Of a stretch of DNA of 48,352 bases, positions 1 to 48,352 are shown one piece after another. Source of the stretch: a virus. The position numbers and the translations under genes were made by a program. The notes under the pieces were generated by a model. The model had not been told where the DNA came from. It was given only the letters and a program-made list of their open reading frames with translations, and did not search any database. Location: IMG/VR virus record IMGVR_UViG_3300034198_015419, positions 1 to 48,352 of that record, one strand, 5' to 3'. Positions within the stretch are counted from its first letter, which is position 1. Each line of letters begins with the position of its first letter.

Positions 1-282
1 AACGTTGCAATGAGCAAGATCAGCAAAACCAATAGCAGCGAAATTACTTCTCGTCTCAAGAAGTCTATTGTTGAATACAATGGTGAAACTGATCCAGCCA
101 AGATCAAAGCTTTGGTTGACAACATGCCAAGTCGTGATAGTTTGGCTTTGCGTCAATATATTCGTGAAGTTACTCCAGATGTAGATGCCACGTTCGCATT
201 TTCTTGCAATGAATGCGGAGCCGAAGAAAGGGCAGCAGTGCCAATGACTGTCCAGTTTTTTTGGCCTGACACCGGAGTATAA
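1..282 (+). CDS. 26: gp26-like baseplate hub / tail assembly chaperone, 5' end missing
   Basis: This is the C-terminal part of a T4 gp26-type baseplate protein. The frame is open to the left window edge, so the ATG at 10 is probably internal and the true start lies outside; the family is around 200 residues. The visible 93 codons contain the typical end of the family: a helical region, then a zinc-ribbon-like segment with FSCNECGAE, followed by VPMTVQFFWP. Only one CxxC pair is visible. T4 gp26 is needed to assemble the baseplate hub around the tape measure. The next frame overlaps its last 35 nt and the tape measure gene follows, the same position as the lambda G/GT chaperones. The family call rests on remembered family patterns. 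Confidence 0.7.
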   Translation, partial: NVAMSKISKTNSSEITSRLKKSIVEYNGETDPAKIKALVDNMPSRDSLALRQYIREVTPDVDATFAFSCNECGAEERAAVPMTVQFFWPDTGV

Positions 283-487
283 GGTTTACATTCAGCAAGT
301 TATTTTTGACCTTTGCTATTATGGCAATGGTGGATTTTCCCCAACGGAGGTATACACTCTGCCAGTATACCTTCGTAACTTTTATTACAACAAATTGATA
401 GAAGCTAAACAAAAAGAGGCAGATCAAGCCAAAGAGTCTCAGTCAAAGCCTAAAAGTCCCAAAATAGATAGACCTAGTTTCAGATAG
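248..487 (+). CDS. 51: gp51-like baseplate hub assembly protein, no ATG start
   Basis: Open frame from the stop at 245-247 to TAG at 485-487. It reads FFGLTPEYKVYIQQVIFDL, then GGFSPTEVYTLPVYLRNFYY, then a charged lysine-rich tail. This resembles the short gp51-like proteins annotated next to gp26 in marine T4-like phages. There is no ATG, GTG or TTG start; the first possible codon is CTG at 248. The protein is therefore either made by frameshifting from the gp26-like gene at the T7 run, started from a rare CTG, or split by a sequencing error. Its place directly before the tape measure gene suits a tail assembly chaperone. The family name is tentative; the coding frame is well supported by conserved-looking sequence. 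Confidence 0.55.
   Translation: MSSFFGLTPEYKVYIQQVIFDLCYYGNGGFSPTEVYTLPVYLRNFYYNKLIEAKQKEADQAKESQSKPKSPKIDRPSFR
256..262 (+). promoter_or_regulatory. T7 homopolymer, candidate frameshift site between gp26-like and gp51-like frames
   Basis: Seven T residues lie where the upstream frame reads CAG TTT TTT TGG and the downstream frame reads AGT TTT TTT GGC. A +1 (or -2) slip here would join PMTVQFF of the first protein to GLTPEYKVY of the second without an intervening stop. A sequencing indel in the homopolymer is the plain alternative. Confidence 0.45.
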
Positions 488-492
488 GTAGA

Positions 493-500
493 TATTTATT
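493..500 (+). promoter_or_regulatory. TATTTATT element upstream of tape measure gene
   Basis: AT-rich octamer of the recurrent TATTTATA type, 17 nt before the ATG at 518. An AGGA at 510-513 sits closer to the start. Candidate late promoter -10 element; weaker than copies with 3-5 nt spacing. Confidence 0.3.
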
Positions 501-517
501 AGTATATTTAGGACTAT

Positions 518-3181
518 ATGGCATCGTCATACGAACGAGAATTTCAAAATTTTGAGCGAGATTTGAGGCAGATGGCACAAGAGACCAACAAAGCTCTTGA
601 TGAATTATCTAAAAAAACAAAGTCTTACGCATCGTCATGGTCTGAACTTGGCAAAAAGATTGTTTCAAGCATTGATCCAGTAGCAATTTCTCAAAAAAAT
701 ATTGCTGAATTGGAAGCCAGAATGTTGGATAAACAAAATTTGAAACTTAAGTTGACTCAGGCAATATCCTCTCTCGAACAACAAAGATATAAAATAGCCG
801 GAGATGGAGCTAGACAGACAGCTTTGGAAGCCGAGAAAAGAGCAGCTATTAGCCGAGGACTAGCGGGACTAAGTGCCGCAGAAGAGCGAGAATTGCAGAA
901 ACTACAACAAGAGTTTCTCATTCGTGAAGAAATTTTGGCGGACATCAACAGACAGCTTCCGTTGATGGAACGAGCAAGACTGAACGCAGAAAGAACGGAA
1001 AAATCTTTGAAAGGACAAATTGAATCCCAACAAAGAAATGCGGCAATTTTGGCGTTTGTAAAAGATACATTCAGTCAGATTTATCAGATGGCAAGTGATT
1101 ATGATAAATTTTTGAGTGATCAAGCAAAAACTTTGGGTCTAAGCAAAGACACAATTGACGCTCAATACAGATCTGTTCAAAAAATAACCAAAGAGCTAAA
1201 TGCTAATTTGGCATCCAATCGTCAAATTGTTGAGGCACAAACCAAGCTGGTTCAAAGCTATGCAATTACTGGCAAGGCTGCTGAAGCAGTAGCGCAAAGC
1301 ATTGCACAGACCGCCAAGTCAACTGGTTTGACTGTGGATGAAGCATCTAAGCTGCAAGAAACACTTGCTGAAATTGGTGGCACATCATTGCAAGCACAAA
1401 ACAACATGGCAGGTTTTGCTATTCAAGTTGCCAAGGCTTACGGTGTTCCGCTGAACGTGTTGTTGAAAGATGTATTGAATAGTAGTACATCAGTAAGATT
1501 GATTTTCAAGGGCAATACAGAAGAGTTGATCAAACAAGCTGCTGAAGCAAGAAAATTGGGAACCAGTTTGGATGCTGCCGCAAAGAGCGCAGAAGTATTG
1601 CTCAATTTTGAAAGTTCGATTGGTGCTGAACTCAAAGCCAGTGCGTTGTTGGGTCAAGGATTAAACTTCAATGAGTCACGCAGACTTGCGTTTGCTGGCG
1701 ATTTGATTGGTGCAGAAAAAGCGTTGCAACGTGAACTTGAAAAGGTTGGCGATCTTGATAAGTTGAACTACAACCAACGCAAAGCACTTGCTGAAGCAAC
1801 TGGTAAAGATTTTGCAGAACTACAAAAGATTCAGACGCAAAAGAAAAATCAATTGGAGATTGAAAAGAGATTCCCAGAAGAAGCTGCTAAGTTGCGAAAA
1901 TTGCAAGAAGATCTAAACACTTTGCAAAAGAAAGGCAAACAAGATCGTGATGCTGAATACAAGAAAATGTTGGAGCAACAAATGGTTGAAGCTGAAAGTG
2001 CTTTGTTGAATCAACAAAAAGCTGCTGCAATGGATCGTATTGGTCAAGTTCTAAAACCAATTTATGAGTTTGTAAATAGAATTCAAGCTGCATTTTATGG
2101 GTGGGTATCTGGATTACATGAAGGTTGGATTTGGGCTGGTCTTATTTTAACCACAATTACTGGACTTGTTGTTGCAGTGGGAACATTGGTGGGTAGTTTT
2201 AACTTGTTGAGCACATTTGCTGGAAAAGCCGCAGCTTCTTTGGGAAGAGGTATTGGTAGTGGATTGATTGGAATTTCTAGAGGCGTGACTGCACTCGGAA
2301 CCGCTCTTCAAACATTTCCAGTTGGAAAACTTGCTGGTATAGCAGCATCAATTGCTATAGCATCTTTGGCAGCTATTGGATTTGCAAAAGCATTTCAAAT
2401 GATGCGAGAAGTAACTGTTGGTGATGTTGCATTGCTTGTTGGTTCGTTGATAGTTTTGGGTGCTGGATTGGCATTTGTAGGAACACTACTAACTGGTCCA
2501 CAAATTCTTGGTGTACTTGCATTTGCAGCAGCACTTGCAGTGATGGGTGTGGCAGCGATGGAAGTTGGATTTGCATTCAAAATGGCTGCTCCAGCAATTG
2601 AATCAATAGGCAAAACAATCAGCACATTGGCAACTGTGGTTGGTGGTGTTATCATCAAAGCATTTGATACAATGCTTGGAATTTTCACCGCACTACCAGA
2701 AGTAATGATGAGTGTAGCTGTTGGATTGTCACAAATTGCCAATATTGGATTTTTCAAATTATCTGCGGCAGCAGCGGGTGTAGCAGCAGTATCAGCAGCT
2801 ATTTTTGATCTTGGTAAAACACTAAATGTGTTTCCTACTTCACAATTGACCAGCATTACTGCTCAAATTGACATGTTGAGCGACTCTGCTCAAGGTTTGC
2901 AAGTTGCCGTCGATTCACTCAAAGAATTGTCGAGTGTCAAACTACCAAAACTTGAATTTGGTGGATTGGCAACATTGGGTATATTAAATGCCACTGCCAA
3001 GAAAGAGCAAACTGATGAAGTCAAGGCTGGTATGCAAGTTTTGGCCGATAAGTTTGACGCTTTGATTGGCATGATGGCAAATGGTGGTATTGCAGTTAAC
3101 TTGGACGGAACCCGAGTTAATCATGCTTTGGATACGGCAAAAAGTCGTCGTGGTTCATATGGTCAAGCAACAATCGCATAA
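518..3181 (+). CDS. Tail tape measure protein
   Basis: An 887-residue protein with tape measure architecture. The N-terminal half is a long, charged, glutamine- and lysine-rich helical region (about residues 1-510) that should form coiled coils. The middle (about 535-740) has several hydrophobic, alanine/glycine-rich stretches that look membrane-spanning, as in proteins that line the tail tube and help DNA cross the inner membrane. The C-terminus is short and polar. In known phages each residue corresponds to about 0.15 nm of tail, which would predict a tube near 130 nm, longer than that of T4. It follows the gp26/gp51-like pair and precedes baseplate genes, the standard place. The start has AGGA at 510-513. 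Sequence similarity to T4 gp29 is not evident by eye; the call rests on architecture and context. Confidence 0.8.
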   Translation: MASSYEREFQNFERDLRQMAQETNKALDELSKKTKSYASSWSELGKKIVSSIDPVAISQKNIAELEARMLDKQNLKLKLTQAISSLEQQRYKIAGDGARQTALEAEKRAAISRGLAGLSAAEERELQKLQQEFLIREEILADINRQLPLMERARLNAERTEKSLKGQIESQQRNAAILAFVKDTFSQIYQMASDYDKFLSDQAKTLGLSKDTIDAQYRSVQKITKELNANLASNRQIVEAQTKLVQSYAITGKAAEAVAQSIAQTAKSTGLTVDEASKLQETLAEIGGTSLQAQNNMAGFAIQVAKAYGVPLNVLLKDVLNSSTSVRLIFKGNTEELIKQAAEARKLGTSLDAAAKSAEVLLNFESSIGAELKASALLGQGLNFNESRRLAFAGDLIGAEKALQRELEKVGDLDKLNYNQRKALAEATGKDFAELQKIQTQKKNQLEIEKRFPEEAAKLRKLQEDLNTLQKKGKQDRDAEYKKMLEQQMVEAESALLNQQKAAAMDRIGQVLKPIYEFVNRIQAAFYGWVSGLHEGWIWAGLILTTITGLVVAVGTLVGSFNLLSTFAGKAAASLGRGIGSGLIGISRGVTALGTALQTFPVGKLAGIAASIAIASLAAIGFAKAFQMMREVTVGDVALLVGSLIVLGAGLAFVGTLLTGPQILGVLAFAAALAVMGVAAMEVGFAFKMAAPAIESIGKTISTLATVVGGVIIKAFDTMLGIFTALPEVMMSVAVGLSQIANIGFFKLSAAAAGVAAVSAAIFDLGKTLNVFPTSQLTSITAQIDMLSDSAQGLQVAVDSLKELSSVKLPKLEFGGLATLGILNATAKKEQTDEVKAGMQVLADKFDALIGMMANGGIAVNLDGTRVNHALDTAKSRRGSYGQATIA

Positions 3182-3187
3182 TAACAC

Positions 3188-3195
3188 TATTTATA
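3188..3195 (+). promoter_or_regulatory. CTATTTATA element 4 nt before ATG
   Basis: TATTTATA preceded by C, ending 4 nt before the ATG at 3200. No Shine-Dalgarno sequence is present in this 18-nt gap. Likely phage late promoter -10 element; if so, transcription would begin at about the start codon. Confidence 0.45.
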
Positions 3196-3199
3196 TACA

Positions 3200-5770
3200 A
3201 TGGCAAATAGCAATACATTTGTTGAAGGCTTTAATAGCGGTGGTGATCAAGTAACTACACTGTCTCAAGTTCAAGGGGCGGGGTTGGCGATTCCGTCTGC
3301 AAATTTTATCAATATTCGTGCTCCTGGCAAGATAGAAGCATTGTTTTCCAACAATGGCAATGCGGAAAAGCTGTATAGTGTCAACAAACCACAAGATGTT
3401 GGTCTTGCTGATGCGTTGAAAAACAGATACGACTATAAGAACCCAAATCAAGGTCAACGTAGCAGAACAACAAGTATGGTGGGTCTTGCAGCACAAGACG
3501 CCAACTTGGTAAGAAAATTTCTTGGTTCAAACAAAGGATTCAGATTCATTGGCAAGCAATTGATATTGCAAGGATACCAAGCTTTTGATGAAACCAAGGT
3601 ATACAATCCAGCTTCGCCACTGATTGCTGCAATCAAACCAGCATCTTTTGGTTTGCTTGATCGCCCAACCCGTCATTTAGACACCAGCAACATCGTGGGC
3701 GGTCTAGTCAACGGATTGGGTCTAGGAAGCGTTGTATCCGGTGTAGGAGCGTTGCTAGGAGGCTCTCCTCCATCTCCACCCCCACCACGTTCTTCGGTGG
3801 CAAGCACAGCCAGCCGTCCAGACGGATTTTTGGGTATCACAACAAGCACATTTAGCAGCTTGATTGGTGGTGGCGATAGATCCGATCAAGTAGTAACTTC
3901 TATTGCTAGAAATGATATCAAAGACTTGTTGCGTGGTAATACTGCCACAACAGCATACAATGCACCACGCTATAATCGTTGGTTGAGCAGTTCGTCAAGC
4001 AAAGGATTTTTCAGCAATCTACTTACCGCAGCAGGCAAGTTTATTCAAAACAACACCTTGGTTGGCGGTATTTTACCACCAAAACAACCATGGGCAGCAA
4101 ACTATCGTGCTGATGAAAAAACCTACGACTTGATGTTGAATGCTGGCAAATTGTTTGCACCATCGTCAACTGGTATTGGCGGCGGCGGCATTTTGAGTGG
4201 TTTGTTGAATTCAATTGGTTTTGGACGCAAAGCAGATTATTCACAAGCAGTACAACAACGTTTTTATCGCAAGAGTGACAACGCACCTAATCCAACTCGT
4301 TTGGTCATAATACGAAATGGATATAGAGGCTATACAAAGTCTGTAATAACATCTGTTACCACTGAAGTTGGATCTTATGATGGTTCGGCTCCATTCATGC
4401 CATCAAAGATTGTACCGGAGAAAATCAAGAACTACATCAACGACAACAGTTTGCAATATGGTGGTACAATTGCCGCTGGAGTTGTGGCAGAACGTAGTGA
4501 TCAATTGCTCAACTATAAAACGTTGATTGATGATGACGCTAAAAACTTTGAAGACCAATTTTCAAATCCAGAAGCTCAAAGAGTAAAAAACATTGTATCG
4601 GACCTTAACAAAGCTCTAAAAAACATTACTGGAGACAACAATGCAAAGTATTCGTTGGGAGCAGATGCTACCAGCAATATGTATCCGTTGCAATTTGCCA
4701 AGTTCAATACAGACAAAATTGGTCTGGGTCAAATTGTTGAAATCAATCCTCAACAAAAGAACCAACCTACCGACAAAACTTATCAAGGTCGTTGGAGAAA
4801 AGATCAAGAAAACAAAAAGCGAGTTCCTACACGTCTGGGAACATCTGTTAATGATCGTTTCATTCGCCCAACCAACAACGTAGATTTTGTTAACTCGTTG
4901 GAGGTGATGAATCCAGCGGTGTTTGAAACTGCATATAGCTTGACTGATACACATGGTGTTTATGGACCAGATATCATCAAGTTTTATTTCTATGATATCA
5001 TCAACAAAAAGTATATTCCATTCAATGCCACAGTAAAAAGCTTGACCGACAACAATCAAGCTCAATGGGAACCTGTTGAATATTTGGGTCGTCCAGACAA
5101 ACTATACTACTACAAAGGATTTACCCGCAGTGTGAGTTTCAACTTTAGTGTTGTGGCACACAGCATTAAAGAGCTTATGCCAATGTGGCAACGCATCAAC
5201 TATTTGGTTGGATTGACTCGCCCAGCAAATTACACTTTGCAACAATATGGTGGATTTATGGTAAGTCCAATGGTTCAATTGACTCTTGGCGACTTTTACA
5301 AGAATCACAATGTAGTTATCAATAGTTGCAACGTCACTGTGCCAGAAGATGCAAGTTGGGAAACAATTCCAGAAGACGCAAAAGAAGCGTGGTATTTTGG
5401 TCCAAATGGCGCAATCAACTGGAGCAACGATGGTACTCAACTTGGAAGTGGCATTGACAATGGTCGTGGCAATTCACAAGGTCGAGTAGCACAATTTCCA
5501 AGAGTTGCAGAAATTCAGATTGAAATGAATGTTCTTGAAAAAGATCGTCCAAAGACTGGTCGTGCAATTTGGGGAGATGCTCCAGTATTACGTGCATCAA
5601 CTGCAACCATTAAGGAACTACCAACAATAAATGGTGTACCAATAACACAGTTTGGTGCAATAGATGTAGAATACACCAGCAAAGTACAAGATGATGTATC
5701 AATGAATGATTTCTCAACCAATATCAGATATGACAATGATGCGGTTGGTGTCAAAGTAAAAACTCAATAA
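3200..5770 (+). CDS. Large baseplate / tail tube-associated structural protein
   Basis: An 856-residue structural protein with no catalytic motif seen. The N-terminal third includes FRFIGKQLILQGYQAF and a glycine-rich stretch, followed by a proline run (SPPSPPPPRSS, about residues 190-200) that probably links domains. The C-terminal third contains YYYKGFTRSVSFNFSVVAHS and PMWQRINYLVGLTRP, a pattern of baseplate proteins that bind the end of the tail tube in large myoviruses. It lies between the tape measure gene and a gp53/LysM-like gene, so it probably does the work of the T4 tube-cap proteins gp48/gp54. I cannot assign it to one of them. The gene is preceded by CTATTTATA. Confidence 0.6.
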   Translation: MANSNTFVEGFNSGGDQVTTLSQVQGAGLAIPSANFINIRAPGKIEALFSNNGNAEKLYSVNKPQDVGLADALKNRYDYKNPNQGQRSRTTSMVGLAAQDANLVRKFLGSNKGFRFIGKQLILQGYQAFDETKVYNPASPLIAAIKPASFGLLDRPTRHLDTSNIVGGLVNGLGLGSVVSGVGALLGGSPPSPPPPRSSVASTASRPDGFLGITTSTFSSLIGGGDRSDQVVTSIARNDIKDLLRGNTATTAYNAPRYNRWLSSSSSKGFFSNLLTAAGKFIQNNTLVGGILPPKQPWAANYRADEKTYDLMLNAGKLFAPSSTGIGGGGILSGLLNSIGFGRKADYSQAVQQRFYRKSDNAPNPTRLVIIRNGYRGYTKSVITSVTTEVGSYDGSAPFMPSKIVPEKIKNYINDNSLQYGGTIAAGVVAERSDQLLNYKTLIDDDAKNFEDQFSNPEAQRVKNIVSDLNKALKNITGDNNAKYSLGADATSNMYPLQFAKFNTDKIGLGQIVEINPQQKNQPTDKTYQGRWRKDQENKKRVPTRLGTSVNDRFIRPTNNVDFVNSLEVMNPAVFETAYSLTDTHGVYGPDIIKFYFYDIINKKYIPFNATVKSLTDNNQAQWEPVEYLGRPDKLYYYKGFTRSVSFNFSVVAHSIKELMPMWQRINYLVGLTRPANYTLQQYGGFMVSPMVQLTLGDFYKNHNVVINSCNVTVPEDASWETIPEDAKEAWYFGPNGAINWSNDGTQLGSGIDNGRGNSQGRVAQFPRVAEIQIEMNVLEKDRPKTGRAIWGDAPVLRASTATIKELPTINGVPITQFGAIDVEYTSKVQDDVSMNDFSTNIRYDNDAVGVKVKTQ

Positions 5771-5772
5771 TT

Positions 5773-6066
5773 ATGAGATACCAGTTTACTCCAATTGAAA
5801 AGCGTTATGATGGACAAAATGTTTATAGAACAACATATTATCCAAACATTCCAACTGATCCATCTGACATTTATATTATCGCCAGCGAGCAAGATTATCT
5901 TGACAGTTTGGCAAAAAAATATTATGGTGACGAAGCATATTGGTGGATTATTGCCAATGCAAATGATTTTGGTAATGGTAAGCTTTCAATTCCAGTTGGA
6001 AAGCAAGTTCGTATTCCTGGAAACGTTCCATTGATCATGGAAAATCTAAAGCGAGTAAACGGATAA
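5773..6066 (+). CDS. 53: LysM-like baseplate wedge protein (gp53-like)
   Basis: A 97-residue protein centred on YYGDEAYWWIIANAN, followed by a short turn and PVGKQVRIP. This is the LysM-like fold used by T4 gp53 and related small baseplate proteins, which clamp the wedges around the tube. It is much shorter than T4 gp53 (about 196 residues) and is essentially the LysM-like domain alone. It starts 2 nt after the stop of the preceding gene and lies 15 nt before the next, within the tail operon. Catalytic cell-wall activity is not expected; in baseplates this fold is structural. Confidence 0.72.
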   Translation: MRYQFTPIEKRYDGQNVYRTTYYPNIPTDPSDIYIIASEQDYLDSLAKKYYGDEAYWWIIANANDFGNGKLSIPVGKQVRIPGNVPLIMENLKRVNG

Positions 6067-6081
6067 TAAACACTGGGTTAT

Positions 6082-9000
6082 ATGGCTATTAACTTAAACA
6101 AACCACCTGAACCACAAAAAGTGCCAGCTTGGGCATATCAAAACTTGTCGCAAAACAATGTTGTTGAAGAAGTGCGCTGGTGGGAGGCACAAAATATTCC
6201 TTGGCAGATTGTTGAAGAATTGCGCCGTCGCAGCAACACTGTAAATATTGGTCAAAACGGATCAAATGATGTTGTAATTGATTTCAAAAAACAACAACCA
6301 CAGTATCGTGGGCCAATGACTCCATGGGTACGAGCATTTTCAAATGGCACTGGTCGTGTAGCAAATAACACAGTTCCAACCAGTAAATATTTGATGAAGA
6401 ACAAGCAATTCCCAGAGTACAAAGGGTTTTTGCTGCAAGGTGGTGAAGGATTCAACAACGCATATGGATTCTCTCAAAAAAATGGTGTGTTGCAACAAGA
6501 CATAGCAATTCTTGGATATCAATCAAATGGAGATCCTCACTATATTGATCCAGCTTTTCGTAGTCAGTTTAATTACAATGTTAATACAAGCTGCCCAATG
6601 GGCATGAAGTTTCCACAGAATGCTATAGTTCCATCTGTTTTGCCACCTCCAGGCATTGTATCGGTCAGCATCAAGACCAACAAAGACATGATGGCAAACG
6701 CCACTATTCAGTGGAAATGTTACAGTCTTGCTCAATTGGAGTATATGGCTCCATTTTGGCTAACACCAAAGATCAATGTGTTTTTGGAATTTGGTTGGAA
6801 TCTGTATGATATTGATTCGTTGCTTGAATTGGATAATGAACAACAATGTTACTTGATGATTCGGTCTCCACAACTTGCTTTGGAACGCTATTACAAGAGT
6901 CTGGGCAACTATGGTTTGATAACGGGTATTGTCAACAAATACAACTTCAATACTGATGATGGGTTTGTTTACACTTGCAACACTGAGATTATTTCTCGAC
7001 AAGCAATGTATGCGGGATACCGAGCAGACAATCCCACAACAAAAAATGATGGTACAACCACTGACGAATTTTCCACTCTCAAAGACTTTTTCTCAAACTA
7101 TCTACAGTTTGCAAAGGAAATTTTGATCACTGATGGAGCGGATGGTAACTACATCAATTACATTCAGAACAATGCAGAAGCGTTGGCAAAGATCATCAAT
7201 GACAAAAAATCTGCTGACGAAAAGAAGTCTCAAGCACAAGCCACTGTTGCTGCTAAAGTCACGCCAGGTGCTAAAGGTACGCAAAACACAAGTGTGTTTT
7301 ACGGAGGCAAAAAAGAAAACCGTATCTTTATGGGTAGATACCAACAAGTGTATGGTTTTGCAAAGTTGCCAACCAAAGAAACAACAAGCTATGCTCCAGC
7401 ACCAGTAGCATCTGGTATGTACAATCCGACGTACACACCTCCGTTGTCAAAAACATCAACTGTGGATGCAATTCCATATGACAGCATAAAAGTGGGTGGA
7501 AAAGAATATAGTGTAATTTCGTATGCCGATAAAGATATTGATTTTGACTACAACGAATCTGGTAATGACGAAGTATGGTTTCAGTTAGACTTTGTATTTG
7601 AAATAATCAATTTGTTTTGTGCAAATCCAAATTCAAAAAACAACTATATCGACATCTCGGATATTATCATCAGTGCGCATCCAAATTTGATTTCGTGTGA
7701 TAAAAACGTGTTGATTCCAAATGCAAGAGCACCAAAAATCAACAAAGGAACAAAACCACCAAGAGGGTATTTGGAACAATCTGAGACTCAGAACAGCAAT
7801 GATTTTTACACAGACTCAAATTTTTATTGGGAAAAATTAGACAGTCAAATTACCACTGGTCTTGCCGCAGAAAAGAAGCAAGCACAAGCCATGCAGAATT
7901 CTCCAGAGTGTAAACCAGAACCACTGCAAAATGTGGACTCTGTATGGAAAGCCGCAAAAAAAGCAAGAGACACATTCAAAACCTCTGGAGCATATCGTGA
8001 CAACTTGGACGCAATAATCAACTGGATATATTATCACAAGTCTAGTGATCCAGCAAATCTGGTTCCAGCAGCATTTCCATTTTATCTTACAGATCCAACC
8101 AAAAAAGTAAAAATTGGCAAACGTGAATATGAACCTGGATTTAATGGATATCTGAAACATCTTTACATCAGCAAGTCCAAGCTTATTGAAATTGGCAAAG
8201 ACACTGAGTTGAAGACTCTTGAACAGATAGTAAACAAGATACTAAATACTGTAAATGATGCGGTAGACAATTTCTGGAATCTTGAAGTTGTCAACAATCC
8301 ATTGGGTGGTTTGGCTATCATTGACAAAAACTTATCGATGCCAAAGAAGAACAAGATTTATGCATTTACGATTGGATCTACATCAAATGTAATCAAAAAA
8401 ATCAACTTTGATGTTACTTTGACCAACGAACAAACCAATCAAGTTTTGTATGGTAGTGGTCAAAATGCAGTGAATGTTGCTGATCAAATTCAAAAGGCAG
8501 CAAACGACACAACCAAACCATATAGTGATCGAATTGCAAAAATTACGCAGATCAAAACTGGCTTGCCTGCATTGGTATTTGCAGATCGTTTTGAAAAGTT
8601 TGAATTGCAACGTCAGTGTGATGAAATTGCGGATAAGTTGAACAAGAACGAAAAGGATAATCCATATCCTCCGCTCCAACACCCCGCTCCAGGTGCTCCA
8701 CACGGTCCATTAAAAGACAAGCATATTGATATTCGTAAACTACAAACTCAAGGAAAACAAGACAAAGATGTTTTGGTTATGCGAGTTCGTATGTTGGACA
8801 AGAGTGCAAACGAGGATGCGTATGGTCCAGTTGAAGAAGTTTCGGCAAATGTAGTAACACAAGCTGCGTCTGGATTGTTAACAACTGCTCTGAATAATAG
8901 CGCAATTGCAGCAGCATTTGGTTATAAACCAGAAGAAGCTGTATACACTCCAACTAAAACCACAACGGCAAAGTTTGACTGGGTGTATTTGAATCTACCA

Positions 9001-9300
9001 CCAACACTCAGAGGTAAATTGCGAGAGATGTTGGATGACGGCGACACATACAATAATACTGCAAGATACGCTGGTCCAGCCGATAACTTTACAATCAGTT
9101 TGACGTTTGATGGTATTATGGGATTCAGAATGTTCCAACACTTTGCCATCAAGAATCTACCAAAGCCATACGTACCAGGCAACGTGATATTTATGGTAAC
9201 TGAAGTGGAACATCAACTCAATGCTGGTAAATGGGAAACTGTGGTCACAGCAATGTTGCGTTGTGCTCCAGATCAAGACTACGAATTTATTGATGTATGA
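6082..9300 (+). CDS. Very large baseplate structural protein
   Basis: A 1072-residue protein. An N-terminal region (1-70) precedes GPMTPWVRAFSNGTG, an opening seen in baseplate proteins of large myoviruses. The following domain contains LPPPGIVSVSIKTNKD and a QLEYMAPFWLTP...NVFLEFGWNLY block typical of the same proteins. The middle (about 380-460) is charged and repetitive in alanine, lysine and glutamine, probably a linker. The C-terminal domain ends in GNVIFMVTEVEHQLNAGKWETVV, which resembles the end of tail hub/wedge proteins. No lysozyme motif was found. Its last 4 nt overlap the next start. A wedge or hub role is inferred from context. Confidence 0.6.
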   Translation: MAINLNKPPEPQKVPAWAYQNLSQNNVVEEVRWWEAQNIPWQIVEELRRRSNTVNIGQNGSNDVVIDFKKQQPQYRGPMTPWVRAFSNGTGRVANNTVPTSKYLMKNKQFPEYKGFLLQGGEGFNNAYGFSQKNGVLQQDIAILGYQSNGDPHYIDPAFRSQFNYNVNTSCPMGMKFPQNAIVPSVLPPPGIVSVSIKTNKDMMANATIQWKCYSLAQLEYMAPFWLTPKINVFLEFGWNLYDIDSLLELDNEQQCYLMIRSPQLALERYYKSLGNYGLITGIVNKYNFNTDDGFVYTCNTEIISRQAMYAGYRADNPTTKNDGTTTDEFSTLKDFFSNYLQFAKEILITDGADGNYINYIQNNAEALAKIINDKKSADEKKSQAQATVAAKVTPGAKGTQNTSVFYGGKKENRIFMGRYQQVYGFAKLPTKETTSYAPAPVASGMYNPTYTPPLSKTSTVDAIPYDSIKVGGKEYSVISYADKDIDFDYNESGNDEVWFQLDFVFEIINLFCANPNSKNNYIDISDIIISAHPNLISCDKNVLIPNARAPKINKGTKPPRGYLEQSETQNSNDFYTDSNFYWEKLDSQITTGLAAEKKQAQAMQNSPECKPEPLQNVDSVWKAAKKARDTFKTSGAYRDNLDAIINWIYYHKSSDPANLVPAAFPFYLTDPTKKVKIGKREYEPGFNGYLKHLYISKSKLIEIGKDTELKTLEQIVNKILNTVNDAVDNFWNLEVVNNPLGGLAIIDKNLSMPKKNKIYAFTIGSTSNVIKKINFDVTLTNEQTNQVLYGSGQNAVNVADQIQKAANDTTKPYSDRIAKITQIKTGLPALVFADRFEKFELQRQCDEIADKLNKNEKDNPYPPLQHPAPGAPHGPLKDKHIDIRKLQTQGKQDKDVLVMRVRMLDKSANEDAYGPVEEVSANVVTQAASGLLTTALNNSAIAAAFGYKPEEAVYTPTKTTTAKFDWVYLNLPPTLRGKLREMLDDGDTYNNTARYAGPADNFTISLTFDGIMGFRMFQHFAIKNLPKPYVPGNVIFMVTEVEHQLNAGKWETVVTAMLRCAPDQDYEFIDV

Positions 9301-9692
9301 TCTACGACACCCCAATCAATGTCAAAAACAAACTAGGTTTGGATAATTTCAATGTATTTTATCCAACCACGTATATGCCAGCACCTACCAAAGCTGATTA
9401 CAACTATGGGTTTTTGACTCGCTATTTTATTGGCAAACGAAATCAAAATAGCATCATAGAGACCAACGCCCGTGATTACAAAATGACAGATGGTTCGTTT
9501 TTTATCAAAGCTCAATGTGACTGGCAACTCACTGGTCCAAAAAATAACATATACACTGGAACGATGTTGCAAACATCTGGAGTTGAAGAATACAACAGAA
9601 TTCAAGTCAATGAATTGAGAATGAAATTGCCTGGTATTGAAAACATACTCACCAACCATCTGCAATTTTGGGCGGGACAATCGTCAGCTTGA
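9297..9692 (+). CDS. Small putative baseplate protein
   Basis: A 131-residue protein whose ATG overlaps the preceding stop (ATGA), so the two are probably translationally coupled. The sequence is rich in asparagine and tyrosine, has no signal peptide and no membrane segment, and shows no motif I recognise. Being the last gene of the tail block, it is most likely a minor structural component. The promoter of the next gene overlaps its stop codon. Confidence 0.5.
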   Translation: MIYDTPINVKNKLGLDNFNVFYPTTYMPAPTKADYNYGFLTRYFIGKRNQNSIIETNARDYKMTDGSFFIKAQCDWQLTGPKNNIYTGTMLQTSGVEEYNRIQVNELRMKLPGIENILTNHLQFWAGQSSA

Positions 9693-9716
9693 CATTGCAC
9701 CAAGTTGAGATATACT
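9689..9716 (+). promoter_or_regulatory. Sigma70-type promoter for polymerase-like gene
   Basis: TTGACA at 9689-9694, a 16-nt spacer, and TATACT at 9711-9716. It overlaps the stop of the preceding structural gene and separates an early-type gene from the tail operon. The expected transcript start is close to the GTG at 9723. Confidence 0.7.
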
Positions 9717-9722
9717 AAGGCT

Positions 9723-11027
9723 GTGATAGAACAGCAAAAAACATATCTCAAACTGATTTTACGTGATGGTCACATTCATCCATCACAAGATAAAGTTATT
9801 GCTGCGTTTGTGTATGAGTGTGACACACAACGTAAGTTGTATTACAACTTTGACCATCCCGATCTACCAAAGAATTCCACACTGAAAAAAGTGGTGCAAA
9901 GTCTGACAAACAAAAAAGTGTTTGTGCTCAACAAAAAAACGCACAAATACTTTGTATCTGGACTCAATTTGTACGACGCCAATCTGTTTCAGTTTTTCAA
10001 AGATGGTAATGTGTTTGAACCAAACAAACACAAGTTCTCAGAGACGTTGCAAATGACTCACCACCGCATCAACGGATCTGGAATCATAATTCCGTATGTT
10101 GTGCATCAAAAAGAGTTTGACTCTGAAATTGAGGTTGTAAAAGATTCTCTGAATGGCAAGACTGACACATATTGCTACAAATTTTTCAATGAGGTTGTGA
10201 GTGACACCTTATTTGAAGTGGAACGCAATGGTTTGCACGTAGACACTCCATTGTTCAAATCATATTTTCCAAATGCAAAAGTTGTGGGCGGTAGTGGCGA
10301 AGATGATACGGTGTATACCGAATATCATATCTACAATCCAACTGGACGACCCAGCAACAAGTTTGATAGTGTAAACTATGTTGCACTCAACAAAGCAGAT
10401 GGTTGTCGTGCAAGCTTTTCTTCTAGGTATGCAAATGGCAAACTGTTGATGGTAGACTTTACTGGGTTTCATCCGTATATTGTAGCCAACCTGATTGGTT
10501 ACAAGGTTCCAGATGATGAAACTGTGTACGAGCACTTGGCAAAGCAGTATTATGGTGTCGATACTGTGAGCAAAGATTTATTGTCAAAAGCAAAAAAGCT
10601 GACGATGGTAAATTTGTATGGGCAAATCTCAAAGCAGTATATTCACATTCCATACTTTGAAAAAACAGAAAAGCTAAAAGACAAGTATTGGGAAGTGTTT
10701 ACACAAAAAGGCTACGTCAAAACCCCAATCTATAAGCGCAAGATTACAGCCAATCACATTACTGATCCAAACAAAAACAAGTTGTTTGCATATATTATTC
10801 AAGCCACTGAAACTGAGTATGGATTGAATAGTTTGAGCAACTGCCTCAAATACAGTTTTGGCAAATCCATTAAACCAATTCTCTACATTTACGATAGTAT
10901 TCTGTTTGATATAGACGGCGATGTACCACAATCCGAGATTGACGACATAGTTAACATAATTCGAGGAAATAGGTTCAAAGTTAAGGTTTACGTGGGAAAT
11001 AATTACAATGATTTGAAATTAGTCTAA
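9723..11027 (+). CDS. Divergent family A DNA polymerase-like protein
   Basis: A protein of about 434 residues related to the polymerase domain of DNA polymerase I. Numbered from a possible TTG start at 9705, the landmarks are: EVERNGLHVD (171-180); NPTGRPSNKF (211-220), matching the TGRLSS block; motif A VDFTGFHP with D251; motif B SKAKKLTMVNLYG (294-306) with K297 and Y305; QATETEYG (366-373), matching QATAAD; and motif C YIYDSILF with D397. Both metal-binding aspartates are kept, but the motif B arginine is leucine and the motif C glutamate is serine. No 3'-5' or 5'-3' exonuclease motifs were found in the N-terminal 170 residues. The TTG at 9705 lies inside the promoter, so GTG at 9723 is preferred. 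Activity is uncertain: it could be a reduced polymerase, a primase-like enzyme or a structural derivative. Confidence 0.7.
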   Translation: MIEQQKTYLKLILRDGHIHPSQDKVIAAFVYECDTQRKLYYNFDHPDLPKNSTLKKVVQSLTNKKVFVLNKKTHKYFVSGLNLYDANLFQFFKDGNVFEPNKHKFSETLQMTHHRINGSGIIIPYVVHQKEFDSEIEVVKDSLNGKTDTYCYKFFNEVVSDTLFEVERNGLHVDTPLFKSYFPNAKVVGGSGEDDTVYTEYHIYNPTGRPSNKFDSVNYVALNKADGCRASFSSRYANGKLLMVDFTGFHPYIVANLIGYKVPDDETVYEHLAKQYYGVDTVSKDLLSKAKKLTMVNLYGQISKQYIHIPYFEKTEKLKDKYWEVFTQKGYVKTPIYKRKITANHITDPNKNKLFAYIIQATETEYGLNSLSNCLKYSFGKSIKPILYIYDSILFDIDGDVPQSEIDDIVNIIRGNRFKVKVYVGNNYNDLKLV

Positions 11028-11036
11028 ACTTCATCA

Positions 11037-11044
11037 TATTTATA
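11037..11044 (+). promoter_or_regulatory. ATATTTATA element 3 nt before ATG
   Basis: TATTTATA ending 3 nt before the ATG at 11048, with no Shine-Dalgarno in the 20-nt gap after the polymerase-like gene. Same geometry as the copies at 3188 and 25263. Candidate late promoter. Confidence 0.45.
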
Positions 11045-11047
11045 TTC

Positions 11048-12931
11048 ATGATGAAGTTTGAGTCTATTATAAACGACGCTTGCTGCGATGACCGTATCAA
11101 AGACGGCGTGTTACGAATTGATAATCCAGAGCATGTATTTGTGCTGCAAGAGTATCTGGAAAAGGCTGGTTACTCAATGGATTATATTGTGGAAAACACT
11201 GCTGAATTGTTTGAAGCAGGTAGATTCCCAGAGCGTCAAGCTTACAACAAAGATGGTATTTTGGTTACGTTCCCCAGCAAAGAATACCGTGATCGTGCCG
11301 TTGACAAAGGAACCCACTTTGCAGAAAATCCGAAAAAGAATGTGGGAACATTGTATGCACCCGGCGACTCTGGCGACTTGTCAACTGCCGACGTTTCCAA
11401 GGCAACTCAAGACTCGTCAGAAGAAGACAAACAAGATAAATCTGACACAGTATCTCTTGACAAAGAACTGAACAAAAAGATCGCTGGTGATGACAAGGTA
11501 GATAATCGTTCAACCAAGGAAAAGGTTCAAGATGCACAAGCGGTAACAGCAATGTTGGTATCTGATGTACCATTGGTCAACTATAGTGTTGATGAAGCTG
11601 TTCGATATGGGTTCTACAACAAAGGATTTGATTGGTACGACAATGACGGAAATTTCTTGGGTGAACAAATTTATGATGAATCAACTGGCCAATCAATGAT
11701 TCAAGCAGAACGTGCTCCAGCAAAATCGGCAGCTACTATAAAGACCAAATGCGATGCCAAAAAAATGGAGACATACATCAATCTTGAAATCAACAAAAAG
11801 AATTCAAAAGATGCAACTGCAAAAATTATTGCGGGAAAGTTGGTAGCAAATGATAAAATAAAACAATCTAAAGAGTTGGGTAACTTGTCTTGTGAAATTA
11901 CAAATCCAATTTTTGCTAACATAAAAGGCACGTCAAAAACTGATCTGATATTTTTCACTGACAAAAACAAAATTAAAGCCAGCCTAAAAGATCAAGGCGC
12001 ACAAGTTTGTAGTGCTCAAAATGCCGAAATCAATTCGGTGGTATCAGCAGTGTTGAAGGACACCAACGAATCTGAAAAAGTGATGAACGATATTTCTTCG
12101 TTTATTATGCAAGGCTTAGAGAAGAGCTTCTATGTACCTCTAAAAGATAGTGTCAAAGAGCAACTCAACAAAAGCCTAACATCAGCAATCAAAGGCGAAG
12201 CTTCTCCAGAAGAAATCAAACGACAAGCTGAACAAGTCAAAAAGATCATTCAACAAAACAAAGATTATGTTGAAAACGGCGAAATTCCAGTTGATGTCAC
12301 CCAAATCATGGCGACGTTGAACGGTTTGTTTGTTCAACAACCTCGCAGAACCATGATTATCGAAGAGCTTGCAACTGGTAAGCGCAGATTTGCAGTGCAA
12401 GGCAAGCCCGATTCTGTAGACTGTGTAGCTGATTACATGATGACGTGGAATTGCGCTGGTGATTATCATTTGTATCCAGTTTCCGAGTTCATTAAACAAA
12501 ACAATGGAAACATATCGTTTAGGTTTTCAAATCGTGGTGGCACCCGTGGTATTTCTATCAGAGGCGACATTAAAGCAAAAGCTAAAAAGTCTATGAAAGA
12601 AGCCCAGCTTGATGAAGGTGCTATGGACATCATCAAAAATTTGGGAGCGGACATAGCAAAGTATTTTTCCGATGTGTGGTCCAAAATTAAGTCATTGACC
12701 GGTGAATTGAAAACTTATTTCATGCAACTCTGGGAATATGTCAAGAGTGGATTGCAATCTATCTATGAAATGGTACTTCGATTTGGCAATTTGTTGCAAT
12801 CGTGGATAGCACAAGGTTGGCAAACGTTCACCAGCGTACTTGGATTTGAAGGTGAAGGCACCGGAGCATGGGTATGGCAAATGCCAACATCGTCTACAGC
12901 GGTCAATGAACCAGACACAACTGAAGTATGA
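11048..12931 (+). CDS. Unknown protein, probably virion-associated
   Basis: A 627-residue protein I do not recognise. The N-terminal 100 residues are compact and include RFPERQAYNKDGILVTFPS and a GTHF segment. Then comes a low-complexity acidic/serine stretch (about 105-165), a lysine-rich helical middle (about 230-440), a small domain with RRTMIIEELATGKRRF, and a C-terminal amphipathic part with many aromatic residues (about 525-600: KYFSDVW, YFMQLWEYV, LLQSWIAQGWQ). No signal peptide. The late-type element directly before it and the neighbouring tail genes suggest a structural or injected protein. It overlaps the next gene by 4 nt. Confidence 0.55.
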   Translation: MMKFESIINDACCDDRIKDGVLRIDNPEHVFVLQEYLEKAGYSMDYIVENTAELFEAGRFPERQAYNKDGILVTFPSKEYRDRAVDKGTHFAENPKKNVGTLYAPGDSGDLSTADVSKATQDSSEEDKQDKSDTVSLDKELNKKIAGDDKVDNRSTKEKVQDAQAVTAMLVSDVPLVNYSVDEAVRYGFYNKGFDWYDNDGNFLGEQIYDESTGQSMIQAERAPAKSAATIKTKCDAKKMETYINLEINKKNSKDATAKIIAGKLVANDKIKQSKELGNLSCEITNPIFANIKGTSKTDLIFFTDKNKIKASLKDQGAQVCSAQNAEINSVVSAVLKDTNESEKVMNDISSFIMQGLEKSFYVPLKDSVKEQLNKSLTSAIKGEASPEEIKRQAEQVKKIIQQNKDYVENGEIPVDVTQIMATLNGLFVQQPRRTMIIEELATGKRRFAVQGKPDSVDCVADYMMTWNCAGDYHLYPVSEFIKQNNGNISFRFSNRGGTRGISIRGDIKAKAKKSMKEAQLDEGAMDIIKNLGADIAKYFSDVWSKIKSLTGELKTYFMQLWEYVKSGLQSIYEMVLRFGNLLQSWIAQGWQTFTSVLGFEGEGTGAWVWQMPTSSTAVNEPDTTEV

Positions 12932-13326
12932 TGTACCAAAAACAATTGCTGTGTACATTCACAACCAGCGACAAATATCTTGAGGTTGTGAATGACATCA
13001 AGAAAGTGTACACACTCACCGACAACAAAATCTTTTTGTTCGTTAATGAAAAAAATCTACGGGAAGTGTATATGACCTTTAACGTGGTCAAAGATCCAAG
13101 CAGCAAGGTCAAGTATCCAAACACGATCAGCGTTCACAGAAAAAAGCAAACCAACACGTTGTATACACTCAACGCAATGAACAAACTCATTGCAGACGAG
13201 AACAATGGTGTGCTTGACAAGTCATTTCAATTGAACTGGGATTTATACAAAAATAGCATCATACTTGTATCAGATCCCGGTGTAAAAATAGTCGGATTAA
13301 AATTATTTTCCATCTTGTCTGCTTGA
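12928..13326 (+). CDS. Unknown conserved-looking phage protein
   Basis: A 132-residue protein starting in an ATGA overlap with the preceding gene, so translation is probably coupled. It is basic and globular-looking, with a central SVHRKKQTNTLYTLNAMNK and NNGVLDKSFQLNWDLYKN. I recall similar proteins as unannotated entries in T4-like phages of aquatic bacteria, but no function. It is not RegA by sequence. It ends 132 nt before gp32, separated by a probable promoter region. Confidence 0.55.
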   Translation: MMYQKQLLCTFTTSDKYLEVVNDIKKVYTLTDNKIFLFVNEKNLREVYMTFNVVKDPSSKVKYPNTISVHRKKQTNTLYTLNAMNKLIADENNGVLDKSFQLNWDLYKNSIILVSDPGVKIVGLKLFSILSA

Positions 13327-13339
13327 TAGTTATTATAGC

Positions 13340-13368
13340 TTGATTTCGATGAGACCATAGTGTACATT
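13340..13368 (+). promoter_or_regulatory. Possible promoter in the gap before gp32
   Basis: The 131-nt gap 13327-13458 holds TTGATT (13340-13345), a 17-nt spacer and TACATT (13363-13368), a weak sigma70-like match. The rest of the gap is AT-rich near gp32 and shows no convincing hairpin. T4 regulates gene 32 by gp32 binding to its leader; the AT-rich stretch before this ATG could serve similarly, which is inference. Confidence 0.3.
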
Positions 13369-13458
13369 GATTTCAAGTTGGTTACATCACCGCTGTTTCG
13401 AGTGGAACAGATGATGATTAACTACTTAATCGTTAGATAATTAAACACATAACTAATT

Positions 13459-14310
13459 ATGGCATTAAACATTGCTCAACTAAAGAGTCGCCTTAACTCT
13501 CTTCAAAATCAAGGCTCCACAAACAAAAAGTCCGATCTTATCTGGAAGCCAAAGCCTGGCAAGCAAGTTGTACGTATTGTTCCGTACAAGTTCAATCCAG
13601 AAAATCCGTTCATCGAACTCAAGTTCCATTATAACATCAACGGCAAGACCTATCTGTCTCCAGACAGCTTTGGTCGCCCAGATCCTATCGTGGAATTTGC
13701 TAATCGTTTGAAGAAGACTGGTTCCAAGGAAGATTGGCAGATGGGTCGTAAGATGGAACCCAAGATGCGCACGTTTGCTCCTATCATCGTTCGTGGTGAA
13801 GAAGCTGAAGGTGTGAAGTTCTGGGGCTTCGGCAAGACTGTGTATCAAGAGATTGGTGCATTGATTCTTGACGGAGAATACGGTGATATTACCGACGTGT
13901 TGAACGGTCGGGATATTACTGTGGAATTCAAGACGGGCGAAGAGTCTGGCAAGAGTTTCCCAGTCACCACAATCCGTCCTCGTCCAAACGTTTCACCTGC
14001 GGTTGATCCAAAGAATGCAGCGTTGGTCGAGGGTCTGAAGAATCAGTCCAACATTTTGGATTTGTTCCCAGAACTTAGCTATGACGAACTCAAGGACGTT
14101 ATGGATAAGTGGCTCAACCCTGAACAAGCCGAGGAGGAAGCTGCTCCTACCACTGTCGCTGCTGACGCAGATGACGAGGTGAGTGTGCCTACGCCTGCTC
14201 CAGCAGCAAAGGCATCGGCAAAGCCAGCAGCATCTCCTAGTGCTGCAAAGGCTAAGGCTGGTGGATCTGAAGATGTTTCAAAAGCATTTGACGATCTGTT
14301 TAACTCCTAA
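13459..14310 (+). CDS. 32: Single-stranded DNA-binding protein gp32
   Basis: A 283-residue gp32 homologue, which coats single-stranded DNA at the replication fork and in recombination. The N-terminal basic arm carries the LKSRLNSLQ cooperative-binding type motif, followed by the OB-fold core (about 25-200) with SDLIWKPKPGKQVVRIVP. After an alanine/proline-rich linker (about 230-265) it ends in an acidic, aromatic tail, DVSKAFDDLFNS, like the partner-binding tail of T4 gp32. There is no cysteine anywhere, so the zinc site of T4 gp32 is absent; the corresponding part reads YLSPDSFGRPDP. It stands alone between a promoter-like gap and a strong hairpin, consistent with separate high expression, and uvsX follows. 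Confidence 0.88.
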   Translation: MALNIAQLKSRLNSLQNQGSTNKKSDLIWKPKPGKQVVRIVPYKFNPENPFIELKFHYNINGKTYLSPDSFGRPDPIVEFANRLKKTGSKEDWQMGRKMEPKMRTFAPIIVRGEEAEGVKFWGFGKTVYQEIGALILDGEYGDITDVLNGRDITVEFKTGEESGKSFPVTTIRPRPNVSPAVDPKNAALVEGLKNQSNILDLFPELSYDELKDVMDKWLNPEQAEEEAAPTTVAADADDEVSVPTPAPAAKASAKPAASPSAAKAKAGGSEDVSKAFDDLFNS

Positions 14311-14322
14311 TCACAAATAAAA

Positions 14323-14356
14323 ATAGCTGGGCAGGTTTTTATGCCTGCCCAGCTAT
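14323..14356 (+). terminator. Strong hairpin after gp32
   Basis: Perfect 13-bp stem (14323-14335 with 14344-14356, ATAGCTGGGCAGG arm) and an 8-nt loop. The T run lies in the loop rather than after the stem, so it may terminate poorly and act instead as a 3' end that protects gp32 mRNA. Confidence 0.75.
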
Positions 14357-14368
14357 CTAAGTATAGTT

Positions 14369-15508
14369 ATGGCAAAAAAAGCAAACACACAAACATCTGA
14401 CCGAGACGACCTAATTGATCTACTTCAAGTTGAGCTTAACAAAGCCAACAAGAATGGTGGAAAGATTGCGTACACTCTCGACGAAAAAGATAATCCAACT
14501 GATATTACAGATTGGGTTAGCACGGGTTCATCAATTCTGGATCTTGCGATTAGCAACAGACCGTTTGGTGGATTGCCCGTAGGAAGAATGGTAGAGTTCA
14601 ACGGTCTTGAAGGTACTGGCAAAAGTTTGGTGTCTGCACACGTTGTGGCAGAAACTCAGAAAAAGGGTGGTGTAGCAGTGTTGATTGACACTGAAAACGC
14701 TGGTTCTCCTGAGTTTTGGGCTAGTTTGGGTGTGGATCTCAAAAAGATGTTGTACGTTCAGTGTGAAACTGTTGAAGACATCTTTGAACAAATGGAAAAA
14801 ATGATCACCATTGTTCGTAAAAGCAACAAAGATCGTATTCTTACAATCATTGTTGACTCTGTAGCCGCTGCTTCTACAAAGGCAGAGCTTGAGAGTGAGC
14901 ATGGTAAGGATGGTTATGCAACTGGTAAGAGTATCATTATCAGCAAGGCTATGCGAAAGATTACCAACATGATTGGCAAACAGAAGGTGTTGACCATCTT
15001 CACCAATCAATTGCGTCAGAATCTAAATGCTATGGCATTTGGTGACAAGTACGTGGTAAGTGGTGGTAAAGCTCTTGCGTATCATTGTAGCGTTCGTGTT
15101 CGTTTGAACAACACTGGTAAGCTCAAGAAGGGTGAGGAAATCATCGGTAATGAGTGTAAGGCAGTGGTGGTCAAGAACAGAATGGGTCCGCCTCAACGTC
15201 TTGCAAACTTCGATATCTATTTTGATAGCGGAATTGCAGACTATAGTAGCTGGGTTAAAGTTCTCAAGGACAATAATCTAATCAAACAAGGTGGTGCGTA
15301 CTACACCTATACCAAGGCTGACGGTAGTGAATGGAAGTTCCAATCCAAGGACTTTATTTCTACTCTACAATCCGATAACAAACTCAAGGAAGAAATTTAC
15401 TTGAAGATTTGTGATTCGGTGATTATGAAATATAAAGACCCAAACAGCAAGATTGTGGAAGATGCTGAGGTAGCAACGGACGAAGAAGACGCTGGTGCCG
15501 AAGAATAA
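14369..15508 (+). CDS. uvsX: RecA-like recombinase UvsX
   Basis: A 379-residue strand-exchange recombinase. Walker A is GLEGTGKS (79-86), closer to bacterial RecA than the T4 UvsX form. The LIDTEN segment (about 105-110) carries the likely catalytic glutamate E109, and Walker B is ILTIIVDS with D163. The DNA-binding loop and core end with SGGKALAYHCSVRVRL and the NRMGPP segment typical of UvsX. The C-terminal tail is acidic. UvsX forms filaments on gp32-coated DNA and starts recombination-dependent replication. It follows gp32 by 58 nt and precedes RNase H by 9 nt, so the three probably work and are expressed together. Confidence 0.9.
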   Translation: MAKKANTQTSDRDDLIDLLQVELNKANKNGGKIAYTLDEKDNPTDITDWVSTGSSILDLAISNRPFGGLPVGRMVEFNGLEGTGKSLVSAHVVAETQKKGGVAVLIDTENAGSPEFWASLGVDLKKMLYVQCETVEDIFEQMEKMITIVRKSNKDRILTIIVDSVAAASTKAELESEHGKDGYATGKSIIISKAMRKITNMIGKQKVLTIFTNQLRQNLNAMAFGDKYVVSGGKALAYHCSVRVRLNNTGKLKKGEEIIGNECKAVVVKNRMGPPQRLANFDIYFDSGIADYSSWVKVLKDNNLIKQGGAYYTYTKADGSEWKFQSKDFISTLQSDNKLKEEIYLKICDSVIMKYKDPNSKIVEDAEVATDEEDAGAEE

Positions 15509-15517
15509 TAAACAATC

Positions 15518-16585
15518 ATGAGTGGCTTCACTTCAAACGAAAAGAAGCGACTGTTCTCGCTGTTTGAGAACGTAAAGGATGAAATCGGAGTTGACGGTCT
15601 CAAAAAAACCGTCAACTCCGACGTACTCCTAGTCGATGGCTTAAATACTTTCATTCGCTCATTTATGGCTGTGCCATCTATGAATGATGATGGAATGCAC
15701 ACTGGAGGCATCGCTGGCTTTCTTAAAAGCATTGGTTATGCAATCAAACTGCTGGGACCAACCCGTGTAGTAGTTGTATTCGATGGAACTGGCGGTAGTC
15801 AGAAACGTCGCAAGATTTATCCAGACTACAAGAAGGGTCGTAGAACTCGTATTCGTTTCAATCGTACATACGAAGAAATGAGTGGGTCCGATCTTGAGGA
15901 AAAAAATCTCAAGTTGGAATTGCTTCGGTTGATCAACTATCTCGACGTGTTGCCGTTGACTACAATGTCAATAGACAATATTGAAGCAGATGATACCATT
16001 GCATATCTGGCTGAACAAACTTTCAAGGACAGCAATGTCACTATCATGTCATCTGACAAGGACTTTTTGCAGCTTGCCAGTGACAAAATCAAAATTTGGA
16101 GCCCAACCAAAAAGAAAATCTTTGGGTGCAAGGAAATTATTGATGAGTATGGAGTGAGTTGTAGTAACTTTGTACTGTATCGTACTATGGAAGGTGATGA
16201 TAGCGACAATATTCCAGGCATTGAAGGCGCAGGTCTCAAGCGTATTTTGCAAGCTTATCCATTTCTTGCAGATGAACGTGAAAGCAACCTTCAAGAAATC
16301 TACAACTATTCAGAAAATCACAAAGGAAAATACAAGCTTTATGAGCGTGTATTGGCTGATAAGCTGACAATGGAAAGAAACTTTGAATTGATGCAACTCA
16401 AAAGCACACAAATTCAAAGCTTTACTCAACTGCGCATTGAAGAAATCGTGCAGAAACCAGTGCCCCGAATCAACAAACTAGCCTTTAGCAAGTTGATCAA
16501 CGAAGACAAAATGTGGAGTAATCTACCAAATTACAACGTTTGGTTGAGCGAAACATGGGGTAAAATCAACAGCTTTGTGCTGTAA
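15518..16585 (+). CDS. rnh: RNase H, FEN-1-type 5' nuclease
   Basis: A 355-residue flap endonuclease-family protein that removes RNA primers and 5' flaps during lagging-strand synthesis. Visible metal-binding motifs are LLVDGLNTFIRSF (D40), VVVVFDGTGGSQKRRKIYP, IEADDTIAYLAE, SSDKDFLQL and GDDSDNIPGIEGAG. The order and spacing match T4 RNase H. About 35 residues precede the first catalytic aspartate, more than usual, and this extension is encoded by a perfect 13-bp hairpin. No start codon lies between the hairpin and LLVDG, so the extension is probably translated. It lies between uvsX and the gp41 promoter. Confidence 0.88.
   Translation: MSGFTSNEKKRLFSLFENVKDEIGVDGLKKTVNSDVLLVDGLNTFIRSFMAVPSMNDDGMHTGGIAGFLKSIGYAIKLLGPTRVVVVFDGTGGSQKRRKIYPDYKKGRRTRIRFNRTYEEMSGSDLEEKNLKLELLRLINYLDVLPLTTMSIDNIEADDTIAYLAEQTFKDSNVTIMSSDKDFLQLASDKIKIWSPTKKKIFGCKEIIDEYGVSCSNFVLYRTMEGDDSDNIPGIEGAGLKRILQAYPFLADERESNLQEIYNYSENHKGKYKLYERVLADKLTMERNFELMQLKSTQIQSFTQLRIEEIVQKPVPRINKLAFSKLINEDKMWSNLPNYNVWLSETWGKINSFVL
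15586..15620 (+). promoter_or_regulatory. Perfect 13-bp hairpin inside the RNase H coding region
   Basis: CGGAGTTGACGGT (15586-15598) pairs exactly with 15608-15620; the 9-nt loop is A-rich. It encodes residues 23-35 of RNase H, just before the first catalytic aspartate. Candidate translational or transcriptional brake; it has no following T run. Confidence 0.6.
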
Positions 16586-16609
16586 TCTCAACAACAGGCT
16601 TCATATAAG

Positions 16610-16638
16610 TTGATACATGGACATCTGTCCTGTATCAT
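16610..16638 (+). promoter_or_regulatory. Promoter with dyad symmetry before gp41
   Basis: TTGATA (16610-16615), 17-nt spacer, TATCAT (16633-16638). The same DNA is an inverted repeat: TGATACA (16611-16617) and TGTATCA (16631-16637), with inner GGAC/GTCC arms and one bulged base. It may be an operator over a promoter, or a terminator hairpin of the RNase H transcript. Confidence 0.5.
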
Positions 16639-16670
16639 AGACTTCAACATACAGATAAGAGGAAAATAGA

Positions 16671-18059
16671 ATGAGCGAAAAACATATTATTGATAACCTA
16701 CAAAAGTTCGGTAGTGAGTTCCAGATCAAGTGTATATCTGGATTGGTCAGTGATCGTCCGTTTATGGAACGATTGGCAGATATCGTAGAGGCAGAATTTT
16801 TCCAAAGTGATGCCCACAAGTGGATCGTCAAGGAAAGTGTAAAATACTTTCTTGATTACAAAGATCTACCTACACTTAATGTGTTCAAGGTAAAGCTGGA
16901 AACCGTCAACAGCGACGTGCTAAAAGCCAGCATCGTCAACAACCTCAAGGTCATTTATCAGAAGATGAATGATGGTGACTTGGTGTTTATCAAGGAACAA
17001 TTCTTGGAGTTTTGCAAAAACCAAAAGCTCAAGAATGCAATCACCGAAGCTGTTGATTTGCTGGGTACTGGTGAGTATGAAAAGATCAAGACCAAGGTTG
17101 ACGAAGCCCTCAAGGCTGGTATGGAAAGAAATTTGGGTCATAGCTACGACGAAGAAGTTGACAAGCGTATGACCTTGATGGCTCGTAACGCTGTACCAAC
17201 CAAATGGGAAGTTATCGACACTATCATGGATGGTGGTCTTGGACCTGGTGAGCTTGGGGTTATTACAGCTTGCGCTGGTAGTGGTAAAAGCTGGGTGTTG
17301 AGTAAGATTGGTGCAGAAGCCATGAAGCAAGGCAGAAATGTTTTGCACTTCACACTTGAGTTGAATGAAAACTACGTGGGTCTTCGTTATGACTCATGCT
17401 TCACGGGAATTGATTTCCAAAACATTCGTAACAACGTGGAAGTTGTTAAGCAAAAGATTGCTGAAGTTCCAGGCAAACTAAAGATCAAATATTTTCCAAT
17501 CAAAACAGTATCGGCACACAGTCTCAAGAGTCATTGTGAACGTATTCAAATGTTGGGAACAAAAATCGACATGATTATTGTGGACTACGCAGACATTCTG
17601 CGTCCTATCCAAAGTGATCGTAACAGCAACAGCTACAGCGAAGCTGGTGGTATCTACGAAGAGTTGCGTAGTATTGCTGGTGAATTGCAAGTTCCAGTTT
17701 GGACTGCATCACAAAGCAATCGTGCAGCTATGGAAGAAGATATCATTCAGGCAAACAACATTGCTGATAGTTATCGCAAAATTATGACTGCTGACTTTGT
17801 TATGAGCTTGAGCCGCAAGGTGCAAGACAAGCAAAGCCACACCGCACGATTCCACATCATCAAGAATCGTTTCGGACCAGACGGTTTGACATTCCCAGCA
17901 AAAATGAATGCTGGTTGTGGACATATCGAATTGTACAGTGAAAACAGCCGTGAGGGTGTTGCACTTCAAAATGAGATGATGAACGGAGAAAATCAAGTAA
18001 AAAGTGTGCTTAAAAACAAGTGGAACGCTCACAACGTTGATGACGATGACACTGAATAA
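16671..18059 (+). CDS. 41: Replicative DNA helicase gp41
   Basis: A 462-residue DnaB-type hexameric helicase. The N-terminal helical domain covers about 1-150. The RecA-like core has Walker A in CAGSGKSW (about 202-208), the FTLELNENYVGLRYD segment with the catalytic glutamate, Walker B MIIVDYADIL (about 300), and a glutamine sensor in PVWTASQSNRA. The core ends with HIIKNRFGPDGLTFP. It unwinds DNA 5'-3' ahead of gp43 and recruits primase. AAGAGGAAAA before the ATG is a good ribosome-binding site. A gp61-type primase is not in this window. Confidence 0.88.
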   Translation: MSEKHIIDNLQKFGSEFQIKCISGLVSDRPFMERLADIVEAEFFQSDAHKWIVKESVKYFLDYKDLPTLNVFKVKLETVNSDVLKASIVNNLKVIYQKMNDGDLVFIKEQFLEFCKNQKLKNAITEAVDLLGTGEYEKIKTKVDEALKAGMERNLGHSYDEEVDKRMTLMARNAVPTKWEVIDTIMDGGLGPGELGVITACAGSGKSWVLSKIGAEAMKQGRNVLHFTLELNENYVGLRYDSCFTGIDFQNIRNNVEVVKQKIAEVPGKLKIKYFPIKTVSAHSLKSHCERIQMLGTKIDMIIVDYADILRPIQSDRNSNSYSEAGGIYEELRSIAGELQVPVWTASQSNRAAMEEDIIQANNIADSYRKIMTADFVMSLSRKVQDKQSHTARFHIIKNRFGPDGLTFPAKMNAGCGHIELYSENSREGVALQNEMMNGENQVKSVLKNKWNAHNVDDDDTE

Positions 18060-18072
18060 TGCATATTTATGA

Positions 18073-18123
18073 TGACAAAAAATCTTCATAAATTATTTGT
18101 CAAAAAGTTTTGATTGTGACAAA
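18073..18123 (+). repeat. Three copies of TGACAAA/TTTGTCA upstream of class II RNR
   Basis: In the 118-nt gap 18060-18177, TGACAAA occurs at 18073-18079 and 18117-18123, and its reverse complement TTTGTCA at 18096-18102, spaced by 21-23 nt (about two helical turns). This could be an operator. The gap also has TTGATT...TAAATT, a weak promoter. No NrdR box or cobalamin riboswitch was recognised. Confidence 0.3.
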
Positions 18124-18177
18124 TTCTTTACGATAAATTCTATAGTTATCTACTACCCAAAACTACAGACAAACAAT

Positions 18178-20166
18178 ATGAGTAACAACACAAATATTCT
18201 TTCAAAGGAATTCGTAAATAAATACAAAAGCAAACAACCCAAGTGGGGTTTTAACGGATTGGGATATATCGTCTATAAGCGAACATATGCCCGATTGAAG
18301 GAAGATGGCAACACCGAAGAGTGGCATGAAACAATTGAACGCTGTATCAATGGTGCTCAAAAGATTGGTGCTGAGTATACAAAGGAAGAAGCTGAAAAGC
18401 TTTTTGACTATGTGTTTAACCTCAAGTGCAATTTTGCTGGTCGCATGTTGTGGCAACTTGGCACATCCACAGTGGACCGTTTTGGCGCAAATAGTTTGCT
18501 GAACTGCTGGTTTACTAGTATCAACGAGCCAAAGGCATTTTTGTTTTTGTTTGAAAACTTGATGCTCGGTGGAGGTGTAGGATTCAGCATTCGTCGTGAA
18601 GACGTGATGGAGCTTCCAAAGATTCGCAAGGATGTTACCATCACTCATCAAGCAACCAAAGATGCTGACTTTATCATACCCGATACCCGTGAAGGTTGGG
18701 TCAAGTTGTTGGAAAACGTGTTGAACGCTTTCTACGTCACTGGCAAGAGCTTCACTTACTCGACCATTCTTATTCGTGGTGCTGGTGAAAAGATCAACGG
18801 ATTTGGTGGCAAGGCAAGCGGTCCTTCAATTTTGATTGAGGGTATGACCAAGATTACCAACATCTTCAAAGGTCGTGAAGGTAAGAAGCTTCGCAGTATT
18901 GATGCCTTGGACATCTGCAACATTATTGGTAGCATCGTAGTTGCTGGTAACGTTCGTCGTAGTGCTGAAATTGCTCTGGGTGATCCAGACGACATTCTGT
19001 ACATGCGAGCAAAGAACTGGGGCAGTGGCAACATTCCTAACTGGCGTGGTATGAGCAACAACACTTTATACGTCGATGATTATAGTCATTTGATGGAAGA
19101 GTTTTGGACCAATGGTTATGAGATCAATGCCGAGACTGGATATGCAAGCGGTGAGCCTTATGGGTTCTTCAATTTGCCTTTGAGCCAAAAGTATGGTCGT
19201 CTCAAAGACGGTCCTATGAAGGACAGCAAGTTGTATCCAGCCGATACTGACAACGTAGTTGGCACAAATCCATGTGGTGAAATCAGCTTGAGTAACTATG
19301 AGTGTTGTAATCTTTGCGAACTGTATTTGAACAACATTCAAAGCGAAGAAGAACTCAATGAGTGTGCTCGCTTGTTGTACAAGGCACAAAAGGCTATTGC
19401 AGCATTGCCATTCATTCACGAAGAAACCAACAAGATTGTTCACAAGAATATGCGACTTGGTATGGGTGTGACTGGTATTTGTCAATCATTCGACAAGATC
19501 GGTTGGTTGGACAAGTGCTATGTCAATCTTCGTAAGTTTGACAAGGAGTGGAGCAAGCAGCGTGGATGGCCTGAGAGCATCAAGCTGACCACTGTAAAGC
19601 CAAGTGGCACTTTGAGTCTGCTCGGTGGTGCTACCCCAGGCGTGCATCCAGCGTTTGCAAAGCATTATCTGCGCACGGTTCGTATGAGCAGCAGCGACAA
19701 GTTGGTGCAAATTTGCAAAGACCTTGGATATCACACTGAATTCTTGGTCAACTTTGATGGGTCTGAAAACTATGACACTGTTGTGGTTTACTTCCCATGC
19801 GAAACTCCAGAAGGTGCATTGTTGGCAAAGGATACTTCTTTGATCGAACAATTGAACCTTGTGAAGCAGATCCAAGAAATCTGGAGTGACAACGCTGTTA
19901 GCGTCACTGCATACTACAAACCAGAGGAATTGAATGACCTCAAGGAATGGTTGAAGGAAAATTACAAGAACAGTGTTAAGAGTGTCAGCTTTTTGCTGCA
20001 CAAGGAACACGGATTCAAACAAGCTCCTTATCAAGAAATTGACGAGGAAACTTATCTCAAAGCCAAATCCAAGGTTAAGCCACTGTCTGATGTAGTCCTT
20101 AATGCTGGAACTGGTGATCTAATCCAAGGCATTGAGTGTGAAGGTGGAGCTTGCCCAATTAGATAA
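18178..20166 (+). CDS. nrdJ: Adenosylcobalamin-dependent (class II) ribonucleotide reductase, monomeric type
   Basis: A 662-residue enzyme that makes deoxyribonucleotides from ribonucleotides using a B12-generated thiyl radical. All cysteines of the monomeric Lactobacillus leichmannii type are placed as expected: C110 in LLNCWF, radical C366 in NPCGEISL, C377 eleven residues later, and the C-terminal shuttle pair C654 and C659 in CEGGACPIR. GNVRRSAE and KPSGTLSLLGGATPG are further family motifs. The ATG at 18178 is chosen because the upstream TTG extension (18097) has no family-like sequence. T4 itself has class I NrdAB; here no radical-generating small subunit is needed. A strong hairpin follows, so the gene is its own unit. 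Confidence 0.92.
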   Translation: MSNNTNILSKEFVNKYKSKQPKWGFNGLGYIVYKRTYARLKEDGNTEEWHETIERCINGAQKIGAEYTKEEAEKLFDYVFNLKCNFAGRMLWQLGTSTVDRFGANSLLNCWFTSINEPKAFLFLFENLMLGGGVGFSIRREDVMELPKIRKDVTITHQATKDADFIIPDTREGWVKLLENVLNAFYVTGKSFTYSTILIRGAGEKINGFGGKASGPSILIEGMTKITNIFKGREGKKLRSIDALDICNIIGSIVVAGNVRRSAEIALGDPDDILYMRAKNWGSGNIPNWRGMSNNTLYVDDYSHLMEEFWTNGYEINAETGYASGEPYGFFNLPLSQKYGRLKDGPMKDSKLYPADTDNVVGTNPCGEISLSNYECCNLCELYLNNIQSEEELNECARLLYKAQKAIAALPFIHEETNKIVHKNMRLGMGVTGICQSFDKIGWLDKCYVNLRKFDKEWSKQRGWPESIKLTTVKPSGTLSLLGGATPGVHPAFAKHYLRTVRMSSSDKLVQICKDLGYHTEFLVNFDGSENYDTVVVYFPCETPEGALLAKDTSLIEQLNLVKQIQEIWSDNAVSVTAYYKPEELNDLKEWLKENYKNSVKSVSFLLHKEHGFKQAPYQEIDEETYLKAKSKVKPLSDVVLNAGTGDLIQGIECEGGACPIR

Positions 20167-20189
20167 TTAATTCAACAATATAGTAATGA

Positions 20190-20221
20190 ATATGTGCTGC
20201 TTTTTCGGAGGCAGCACATAT
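20190..20221 (+). terminator. Hairpin terminator after nrdJ
   Basis: Perfect 11-bp stem (ATATGTGCTGC at 20190-20200 with 20211-20221), 10-nt loop beginning with five T, followed by TTTAT. Its 3' arm overlaps the TATTTATA element before the next gene. Confidence 0.75.
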
Positions 20222-20226
20222 TTATA
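20219..20226 (+). promoter_or_regulatory. TATTTATA element upstream of 20242 gene
   Basis: Exact TATTTATA, overlapping the 3' arm of the hairpin, 15 nt before the ATG at 20242. Candidate late promoter. Confidence 0.4.
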
Positions 20227-20241
20227 TGTTAGACCTATTGT

Positions 20242-20883
20242 ATGAACAAAAAACAACAACTTATTCAATCTGTACGCAAATTGGTGCGTGAGGTTATTGA
20301 AGAAAAAACCACAGACGTAACTAAGTCTTGGGAAGAAATGATGCAGGAACTATCCAAAGACATCAAAAAACCAGTGATGCTTGATGATGCGGGTAATTAC
20401 AATGTATGCGAATGCGAACCACACCATATCAGCATTCGTCCTATTGTACATGACATCTATGACCTTCAATATTTCAAGGACAGTGTAGAACGTCAAAAGG
20501 TGTTGTATGTGCCATTCTCCGAGGTCAAAAAGTATGTCAAGGCATGGCTTGGCAACAAAGATTTGAACTATGTTGATACTGCATACTCTCGCAGTGTTGA
20601 AAACAGCAAAGACAAAGAAGGTGGTAAAAAGGCTGACAAGGCTGCGGAAGAGCAAAATCTTGTTGATCCAGAAAAGAGCAATAAGATTGTAAAAAACATC
20701 AAGGCTGAACCAATGAACAAGCCAGAAGATGATCCTACCACACCAATGCAAACTGTGAAGAAGTTTGAAAAGCAAATTGATTATAAATCAAAGAAGCCCT
20801 CATACACTCCTCCTACTCTACCAAAGAATTTGCAAAAGTTGGTTGTCAAGTATACAAAAGGCGGCAAAAAGCGCAAGAAGTAA
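20242..20883 (+). CDS. Unknown lysine-rich protein
   Basis: A 213-residue protein. The N-terminal half is mixed helical (QQLIQSVRKLVREVIEE) and contains CECEPHHISIRP and YVPFSEVKKYVKAWLG. The C-terminal half (from about 120) is disordered-looking and very rich in lysine, ending TKGGKKRKK. No signal peptide or enzyme motif. The basic tail suggests binding to nucleic acid or another acidic partner, which is inference. A TATTTATA element upstream suggests late expression. Confidence 0.55.
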   Translation: MNKKQQLIQSVRKLVREVIEEKTTDVTKSWEEMMQELSKDIKKPVMLDDAGNYNVCECEPHHISIRPIVHDIYDLQYFKDSVERQKVLYVPFSEVKKYVKAWLGNKDLNYVDTAYSRSVENSKDKEGGKKADKAAEEQNLVDPEKSNKIVKNIKAEPMNKPEDDPTTPMQTVKKFEKQIDYKSKKPSYTPPTLPKNLQKLVVKYTKGGKKRKK

Positions 20884-20888
20884 CACAC

Positions 20889-20917
20889 TTGACAATACAG
20901 TAAATACATGTTACGTT
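20889..20917 (+). promoter_or_regulatory. Possible sigma70 promoter before secreted protein
   Basis: TTGACA (20889-20894), 17-nt spacer, TACGTT (20912-20917); consensus -35 with a weak -10. It starts 6 nt after the preceding stop and precedes a gene with its own terminator. Confidence 0.45.
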
Positions 20918-20936
20918 TAACTTGAAAGGTAAATCT

Positions 20937-21263
20937 ATGAAAAAACTAATTGTTGGTACTGTTCTCGCTGCACTCTTGGCAACTCAAGCTGTCAAAGCTG
21001 GAGATCGTGAGTGGGCAACGGCTGGCAAGATTTTGACTGGGGTTGTAGTAGTTCACACGCTAGATCGCATTTTGAGTCCTCGTACCGAAGTTGTTTATGT
21101 TCAACAACCAGCACCAGTGGTTGTGCAGACTGTACCAGTGGCAGTTGCACCCCAAACTGTGGTAGTGGCTCCTACTCCGCAAGTGGTGTATGTACAGCCA
21201 GTTGTGTATTATCCAGCACCAGTTGTGGTACGTTATGGTCATTGGCACCATCACTATAGATAA
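20937..21263 (+). CDS. Secreted valine/proline-rich protein with signal peptide
   Basis: A 108-residue protein. Residues 1-21 are a clear Sec signal peptide (MKKLIVGTVLAALLATQAVKA), with cleavage expected after AVKA. The mature part starts GDREWATAGKILTGVVVV, then consists of repeats of the kind VVYVQQPAPVVV / VAPTPQVVYVQP, and ends in a histidine/tyrosine cluster. The ATG at 20937 follows GAAAGG. With a nearby promoter and a factor-independent terminator it forms a complete one-gene unit, more like a bacterial gene than a phage one. It probably acts in the periplasm or outer envelope of the infected cell; a role in superinfection exclusion or envelope change is only a guess. Confidence 0.7.
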   Translation: MKKLIVGTVLAALLATQAVKAGDREWATAGKILTGVVVVHTLDRILSPRTEVVYVQQPAPVVVQTVPVAVAPQTVVVAPTPQVVYVQPVVYYPAPVVVRYGHWHHHYR

Positions 21264-21286
21264 CAAAATTCAACAATGATTTCACA

Positions 21287-21314
21287 AACCGTCAGCAAAC
21301 TGACGGTTTTTTTA
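21287..21314 (+). terminator. Rho-independent terminator
   Basis: 9-bp stem AACCGTCAG (21287-21295) with 21300-21308, 4-nt loop, and a run of seven T overlapping and following the stem. Textbook form. Confidence 0.88.
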
Positions 21315-21322
21315 TTTTGGTG

Positions 21323-21350
21323 TTGACAACTATAGAACGTGTGCTATGAT
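21323..21350 (+). promoter_or_regulatory. Strong sigma70 promoter for the AAA+/VWA genes
   Basis: TTGACA (21323-21328), 16-nt spacer, TATGAT (21345-21350) with an extended -10 TG. It lies just after a terminator and 28 nt before the ATG at 21379, so these genes are a newly started transcription unit. Confidence 0.8.
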
Positions 21351-21378
21351 GGTTGAAGTAAAAACAAAACTTTGACCA

Positions 21379-22356
21379 ATGAAACAAAAGACCGGCTACA
21401 ACATCACCACCACCAAGGATTTTAACATCCAAAAGTATTTGGAAACTTGTCAAACACTGCTGCCGTCAACTCTGATCATGGACGCAGTAAAGTGGAAGTA
21501 TATGGTTCGTTCCGCAATTCGTGGTAAAAACATTCTTCTTCTTGGACCCACAGGCTGTGGCAAAACTCTAGCTGCACAAACTGTTGCCAAGGCTATTGGT
21601 AAGGACGACAAGTTTTTCTATTTCAATCTTGGTGCCACTCAAGATGCTCGGTCTGCACTGATTGGTAACACGCACTTTGACAAGTCCAGCGGAACCTTTT
21701 TCAAGGAGTCCAGCTTTGTCAAGGCTATTCGCACTCCCAACGCCATCATTCTTCTTGATGAAATTAGCCGCAGTCACCATGATGGTGTCAACATCCTTAT
21801 GACGGTGTTGGACGATTTACAGCGTTATTTGCGCTTGGATGAAAAGGAAGACAACGAAGTGGTCAAGGTTGCTGACGGCGTGACGTTTATTGCAACTGCC
21901 AACGTTGGTAATGAGTACACTGCAACCCGTGTGATGGACCGTGCTTTGCTTTCTCGTTTTCCAGTCAAGATCGAAATGTCTCCGCTTGATAAGAATAGCG
22001 AGGTCAATCTGCTCAAGCAGCGTTTCAATATTACTGATGCAAATCAGCTTGATACATTGATTGCCGTGTGTGACATTGCGGATCATACTCGCAAGCAGGT
22101 CAAGCAAGAAGACAGCAAGATCAGCAACTTTATTCCTACCCGTAGCACTGTTGAAATTGCTGAACTTATCGTGGACGGGTTTAGTCTTGTTGAGATTGCC
22201 GAAACCACCATTTACCCCAACTTTAGTGAGGATGGTGGGGTTGACAGTGAGCGTACCTATATCAAGCAGTTGGTACAGAAGTACATCAAGACTGAAGCCA
22301 AGACCAATTTGTTCAATGATCCTATCAAGGAAGACGGTGGTGAGGTTCCGTTTTGA
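21379..22356 (+). CDS. MoxR/CobS-type AAA+ ATPase
   Basis: A 325-residue AAA+ ATPase of the MoxR branch. Walker A is GPTGCGKT (56-63), Walker B AIILLDEIS (122-130), sensor 1 lies in TFIATANVG (169-177), and an arginine-finger segment MDRALLSRF follows (186-194). Such ATPases act with a partner carrying a von Willebrand A domain to remodel or insert metals into target proteins; the next gene encodes such a partner 34 nt downstream. Cyanophage homologues are often labelled CobS, after cobaltochelatase. The B12-dependent RNR nearby makes that reading tempting, but the partner looks like a metallopeptidase rather than CobT. The target is unknown. Confidence 0.82.
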   Translation: MKQKTGYNITTTKDFNIQKYLETCQTLLPSTLIMDAVKWKYMVRSAIRGKNILLLGPTGCGKTLAAQTVAKAIGKDDKFFYFNLGATQDARSALIGNTHFDKSSGTFFKESSFVKAIRTPNAIILLDEISRSHHDGVNILMTVLDDLQRYLRLDEKEDNEVVKVADGVTFIATANVGNEYTATRVMDRALLSRFPVKIEMSPLDKNSEVNLLKQRFNITDANQLDTLIAVCDIADHTRKQVKQEDSKISNFIPTRSTVEIAELIVDGFSLVEIAETTIYPNFSEDGGVDSERTYIKQLVQKYIKTEAKTNLFNDPIKEDGGEVPF

Positions 22357-22390
22357 TTTGTTCAATACTTGGTACTAACCATTAGAACTT

Positions 22391-24553
22391 ATGTCAAAAA
22401 CAAACCATAGCGATTTTTGGTTGGACGAATATAACATAGATTGGGACTTTAGTGCCGATTCTGATGATATTGACGTTTCAAACACAAAAAACGAAGCGAC
22501 TGCACACTTGATTCGACTCAGTGCTGCTCGCCGTGCTATTGCCAACTATGTCACCATTTTGACCAACAAGACCATTCCAGTCATGTTCAATGATGCAAAC
22601 ATCAGCATGACTGACGGGTCTGTGGTTTATATTGGTGCCGACATCAACGAAAAAGATAATTTTGACGTTGCTGTAGGGTTGGCTTTGCATGAGGGTAGTC
22701 ATATTTGCTACAGTGATTTTGATTTGTTCAAGACCATGTGGCAGCGGGTTCCCCGTGAAATCTATGACTACACTGAAAACCTTGGTATCAATAAAGAAAA
22801 GGTTGCGGAGGTGTGTCGTACAATTCTCAATATTGTTGAGGATCGTTACATCGACTACACCATTTACAAGAATGCGCCTGGGTATCGTGGATACTACCAA
22901 AATCTTTATGATCGGTATTTCAATACACCCACAGTCAATGATGGCTTGAAAAGCAAGCTGTATCGCAAGCCCAGCATTGAATCGTACCTTTATAGGTTGA
23001 TCAACATTACCAACGTCAACACCGATTTGAAGGCGTTGCCGGGATTGTATGACATTGCCAAGATTCTGGATTTGTCCAATATCAATCGTTTGGATACTCC
23101 TCAAAAGCGACTTGAAATTGCGTTGGAGATTTCAAAGTTGGTGTTCAAAAATATCGTGGAGTATGTACCCGATGCCGCTCAGCCTGGTCCAGGCCAAGGC
23201 GACGTTAAGAATCCAAACGGTGATACCAATAATGAAGGTGGTGCTGCGTCTAGTGCAGATAGCAAACCTACTGCTGATGCTCCTAAAACAGAAGATTCGC
23301 AAGATAATGCCGATGGCAAAGACTCCAAGGAAGATGCATCTGATATCGATGACGTATTTGGTGGAACTGAAACCAAGGTTGACGATGTAAACTCCGAGTC
23401 ACCCGAATCTGATATTGGCGATGATCCCAAGATCAGCAAAACTAAGCAGAATAAGATCGTCAAAGCTTTTGAAAAGCAAAAGGACTTTGTTGATGGAAAG
23501 ATCAAGAAGAAGAAAGTGACCAAGAAGGAAAATCAAATTCTGGGCGTTTTGGAACAAAGCAAAATTGATTTGATTGACGTTGGTAATGAATATCTTTATG
23601 ATGGCAAGTTTGTGGGCACAGTTGAGTGTGTTCTGGTAAAGAACATGACCCGAGAACTGGTGTTTAGCGATGAGTTTCCACTCAAGACTAGCAGTACATA
23701 TTTTTCTATCAACGACAAAAACTTCACGAATAATCCAACCATCAAGAACTTGCAAAAGTGTATTGATGAAGGTATTTCCATGGGTATCAAAATTGGCAAG
23801 CGACTGCAATTTCGCAATGAAGTAAACGTTGACAAGTTTTCTCGTCGTGAGACTGGTAAGATTGACAAACGTTTGATTCATGAGCTTGGTTGCGAGGCTG
23901 AAAACGTGTTTTATACCATTGCCACACACAAATACAAGAAGATGAACTTTCATATTAGTGTGGATGCCAGCAGCAGTATGCGTGGCGAAAAGTGGGACAA
24001 AACCATGCGTCTATGCACTGCAATTGCCAAGGCAGCAAGTATGCTTGACAATATTAGGGTCATTATTAGTTTTCGTACAACTATGGATAAAATGCCGTAT
24101 GTTGTAATCGGATATGATAGTTCCGTGGACAAGTTTGTCAAAATTCAGAGCTTGTTTGCATGTTTGCAACCAGACGGATTGACTCCAGAAGGTTTGACTT
24201 TTGAAGCTATTATGCGAGTTGTGCCAAAGAGTGCAGACGACACCGACAGTTATTTTATCAATATCAGTGATGGTGAGCCTTGTTTCCACTTTTTTGCGGC
24301 AGATACTCAGACGTATGTAGCTTATAATGGTGAGTCTGCTGCTCAACATACTCGCAAACAGGTAAAGAAGATTCGTGAAATGAACTATCACGTATTGTCG
24401 TACTTTATTTCTCAAAACGAATGTATGTCCAACGAATCACGCAATGCGTTCAAAACCATGTATGGTAATGATTCGGTTTTTATCAACGTCAACAACATCA
24501 ACCAGATTGTTAACACCCTAAATAAAAAGCTTTTGGAAAGTGTTGACAACTAA
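22391..24553 (+). CDS. VWA-domain protein with HExxH metallopeptidase-like motif
   Basis: A 720-residue partner for the preceding ATPase. The N-terminal domain has ALHEGSHICYS with HEGSH at 100-104, a zinc-peptidase HExxH motif, followed by NIVEDRYID (about 147-155), which could supply the third metal ligand. A long acidic, low-complexity linker spans about 260-350. The C-terminal VWA domain has a MIDAS motif DASSS (D525, S527, S529) and NISDGEP near 620. This order resembles bacterial VWA-containing putative metallopeptidases and CobT-like proteins. I infer that the ATPase docks through the VWA domain and presents a substrate to the HExxH domain. A consensus promoter for the next gene overlaps its end. 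Confidence 0.78.
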   Translation: MSKTNHSDFWLDEYNIDWDFSADSDDIDVSNTKNEATAHLIRLSAARRAIANYVTILTNKTIPVMFNDANISMTDGSVVYIGADINEKDNFDVAVGLALHEGSHICYSDFDLFKTMWQRVPREIYDYTENLGINKEKVAEVCRTILNIVEDRYIDYTIYKNAPGYRGYYQNLYDRYFNTPTVNDGLKSKLYRKPSIESYLYRLINITNVNTDLKALPGLYDIAKILDLSNINRLDTPQKRLEIALEISKLVFKNIVEYVPDAAQPGPGQGDVKNPNGDTNNEGGAASSADSKPTADAPKTEDSQDNADGKDSKEDASDIDDVFGGTETKVDDVNSESPESDIGDDPKISKTKQNKIVKAFEKQKDFVDGKIKKKKVTKKENQILGVLEQSKIDLIDVGNEYLYDGKFVGTVECVLVKNMTRELVFSDEFPLKTSSTYFSINDKNFTNNPTIKNLQKCIDEGISMGIKIGKRLQFRNEVNVDKFSRRETGKIDKRLIHELGCEAENVFYTIATHKYKKMNFHISVDASSSMRGEKWDKTMRLCTAIAKAASMLDNIRVIISFRTTMDKMPYVVIGYDSSVDKFVKIQSLFACLQPDGLTPEGLTFEAIMRVVPKSADDTDSYFINISDGEPCFHFFAADTQTYVAYNGESAAQHTRKQVKKIREMNYHVLSYFISQNECMSNESRNAFKTMYGNDSVFINVNNINQIVNTLNKKLLESVDN

Positions 24554-24571
24554 GGACTTAGGAGTTATAAT
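24543..24571 (+). promoter_or_regulatory. Consensus sigma70 promoter
   Basis: TTGACA (24543-24548), 17-nt spacer, TATAAT (24566-24571); exact consensus at both hexamers. It overlaps the stop of the VWA gene. A small hairpin (ATAGGA/TCCTAT, 24580-24595) lies at the expected 5' end of the transcript and may protect it. Confidence 0.85.
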
Positions 24572-24626
24572 TTAAGAACATAGGAACCTTCCTATATAAA
24601 CATCAAACCAAACAAAAGGATAAAAC

Positions 24627-25010
24627 ATGAAAAAGACTGATCGAAAGAACAAAACTGGACTCAACGTTAATTGGCCCACGGGCATTTTTACAATTGATGA
24701 GTGTCACAAGGCAAACCCTGATTTTGTGAACATCACGTTGAGGGTGCGCATTAAAAATGCAATCACAGAGAATGTTGTGAATGAACTGGGGTATCTTCAC
24801 AACGGTAAGGGTCGTCCTTGTTTGATGTTGGTGCATGGATCAATCACACAAGAACATGTTGCTGAAGCCAAGAGTCGTGGTGTTGTTCTCAAGCCCAATT
24901 TGAGTGTGAACGTGATGAATATTACCGCAGCTACCGAAGTTAAGTCCGCAGAAGTTGAGCAGACCGTCAATATTGCACAAGAAGTTAAAACTGAGACTGT
25001 TTCTAGTTAA
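24627..25010 (+). CDS. Unknown small protein, strongly promoted
   Basis: A 127-residue protein with a good AAAAGGA ribosome-binding site (24614-24620) and a perfect consensus promoter upstream, so it should be abundant early in infection. The first 90 residues look folded (GIFTIDECHKANPDFVNITLRVRIKNA written in parts: a beta-rich core with LMLVHGSITQEHVAEAKSRG); the last 35 are acidic and repetitive in valine, threonine and glutamate. No cysteine cluster beyond single residues and no enzyme motif. A host-takeover role is a reasonable guess from expression signals alone. Confidence 0.65.
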   Translation: MKKTDRKNKTGLNVNWPTGIFTIDECHKANPDFVNITLRVRIKNAITENVVNELGYLHNGKGRPCLMLVHGSITQEHVAEAKSRGVVLKPNLSVNVMNITAATEVKSAEVEQTVNIAQEVKTETVSS

Positions 25011-25019
25011 CAAAACATC

Positions 25020-25259
25020 TCACACCTTGTGCGACCAAAGCGGACTCAACGTAAGAGTTCCGCTTTTTTCTTTTACGTAATAATGAATGTTTGATTTGGC
25101 CATGTGTTTTTTGATGTTTTTGATAATTCCTTCGCACATGTTCCAACTACCATAGTATATTGGCAAGTCAAATTCGCTGTCAAAGACACTAAATGTTCTT
25201 TGAGAAGTTTCCACAATATAGAAATTTTCTTCTTTTGGGTTTATTTTTTTGAACCGCAT
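25020..25259 (-). CDS. Small unknown protein on the opposite strand
   Basis: A 79-residue protein starting at the ATG whose first base is 25259. This start is chosen over one 57 nt upstream because CTATTTATA sits 3 nt before it, the same geometry as other genes here. The sequence (MRFKKINPKEENFYIVETSQ at the start, then SVFDSEFDLPIYYGSW) looks like a small globular protein; nothing is recognised. It converges on the gene at 24627 and shares its terminator DNA. If real, it is an isolated minus-strand gene in a plus-strand region. Confidence 0.5.
   Translation of the reverse strand: MRFKKINPKEENFYIVETSQRTFSVFDSEFDLPIYYGSWNMCEGIIKNIKKHMAKSNIHYYVKEKSGTLTLSPLWSHKV
25037..25069 (+). terminator. 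Terminator after 24627 gene
   Basis: AAAGCGGACTC (25037-25047) pairs with 25055-25066 with one bulged T, 7-nt loop, then a T-rich tail TTTTTTC. It lies inside the 3' end of the convergent minus-strand gene. Confidence 0.75.
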
Positions 25260-25262
25260 ACC

Positions 25263-25270
25263 TATAAATA
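25263..25270 (-). promoter_or_regulatory. CTATTTATA element 3 nt before ATG, minus strand
   Basis: On the minus strand TATTTATA ends 3 nt before the ATG at 25259. Finding the same element in gene sense on the other strand supports a directional signal. Confidence 0.45.
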
Positions 25271-25323
25271 GACAAGTTATTTCAAAGTTCACTTTCATTA
25301 GGCTGGAAGTGTGCATTTTTTAC

Positions 25324-25331
25324 TATTTATT
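25324..25331 (+). promoter_or_regulatory. CTATTTATT element before 25343 gene
   Basis: TATTTATT preceded by C, 11 nt before the ATG at 25343. Back-to-back with the minus-strand copy at 25263, so the 60-nt gap carries divergent late-type elements. Confidence 0.4.
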
Positions 25332-25342
25332 ACAGTACGCAC

Positions 25343-25747
25343 ATGGGAAAAAGCAAAAATCCGAATGTAAATTACACATTTTCAGATAGATATCAAAGAT
25401 TTGTATCTAAGCTGACGCAGTTTGCTACCAAAGCTCGTTCTAAATCCGAAGTTGATAACAGCCCAGAAGGCATTTTTGATGGTGAACCAGGTGATCTGTT
25501 GGTAAAAAATGACAATTTAATCTTTTACCGCAACAACTCCAACGCAGATTTTACATCGTTAAGTGAACAGTTTCCCGAGTTAACAAGTCGTACATCCTAT
25601 GTTTTGGCTCAAGGCATCAACAAAAAGGCATCTTGGGTCAAAACATCAGCCGGTCCTTCCACATGGAAATTGGTTGGATACTTTTGCCCAATTCTTGGAG
25701 TTGATTGTTGTGCCAATGCCAGCGGAAGCAATAGTGGTAGTGTGTGA
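25343..25747 (+). CDS. Unknown protein, possibly structural
   Basis: A 134-residue protein. A basic N-terminal helix region (to about 35) leads into a segment PEGIFDGEPGDLLVKNDNLIFYRNN, which resembles the short beta repeats common in phage tail and fibre proteins, then a serine/glycine-rich C-terminus with two adjacent cysteines. No signal peptide. The late-type element upstream agrees with a virion role, but it lies away from the tail cluster. Function unknown. Confidence 0.5.
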   Translation: MGKSKNPNVNYTFSDRYQRFVSKLTQFATKARSKSEVDNSPEGIFDGEPGDLLVKNDNLIFYRNNSNADFTSLSEQFPELTSRTSYVLAQGINKKASWVKTSAGPSTWKLVGYFCPILGVDCCANASGSNSGSV

Positions 25748-25775
25748 TTGACATTGTTATAAATCATGCTACACT
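25748..25775 (+). promoter_or_regulatory. Sigma70 promoter for UvdE
   Basis: TTGACA (25748-25753), 16-nt spacer, TACACT (25770-25775) with extended -10 TGC. Only 8 nt separate the -10 from the ATG at 25784, so the transcript should be nearly leaderless. Confidence 0.7.
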
Positions 25776-25783
25776 GTAGTGGT

Positions 25784-26719
25784 ATGATTCGAAAAAGTCT
25801 TTGTTGTATATCACTGGAGCTACAAAAGCGTGGTTATAAAGCCAATACTATGACCAAAACTAGGTTTTTGGTATTGGAAAAAAAGCAATCGTTGCAAATT
25901 CTTGGTCAACGAGTTGCCAATAACCTCAATGTAGTTCTGGAAACCATTAAATATTGTAATTCTCATGGTTGGAACTATCGCATCAGCAGTGATATTTTCC
26001 CTCTGGCTACATTACCAGAAGCCAATTTAAGCTATGATGTACTTCCCAATAAAACTGAGATTGTGCAACTTTATAGCAATATTGATAAAGCCATCAAACT
26101 TAGCAATATTCGTTGCAGCACTCATCCTGATCAATTTGTAGTTCCAGCCAGTGCAAACCCGGTTGTAGCTGCCAAGTCTGTGATTGAATTGGTACATCAC
26201 GCAGACATGATGGACAGAATGGGGCTTCCCCGCTCCTACGATGCCCCTATAAACATTCACATGAACTGTTTCAAAGGATCACTAGCTGACATATCAAAAC
26301 GCTTTATAGAGGCGTATAACACGTTTCCCGAGGGTGTTAAAAGCCGACTTGTATTGGAGAATGAAGACAAACCCAATAGTTGGAACGTTGAGCAGCTTTA
26401 TGAATATGTTTATCAACGCACGGGTATACCAATTACCTATGATAATTTACATCATAAATGCAATCCAGGCAAGTTGACGGCTAAAAAGGCTGTGGAATTG
26501 GCTATGTCTACGTGGGGCAAACACCGTCCGTTGTTTCATTTTAGTGAAGGCATTGGTACTACTGGTGCTGCGCAACGTACTCATGCATTGCAACCAACGC
26601 ATGTTCCTGTGGAATATGCCAATATTGACGTTGACTTGGATTTTGAGTTCAAAAACAAAGATCTAGCAATTTTGCATTTTGAGAACACTCTCGAAAATAA
26701 AATAAGTGCAAGTCGTTGA
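25784..26719 (+). CDS. uvdE: UV damage endonuclease UvdE/UvsE
   Basis: A 311-residue TIM-barrel endonuclease that nicks DNA 5' of UV photoproducts, starting an excision repair path independent of UvrABC. Family motifs are WNYRISSDIFP, RCSTHPDQFVVP, INIHMNCF, LVLENEDK, YDNLHHKCNPG and PLFHFSEG; the histidines, aspartates and glutamates in them bind the metal ions. The start at 25784 is preferred over the ATG at 25766, which overlaps the -10 element. The N-terminal GYKANTMTKTRF piece also fits the family. T4 instead uses the small DenV glycosylase, so this is a different answer to sunlight damage and suits an aquatic habitat. Confidence 0.88.
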   Translation: MIRKSLCCISLELQKRGYKANTMTKTRFLVLEKKQSLQILGQRVANNLNVVLETIKYCNSHGWNYRISSDIFPLATLPEANLSYDVLPNKTEIVQLYSNIDKAIKLSNIRCSTHPDQFVVPASANPVVAAKSVIELVHHADMMDRMGLPRSYDAPINIHMNCFKGSLADISKRFIEAYNTFPEGVKSRLVLENEDKPNSWNVEQLYEYVYQRTGIPITYDNLHHKCNPGKLTAKKAVELAMSTWGKHRPLFHFSEGIGTTGAAQRTHALQPTHVPVEYANIDVDLDFEFKNKDLAILHFENTLENKISASR

Positions 26720-26743
26720 CATTTCGTACTTTCGGTGTAAGAT
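26716..26743 (+). promoter_or_regulatory. Sigma70 promoter for 26806 gene
   Basis: TTGACA (26716-26721) overlapping the uvdE stop, 16-nt spacer, TAAGAT (26738-26743). The leader of about 55 nt is adenine-rich and ends in AAAGGA before the ATG. Confidence 0.75.
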
Positions 26744-26805
26744 AGTATCAAGTTAGGTAACTACTAACGAAACAAACAAACAAAACAAAAAAAGGAAAAC
26801 ATAAT

Positions 26806-27009
26806 ATGTATACTCGCAAGAATACCCGTAACAAGACTAACTTCGTTGGACACAATAGCACTGGTGTTGAGGTTTACCTCTCCACTCCGCTTGCTGGTGC
26901 CAAGAAGGCTGCACGTTTGACCCTTCGTGCTGGTGACACCCGCCTCGACCTGACTGGTCGCCAGATTAAGGCTCTGCGTGAGGTCTTGGCTGCTGGTTAC
27001 ACTGCCTAA
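26806..27009 (+). CDS. Small basic unknown protein, probably highly expressed
   Basis: A 67-residue basic protein (MYTRKNTRNKTNFVG start; LTGRQIKALREVLAAGY end). The C-terminal half predicts one strand and one helix. Codon choice is visibly more GC-rich than in neighbours (many CGT, CTG, GCC, ACC), which suggests selection for high expression or recent acquisition. It has its own promoter, an adenine-rich leader, a good ribosome-binding site and a strong terminator 39 nt after its stop, so it is a one-gene unit. DNA-binding or host-takeover functions fit its size and charge but nothing proves them. Confidence 0.65.
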   Translation: MYTRKNTRNKTNFVGHNSTGVEVYLSTPLAGAKKAARLTLRAGDTRLDLTGRQIKALREVLAAGYTA

Positions 27010-27015
27010 TCCAGT

Positions 27016-27450
27016 ATGGATAAAACAACAATAGCAATAATTGTTGTAACGTGGCTCCTGTCTGTAGGAGCCACGTTTTTCTTTACATACATTTGGTTTG
27101 TTGCACCAATCAACAACAAACTAAAAAGTTTGTGTGAGAATACAACAAAAATTGATGCCGATCTGCAAACAACAAAAAAGGTTGCGTCGGACTTACGCAC
27201 AGATTTGATGGAAAAGTTTTTGGAACTGGAAAACAGACACGTCATTCTGAATAAGACTGTGGCTTCACACAAACAAGAAACTAGTAATATCTTTGAGACA
27301 ATTACTGAAGGTTTTGAGTTTGTAAATACGGAACGCAGTGTAATGATCAAAGACCTTGCGGAATTGAAACGCCGTGTTAGAATGAATAGCAATGAAACGA
27401 AAAGGCAAACTTACCAACGAAGACATCGTGAGAACACGGGGTCTGTTTGA
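27016..27450 (+). CDS. Membrane-anchored coiled-coil protein
   Basis: A 144-residue protein with one N-terminal transmembrane segment (about 5-30, TIAIIVVTWLLSVGATFFFT) followed by a long heptad-like helical region (about 35-125) and a basic tail. The topology suggests an inner-membrane protein with a cytoplasmic coiled coil. The DNA encoding the membrane segment is a perfect terminator hairpin, so expression from the upstream promoter would need read-through. The last 59 nt overlap the gp62-like gene. No clear ribosome-binding site precedes the ATG, which lowers confidence slightly. Confidence 0.6.
   Translation: MDKTTIAIIVVTWLLSVGATFFFTYIWFVAPINNKLKSLCENTTKIDADLQTTKKVASDLRTDLMEKFLELENRHVILNKTVASHKQETSNIFETITEGFEFVNTERSVMIKDLAELKRRVRMNSNETKRQTYQRRHRENTGSV
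27048..27080 (+). terminator. Perfect 12-bp terminator hairpin inside a coding region
   Basis: AACGTGGCTCCT (27048-27059) pairs with 27066-27077, 6-nt loop, followed by TTTC TTT. It ends the transcript of the gene at 26806 and lies inside the start of the gene at 27016. Confidence 0.82.
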
Positions 27451-27880
27451 TCACGTCAAGCATATTCGTCAAGTTCAAAGCGAGGACTATTACGATACAC
27501 TATCAGAATCAGAACGCAAAACGTTCAGCAAGTTTATGATCTTGAGAGTGTTGAGTATGGATCAAAAAATTGTGGAAGAGATTTCATACATCTCAAAGTA
27601 CATGGAAGTTCTTCCAGATAAACAGTTTTACGCTTTGTTGATCAAATGCATTCCAAAAGATTACAAGTTCTATCCATACATCAAAAAGAATGTCAAAGAC
27701 GTGAACCCTACAGTTCTTGGATGTATTGTCAAGAAATATCAAATCGGAAGTTCCGATGCCAGTGACTACTACAGTCTATTTATTCAGACCGAATCTGGAC
27801 TCAACAACCTCGTTGAGTTGGTGCAGTCATTTGGTTATTCACAATCCGAAATTGAAACAATGTTTGATGTAAAGGAGTAA
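27392..27880 (+). CDS. 62: Clamp loader small subunit gp62-like
   Basis: A 162-residue protein resembling T4 gp62 in its second half: YALLIKCIPKDYKFYPYIK followed by CIVKKYQIGSSDASDYYSLF corresponds to the T4 segment around LLAKRYQVNTNDAINYKSIL. In T4, one gp62 with four gp44 forms the ATP-driven loader that opens the gp45 clamp. It is slightly shorter than T4 gp62 (187 residues). Its place is unusual: T4 gene 62 directly follows 44, here it is about 20 kb away. It overlaps the preceding membrane protein gene by 59 nt and is followed 4 nt later by a nucleotide kinase. Similarity was judged from memory. Confidence 0.65.
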   Translation: MKRKGKLTNEDIVRTRGLFDHVKHIRQVQSEDYYDTLSESERKTFSKFMILRVLSMDQKIVEEISYISKYMEVLPDKQFYALLIKCIPKDYKFYPYIKKNVKDVNPTVLGCIVKKYQIGSSDASDYYSLFIQTESGLNNLVELVQSFGYSQSEIETMFDVKE

Positions 27881-27884
27881 TATC

Positions 27885-28538
27885 ATGAAAGTTATAGGTA
27901 TATCTGGTTTAGCACGTAGTGGTAAAGATTGTTTTGCTACAATCGCAACAAAAATTCTCACAGAAGAATATAAACTCAAAGTTGATCGTCATGCGTTAGC
28001 GTATGAACTAAAAGACGACCTAAAAGATTTGGTCAAGAAAAAGACGGGTATCGACACCTTCACAGAAAAGACCGAGGAGAAAAACATCATCCGACCATTG
28101 TTGGTTGCGTATGGTGATGTGATGCGCAAGGTCAGTGAAGGAAAATACTGGACACAGAAAATGGAGCAAAAAATCTCCAAGTCAAAGGCAGACGTATTTT
28201 TTGTGACCGACATTCGATATGATGTTTATCCAGAAGATGAATGTACTTGGCTACAAAACAAAATGTCTGGTAAGTTGGTACACGTAACACGTTACATGTT
28301 AACGACTGCTCCATCGAAACGTAGAATTACAACAGCAAAACCAGTAAAGGTGTATGAAGCTGCACCGAATGAGCATGAACTGTTTAACAATCCAAAATGC
28401 AAAGCCAAAGCAGACTATGCATTTGAGTGGGAAGACGTTAGTAAGGATTATCCAACCATGGAAGCCTTGAAGGAATCTGAGTATATCAACGACTGTGTAA
28501 GAAAGGCGTTGGAATCAATTGCAGTTCTACCTAAGTGA
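27885..28538 (+). CDS. 1: Deoxynucleoside monophosphate kinase (gp1-like)
   Basis: A 217-residue P-loop kinase. GISGLARSGKD (5-15) is the phosphate-binding loop in the form typical of T4 gp1, which phosphorylates dNMPs to dNDPs. VFFVTDIRYDVYPE (about 105-118) corresponds to the conserved DxR segment of the family. The enzyme feeds the dNTP pool together with NrdJ and dUTPase encoded in this window. AAAGGAG lies 10 nt before the start, overlapping the previous stop. The gene ends 12 nt inside the convergent minus-strand operon. Confidence 0.78.
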   Translation: MKVIGISGLARSGKDCFATIATKILTEEYKLKVDRHALAYELKDDLKDLVKKKTGIDTFTEKTEEKNIIRPLLVAYGDVMRKVSEGKYWTQKMEQKISKSKADVFFVTDIRYDVYPEDECTWLQNKMSGKLVHVTRYMLTTAPSKRRITTAKPVKVYEAAPNEHELFNNPKCKAKADYAFEWEDVSKDYPTMEALKESEYINDCVRKALESIAVLPK

Positions 28539-28808
28539 CAAGCGTAGAATTGGATGATGTGCAGAGTGGTTAAACACCACTTCTTTATCGGTAGTTTTGG
28601 TGGCGAAGTATTCTTTGAGTCCTTCGCCACTATTCTTTATGAATTCAATATAGAGTTGATTGCAACTGTTTGACTTGGCCTGTTTTGCTTCTTTTTTGCA
28701 ACTGCAAATACGATTGGTCGCATCAATACATTCGCCCAATGGGTGAGCAATCGCAGGCAAGTCATTTTTTATCAGAGTATAAAACTGTTGATATGTTCCA
28801 ATGTTCAT
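28527..28808 (-). CDS. Unknown small protein, last gene of the minus operon
   Basis: A 93-residue protein with four cysteines (GEC, RICSC, SNSC), two of them in a CxC pattern that might bind metal. It starts in an ATGA overlap with the membrane protein gene, so it belongs to the operon, and overlaps the convergent kinase gene by 12 nt. No family recognised. Confidence 0.5.
   Translation of the reverse strand: MNIGTYQQFYTLIKNDLPAIAHPLGECIDATNRICSCKKEAKQAKSNSCNQLYIEFIKNSGEGLKEYFATKTTDKEVVFNHSAHHPILRLSLR
28565..28630 (+). terminator. Two hairpins at the convergent end of the plus operon
   Basis: First hairpin AGTGGT (28565-28570) with ACCACT (28576-28581), followed by TCTTTAT; second GTGGCGAAG (28600-28608) with CTTCGCCAC (28622-28630), perfect 9 bp. 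They follow the plus-strand kinase gene but lie inside the minus-strand coding region, so they may end transcripts from either side. Confidence 0.45.
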
Positions 28809-29185
28809 AGCAATTTTTTAATCAATAGATAAATAGCAAAGCTGATACAATAGTTGATAGGAAAAACAAATATTGCGTAATTCCAAGGCCACACAATAAA
28901 TGTATGAGTAACAGTCAACCAAAATGGTAAACAGATATTGCAGCTAATCAATTTGGTAAATACAGAAGGATACGCAGCGTACAGAAAATCTGGATATGAT
29001 GCCATTACGTCCACTTCAAGTTTGTATTTTGTGTATTCGTTCATCTTCAACCAGTTGTACACAAAGTTGACACTGAATAGCTTGGCGATTTTAGCAATCG
29101 TGGTAACAATGTCGCTGTGAAACCACAATGTCAGTGTAAACACAACCCAAAACACCAACCCAAAGTTTAGATAGAAAATATTCAT
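28805..29185 (-). CDS. Small multi-pass membrane protein
   Basis: A 126-residue hydrophobic protein with probably three membrane segments: about 5-23 (FGLVFWVVFTLTLW), about 80-100 and about 105-124. The middle contains a short acidic region and a CNIC motif. The ATG at 29185 overlaps the stop of the glycosyltransferase gene (ATGA). In a glycan operon, small membrane proteins may anchor transferases or move lipid-linked sugars, but no flippase motif is visible. Confidence 0.58.
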   Translation of the reverse strand: MNIFYLNFGLVFWVVFTLTLWFHSDIVTTIAKIAKLFSVNFVYNWLKMNEYTKYKLEVDVMASYPDFLYAAYPSVFTKLISCNICLPFWLTVTHTFIVWPWNYAIFVFPINYCISFAIYLLIKKLL

Positions 29186-30384
29186 AGTAGCCATTTTTTG
29201 TATTCTGCGTTATCAACGTTAATCAAATTTTTCTTGCAATCAACCAAGCGATTGATTTGTAGCTTGAAAATGTCGTACTCAAGATTTCCTACTTGTCCAC
29301 TGTCTTCCAACATCAACTGTAGCATGTTGAAAAACTCAAAGCTTTGATTGCTTATTTTGTTTGCATCAAACGTTACTACAACATCGTTAAGTTTTGGTTC
29401 GTCATATTGCTTGAGCTTTTTCTTCAAGTCAAACTTGGTGTTCTTTTGTTCTGCTGCAATATAGCGAGTATAGTCAACGTCAGTATACAAAGCGTCACAC
29501 CAAGGCTCCAGCAAAGCTACACGATATTCATCGCAGTTCAATGCAACAAACCCAATGTTGTATCTGTTTGGTACAACTGGCTTCATAAAGTCGTTGTGCT
29601 TTACAAAATGACCCCACTTGCGAATAAAGTTTCTGGAACTCTTGACGTTTTGTTGTTGCCATTCTTCACTGTCCTTGCCAATAGCAGTGAGCGTGGGATT
29701 GAATCTGCTGCCTCGACACGTCAAATGATATACACAAGCTTCCCAGATTTGAATAAACTTGTAATCGTTTAGTAAGAATCTATTGAAAATGTCGCTATCT
29801 TCTTTGCTGGTAGGAGCAAACAGCAAGTCGTGACCACCAATCTTGAGAAAGTCTTCTTTGTAAATAGCCCATGGAGCAAACACACCTTCTGTGGTTTTGT
29901 CTTTGCGGTTAACTTTGGTGTTCAACAACCACTTTTCAAATTCATCTTTTTTGAATGTCTCTGGCTCACTACCAAAATCTTGGGTAATCTTTTCTGGTCC
30001 ACCTGGGTGCAAAGGTGGTTCAATTCTAGTGAGAGAAACTACAGTCTGAGGTTTAAGGTATTTTTCAATCAACAAGTCTGCATTTCTGCTGATGTACATG
30101 TCGGCGTGATAAATCATGATCACGTCGTTTGTAGCAGCCTGCTCTACCAAAATATTGTAGAGTTCAGTCATACCCTTTCTGGCTGGTCCCTCATTACGAA
30201 CCGCTTTGAAGTGAGGATCTTGTTTGTGCATTTCTTCACACCATTCCCACGTACCATCGCTGCTGGCATCGTCAGCTACGCAAATTTCGTGGTTTGTATG
30301 GCTAAGGTTGCTGCGAAGTGCGGCATAACACCACTTCAAATACTTTAGATTGTTTCTGGATGGAATGATAAAACTGATATTCAT
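29182..30384 (-). CDS. Family 2 glycosyltransferase
   Basis: A 400-residue protein with an N-terminal GT-A domain. FIIPSRNNLKYL opens the nucleotide-sugar fold, CVADDASSDGTWEW has the typical DDxSxDGT motif, and MIYHADMYIS (about residue 90) takes the place of the metal-binding DxD. The C-terminal 150 residues are not recognised and may bind the acceptor or the next enzyme. It lies 8 nt after the preceding gene in the operon. Donor and acceptor sugars cannot be told. Confidence 0.8.
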   Translation of the reverse strand: MNISFIIPSRNNLKYLKWCYAALRSNLSHTNHEICVADDASSDGTWEWCEEMHKQDPHFKAVRNEGPARKGMTELYNILVEQAATNDVIMIYHADMYISRNADLLIEKYLKPQTVVSLTRIEPPLHPGGPEKITQDFGSEPETFKKDEFEKWLLNTKVNRKDKTTEGVFAPWAIYKEDFLKIGGHDLLFAPTSKEDSDIFNRFLLNDYKFIQIWEACVYHLTCRGSRFNPTLTAIGKDSEEWQQQNVKSSRNFIRKWGHFVKHNDFMKPVVPNRYNIGFVALNCDEYRVALLEPWCDALYTDVDYTRYIAAEQKNTKFDLKKKLKQYDEPKLNDVVVTFDANKISNQSFEFFNMLQLMLEDSGQVGNLEYDIFKLQINRLVDCKKNLINVDNAEYKKWLL

Positions 30385-30392
30385 GTCTATAA

Positions 30393-31067
30393 CTAGATTG
30401 TTATATTTTCAACTTGCAACTGTTGCAGCAAACTTTTTAACTGATCCACTTTTTTGATGTTGTGTCGTTGTGATATAATATGAGTGGCGAAATACTTTTT
30501 TGCAATCTGACCGTCTTGTTCAAATGTTGGAAACGTATAAATATTCACCAAATTCTGCTTTTGCAATTGGCTTGAAAAAATAACGTCAAACTCAAATGGA
30601 TCATGATCTTCTGGAAGTGGTAGAAGATTGACTATAGACTGATAATGTATGGCGTTTAGACCACCTCGTAAATACTTACCCCAACCTTGAATACCAACAA
30701 ACAGCCGTTGATCATAATTGAATAGGTGCCGCATTATTGCTTGAAACTCTTGGCTACGATAATGTACAAGATCAGTATCAATTTTGCAAAAAACTGAGTT
30801 TTTGTATGTGTCTTGATTTGCTATCAAATATTCACGAAACAAGTTGAACTTGCGAGTCATTTTGTTTTGATCGCTTTCAATGTATATTGTGTGTGGTCCC
30901 AATATAGTGCGCAAAAAATCGGCGTATGGTTGATCGTCTTTTGTGCCAGACACCAACACAAAATACTGATATTTATGTGTCAACTCAATAAAGTTGGTAT
31001 TGATGCTTGTGTAGTAATCCATACAAGCATCCAAAAACGTGTAATAAACAACATGACCCGACGGCAT
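30393..31067 (-). CDS. Probable glycosyltransferase
   Basis: A 224-residue protein with a possible GT-A fold: VFCKIDTDLVHYRS (about 98-111) holds a DxD-like IDTD, and GLNAIHYQSI and FEFDVIFSS follow. The start at 31067 is chosen because it comes just after the stop of the preceding gene; the longer form from 31106 would overlap it by 35 nt. Not assigned to a family. Alternative: a hexosyltransferase-like protein without activity. Confidence 0.58.
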   Translation of the reverse strand: MPSGHVVYYTFLDACMDYYTSINTNFIELTHKYQYFVLVSGTKDDQPYADFLRTILGPHTIYIESDQNKMTRKFNLFREYLIANQDTYKNSVFCKIDTDLVHYRSQEFQAIMRHLFNYDQRLFVGIQGWGKYLRGGLNAIHYQSIVNLLPLPEDHDPFEFDVIFSSQLQKQNLVNIYTFPTFEQDGQIAKKYFATHIISQRHNIKKVDQLKSLLQQLQVENITI

Positions 31068-31071
31068 AATT

Positions 31072-31644
31072 CTAAATTTTTTGATACAAATAGGCGTAAC
31101 GTCCAAATTTGTCTCGGCTTATATCAGCAATATCAATTTGTTTCAAATCTTTTGCGAGGTGTGCAATATTTTTACGATAACCTTGTTTGTGGACATCATC
31201 CAACATGATATACCCGCCTGTGTTAAGCTTTGATAATATAGTTGCAAGAGACGATTGTCTGGTGGACATATTTCCCAGATCGTGATAAATAAAATCGTAG
31301 TTGTAAGAAATCGTTCTAAAGTTTTTCCAAAGAATCAAGTTTTTTGTTGACAACTTGTGCTGCAACAAAAACTGTTCTGTTTTTTTGATCCATTTATCGT
31401 TATCTTCAACAGATACATGAATGTTTGGTGCAACAGTTTCCTTTTGCATGACGTAACTTGATAATCCAGATCCAGTGTCAAGTCGATTTACTACGTTGCC
31501 ATATCTAAGAATATATACAACTATTGACGCCTGTTCTAATGATAAACACATGTCCTCGGTTGATACTGTAGAGCAATACAAAATATAGTCGTTTTTGTAT
31601 TCATCTTGTATATCCAAAAGCTTTTTATTGTCAAACTGTATCAT
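31072..31644 (-). CDS. SAM-dependent methyltransferase
   Basis: A 190-residue class I methyltransferase-like protein. VNRLDTGSGLSSYV (about 52-65) is the SAM-binding loop, DFIYHDLGNMS (about 115) the motif II region, and LNTGGYIMLDDVH (about 143-155) the post-III segment. Such small methyltransferases cap or modify sugars. The ATG overlaps the stop of the preceding transferase gene, and an ATTTATA element lies 3 nt before it (31648-31655). Confidence 0.68.
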   Translation of the reverse strand: MIQFDNKKLLDIQDEYKNDYILYCSTVSTEDMCLSLEQASIVVYILRYGNVVNRLDTGSGLSSYVMQKETVAPNIHVSVEDNDKWIKKTEQFLLQHKLSTKNLILWKNFRTISYNYDFIYHDLGNMSTRQSSLATILSKLNTGGYIMLDDVHKQGYRKNIAHLAKDLKQIDIADISRDKFGRYAYLYQKI

Positions 31645-32411
31645 AGATATAAATGATTGTATGTTTTTGTCATCCAGTGATGAACGTTGTTACCATACGT
31701 AGAATCTGGAATGCCGTTAAAATGATACACCCAACCAAATTTTGTAAATGGTAAGTCATCAAACAAACCTTCCATCAGATTCAATCCCATCATGTTGAAC
31801 TCGTAGGGCAATATCTTAACATCCATGTTGTTCATTTGCAAAAAGAAATTCATTGGTGTTTGATCAGTGCCAAGCTTGATGTTTGTTTCGCATTGATAAA
31901 TTGCTTCTCGGTTGTCCAAATAAAACTGCTTGAATTGATTTAGATAATCTTTGTGCGATCCGTTTAGAATTTGGAATCCACCATTGATATAGTTCCACAC
32001 GTTGAGTTTATAGTTGTTGAACAGTGCTTGACTATAACACTCAACACTACGAAACACCCATTCGTATACAACGCCATCGTGAACTCCAGTGTATTTGTTG
32101 TCGGTCAATTCAAAGAAATTTGGACACTCTGGGTGAACAATCGTGTCTGCGTCAACAATCAAAACTTGGTTGTAATCAATACCACTGTTTTCCAATAAAT
32201 CCAAAACATAGTATCGTTGCCATGCCATGCTTGTAATGTTGGTATCCATCAAAGGCTGATCCAATACAACCAATTCACAATTGTGTTTTTTTGCAAATTG
32301 CTTCCAACTGTTGATACTGAGATTGAAAATATCTTTGATCAACGGAGTGTTGCGCAATTTCTTTTCTCCGCCGCCAGAAATTACAGCAGGAATGAATATT
32401 ACATTTTTCAT
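31641..32411 (-). CDS. GT-A glycosyltransferase, tandem paralogue
   Basis: A 256-residue nucleotide-diphospho-sugar transferase-like protein. VLIVDADTIVHPE (about 82-94) holds the metal-binding DxD; NYINGGFQILN, GTDQTPMNFF and WVYHFNGIP follow. The same blocks in the same order occur in the next gene upstream in the operon, so the two are duplicates that have diverged. The fold resembles GT8-like hexosyltransferases. Start and stop both overlap neighbours by 4 nt. Confidence 0.72.
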   Translation of the reverse strand: MKNVIFIPAVISGGGEKKLRNTPLIKDIFNLSINSWKQFAKKHNCELVVLDQPLMDTNITSMAWQRYYVLDLLENSGIDYNQVLIVDADTIVHPECPNFFELTDNKYTGVHDGVVYEWVFRSVECYSQALFNNYKLNVWNYINGGFQILNGSHKDYLNQFKQFYLDNREAIYQCETNIKLGTDQTPMNFFLQMNNMDVKILPYEFNMMGLNLMEGLFDDLPFTKFGWVYHFNGIPDSTYGNNVHHWMTKTYNHLYL

Positions 32412-33172
32412 TTGTAGTTGTGTTTAATTGCAGACCAAAGTTGATTTATCAATTGATTGCGTTGCTCAATAGGAAACCCAGTGAAGTGCCATAGATATGC
32501 ATATTTCAAAAAGAAAGGTGTATGATCATTCAATTTGTCGTTGTGCCACAACATACCCTTTTTAATCATACCAACCGTGTTCCATGCATACGGTAAATGC
32601 TTACACTTGAGTTTTTCTTGCTTGATGTGGAAGTTAAGTAGAGTTTGTTCTTTACCAGTATTTGGCACAGTCCAGTTGTCCAATACGTTTTTATTCTCAA
32701 GATAAAACTGCTTGAGTTTTTCAAAGAAAGGTTTGTGTTCTTTTGTAAAAAACAACACACCACCGTTGATATGCTCATTCAAACCCACATGCATATCCTT
32801 GAACTGTGGAAAAGCTTGTTTGTATGCAGTTTGACTGGTATTCATCCACTGAATGCTGGTTCTGTCCAACACACCCACAAATTCGTCGTCATACAAATCA
32901 AAGATGTTGGGTGCGTCCCACTTGATCATGGTATCAAAGTCAACGATACCAATCTTATCGTAGCTATCGCCAACATAGTCAAACACAAACTCTTTGTGCC
33001 ACACACTATACTTGACGTTGGGCATTTTGCTGCGCACAACAAAAAAGTCGATGTTGTTTTTGTCGCAATAATATTGCCAAGCGTTTATGGTGTGTTCAAA
33101 GTAGGTTTTGTGAGAATGCTTCGATAGTTCATCCTCAATCGCAACCATCAATATGCAGTGTTTGTTAGCCAT
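32408..33172 (-). CDS. GT-A glycosyltransferase, tandem paralogue
   Basis: A 254-residue protein related to the neighbouring gene: KIGIVDFDTMIKWD has the DxD, followed by HINGGVLFFT, TGKEQTLLNFH and YLWHFTGFP. The N-terminal HSHKTYFEHTINAWQYYC matches the corresponding helix of the paralogue. Together the pair may add two successive sugars or the same sugar in different linkages. The start overlaps the UDP-glucose dehydrogenase-like gene by 8 nt. Confidence 0.72.
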   Translation of the reverse strand: MANKHCILMVAIEDELSKHSHKTYFEHTINAWQYYCDKNNIDFFVVRSKMPNVKYSVWHKEFVFDYVGDSYDKIGIVDFDTMIKWDAPNIFDLYDDEFVGVLDRTSIQWMNTSQTAYKQAFPQFKDMHVGLNEHINGGVLFFTKEHKPFFEKLKQFYLENKNVLDNWTVPNTGKEQTLLNFHIKQEKLKCKHLPYAWNTVGMIKKGMLWHNDKLNDHTPFFLKYAYLWHFTGFPIEQRNQLINQLWSAIKHNYK

Positions 33173-33971
33173 TGCGTTGTGTCATTTTTTGGTTGCTTTG
33201 CAACACAGTTTTTAGAATGCTCAAATCAACACCAACCTTGTCGCCATAAGCTACCATAGCCTTTGTATCCTTTGGCAAACACTTTCCACTAAAACCACGT
33301 TCTTGTGCAAACACAGCAGTGTGTGACTTGTTGGTGCGAGGATCAAGCAACCACAAATCACGAACTTCATTCCAATGGGTTCCAGACTTTTCGCACAGAT
33401 CGTACAACTCGTTGACGAATGCAACCTTCATGGCAAAATATGTATTCTCGACATATTTGGTGATTTCTGCACTGATGCTGTCGGTAACACGATATGTCTT
33501 GCTTGGTCCAGTGATAGGCATATACAGATCGGTCAGTTCATAACCAAGTGTAGGATCATCTGTACCAAAGATAAAGAATGGAGTTTGCTTTACATCGGTA
33601 GTAAATCCATTTGGCGTCCAATATTTACTTTCACCAGCAAACTCTGGGCTGAAAGCAATACGCTTGTTGTATTTTTCTGCCAGCCGTTTGGTGGTGCCAA
33701 TCTCAATCGTGGACTTGATTAGAATCCTTGGAGTATTCAACCAAGACACAGCATCTTCCACAATACTTACGTCACAGCTATTGTCTGGATTGCTTGGGGT
33801 TGGAACGCAAACCACTCCTACGTCACATTTGTTGATTTCTTCCTTGGTAGAACTCAATATGTACACTGGATCATATATCACCACTTCATAATGGTTCTTG
33901 AAAAATGCTTCAAATGCCTTTCCCACATAACCATATCCCACAATACCGATCTTAGTTTTTGATTTTGTCAT
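33165..33971 (-). CDS. UDP-glucose/GDP-mannose dehydrogenase-like protein, C-terminally short
   Basis: A 268-residue NAD-dependent sugar-nucleotide dehydrogenase homologue. The GYGYVG Rossmann motif lies near residue 12, SPEFAGE near 116, ENTYFAMKVAFVNE marks the central helix, and GFSGKCLPKD carries the catalytic cysteine C231. Usual enzymes have about 390-450 residues; here the chain ends 37 residues after the cysteine, so the C-terminal UDP-binding domain is missing. The start at 33971 is preferred because the sequence from there begins the Rossmann fold directly. It may make UDP-glucuronate for the adjacent transferases, if the short form is active. Confidence 0.78.
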   Translation of the reverse strand: MTKSKTKIGIVGYGYVGKAFEAFFKNHYEVVIYDPVYILSSTKEEINKCDVGVVCVPTPSNPDNSCDVSIVEDAVSWLNTPRILIKSTIEIGTTKRLAEKYNKRIAFSPEFAGESKYWTPNGFTTDVKQTPFFIFGTDDPTLGYELTDLYMPITGPSKTYRVTDSISAEITKYVENTYFAMKVAFVNELYDLCEKSGTHWNEVRDLWLLDPRTNKSHTAVFAQERGFSGKCLPKDTKAMVAYGDKVGVDLSILKTVLQSNQKMTQRNG

Positions 33972-34920
33972 AAATTGAATCCCAATGTAATTTCCAAGCT
34001 GTTTCGTTATAGCTCTCTCTATAATTACAACGTGCGTGTGTTGAACAAAAATTATAAAACATTTGGTCATCTCGCAATTTTATAGCAAGTTCGTTTGCCT
34101 TCTCAATATCTCCAACATCAACGGTCAACATTGGATGTAGTGTTTGTTGAGTGTCTAATCCCTTGTATCCAATACATGGAATGCCAAAATAAGCACAGTT
34201 GAGAGCAAACGTACCAGCGGCATGAGTGCGCATCAAATGCACACCATAACTGAATTGACTCAATGCTTTCATCCATTCCAACCACTCCAAGTACGGTAGA
34301 TGTTCCAAATTTGGAATGTGTTCTTCATGCTGAATTTTACGTCCCATACTTGGAGCAGCTATAGTCTTTTGAAAGTTTAATGCTACAAAGTAACTGTCAA
34401 TACCGCTGTACCAGCTACAAAAGTTTCCGCCAATAATGGGTCTACCGTTTGGTTTTGCAGTCACCTGATCAGCCCTCAAACAATCCTCTATCATCAAAGA
34501 CGGCAGATTAAAGGTTGGCTTTTTGAACATACCCTTGAAATAGGCTATGTCAGACTTGTTGTGTACCAACAATAAATCCATACTTTGTATGAAATTAACA
34601 TAGCTTATTTGTTCGGTATACGGATAGTCTTGATAATACCATTGCGGTCCCTCTTGCATCAACGCTACTTTTTTGCAGAATTGAGATGCATTGGCAACGA
34701 TGTTTAAGAAATGAATACCTTCTAATTTTTTGGGTAGAATGAAAATGCCCAGATCATACTCTGGCTCAGTGTTGCTGTAATTTGGAGGATTCACCAAACT
34801 ATATATTGGAATATTGGGAGCGTCCAACGCTATCATCCACGCATATTCAGTTCTACAATTTTTGAAGTTTCTCGGAACCTTTCCCGAAAAACCGTTTGGT
34901 GTGATAAAACAAATTTTCAT
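33952..34920 (-). CDS. GT-B-like glycosyltransferase
   Basis: A 322-residue protein opening with MKICFITPNGFSGKVPRNF. The middle has VALMQEGPQWYYQDYP and LLVHNKSDIAYF, and the C-terminal half has YGVHLMRTHAAGTFALNCAYFGIPCIGYKG, the position and pattern of the donor-binding end of GT-B enzymes. Not assigned to a family with certainty. Both ends overlap neighbours, as expected in a polycistronic operon. Confidence 0.65.
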   Translation of the reverse strand: MKICFITPNGFSGKVPRNFKNCRTEYAWMIALDAPNIPIYSLVNPPNYSNTEPEYDLGIFILPKKLEGIHFLNIVANASQFCKKVALMQEGPQWYYQDYPYTEQISYVNFIQSMDLLLVHNKSDIAYFKGMFKKPTFNLPSLMIEDCLRADQVTAKPNGRPIIGGNFCSWYSGIDSYFVALNFQKTIAAPSMGRKIQHEEHIPNLEHLPYLEWLEWMKALSQFSYGVHLMRTHAAGTFALNCAYFGIPCIGYKGLDTQQTLHPMLTVDVGDIEKANELAIKLRDDQMFYNFCSTHARCNYRESYNETAWKLHWDSIYDKIKN

Positions 34921-35606
34921 TTATTGACTTTTCCTCTTGCACATTCAAATATGAATTGGCTGTCTTGGTATGTGTCACTCAAATATGCGATTTGACCAAC
35001 TCCATATTCTTTAGTTATCTTATAACCCAACAACCATTGCATAGTATTGCCAAATGTACCATATCCTTTCCCTGGTTCTGGTTCTTCCCACAACACTTCA
35101 AAGTCGTTAACTTTACGAAGGTTCTTGCGGGTAGTACACATAAAGCTACCACGTATTGTCAAACAAAACTGTTCGTTTGTAAAGTAGTGTTTGCTTTCTT
35201 CTTTTACCATATCAATGTATCTACGACCAAAAGTTGTCATAGAAGTTGGATCAAGGGTTTTTGGATAGTTCATACCGTTGCCAATAACCTTGAAGTTGTT
35301 GTCCAACATATACAAACAAGCGTCGATAAACTTCCAATCTTTGATCACAAGATCGTCGTGTAGAAAAAAGATGACAGTATCATCTGGTAGATTCAAATGG
35401 TCCAATGCTTGTTGATAACAACCCCACTCCAATCCATGATTTGGGAAAACTGCCCAATCAAAATTCTCCTTGATATGATCTGGAGGTTCACGGTGGCACG
35501 ACCAAAACACTTTAACGTTGTTGTACTTTTTGAACTGTCTGAGTCCATCGTAAAATTCAGATCGGTCAAAGTGCCAGCCTACAATAATGAATTGAATATG
35601 TTTCAT
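34917..35606 (-). CDS. Probable GT-A glycosyltransferase
   Basis: A 229-residue protein starting MKHIQFIIVGWHFDRSEF. The DTVIFFLHDDLVIKDWKF segment (about 90-107) gives a DD metal motif at the usual place, and LTIRGSFMCTTRK looks like an acceptor-side loop. The start at 35606 is chosen because its ATG overlaps the preceding stop (ATGA) and a longer version would run over 100 nt into that gene. Function beyond transferase fold unknown. Confidence 0.62.
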   Translation of the reverse strand: MKHIQFIIVGWHFDRSEFYDGLRQFKKYNNVKVFWSCHREPPDHIKENFDWAVFPNHGLEWGCYQQALDHLNLPDDTVIFFLHDDLVIKDWKFIDACLYMLDNNFKVIGNGMNYPKTLDPTSMTTFGRRYIDMVKEESKHYFTNEQFCLTIRGSFMCTTRKNLRKVNDFEVLWEEPEPGKGYGTFGNTMQWLLGYKITKEYGVGQIAYLSDTYQDSQFIFECARGKVNK

Positions 35607-36586
35607 GTTCCGCATTGCTTTTTGAAATCGTCGTAAGTAAAAAATTTGCTCTGATTGTGGAACAGCGAGTTTAGATTGTGTTGTGACATGGTTTTGTATA
35701 CTTCCCACCAATCGCCTTTTTCCTTACCACAAAATCCTCTTGGGTTGTTTTCATTCGCAATATACATGCGCTTTTTTGGATGACGACGTGCGTGAACCTT
35801 CAACACATTTTTGAAAATGATTTGTACATAGTTAGACCCCAACAACTTTTTTGCCATTATTGACAAGCTTTCGTCGTCATTGTGAATAAAACATGGTGGT
35901 ATGTTGACTCCACATTTGATCAAGTCTGAACTCAATACCAAACACGACCCATCAAGTTTTGGATAATTGATGGTTTGTATATCAAGCTCTTGAATACTAG
36001 CGTTTACGGCATTCATTTGATCTATCGACAAACAAGATTTGGCTTGGTTTATGTTATCAACATCTTTGTCGTTGTAAACATAGTTGGCATAATCTGGATG
36101 AACAGTTGCATCCCAACTGCTGTCCCACATTTTCCTATCAGCAAAACAAGCCACAAACTTATGCAAGTTTTGTGATTGTACCACAGGTGTTAATGTTTCC
36201 AAGCATATAAATGCTTGTTTTGGAAAAAGACTGTCTGTTTCTCCCCACATCAAATAATCTACTGACTGACAATACTTTGTATTGAATTCTCGTCTATAGT
36301 TTGTTTGTGTGTAACACGCATCATCGTTGTCAATTATCGTGGTATTAACTTTACCAATACGTGATACTTCCGACACAAATTTATTGATCAACTGCTGCTT
36401 GCTGGTTTGCTCAGTATCTATCTTCTCAAAAAATTGAGACACGTTAAAAGCAAAGTCGATGATTACATTGTCTTTGTTATCAACGGTGGATAGTAGGTTT
36501 AGTATACCATCAACAAACAACGGCAACATCTCAATCTCATAAAACATGACATGAGTGCCTATTGCGTATTTGTATTGCAACATCAT
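35603..36586 (-). CDS. Unknown protein of the glycan operon, GT-A-like
   Basis: A 327-residue protein. VDYLMWGETDSLFP (about 112-125) could correspond to a metal site of a GT-A enzyme, with LDGSCLVLSSDLIKCG and HNDDESLSIMAKKLLG later. RHPKKRMYI near the C-terminus is strongly basic. The pattern suggests another transferase but no family is recognised. It is translationally coupled to the methyltransferase gene upstream by an ATGA overlap. Confidence 0.52.
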   Translation of the reverse strand: MMLQYKYAIGTHVMFYEIEMLPLFVDGILNLLSTVDNKDNVIIDFAFNVSQFFEKIDTEQTSKQQLINKFVSEVSRIGKVNTTIIDNDDACYTQTNYRREFNTKYCQSVDYLMWGETDSLFPKQAFICLETLTPVVQSQNLHKFVACFADRKMWDSSWDATVHPDYANYVYNDKDVDNINQAKSCLSIDQMNAVNASIQELDIQTINYPKLDGSCLVLSSDLIKCGVNIPPCFIHNDDESLSIMAKKLLGSNYVQIIFKNVLKVHARRHPKKRMYIANENNPRGFCGKEKGDWWEVYKTMSQHNLNSLFHNQSKFFTYDDFKKQCGT

Positions 36587-37254
36587 ACCTTCTCAATCAG
36601 AACTTGCCAGTCTTTGACCAACAGCTTGTACTTGTCTTTATAGCACAGCAAAAATGCTTCAATACCAAATCTACAATTGCCCCAACCATAGTCATCAAAC
36701 AACAAAAATCCACCTGGCTTCAAAAGTTCAAAGCTAATGGCAGATTCATACATGACATAATCTGGATCGTGACTACCGTCCAGATACACAAAATCAAACG
36801 CACCAATTGGGTTTTGTAGATTGAAGTTGGTCTTTAGAACACCGCCGTACAATTGCCTAAAAAACTCTTTGGAATCTTTGACATGAAACTCGCATTTGCC
36901 TTGATCAACATAAGGTTTCAAGTTTTTTGAAACACTAACATTGACATCAGATTCATATTCACTTGATAAATCTTCCTTTTTGAACAAACGATCATCTTGA
37001 ATGTCAACGGTAATAATGCGGGATGTTGGTTCAGTCAAAACATTTTCCAACAACCATACGCTGGAACGTCCGTGACCAGTACCAATTTCCAAAAACAACA
37101 AGTCGGATTGATTTTGAAATCGTGTGAAGTAACTGGACCACATCGGAATATGCATCGTAAAATGATCCTTTGGGCTGAAAAAATGGTCTGGATACTGATA
37201 ATAGTCAGTGCTAACTTTATCACCGTATTTTGCACGTAATTCTGTGTTTGTCAT
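36583..37254 (-). CDS. SAM-dependent methyltransferase
   Basis: A 223-residue class I methyltransferase. LLFLEIGTGHGRSSVWLL (about 53-70) is motif I, RIITVDIQDD is motif II, and DFVYLDGSHDPDYV with LLKPGGFLLFDDYGWG complete the fold. It resembles the cephalosporin-hydroxylase/methyltransferase-24 group often found in surface-polysaccharide loci, where it O-methylates sugars. The ATG follows the preceding stop by 1 nt. Confidence 0.78.
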   Translation of the reverse strand: MTNTELRAKYGDKVSTDYYQYPDHFFSPKDHFTMHIPMWSSYFTRFQNQSDLLFLEIGTGHGRSSVWLLENVLTEPTSRIITVDIQDDRLFKKEDLSSEYESDVNVSVSKNLKPYVDQGKCEFHVKDSKEFFRQLYGGVLKTNFNLQNPIGAFDFVYLDGSHDPDYVMYESAISFELLKPGGFLLFDDYGWGNCRFGIEAFLLCYKDKYKLLVKDWQVLIEKV

Positions 37255-37255
37255 A

Positions 37256-37921
37256 TCAATTAACTGGGTATCCCATGTTTTCTTCCATGGTAAAGTTCTT
37301 CATGTAGTTGTGATTGCTTTCACGTTGCTTTTCAATCGTCTTGTTGTGTATGATTGACCATTCTTCCTGTGGAGGAATGAATACGTAACTCTTGTTACCT
37401 TCCACTCGTTCGTGTAGACGCTTCTTGTAGCGAATGTGTGGTTGGTTTTTGTAGATACGAGATTGGTAGTCTGGAAAGTTGACCATATCCATATCTTTAG
37501 ATTGACTTTTATTCATACGCCAACCCCAATCGTTGATGTCTTGTTGAGTGACACCAACAAAGAAGTTGCATCTTGGCACCCAAAGAACTTCGCTGGCGTC
37601 ATTAGCTTCCAAGATCAAATCAATATCTCTAATTAGATTATCTGATGGTAGTTCATCAGCATCCAACTGAAATATCCATTTACCAGAGCATTGTTCCACC
37701 CCAAAGTTTTTGTGAGCACCATAGTGATTGTCTAGTTTATGATTGTGGACTTTGATTTTCTCAGAGAATCTTTGCAGCGTGGTCAAAGTTTCTTCACAAG
37801 TAGAATAATCATCTACCACAACAATTTCATGGTTTGGTTTCAATGAATCGCACAATTTAGACAGCAGTGTGTGTAAACTGCTGCCTTCATTGTGACATGT
37901 AACTAGATATGACAAAAACAT
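37256..37921 (-). CDS. Family 2 glycosyltransferase
   Basis: A 221-residue GT2 enzyme. LVTCHNEGSSLHTLLSKL opens the fold, IVVVDDYSTCEETL has the nucleotide-binding DD, and WIFQLDADELPSD carries the DxD. HIRYKKRLHERVEG later matches the acceptor-side HE segment common in GT2 enzymes of the lipooligosaccharide type. It is close to the minimum length for the family. It lies 1 nt from each neighbour. Confidence 0.82.
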   Translation of the reverse strand: MFLSYLVTCHNEGSSLHTLLSKLCDSLKPNHEIVVVDDYSTCEETLTTLQRFSEKIKVHNHKLDNHYGAHKNFGVEQCSGKWIFQLDADELPSDNLIRDIDLILEANDASEVLWVPRCNFFVGVTQQDINDWGWRMNKSQSKDMDMVNFPDYQSRIYKNQPHIRYKKRLHERVEGNKSYVFIPPQEEWSIIHNKTIEKQRESNHNYMKNFTMEENMGYPVN

Positions 37922-37922
37922 G

Positions 37923-39257
37923 TTAGGATATTTTTAGTTTTGGCAAAACGATTTGACCTTGATCTCCAGCTTTTGTATCAACCTTTAGTTTTGGCAATAC
38001 AAAAGAGTTCTCAACAGAGAATTTTGGCAAGTTAGCATCCAAAATTTCCCACAGCTTTTTGTCCATTGCAGCCATGCTAAACTTCTCGGAATTCTCCAAA
38101 CGCAACTTTTCTGCATTGGATTGCGTCTTTTCGTTACCATAATTGTTGAACAAAGACTTCATGCGGTCTTGTGCTAGACCATACGATACCTTGAACCACT
38201 GACTTTCCTTGAGAAGCCACTTGTTGGAGGCTTTCTTTTCAACTTCAGCCAATTGACCTGGAAGAAGGTTTGCATACTTTGGATTCAAAAAGTCCAAATG
38301 ACCGCTCCAATTTGGTGCCAACAAAGGTTTTCCACTCAATGTCTGCAACAACATTGGATGACCATAACCTTCGCCGTGTGTGAATGAAACGTGGGCTTTA
38401 ACCTTTGGATGATTAAACAAAGCGTTCATTTCAACATCCGACAATTCGCCGTGAAGAACATAAACCTTTGGTAAATTACCACCGATTGATGATTGAACTT
38501 TTTTTACCATGTTGAGGATTTCAAACCTATCCATGGTGCTGAACCCTACACCCGAAGTTTTCAAAATCAAACATGGTTTGCTTTGTGCATTGTTGTTGAA
38601 CGCTTCACAAAAGGCTTTGATAAGATTGCCGATGTCCTTGCGGTCTTTGTATAGATGTGGACTAGTCAATTGTCCAACAAACAAAAACGCAAAGCTTTCT
38701 TCGATTTTGGATAGTGCTTCATCAACACTAGCAACTCGTTCATCAGTTTTCTTGTAAATGTCGGTGTTTGCACCCCAAAAACAAACTTCGATTGGTTTGT
38801 TGACAGCAACTTCTTGCTTTTGACCATTTTGCAATTGCTTGGTCAACTTGGTGTTCAAAAATACATCTTTGGAATGCTTTGAGAGAGTGATGTTCAAATC
38901 CATACGATTCAAACCTTCAATAAAGTCGCCAGGCGATAGTGTGGTCTCAACACCAGCAGTCATACCAATGTTGTACTTACCAACACGTTGAAACTCATTT
39001 GGAATACTCAACTGAATAAACAAATCTGGTTGCTTTTGAAGTTGACCATTCAAAAGCAACGTAGCCAACATCTTTTCTTCTGGATCTACGATTTCTTCCA
39101 AGAAGCGTTTGCTTTGACAATTACCCCATCGTTGAGGAGCAATTTTGACATCGAATTTGTTGTATCGCACCAAGCTTTTGGCTACGGCGGTGGCCCAATC
39201 ACCATATCCGCTGCGATTGAAAATAGGACCAGAAATTAGACACAATGGTTTGCTCAT
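37923..39257 (-). CDS. GT4-like glycosyltransferase
   Basis: A 444-residue GT-B enzyme. The N-terminal domain starts LISGPIFNRSGYGDWATAV, a glycine-rich loop typical of the fold. The C-terminal donor domain has FAFLFVGQLTSPHLYKDRKD and HGEGYGHPMLLQTLSGKPLL, the EX7E-like region with the second acid replaced. The last 40 residues contain two repeats of LPKLKVDT/LPKLKIS, an odd tail. CCTAAATATT precedes the ATG by few bases. Confidence 0.75.
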   Translation of the reverse strand: MSKPLCLISGPIFNRSGYGDWATAVAKSLVRYNKFDVKIAPQRWGNCQSKRFLEEIVDPEEKMLATLLLNGQLQKQPDLFIQLSIPNEFQRVGKYNIGMTAGVETTLSPGDFIEGLNRMDLNITLSKHSKDVFLNTKLTKQLQNGQKQEVAVNKPIEVCFWGANTDIYKKTDERVASVDEALSKIEESFAFLFVGQLTSPHLYKDRKDIGNLIKAFCEAFNNNAQSKPCLILKTSGVGFSTMDRFEILNMVKKVQSSIGGNLPKVYVLHGELSDVEMNALFNHPKVKAHVSFTHGEGYGHPMLLQTLSGKPLLAPNWSGHLDFLNPKYANLLPGQLAEVEKKASNKWLLKESQWFKVSYGLAQDRMKSLFNNYGNEKTQSNAEKLRLENSEKFSMAAMDKKLWEILDANLPKFSVENSFVLPKLKVDTKAGDQGQIVLPKLKIS

Positions 39258-39262
39258 AATAT

Positions 39263-39835
39263 TTAGGCTAGTTTTTGCTCTCTCTCACGAATGAGTTCGA
39301 CATATTTTTTGGTTGGTGGTTGAGGCTTGTTGCCCAATTGTTCATACAAGTTTTCAATGCTTTTCATTTGCTTTGAAGCTTGGTCAACATTTTCTCTTTT
39401 GTTGTCACTACTACCAAACCCACCAGACCCACGTTGGGTAGCAGTTAGATCATCGACTTCAACAAATCCACCGGTAATAGTTCCACATGCTTCAAAAATA
39501 ATTTGAGCAATTGCGGTTTCTTTACCGTCTTTTACAATAGGTAGTTGAACTGGTTTGTCACCAAGGTTGATCAACGCAACCAGAATTTCTCCACGATAGT
39601 CACTGTCGATAACACCAGCAAGAACATCAATACCATGCTTAACAGCAAGTCCGCTGCGTGGTGCTACTCGACCATAAAAGCCTTCTGGAATAGCCAGTGC
39701 AATATCGGTCTTGAATGCTTTGCGTTCGCCAGGCTTAAGCTCGTATGATTCAGTTGTATACAAATCATATCCAGCAGCACCAGTGCTACCTTTGCTTGGA
39801 ATTACAGCCTTGTCAGATAGTTTTTTAATGTTCAT
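39263..39835 (-). CDS. dut: dUTPase
   Basis: A 190-residue trimeric-type dUTP pyrophosphatase, which lowers dUTP and supplies dUMP. All five motifs are visible: AGYDLYTTE (I), RSGLAVKHGIDV (II/III start), GVIDSDYRGE (III), IAQIIFE (IV) and RGSGGFGSS (V). About 50 residues follow motif V and are not part of the usual enzyme; they are charged and helical and may bind a partner. Its place inside a glycan operon is unusual. The start overlaps the preceding gene by 4 nt. Confidence 0.9.
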   Translation of the reverse strand: MNIKKLSDKAVIPSKGSTGAAGYDLYTTESYELKPGERKAFKTDIALAIPEGFYGRVAPRSGLAVKHGIDVLAGVIDSDYRGEILVALINLGDKPVQLPIVKDGKETAIAQIIFEACGTITGGFVEVDDLTATQRGSGGFGSSDNKRENVDQASKQMKSIENLYEQLGNKPQPPTKKYVELIREREQKLA

Positions 39836-40800
39836 TCTAGTTCCTTCTTTATAGATTCAATGTCAATTTTATGTTGGTCAAACCCCAGCTTGCCTTGTGG
39901 CAACTTGCGAGTATTGTAATCTTCAGTGTACTCAAAGATATCAAACTTTTTGGGTGGTGTAAAGTTATCAATAGTGTAGTCCAACGCTTTTATTAGTTGT
40001 TCACACATATTCTTGGAATTGATGCCGCCTGTGGTCATAGCCCACTTACGACCTTCAAGACCACAATTTTCACGCTTTTTTGATCCAGCCAAGTACCAGT
40101 ACATGATAGCATCTGATATAGGCTTGTAATCAATGATATCGTCCATGATGTATGGAGTAGGCGGACTGCCTTGTATAGTAGACATTACAGGCCAAATTGG
40201 TTTTGCCCAGCAACCATGCTTTTTGTATCGACCAGTGACGTTGGTGCCAAACTCAAGGGTAAATTCTGGTGGGTTTCCGTTGTCATCAACAATACCCAAC
40301 TGATCTTGTAGTCCTCCAGTTACAGTGGCAATCACTGGTGTGCCACACATAATGCTTTCAGCGATGCTCAAACCAAAGCCTTCGTTGCTGCTTACGTTGG
40401 CTACTACGTCACAAAGATTATAGAATGCGCACATTTCTTCTGGAGTTCTGCGACTTTCTTCTACAATTACTTTATAGTCTGGACACAAAGCATCTACTAC
40501 AGCAATCAAGTCAGTGCCTTCGGTGGTGCTTTTGTCAGTGTGCATCAGCAGTGCGCATTTGGCAGCATCTTCTGGTGACAAATGATCACAGAAATTCTTG
40601 AATGCCAGTACCAAATTGGCTGGATGCTTTCTGTGTGAATTTCTGCTGTTGAAACCTATGATGAATGTGTATTGACCATCACCAAAAAATTCTTTTTGTA
40701 GTTTCTTGACGAGCTTGTCGTTCTTTTCAAGTGGCTTGAATAGATCACTGTTGATACCGTGTGGCACATAGTGAAGCAAATGTTTTCCTTTGATTGGCAT
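39832..40800 (-). CDS. Glycosyltransferase family 4, C-terminal half of a split enzyme
   Basis: A 322-residue protein that starts where the second Rossmann domain of a GT-B enzyme normally begins: HYVPHGINSDLFKPL lies at residues 10-24. It has FIIGFNSRNSHRKHP, the EX7E donor motif in NEGFGLSIAESIMCGTPVI (about 155-173), and a long C-terminal extension. The N-terminal acceptor domain is missing and is instead encoded by the gene just before it. AAGGAG at the end of that gene gives this half its own ribosome-binding site, so it is probably made as a separate chain. Confidence 0.78.
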   Translation of the reverse strand: MPIKGKHLLHYVPHGINSDLFKPLEKNDKLVKKLQKEFFGDGQYTFIIGFNSRNSHRKHPANLVLAFKNFCDHLSPEDAAKCALLMHTDKSTTEGTDLIAVVDALCPDYKVIVEESRRTPEEMCAFYNLCDVVANVSSNEGFGLSIAESIMCGTPVIATVTGGLQDQLGIVDDNGNPPEFTLEFGTNVTGRYKKHGCWAKPIWPVMSTIQGSPPTPYIMDDIIDYKPISDAIMYWYLAGSKKRENCGLEGRKWAMTTGGINSKNMCEQLIKALDYTIDNFTPPKKFDIFEYTEDYNTRKLPQGKLGFDQHKIDIESIKKELE

Positions 40801-40802
40801 AA

Positions 40803-41357
40803 TTAAGCGTTCTCCTTGATAATGTTTCCTTTGCTATCGAAGTCTCCAAAGATGCTAGTACAGTTTTCTGGTCCCAGTACCCATTTGTTGATGTTATCTG
40901 TTTGTCTGCTGATTGCAAATAGTGCATCACAACTCTTGTAGTATGGTTTGTTCCACATAGGATATGGTAGATCGTCCCAAATGTCTAGGTATGTAATTGG
41001 AATCTTGCTACGAACTTGATGTTCGATAGCATAAAGCCACGTCCAAAAACGAGGATCTGTGAAATGAATGATGGCGTCGGGCTTTTCAAGTGCCAATACT
41101 TGAAACAACAAATCTTCGTTACCGTAATCATTGACATGATACAGCTTGAGATAGCAGTCATTGCGGTTAGTGATCTTGTTGCAAGCATCACTCATGTCAG
41201 TGACTTGATTTGGCTCTGGGTGTTTGAGTGCGCCTGCGAGTTGCACCCAATCAAAATGATGAACTGTTCCCATAACCAATTCTCGACTCATGGTAGCTAC
41301 ACCACTGTGCATTCTTAGATCATCTGATAGAAGTAGAATTTTACGTTTGTTACTCAT
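40803..41357 (-). CDS. Glycosyltransferase, N-terminal half of a split GT-B enzyme
   Basis: A 184-residue protein forming only the first domain of a GT-B enzyme: KILLLSDDLRMHSGVATMSREL at the start (glycine loop), IIHFTDPRFW and IPITYLDIWDDLPYP in the middle, CDALFAISRQTDN near the end. The stop falls in the linker between domains, and the next gene, 2 nt away in another frame, carries the second domain. The two chains could assemble into one active enzyme. It overlaps the regulator gene by 4 nt. Confidence 0.72.
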   Translation of the reverse strand: MSNKRKILLLSDDLRMHSGVATMSRELVMGTVHHFDWVQLAGALKHPEPNQVTDMSDACNKITNRNDCYLKLYHVNDYGNEDLLFQVLALEKPDAIIHFTDPRFWTWLYAIEHQVRSKIPITYLDIWDDLPYPMWNKPYYKSCDALFAISRQTDNINKWVLGPENCTSIFGDFDSKGNIIKENA

Positions 41358-41572
41358 TTTTTGTGTGGGTTTGAAAGTGTAAATGGCTCATTGTTGCTCA
41401 ATACACGACAAATGCTTTCGCTAATATCATTGCGAAAGTTATCGTCATCAACGTACTTTTCAAGACACTTATTGACAAAATCTTGAAACGAGATTTTACC
41501 TCGGACGTTGATTTCTTTGAACTGAGTGTAAAGTTCTTTATCCAACTTTACTGTAGTAACAAATGATTCCAT
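41354..41572 (-). CDS. Ribbon-helix-helix DNA-binding protein
   Basis: A 72-residue protein. ESFVTTVKLDKELYTQFKE (2-20) fits the beta strand and first helix of Arc/MetJ-type ribbon-helix-helix regulators, and KISFQDFVNKCLEKYVDD (about 26-43) the second helix. These proteins bind palindromic DNA as dimers. The start at 41572 is chosen over one at 41593 because the domain begins there. A perfect 11-bp inverted repeat overlaps this start, so autoregulation is likely. As first gene of the glycan operon it probably controls the whole unit. Confidence 0.72.
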   Translation of the reverse strand: MESFVTTVKLDKELYTQFKEINVRGKISFQDFVNKCLEKYVDDDNFRNDISESICRVLSNNEPFTLSNPHKK

Positions 41573-41610
41573 AACATATTTACATATATACATATGCGTA
41601 TATGTTATGG
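41569..41610. promoter_or_regulatory. Perfect 11-bp inverted repeat over the regulator start, candidate operator
   Basis: CCATAACATAT (41569-41579) and ATATGTTATGG (41600-41610) are exact reverse complements 20 nt apart. The spacer holds further CATATG/TATATG half-site-like pieces. The left arm includes the ATG at 41572. Bound by the ribbon-helix-helix protein it would block initiation; as RNA it could hide the start codon. Confidence 0.65.
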
Positions 41611-41627
41611 GTGGATAATTTTATTTT

Positions 41628-42527
41628 CTACTTACTTTCTTTAGCATCGCAAGTCTTTTTGTAATGCACACAATACTTGCAATTCTTTTTGGCTTTGCCT
41701 GGAATTTTAGGATACTCGTTGGCTTCGTTGTAGCTACCATCTTGGTTGAATCCATGATCCAAAAAGCCAATGAAGTTGTTGATGCTTTCTTTGATATGAG
41801 CAGTTCCATGAGGCGGAATAAACAACTGAATTCGGCTTTGCGGAAATGTGGACTGTTCATACAGCTTGCGCTTTACAATGAAAAACTCAACGTCGATAGC
41901 ATCCAGAGGAACACCAAACTTTTTGCTGTACACACTCTTGTATAGATGAAGCTGGGCGTATTTGCTTTCATCTTCTTTTTGATACTTGTTCCAACCGTTG
42001 CTGCTGGTCTTGATATCAATGATTCGATACTTTTCTTTGTTGCGCTCTTTCAACACAACGTCGATGAATCCAATAAAATCAACGTTGTTTTTGATTGAAA
42101 TCTCCAATGGTAATTCAATACCAACCAATTCATAATCCTTGGCGGGAAAATGCTTGGTACGGTTGCTGGTTTTCAAAAATGCAGCAATGATGTCTTCACC
42201 ATCATAACCAAATTCGGCATATTCGTCGTCGGTCAGTTCACCACCAGCTTTTCTGATTTTGTCGGTTTCTTCTTTGAACTTGTCATAAAACATCTTTTTG
42301 GTATCCAAAGCATCTGCTGCTGCGACACTTTCCTTGTACAGTGCAGTCAGATATGCTTGAAACACATGATGAATAGATGTACCGAAAGCAGTGTTGATAT
42401 TATCATCACGAACACGGAGATTCTTGATATAATCCAAATACCACTTATGAGGACATTTCAGAAAGGTTGAATACTGACTAAAACTTACTCGGTTACGCTT
42501 TTGTTCTTTTTGTTCTGGTTCAGACAT
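41628..42527 (-). CDS. PD-(D/E)XK nuclease, Cas4/RecB-like with iron-sulphur cysteines
   Basis: A 299-residue nuclease. FSQYSTFLKCPHKWYLDYI carries the first cysteine; GFIDVVLKER and YRIIDIKTSS (about 165-175) are the D and DxK of the PD-(D/E)XK active site; YAQLHLYKSVY is the following QxxxY motif of RecB-type nucleases. CKYCVHYKKTC near the C-terminus gives three more cysteines, completing a four-cysteine set like the iron-sulphur cluster of Cas4 and AddB. It probably trims DNA ends in recombination or host DNA breakdown. The ATG at 42527 is used; a GTG 15 nt upstream touches the TATTTATA element. Confidence 0.82.
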   Translation of the reverse strand: MSEPEQKEQKRNRVSFSQYSTFLKCPHKWYLDYIKNLRVRDDNINTAFGTSIHHVFQAYLTALYKESVAAADALDTKKMFYDKFKEETDKIRKAGGELTDDEYAEFGYDGEDIIAAFLKTSNRTKHFPAKDYELVGIELPLEISIKNNVDFIGFIDVVLKERNKEKYRIIDIKTSSNGWNKYQKEDESKYAQLHLYKSVYSKKFGVPLDAIDVEFFIVKRKLYEQSTFPQSRIQLFIPPHGTAHIKESINNFIGFLDHGFNQDGSYNEANEYPKIPGKAKKNCKYCVHYKKTCDAKESK

Positions 42528-42542
42528 AACAACATGGTACAC

Positions 42543-42550
42543 TATAAATA
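42543..42550 (-). promoter_or_regulatory. TATTTATA element, minus strand, before nuclease gene
   Basis: Exact TATTTATA on the minus strand, 15 nt before the ATG at 42527. It faces the plus-strand copy at 42574, forming a divergent pair. Confidence 0.42.
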
Positions 42551-42573
42551 CCCAACTGTCAAATTACAACAAC

Positions 42574-42581
42574 TATTTATT
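42574..42581 (+). promoter_or_regulatory. CTATTTATT element 5 nt before ATG
   Basis: TATTTATT preceded by C, ending 5 nt before the ATG at 42587. With T4-type late promoter geometry the A of the ATG would be the first transcribed base. Confidence 0.45.
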
Positions 42582-42586
42582 AGCAT

Positions 42587-43336
42587 ATGAAGAAGCTACT
42601 AACATTATTGCTAACATCTTGGGTATTTATTTCAACAACTGTCGCCAACGACCTATTCCTGTATGATGCCGCAGAAAAAGTGGAACTTGCAGACGTAATA
42701 GACAACAAATTGGTGTCACAACCAACTACAATTGGTAAGACATATACGCTCACCAACAATCTCTCCGTGAGCACTTCCACCAACGCAACTGTCACTTACG
42801 CACTGCCTTATAGAATCGCAATTCATCAAAAAGAAAACAGTGCTGCATATTTTAACGCTACCCCAATCGAATACGTCAATACGTTCAAGCTACCTGAGGT
42901 GGTCAAAGTCAAAGATAGCCAATTCAATTTTAGTGCTCAAGGAGAGTTTTATGTGGTCAGTGACAGTGCCAAGCAGACCACGATTGGCACTGGCATGGGT
43001 TTGATTGTGTTTGAAAAGGCAACGTTGTTTGTCAAAGCAGGTGACAAGTTCACACACGTATATCTAGTAGACGGCATCGCAACTGTATTGGATAACAAAA
43101 GCAGCAAAAAGAAAAAGGAACTCAAGGCTGGTGATTATTTGGTGATTACACCACAAGCATCATTGAGTCCAAAAGAAGCATCTGTGCGCAATCTAGGCAA
43201 CAGTTTCAGCATCAAAGAAGTTGAAGATGTAGAAAAAGATGCACATGTTGCAGAATTAAAGTCTTTACAAACCAAGCTCGACAATGTATTGTTTGTGAAC
43301 TATGATGCCAACGTGTTTGGTGTTAAGTTCAAATAA
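42587..43336 (+). CDS. Secreted protein with signal peptide, FecR-like region
   Basis: A 249-residue protein with a Sec signal peptide (MKKLLTLLLTSWVFISTTVA, cleavage before NDLF). The mature protein is beta-rich; FVKAGDKFTHVYLVDGIATVLD followed by ELKAGDYLVITP (about 150-195) resembles the FecR-type periplasmic domain. The end is helical and charged. Secreted proteins of this kind are unusual in T4-like phages and suggest acquisition from a host. The late-type element before it points to action late in infection, perhaps at the envelope during lysis or release. Confidence 0.62.
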   Translation: MKKLLTLLLTSWVFISTTVANDLFLYDAAEKVELADVIDNKLVSQPTTIGKTYTLTNNLSVSTSTNATVTYALPYRIAIHQKENSAAYFNATPIEYVNTFKLPEVVKVKDSQFNFSAQGEFYVVSDSAKQTTIGTGMGLIVFEKATLFVKAGDKFTHVYLVDGIATVLDNKSSKKKKELKAGDYLVITPQASLSPKEASVRNLGNSFSIKEVEDVEKDAHVAELKSLQTKLDNVLFVNYDANVFGVKFK

Positions 43337-43339
43337 TAC

Positions 43340-43567
43340 ATGAGATTGGAACAGTTACATAGTCTGAATGAAGACGAAACGGCATTATTGTGGTATTGTA
43401 TCAACAAAATTGATCCTCCGGTACTGGCAGGTGTAGAGCTTGAACCAGCAGTATTTACCAGTATAAACCATAAACACTTGATGCAACGACTTGAAAAAAG
43501 TCGTTGTCAAGTCAAAGAAGAGCATCATCCACTTTTTGATGGACTTGTTGCGAAGTTGCGTCTATAA
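43340..43567 (+). CDS. Unknown small protein
   Basis: A 75-residue protein between the secreted protein and gp43, 3 nt after the former and 12 nt before the latter. Acidic N-terminus with LHSLNEDETALLWYCINKI, helical throughout. No family recognised. The close spacing supports a real, co-transcribed gene. Confidence 0.5.
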   Translation: MRLEQLHSLNEDETALLWYCINKIDPPVLAGVELEPAVFTSINHKHLMQRLEKSRCQVKEEHHPLFDGLVAKLRL

Positions 43568-43579
43568 TCATTGCATAGT

Positions 43580-46297
43580 ATGTACCAGAACATTTTTTTC
43601 GAGAGATCAACCAATACTTGCCATCTGTGGGACGACAAAAAGGGTTACACCAGTTTTGCGTTTCGTCCTTATGCTTATCGCAAGCGTAACGGTGGAAAAT
43701 ACAAAAGTATGTTCGGTGATGAACTGGAGAAAATCTACAGTTTCAATCCCCGTGATCCATCATTGTTTGAAAGCGATGTTCCTATTGATACTCGCATTCT
43801 AATTGATGCGTATGAAGACAGCGATGAACCGTCTGAAGGTCATCGTGTGTTGTTTCTTGATATTGAGGTCAGCACAGAAGGCGGATTTGCCAAGGATGAT
43901 GAAGCTGACAAAGAAATCACGGCTATCGCAATTTATGACGCACTGACCAAGAAATACACTGCGTTTATTTTGGATCGCAACGGTCTGATGGAGAATTTTG
44001 ATAGTGATGAAAAAGCAATTCTAAGCTATCGTACCGAAGAAGACATGTTGATGGCGTTTCTTTCTAAATGGGAAGAAATTCAGCCTACTATTACAACTGG
44101 TTGGAACAGTAACCAGTTCGACATGCCTTATATTTACCGTCGTTTGAAAAATGTAGTTGGCGCACAAAATGCCAAACGATTGAGTCCTATTGGTATTTCT
44201 TATATCAATGATTGGAACAAGCGTTTGGTTATTGGTGGTGTAACGCATTTGGACTATATGAAGGTGTATGAAAAGCTCATGATCAAAAAGGAAGCGAGCT
44301 ATTCATTGAATGCGATTGGTAAAAAGCAAGTTGGTATGGAAAAGATTACCTATCGTGGTAGTCTGGATACTCTGTACAAAGAAGACATCAAGAAATACGT
44401 TGAGTACAACTTAAACGACGTACAAATCATGGTGGCTTTGGACGACAAGCTGAAACTCATTGAACTGGTCCGAGCTATTTGTCACAAAGGTCACGTACCT
44501 TATGAGTGTTATGATCGTAGCTCACGATTCATTGAGGGTGCTATTTTGATGTATCTTCGCCGCAACGGTCGTGTTGCAAAGAACAAGCCCGTTGATGGGC
44601 GTGAGGAATACGAAAACCAACAAGAAAACGATGAAGAAGGATTTGAGGGTGCTTATGTTAAAGAGCCTGTGCCTGGTCGTTATGAGTGGGTGTTTGATTT
44701 GGACCTCACATCAATGTATCCGAATATCGTCATCAGTCTTAACATCAGTCCTGAGACTAAGGTAGGTGTTATTGATAGAATTGAGTTTGATGATGTTCAT
44801 ATTGTTGAACGCAAAAAGGAACTGACCGACGATTGGGAAAACTTGAGCGACAAAACCAAGAAAGAAACGCCATTGGAGCAATACATCGAACAGCGTTTGT
44901 ACAACTACAACGCTCGTATGTTTGCTCAAGGAAAAATCGCCAAGTATCATTTGGGATCTGCATGTTATACACATGAATCGTTTATGAATCTTCTGACTCA
45001 AAGCAATTTGAGTGTGTCGGGCAACGGAGTTCTTTATCAAAAAGAAGTGGCTGGAGTGCTACCAAACATTCTGGTCAAGTGGTTCGATGAACGCAAAGAA
45101 ATGCGTGACTTGGCAAAGAAGTATGCTAAAGAAAAGAATTGGGAACAGTACGAGTTCTACGAACAGCGTCAAAAGGTGCAGAAGGTTCTTCTCAACTCCA
45201 TCTATGGTGTATTGGGTTTGGCGATCTTCCGTTTTTATGACAAGGATAATGCGAGTGCTGTTACAATAACTGGTCAAGACATTATCAAAACAACTGGTAA
45301 GGCAATCAATGAATATTTCAAGAAAGCACTGAATGTCAATGATGGTAACTATGTTATCTATACCGACACAGACTCTTGTTTTGCAAGTGCGTTGCCAATC
45401 ATTCAGAAAAACACGCCTGACATTGATTTGAATGATGAAACACAAATGACAGACGCTATTATGAAGGTGACTACCGAAGTGCAAACATTCGTAAACAAGT
45501 TTTATGATAAGATGGCGTTGCGGTTGTTCAATATTGAGACTCATAGGTTTGAAGCAAAGCAAGAGGTTATTGCCAAGACAAGCTTTTGGTTGACCAAGAA
45601 ACGCTATGCTCAGTTCATCATTAACGTGGCTGGTTTGGATGTAAAAACCATGGAAGTCACACACGAAAACAGAAACGAATTCGTGTTTGATGAAAAGGGT
45701 AATCATATTGCAAAACTGGAAGTTAAGGGTATTGACGTTGTTAAAAGCTCATTCCCAGTATATTTCCGTACTTTCATGGAAAAGTTCTTACAAGACATTT
45801 TGCTAAAAACCGAAAAAGAAGTTATCGATGGTAATATCTTGAGTATGTTGGATGATTTGGGCAACACAGACATTATTTCCGTTGCCAAAAACACCAGTGT
45901 CAAATTCAAGAGCAAAGATGGTAAGAATGATTTCAATCCCAAAACTCGTCATCCGTTCAAGTATGTCAAGGGAACCACAGCGCAAGCAAAAGCAGCACTT
46001 GCATACAACGATCTTTTGAAGTATTATGGTATTGAAACCATGGTGCAGCCAATTTTCCATGGTCAAAAGATCAAGTGGGTGTATTTGAAAAAGAATGATC
46101 TTGGATTGGATTGTGTGGCGTTGAAAGCTGATGGTACTGATCCAGATCAAGTTTTGGACTTTATCAACAAATATGTGGATCGTACTGCGATGTATGAACA
46201 AGAGTTGCAAGGCAAGCTGTCGGACTTTTACAACATCTTGAAATGGACGTATCCAAATGGTACAGACGCCACGGTTGATGAATTTTTCGGATTCTAA
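43580..46297 (+). CDS. 43: DNA polymerase gp43, family B
   Basis: A 905-residue replicative polymerase. 3'-5' exonuclease motifs: FLDIEV (about 93-98), WNSNQFDMPYIYRR, and YNLNDVQIM. Polymerase motifs: A, DLTSMYPNIVISLNISPET (about 375); B, KVLLNSIYGVLG (about 536); C, YTDTDSC (about 593). All catalytic acids are present. Length matches T4 gp43 (898). The ATG at 43580 is used; an in-frame TTG 9 nt upstream is less likely. The C-terminus DATVDEFFGF resembles the clamp-binding tail of T4 gp43. It works with gp45 and gp44, encoded just downstream. Confidence 0.95.
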   Translation: MYQNIFFERSTNTCHLWDDKKGYTSFAFRPYAYRKRNGGKYKSMFGDELEKIYSFNPRDPSLFESDVPIDTRILIDAYEDSDEPSEGHRVLFLDIEVSTEGGFAKDDEADKEITAIAIYDALTKKYTAFILDRNGLMENFDSDEKAILSYRTEEDMLMAFLSKWEEIQPTITTGWNSNQFDMPYIYRRLKNVVGAQNAKRLSPIGISYINDWNKRLVIGGVTHLDYMKVYEKLMIKKEASYSLNAIGKKQVGMEKITYRGSLDTLYKEDIKKYVEYNLNDVQIMVALDDKLKLIELVRAICHKGHVPYECYDRSSRFIEGAILMYLRRNGRVAKNKPVDGREEYENQQENDEEGFEGAYVKEPVPGRYEWVFDLDLTSMYPNIVISLNISPETKVGVIDRIEFDDVHIVERKKELTDDWENLSDKTKKETPLEQYIEQRLYNYNARMFAQGKIAKYHLGSACYTHESFMNLLTQSNLSVSGNGVLYQKEVAGVLPNILVKWFDERKEMRDLAKKYAKEKNWEQYEFYEQRQKVQKVLLNSIYGVLGLAIFRFYDKDNASAVTITGQDIIKTTGKAINEYFKKALNVNDGNYVIYTDTDSCFASALPIIQKNTPDIDLNDETQMTDAIMKVTTEVQTFVNKFYDKMALRLFNIETHRFEAKQEVIAKTSFWLTKKRYAQFIINVAGLDVKTMEVTHENRNEFVFDEKGNHIAKLEVKGIDVVKSSFPVYFRTFMEKFLQDILLKTEKEVIDGNILSMLDDLGNTDIISVAKNTSVKFKSKDGKNDFNPKTRHPFKYVKGTTAQAKAALAYNDLLKYYGIETMVQPIFHGQKIKWVYLKKNDLGLDCVALKADGTDPDQVLDFINKYVDRTAMYEQELQGKLSDFYNILKWTYPNGTDATVDEFFGF

Positions 46298-46303
46298 ATT
46301 GTT

Positions 46304-46723
46304 ATGAAATCTTATAGTGAACTGTTAAACATACCAGAAACAGGCGGAAAAATTCCACTGTTTGTAAAAAATTCGGGTAAACTGAACATATCAACTGCTT
46401 ATGAGCGGGTTGTAATTGGTCAACGTGGCCCGTATGTGGAATTCACAAAAAAACAAATCCACGAAAAAGGTCTTTACATTCCCACAAAACAGTTGTATCG
46501 TTTGAGTGATCCGAAAGTCTACTACATCGAATTCCGCACCATCGAAGGCAATGCCAAGGTGTATTATCAGATGCGAACAGTGGCTTATGCGGACTACAAA
46601 ATAGAACACTTCTATATTTCACCAACCGACCTTGAAACTGAAGATGGTATTCCTTGTATTAGCGAAGAAGTAGCCATCTATAAAAATGCAGAAGAGTATT
46701 TTCAATTCGACCAAACTGATTGA
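46304..46723 (+). CDS. Unknown protein between gp43 and gp45
   Basis: A 139-residue protein starting 6 nt after gp43. Beta-rich, with RVVIGQRGPYVEFTKKQI and VYYIEFRTIEGNAKVYYQM, then a DYKIEHFYISP segment. It sits in the polymerase cluster but is not RegA by sequence. The clamp promoter overlaps its stop. A role in replication is likely only by location. Confidence 0.55.
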   Translation: MKSYSELLNIPETGGKIPLFVKNSGKLNISTAYERVVIGQRGPYVEFTKKQIHEKGLYIPTKQLYRLSDPKVYYIEFRTIEGNAKVYYQMRTVAYADYKIEHFYISPTDLETEDGIPCISEEVAIYKNAEEYFQFDQTD

Positions 46724-46747
46724 CATCCAAACAAAAACTGTTATACT
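46720..46747 (+). promoter_or_regulatory. Strong sigma70 promoter for the sliding clamp
   Basis: TTGACA (46720-46725), 16-nt spacer, TATACT (46742-46747). The ATG at 46756 follows the -10 by only 8 nt, the same distance as at uvdE, so the mRNA should be leaderless or nearly so. Confidence 0.8.
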
Positions 46748-46755
46748 AGAGAACC

Positions 46756-47547
46756 ATGAAGAAAGACACACTAAACTCGTTTATCGACAAGTATTCACTC
46801 AACGGAACCATTGAATCTGTGAAATGGACCGTATCAACCAAGGACAAAAACATTGCAACAAGCTCTATGAGCGATGATCGTGGTGTTTTGAGCTTTGTTA
46901 CCATCAAGGACAACGCTGGTTTGAACGACATGGAAATTGGTGTTAATGATACCAGCAAGCTCAAGAAGATGTTGACTGTGTTGGGAGAAGACGTTACCAT
47001 CACGCCCAATTCAACCAAGATTGAATCTGAGGATAGTGAAGGAAATCCTTTGGTGACTGAAAAGATTGTATCTCTTACAATCAATAGTGACGAAACTGAA
47101 GTACAGTATTGTACTGCTGATCTGAGCGTTATTCCTCCAGTTCCTCCTCTCAAGAAGTTGCCGCCTTTTGGTTTGGAAATTCCGCTGACCAAGGAATTTG
47201 TGGCAACATTCATCAAAGCCAAGAGTGCTTTGAACGATGATGACAATCTAACTTTGTCTGCTGATAAGAAGGGCAAGATCAAGATGACGTTGGGCTACAG
47301 CACCAACAACAGCAACCGAATCAACATTGCTGTTAAACCTGTGGATGGTAAAGACAAGCTCACCAAGACTTTGCATTTCAACGCAAAGTTCTTGAAGGAA
47401 ATTCTGACCAGCAACAGCGAGTGTGAAAACGCTGTGTGGAAGATTAGCGAAGCTGGATCTGGTGGATTGTCTCATATTGAGTTTGGTGATGCCAACTCAC
47501 TGTTTACCAGTAACTATTACTTGGTTGGTATCAATAAGATTGACTAA
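46756..47547 (+). CDS. 45: Sliding clamp gp45
   Basis: A 263-residue homologue of T4 gp45, the trimeric ring that tethers gp43 to DNA and in T4 also activates late transcription. The two-domain beta pattern is visible; VPPLKKLPPFGLEIPL marks the junction between domains and FEFGDANSLFTSNYYLVG-like sequence (IEFGDANSLF) the last strands. It is longer than T4 gp45 (228), with an insertion around residues 80-115. The following clamp loader gene begins 11 nt downstream. Confidence 0.85.
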   Translation: MKKDTLNSFIDKYSLNGTIESVKWTVSTKDKNIATSSMSDDRGVLSFVTIKDNAGLNDMEIGVNDTSKLKKMLTVLGEDVTITPNSTKIESEDSEGNPLVTEKIVSLTINSDETEVQYCTADLSVIPPVPPLKKLPPFGLEIPLTKEFVATFIKAKSALNDDDNLTLSADKKGKIKMTLGYSTNNSNRINIAVKPVDGKDKLTKTLHFNAKFLKEILTSNSECENAVWKISEAGSGGLSHIEFGDANSLFTSNYYLVGINKID

Positions 47548-47558
47548 TACACACTGTT

Positions 47559-48352
47559 ATGAGCTTTTTTGAGGAAACTCCCCAGACAAAGGCGGACAGT
47601 CACGGTATTTGGACTGAGAAGTATCGTCCAGATACATTGGATAATTACATCTGCAACGATCAGTTGCGTGGTATTATTTCTAACTTCTTGACCAAAAAGG
47701 ACTTTCCGCATTTGTTGTTTTATGGGTCTGCGGGAACTGGTAAGACCACACTTGCCAAGATTCTTACCAAGAACATTCCATGTGATGTGATGTATGTTAA
47801 CGCATCCGACAACACTGGTGTTGACTTTGTTCGTGACAAGATCAAGCCGTTTGCATCTTCAATGGGCTTTCATGACATTAAGGTGGTAATTCTTGACGAA
47901 GCAGATTATATGTCTGCCAACTCTCAAGCATCACTTCGTAACTTGATGGAGACGTACAGCAAAACCACACGGTTTATTTTGACTTGCAACTATGTTGAGA
48001 AGTTGATTGATCCTGTGATCAGTCGTAGTCAGAAGTTCCGTTTGGAGCCTCCTACTATGAAGGATGCTGCAATGTATGCTATTCGTATTCTTGATTCTGA
48101 AAAGATCAAGTATGAAAAGACTGATGTTGCAACGGTGATCAAGGATTTTTATCCAGATGTTCGCAAGATTGTTAACTTCCTTCAACAGAGTTCGACTAAC
48201 GGCAAGTTGGAATTGGTCAAGACGCAAAGTGCTGGTCATGATTTGAAACTGAAACTGATTCAGTTGCTTCGTGAATCCAAGACCAACAAGAAGGCATTCA
48301 ATGATATTCGTCAGCTTGTAAACGATGCGGGTATCAAAATGTTTGATGAGCT
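47559..48352 (+). CDS. 44: Clamp loader large subunit gp44, 3' end missing
   Basis: The first 264 codons of a AAA+ clamp loader ATPase, running off the right edge. WTEKYRPDTLDNYI is the typical opening; Walker A is YGSAGTGKTT, Walker B VVILDEADYM, sensor 1 FILTCNYVEKLI and the arginine-finger segment PVISRSQKF (usual SRC becomes SRS). T4 gp44 is 319 residues, so about 55 are missing. With gp62 it loads gp45 onto primed DNA. The order 43-unknown-45-44 differs from T4, where 45-44-62-regA-43 is the order. Confidence 0.92.
   Translation, partial: MSFFEETPQTKADSHGIWTEKYRPDTLDNYICNDQLRGIISNFLTKKDFPHLLFYGSAGTGKTTLAKILTKNIPCDVMYVNASDNTGVDFVRDKIKPFASSMGFHDIKVVILDEADYMSANSQASLRNLMETYSKTTRFILTCNYVEKLIDPVISRSQKFRLEPPTMKDAAMYAIRILDSEKIKYEKTDVATVIKDFYPDVRKIVNFLQQSSTNGKLELVKTQSAGHDLKLKLIQLLRESKTNKKAFNDIRQLVNDAGIKMFDE

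Follow-up and report, generated by a model that had tools for sequence, protein, structure and literature searches.

A divergent family A DNA polymerase with an inactivated exonuclease and no thumb, encoded alongside gp43 in T4-like phages

Why would a T4-like phage that already encodes a complete replicative DNA polymerase carry a second, divergent one? The question is raised by a 48,352-nucleotide stretch of viral DNA (IMG/VR record IMGVR_UViG_3300034198_015419, positions 1 to 48,352; referred to here as the window), in which the initial annotation recognised a family A polymerase-like protein in addition to family B gp43. The gp43 gene is complete as annotated: its 908-residue product matches phrog_262 (E=2e-169) and carries the exonuclease motif DIE and the motif C sequence DTDS. 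Next to this normal replicative polymerase the phage has a small extra one of family A, thumbless and with a dead proofreading part. The two genes, and the promoter of the smaller one, are located as follows.

9689..9716, + strand: early sigma70-type promoter (-35 TTGACA at 9689-9694, -10 TATACT at 9711-9716), conserved in relatives
9723..11027, + strand: family A DNA polymerase of the divPolA1 type, 434 residues from a GTG start (profiles, AlphaFold2, homology to immuto gene 1)
43571..46297, + strand: family B replicative DNA polymerase gp43, 908 aa (phrog_262)

The open reading frame 9705-11027 is real, but its start had to be moved from the TTG at 9705 to the GTG at 9723. The TTG falls in the spacer that separates the -35 from the -10 box; the GTG is conserved and aligns with the GTG used by most close relatives, two of which (L011 and L046) show a TAG in frame immediately 5' of it. 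All residue numbers are therefore lower by six than those given initially.

Membership of family A is visible only via family profiles and relatives, not from the window protein alone, which has no meaningful match in Pfam, PHROG, NCBIfam or, by phmmer, the PDB; a search of its own genome with PF00476 likewise returned nothing meaningful. Relatives found by tblastn include proteins of the Flavobacterium phages (immuto), Microcystis phage Mel-JY01 and a 484-kb phage, and at least 564 viral contigs in IMG/VR encode one. The immuto homologue, annotated as 'DNA polymerase family A', exceeds the Pfam cut-off, and immuto gene 1 matches the window protein with a tblastn E-value of 5e-35 and ~31% identity across 278 aligned residues. 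Residue conservation was assessed in an alignment of 67 sequences with identity down to 28%; 37 of these relatives match PF00476 (Pfam DNA_pol_A, best 2.4e-14) and 39 match PHROG 17 'DNA polymerase' (best 4.5e-20), while the family profile matches the Klenow fragment with E=2e-8. When the family profile was aligned by hhalign with the single immuto full-length PolA, the motif A region alone was aligned, with low probability. The polymerase assignment made from the bare sequence, by no means a trivial one, is upheld by these profile matches.

Structure prediction leads to the same family. The AlphaFold2 model of the 434-residue protein (pLDDT 94.8, pTM 0.91) has a palm and fingers fold: VIA-align superposes residues 4-432 on residues 313-876 of the Bst Pol I large fragment (Z 28.4, 402 aligned) and ranks Bst and Taq Pol I at the top, and Foldseek returns Pol theta (3.6e-18) and Klenow (3e-17), with Pol nu also among the best matches. 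The elements that are degenerate, missing or catalytic in this fold map to the following positions.

9732..10007, + strand: remnant of a 3'-5' exonuclease-like domain (residues ~4-95) in which the catalytic acids are replaced (AlphaFold2, VIA, alignment)
10263..10307, + strand: thumb deletion site, residues ~181-195 (HMMER two-piece alignment, AlphaFold2)
10455..10472, + strand: motif A, D245 (=D705) to H250 (=E710, the steric gate) (67-sequence alignment)
10593..10622, + strand: motif B, K291 (=K758), Y299 (=Y766) and G300, with L287 at the R754 position (alignment)
10890..10898, + strand: motif C, Y390-D391-S392 (=H881-D882-E883) (alignment)

Contrary to the first impression that an exonuclease domain is lacking altogether, its fold is retained in residues ~4-95, where the model follows the beta-beta-beta-alpha-beta-alpha-beta order and the VIA alignment begins at Bst 312-313; what has gone is the catalytic acids, since the positions of D355, E357 and D424, matched by eye, are acidic in none of the 67 relatives. 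The thumb is missing. The HMMER alignment to Klenow breaks into one piece at E. coli residues 523-558 and a second that starts at ~651, so that ~90 thumb residues (E. coli ~558-651) have no counterpart, and helices are absent from the model between residues 182 and 227. With the thumb lost, the grip on the primer-template should be poor.

The sequence blocks named by the initial annotation (TGRPS, the motif A Asp, the motif B Lys and Tyr, QATETEYG and the motif C Asp) are all present and in order, and the motif B Arg and motif C Glu are absent, as it stated. T207, R209, D245, K291, G300, Q360 (the Q849 equivalent) and D391 are invariant in all 67 sequences and Y299 in 66; aligned to Pol I, D245 and D391 are the putative metal-binding pair. 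The steric-gate position of E710 is His (H250) without exception, the R754 position keeps its Arg in three sequences and has lost it in 64, and the HDE of motif C has become Tyr-Asp followed by Ser (56), Ala (10) or Cys (1). The missing Arg and the steric-gate His are both expected to alter dNTP binding. Since the changes at E710, R754 and E883 are common to the whole subfamily, they mark a divergent branch of family A; it is important to point out that these residues and the thumb are usual in the family, not strictly defining. Given the invariant metal Asp residues, motif B Lys and Q849 equivalent, together with dN/dS values of 0.03-0.19 in the closer pairs, the protein is very probably an active polymerase. 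The loss of the motif C Glu, which had been read as a sign of lost catalysis, carries less weight than implied and is not decisive against activity: the PolA of Thermus phage Tt72 is an active enzyme with a natural Asp-Ser in motif C, in which the S616A substitution leaves 76% of activity and Asp mutants drop to 4% (PMC9324360).

The promoter proposed at 9689 is confirmed, and relatives share it. Its -35 box overlaps the stop codon of the upstream gene and its -10 box ends six bases 5' of the GTG; the arrangement TTGAC-N16-19-TAnnnT, with its end 5-10 bases (most often 6) 5' of the start codon, recurs in 20 of the 23 close relatives and 14 of the 44 distant ones, where base-shuffling predicts ~0.05 per group, and at none of seven neighbouring genes. 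Its own early promoter behind tail genes makes the gene early amid surroundings that are probably late, and in this respect, as in family A fold, exonuclease deficiency and coexistence with gp43, profile, structure and promoter evidence agree with what was first proposed. A -10 box so near the start codon would place the transcript start at or next to that codon, and its position suggests a leaderless early mRNA for the polymerase. Three sigma70-like promoters in the window (9689-9725, 25748-25786 and 46720-46758) have -10 boxes ending 6-8 bases 5' of a start codon, which suggests leaderless early mRNAs at each. TATTTAT boxes, of which the window holds 17 against 9 expected, are found shortly 5' of start codons at 3188, 11037, 20219, 25324 and 42574; they are probably late promoters, some with very short leaders.

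Downstream of the polymerase gene lies a replication module.

11048..12931, + strand: 627-aa gene (open reading frame), with a TATTTAT late-promoter-like box at 11037
12928..13326, + strand: ORF12928, a conserved 132-aa protein and constant downstream partner (locus comparison)
13459..14310, + strand: gp32-like single-strand DNA binding protein
14369..15508, + strand: UvsX recombinase
15518..16585, + strand: stand-alone Pol I-type 5'-3' exonuclease, a flap nuclease (NF004397)
16671..18059, + strand: gp41-like replicative helicase

The 5' nuclease matches the N-terminal domain of Pol I (NF004397, E=5e-41). Within the reach of each locus, the order tail genes, polymerase, (627-aa gene), ORF12928, gp32, uvsX, 5' nuclease, gp41 is kept in ~130 loci; the 627-aa gene adjoins the polymerase in closer relatives and was not found beside it in deeper ones. 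Such synteny speaks for co-regulation, not for a shared reaction. A B12-dependent (class II) ribonucleotide reductase gene (18097-20166) lies beside this module, and further along the minus strand encodes glycosyltransferase-like and UDP-glucose dehydrogenase genes (29185-34070).

The association with ORF12928 is tight. When loci were fetched by ORF12928 alone, which avoids selection on the polymerase itself, the polymerase was found upstream in 42 of the 42 loci with at least 5 kb of upstream sequence, and in a set of 50,697 phage records ORF12928 occurs in exactly the six with strong polymerase matches. Co-inheritance within one phage clade could also explain this co-occurrence. The small protein contains an RKK...YT.NA.N...W motif and is modelled by AlphaFold2 with a pLDDT of 90; it matches no family model, and Foldseek and VIA yield weak ACT/ferredoxin-like matches alone (E >= 0.15, Z <= 6.5), and these point to no function. 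It is a possible partner of the polymerase.

A comparison with known systems places the window protein in divPolA1, a group described from 14 phages, immuto among them, in which the exonuclease is inactivated, the thumb truncated and a set of downstream replication genes conserved, and for which DNA polymerase activity was predicted (Yutin et al. 2024, Virol J 21:200, PMC11348598). Homology to immuto gene 1, an exonuclease fold with its catalytic Asp replaced at the D355 and D424 positions, a short thumb, an intact palm, downstream replication genes and a separate regular polymerase are all found here, and the size is alike; the protein differs from its immuto counterpart in sequence (~31% identity) and in having gp43, of family B, as partner replicase. 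Relative to the Klenow and Bst large fragments, it shares the fold, the motif order and the equivalents of D705, K758, Y766, Q849 and D882, but it has 434 rather than ~600 residues, is thumbless and exonuclease-dead, and has E710 replaced by His, R754 lost and E883 replaced by Ser. Like divPolA2 of the Rheinheimera barbaviruses, it is a second divergent PolA beside a PolB and has no canonical thumb, but where the window protein keeps an exonuclease-like domain and a fixed neighbourhood, divPolA2 has an unrelated domain at its N-terminus and varies in its gene neighbours. Tt72 PolA shares the Asp-Ser of motif C, whereas it is full-length, proofreading and active, with thumb and steric-gate Glu present (PMC9324360). 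A literature search on thumbless polymerases and on T4-like phages with an additional polymerase of family A gave nothing useful besides the divPolA1 paper; new relative to that paper (PMC11348598) are the at least 564 contigs, the invariant His with the lost Arg, the way the promoter is placed and the constant presence of ORF12928 as a neighbour.

The regular polymerase belongs to family A, B or C depending on the divPolA1 phage (PMC11348598), so that divPolA1 persists through changes of replicase. In immuto a full-length PolA takes the place of gp43, and the complete genome of Mel-JY01 encodes both gp43 and the extra polymerase. Among 27 further records searched, 16 contain gp43, and the remainder are mostly fragments. 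In the 484-kb phage (LR756508.1, behind L051) the gp43 match at 259363-267278 is broken into three parts, located in open frames of 1022 and 625 aa: either a split gene or an intein-like insertion; in the contig behind L090 (G011) one in-frame TAG within the gp43 match at 67319-69850 points to recoding, a frameshift or an error.

What, then, does the small polymerase do? It could be a translesion enzyme whose open, proofreading-deficient active site copies past damage in the manner of Pol nu or Pol theta, both of which are among its best Foldseek matches; proofreading is absent, and loss of the thumb exposes the active site. The Foldseek ranking is, however, nearly tied with Klenow, VIA prefers Bst and Taq Pol I, and a protein shorter than Klenow has no room for the additional insertions known from Pol theta and Pol nu. 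UvdE is encoded in the window and was initially taken as a hint of lesion bypass, but it lies ~15 kb from the polymerase gene, further than most of the fetched flanks extend; the argument was set aside and has little weight, and translesion synthesis seems unlikely. A ribonucleotide-using enzyme that makes or extends RNA primers would suit the invariant H250 at what in Pol I is the ribonucleotide gate (E710), the lost R754 and the absent thumb. The Asp-Ser of motif C is as in T7-type RNA polymerases. RNA polymerase activity has, moreover, been proposed for divPolA2, another divergent PolA (PMC11348598). On the other hand, DNA polymerases head the structural matches, the exchange of Glu for His brings no clear reduction in size, and a primase role is not needed where a DnaG-type primase is encoded, as in six long records (each of the three phage records of the annotated collection, plus three other long contigs); primer making is distinctly improbable.

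That the fold is catalytically dead and serves the replication complex as a scaffold or by binding DNA ends has the lost motif B Arg and motif C Glu and the missing thumb in its favour, and is more doubtful still, because both metal Asp residues and the equivalents of K758 and Q849 are invariant down to 28% identity and a motif C Ser is compatible with activity in Tt72 PolA (PMC9324360). A bolder proposal is a two-part polymerase in which ORF12928 would replace the missing thumb or clamp the template, for a specialised reaction on gp32/UvsX-coated DNA with possibly relaxed sugar selection; it is about as improbable as primer making, but if true it would mean a reaction that no characterised phage polymerase carries out.

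The preferred reading is accessory short synthesis by an active, exonuclease-dead, thumb-truncated divPolA1 polymerase made early, an explanation that, taken whole, has roughly even chances. Here gp43 with its clamp and clamp loader would copy the genome, and the small polymerase would perform short, distributive synthesis at gaps or recombination intermediates early in infection, filling gaps behind the separately encoded Pol I-type 5' nuclease on gp32/UvsX-coated DNA. Polymerase and 5' nuclease together might then act as a 'split DNA polymerase I' in Okazaki-fragment maturation and repair. The specific assignment to gap filling or recombination is more tentative, though with gp43 and a DnaG primase encoded alongside it is the most economical guess.

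That hundreds of environmental T4-like phages keep a second polymerase beside a complete gp43, with strong purifying selection acting on it, means that the T4 replication model misses a step in this large group. The fixed active-site changes and the lost thumb make sugar selection, processivity and the partner protein accessible to direct biochemistry with one purified protein.
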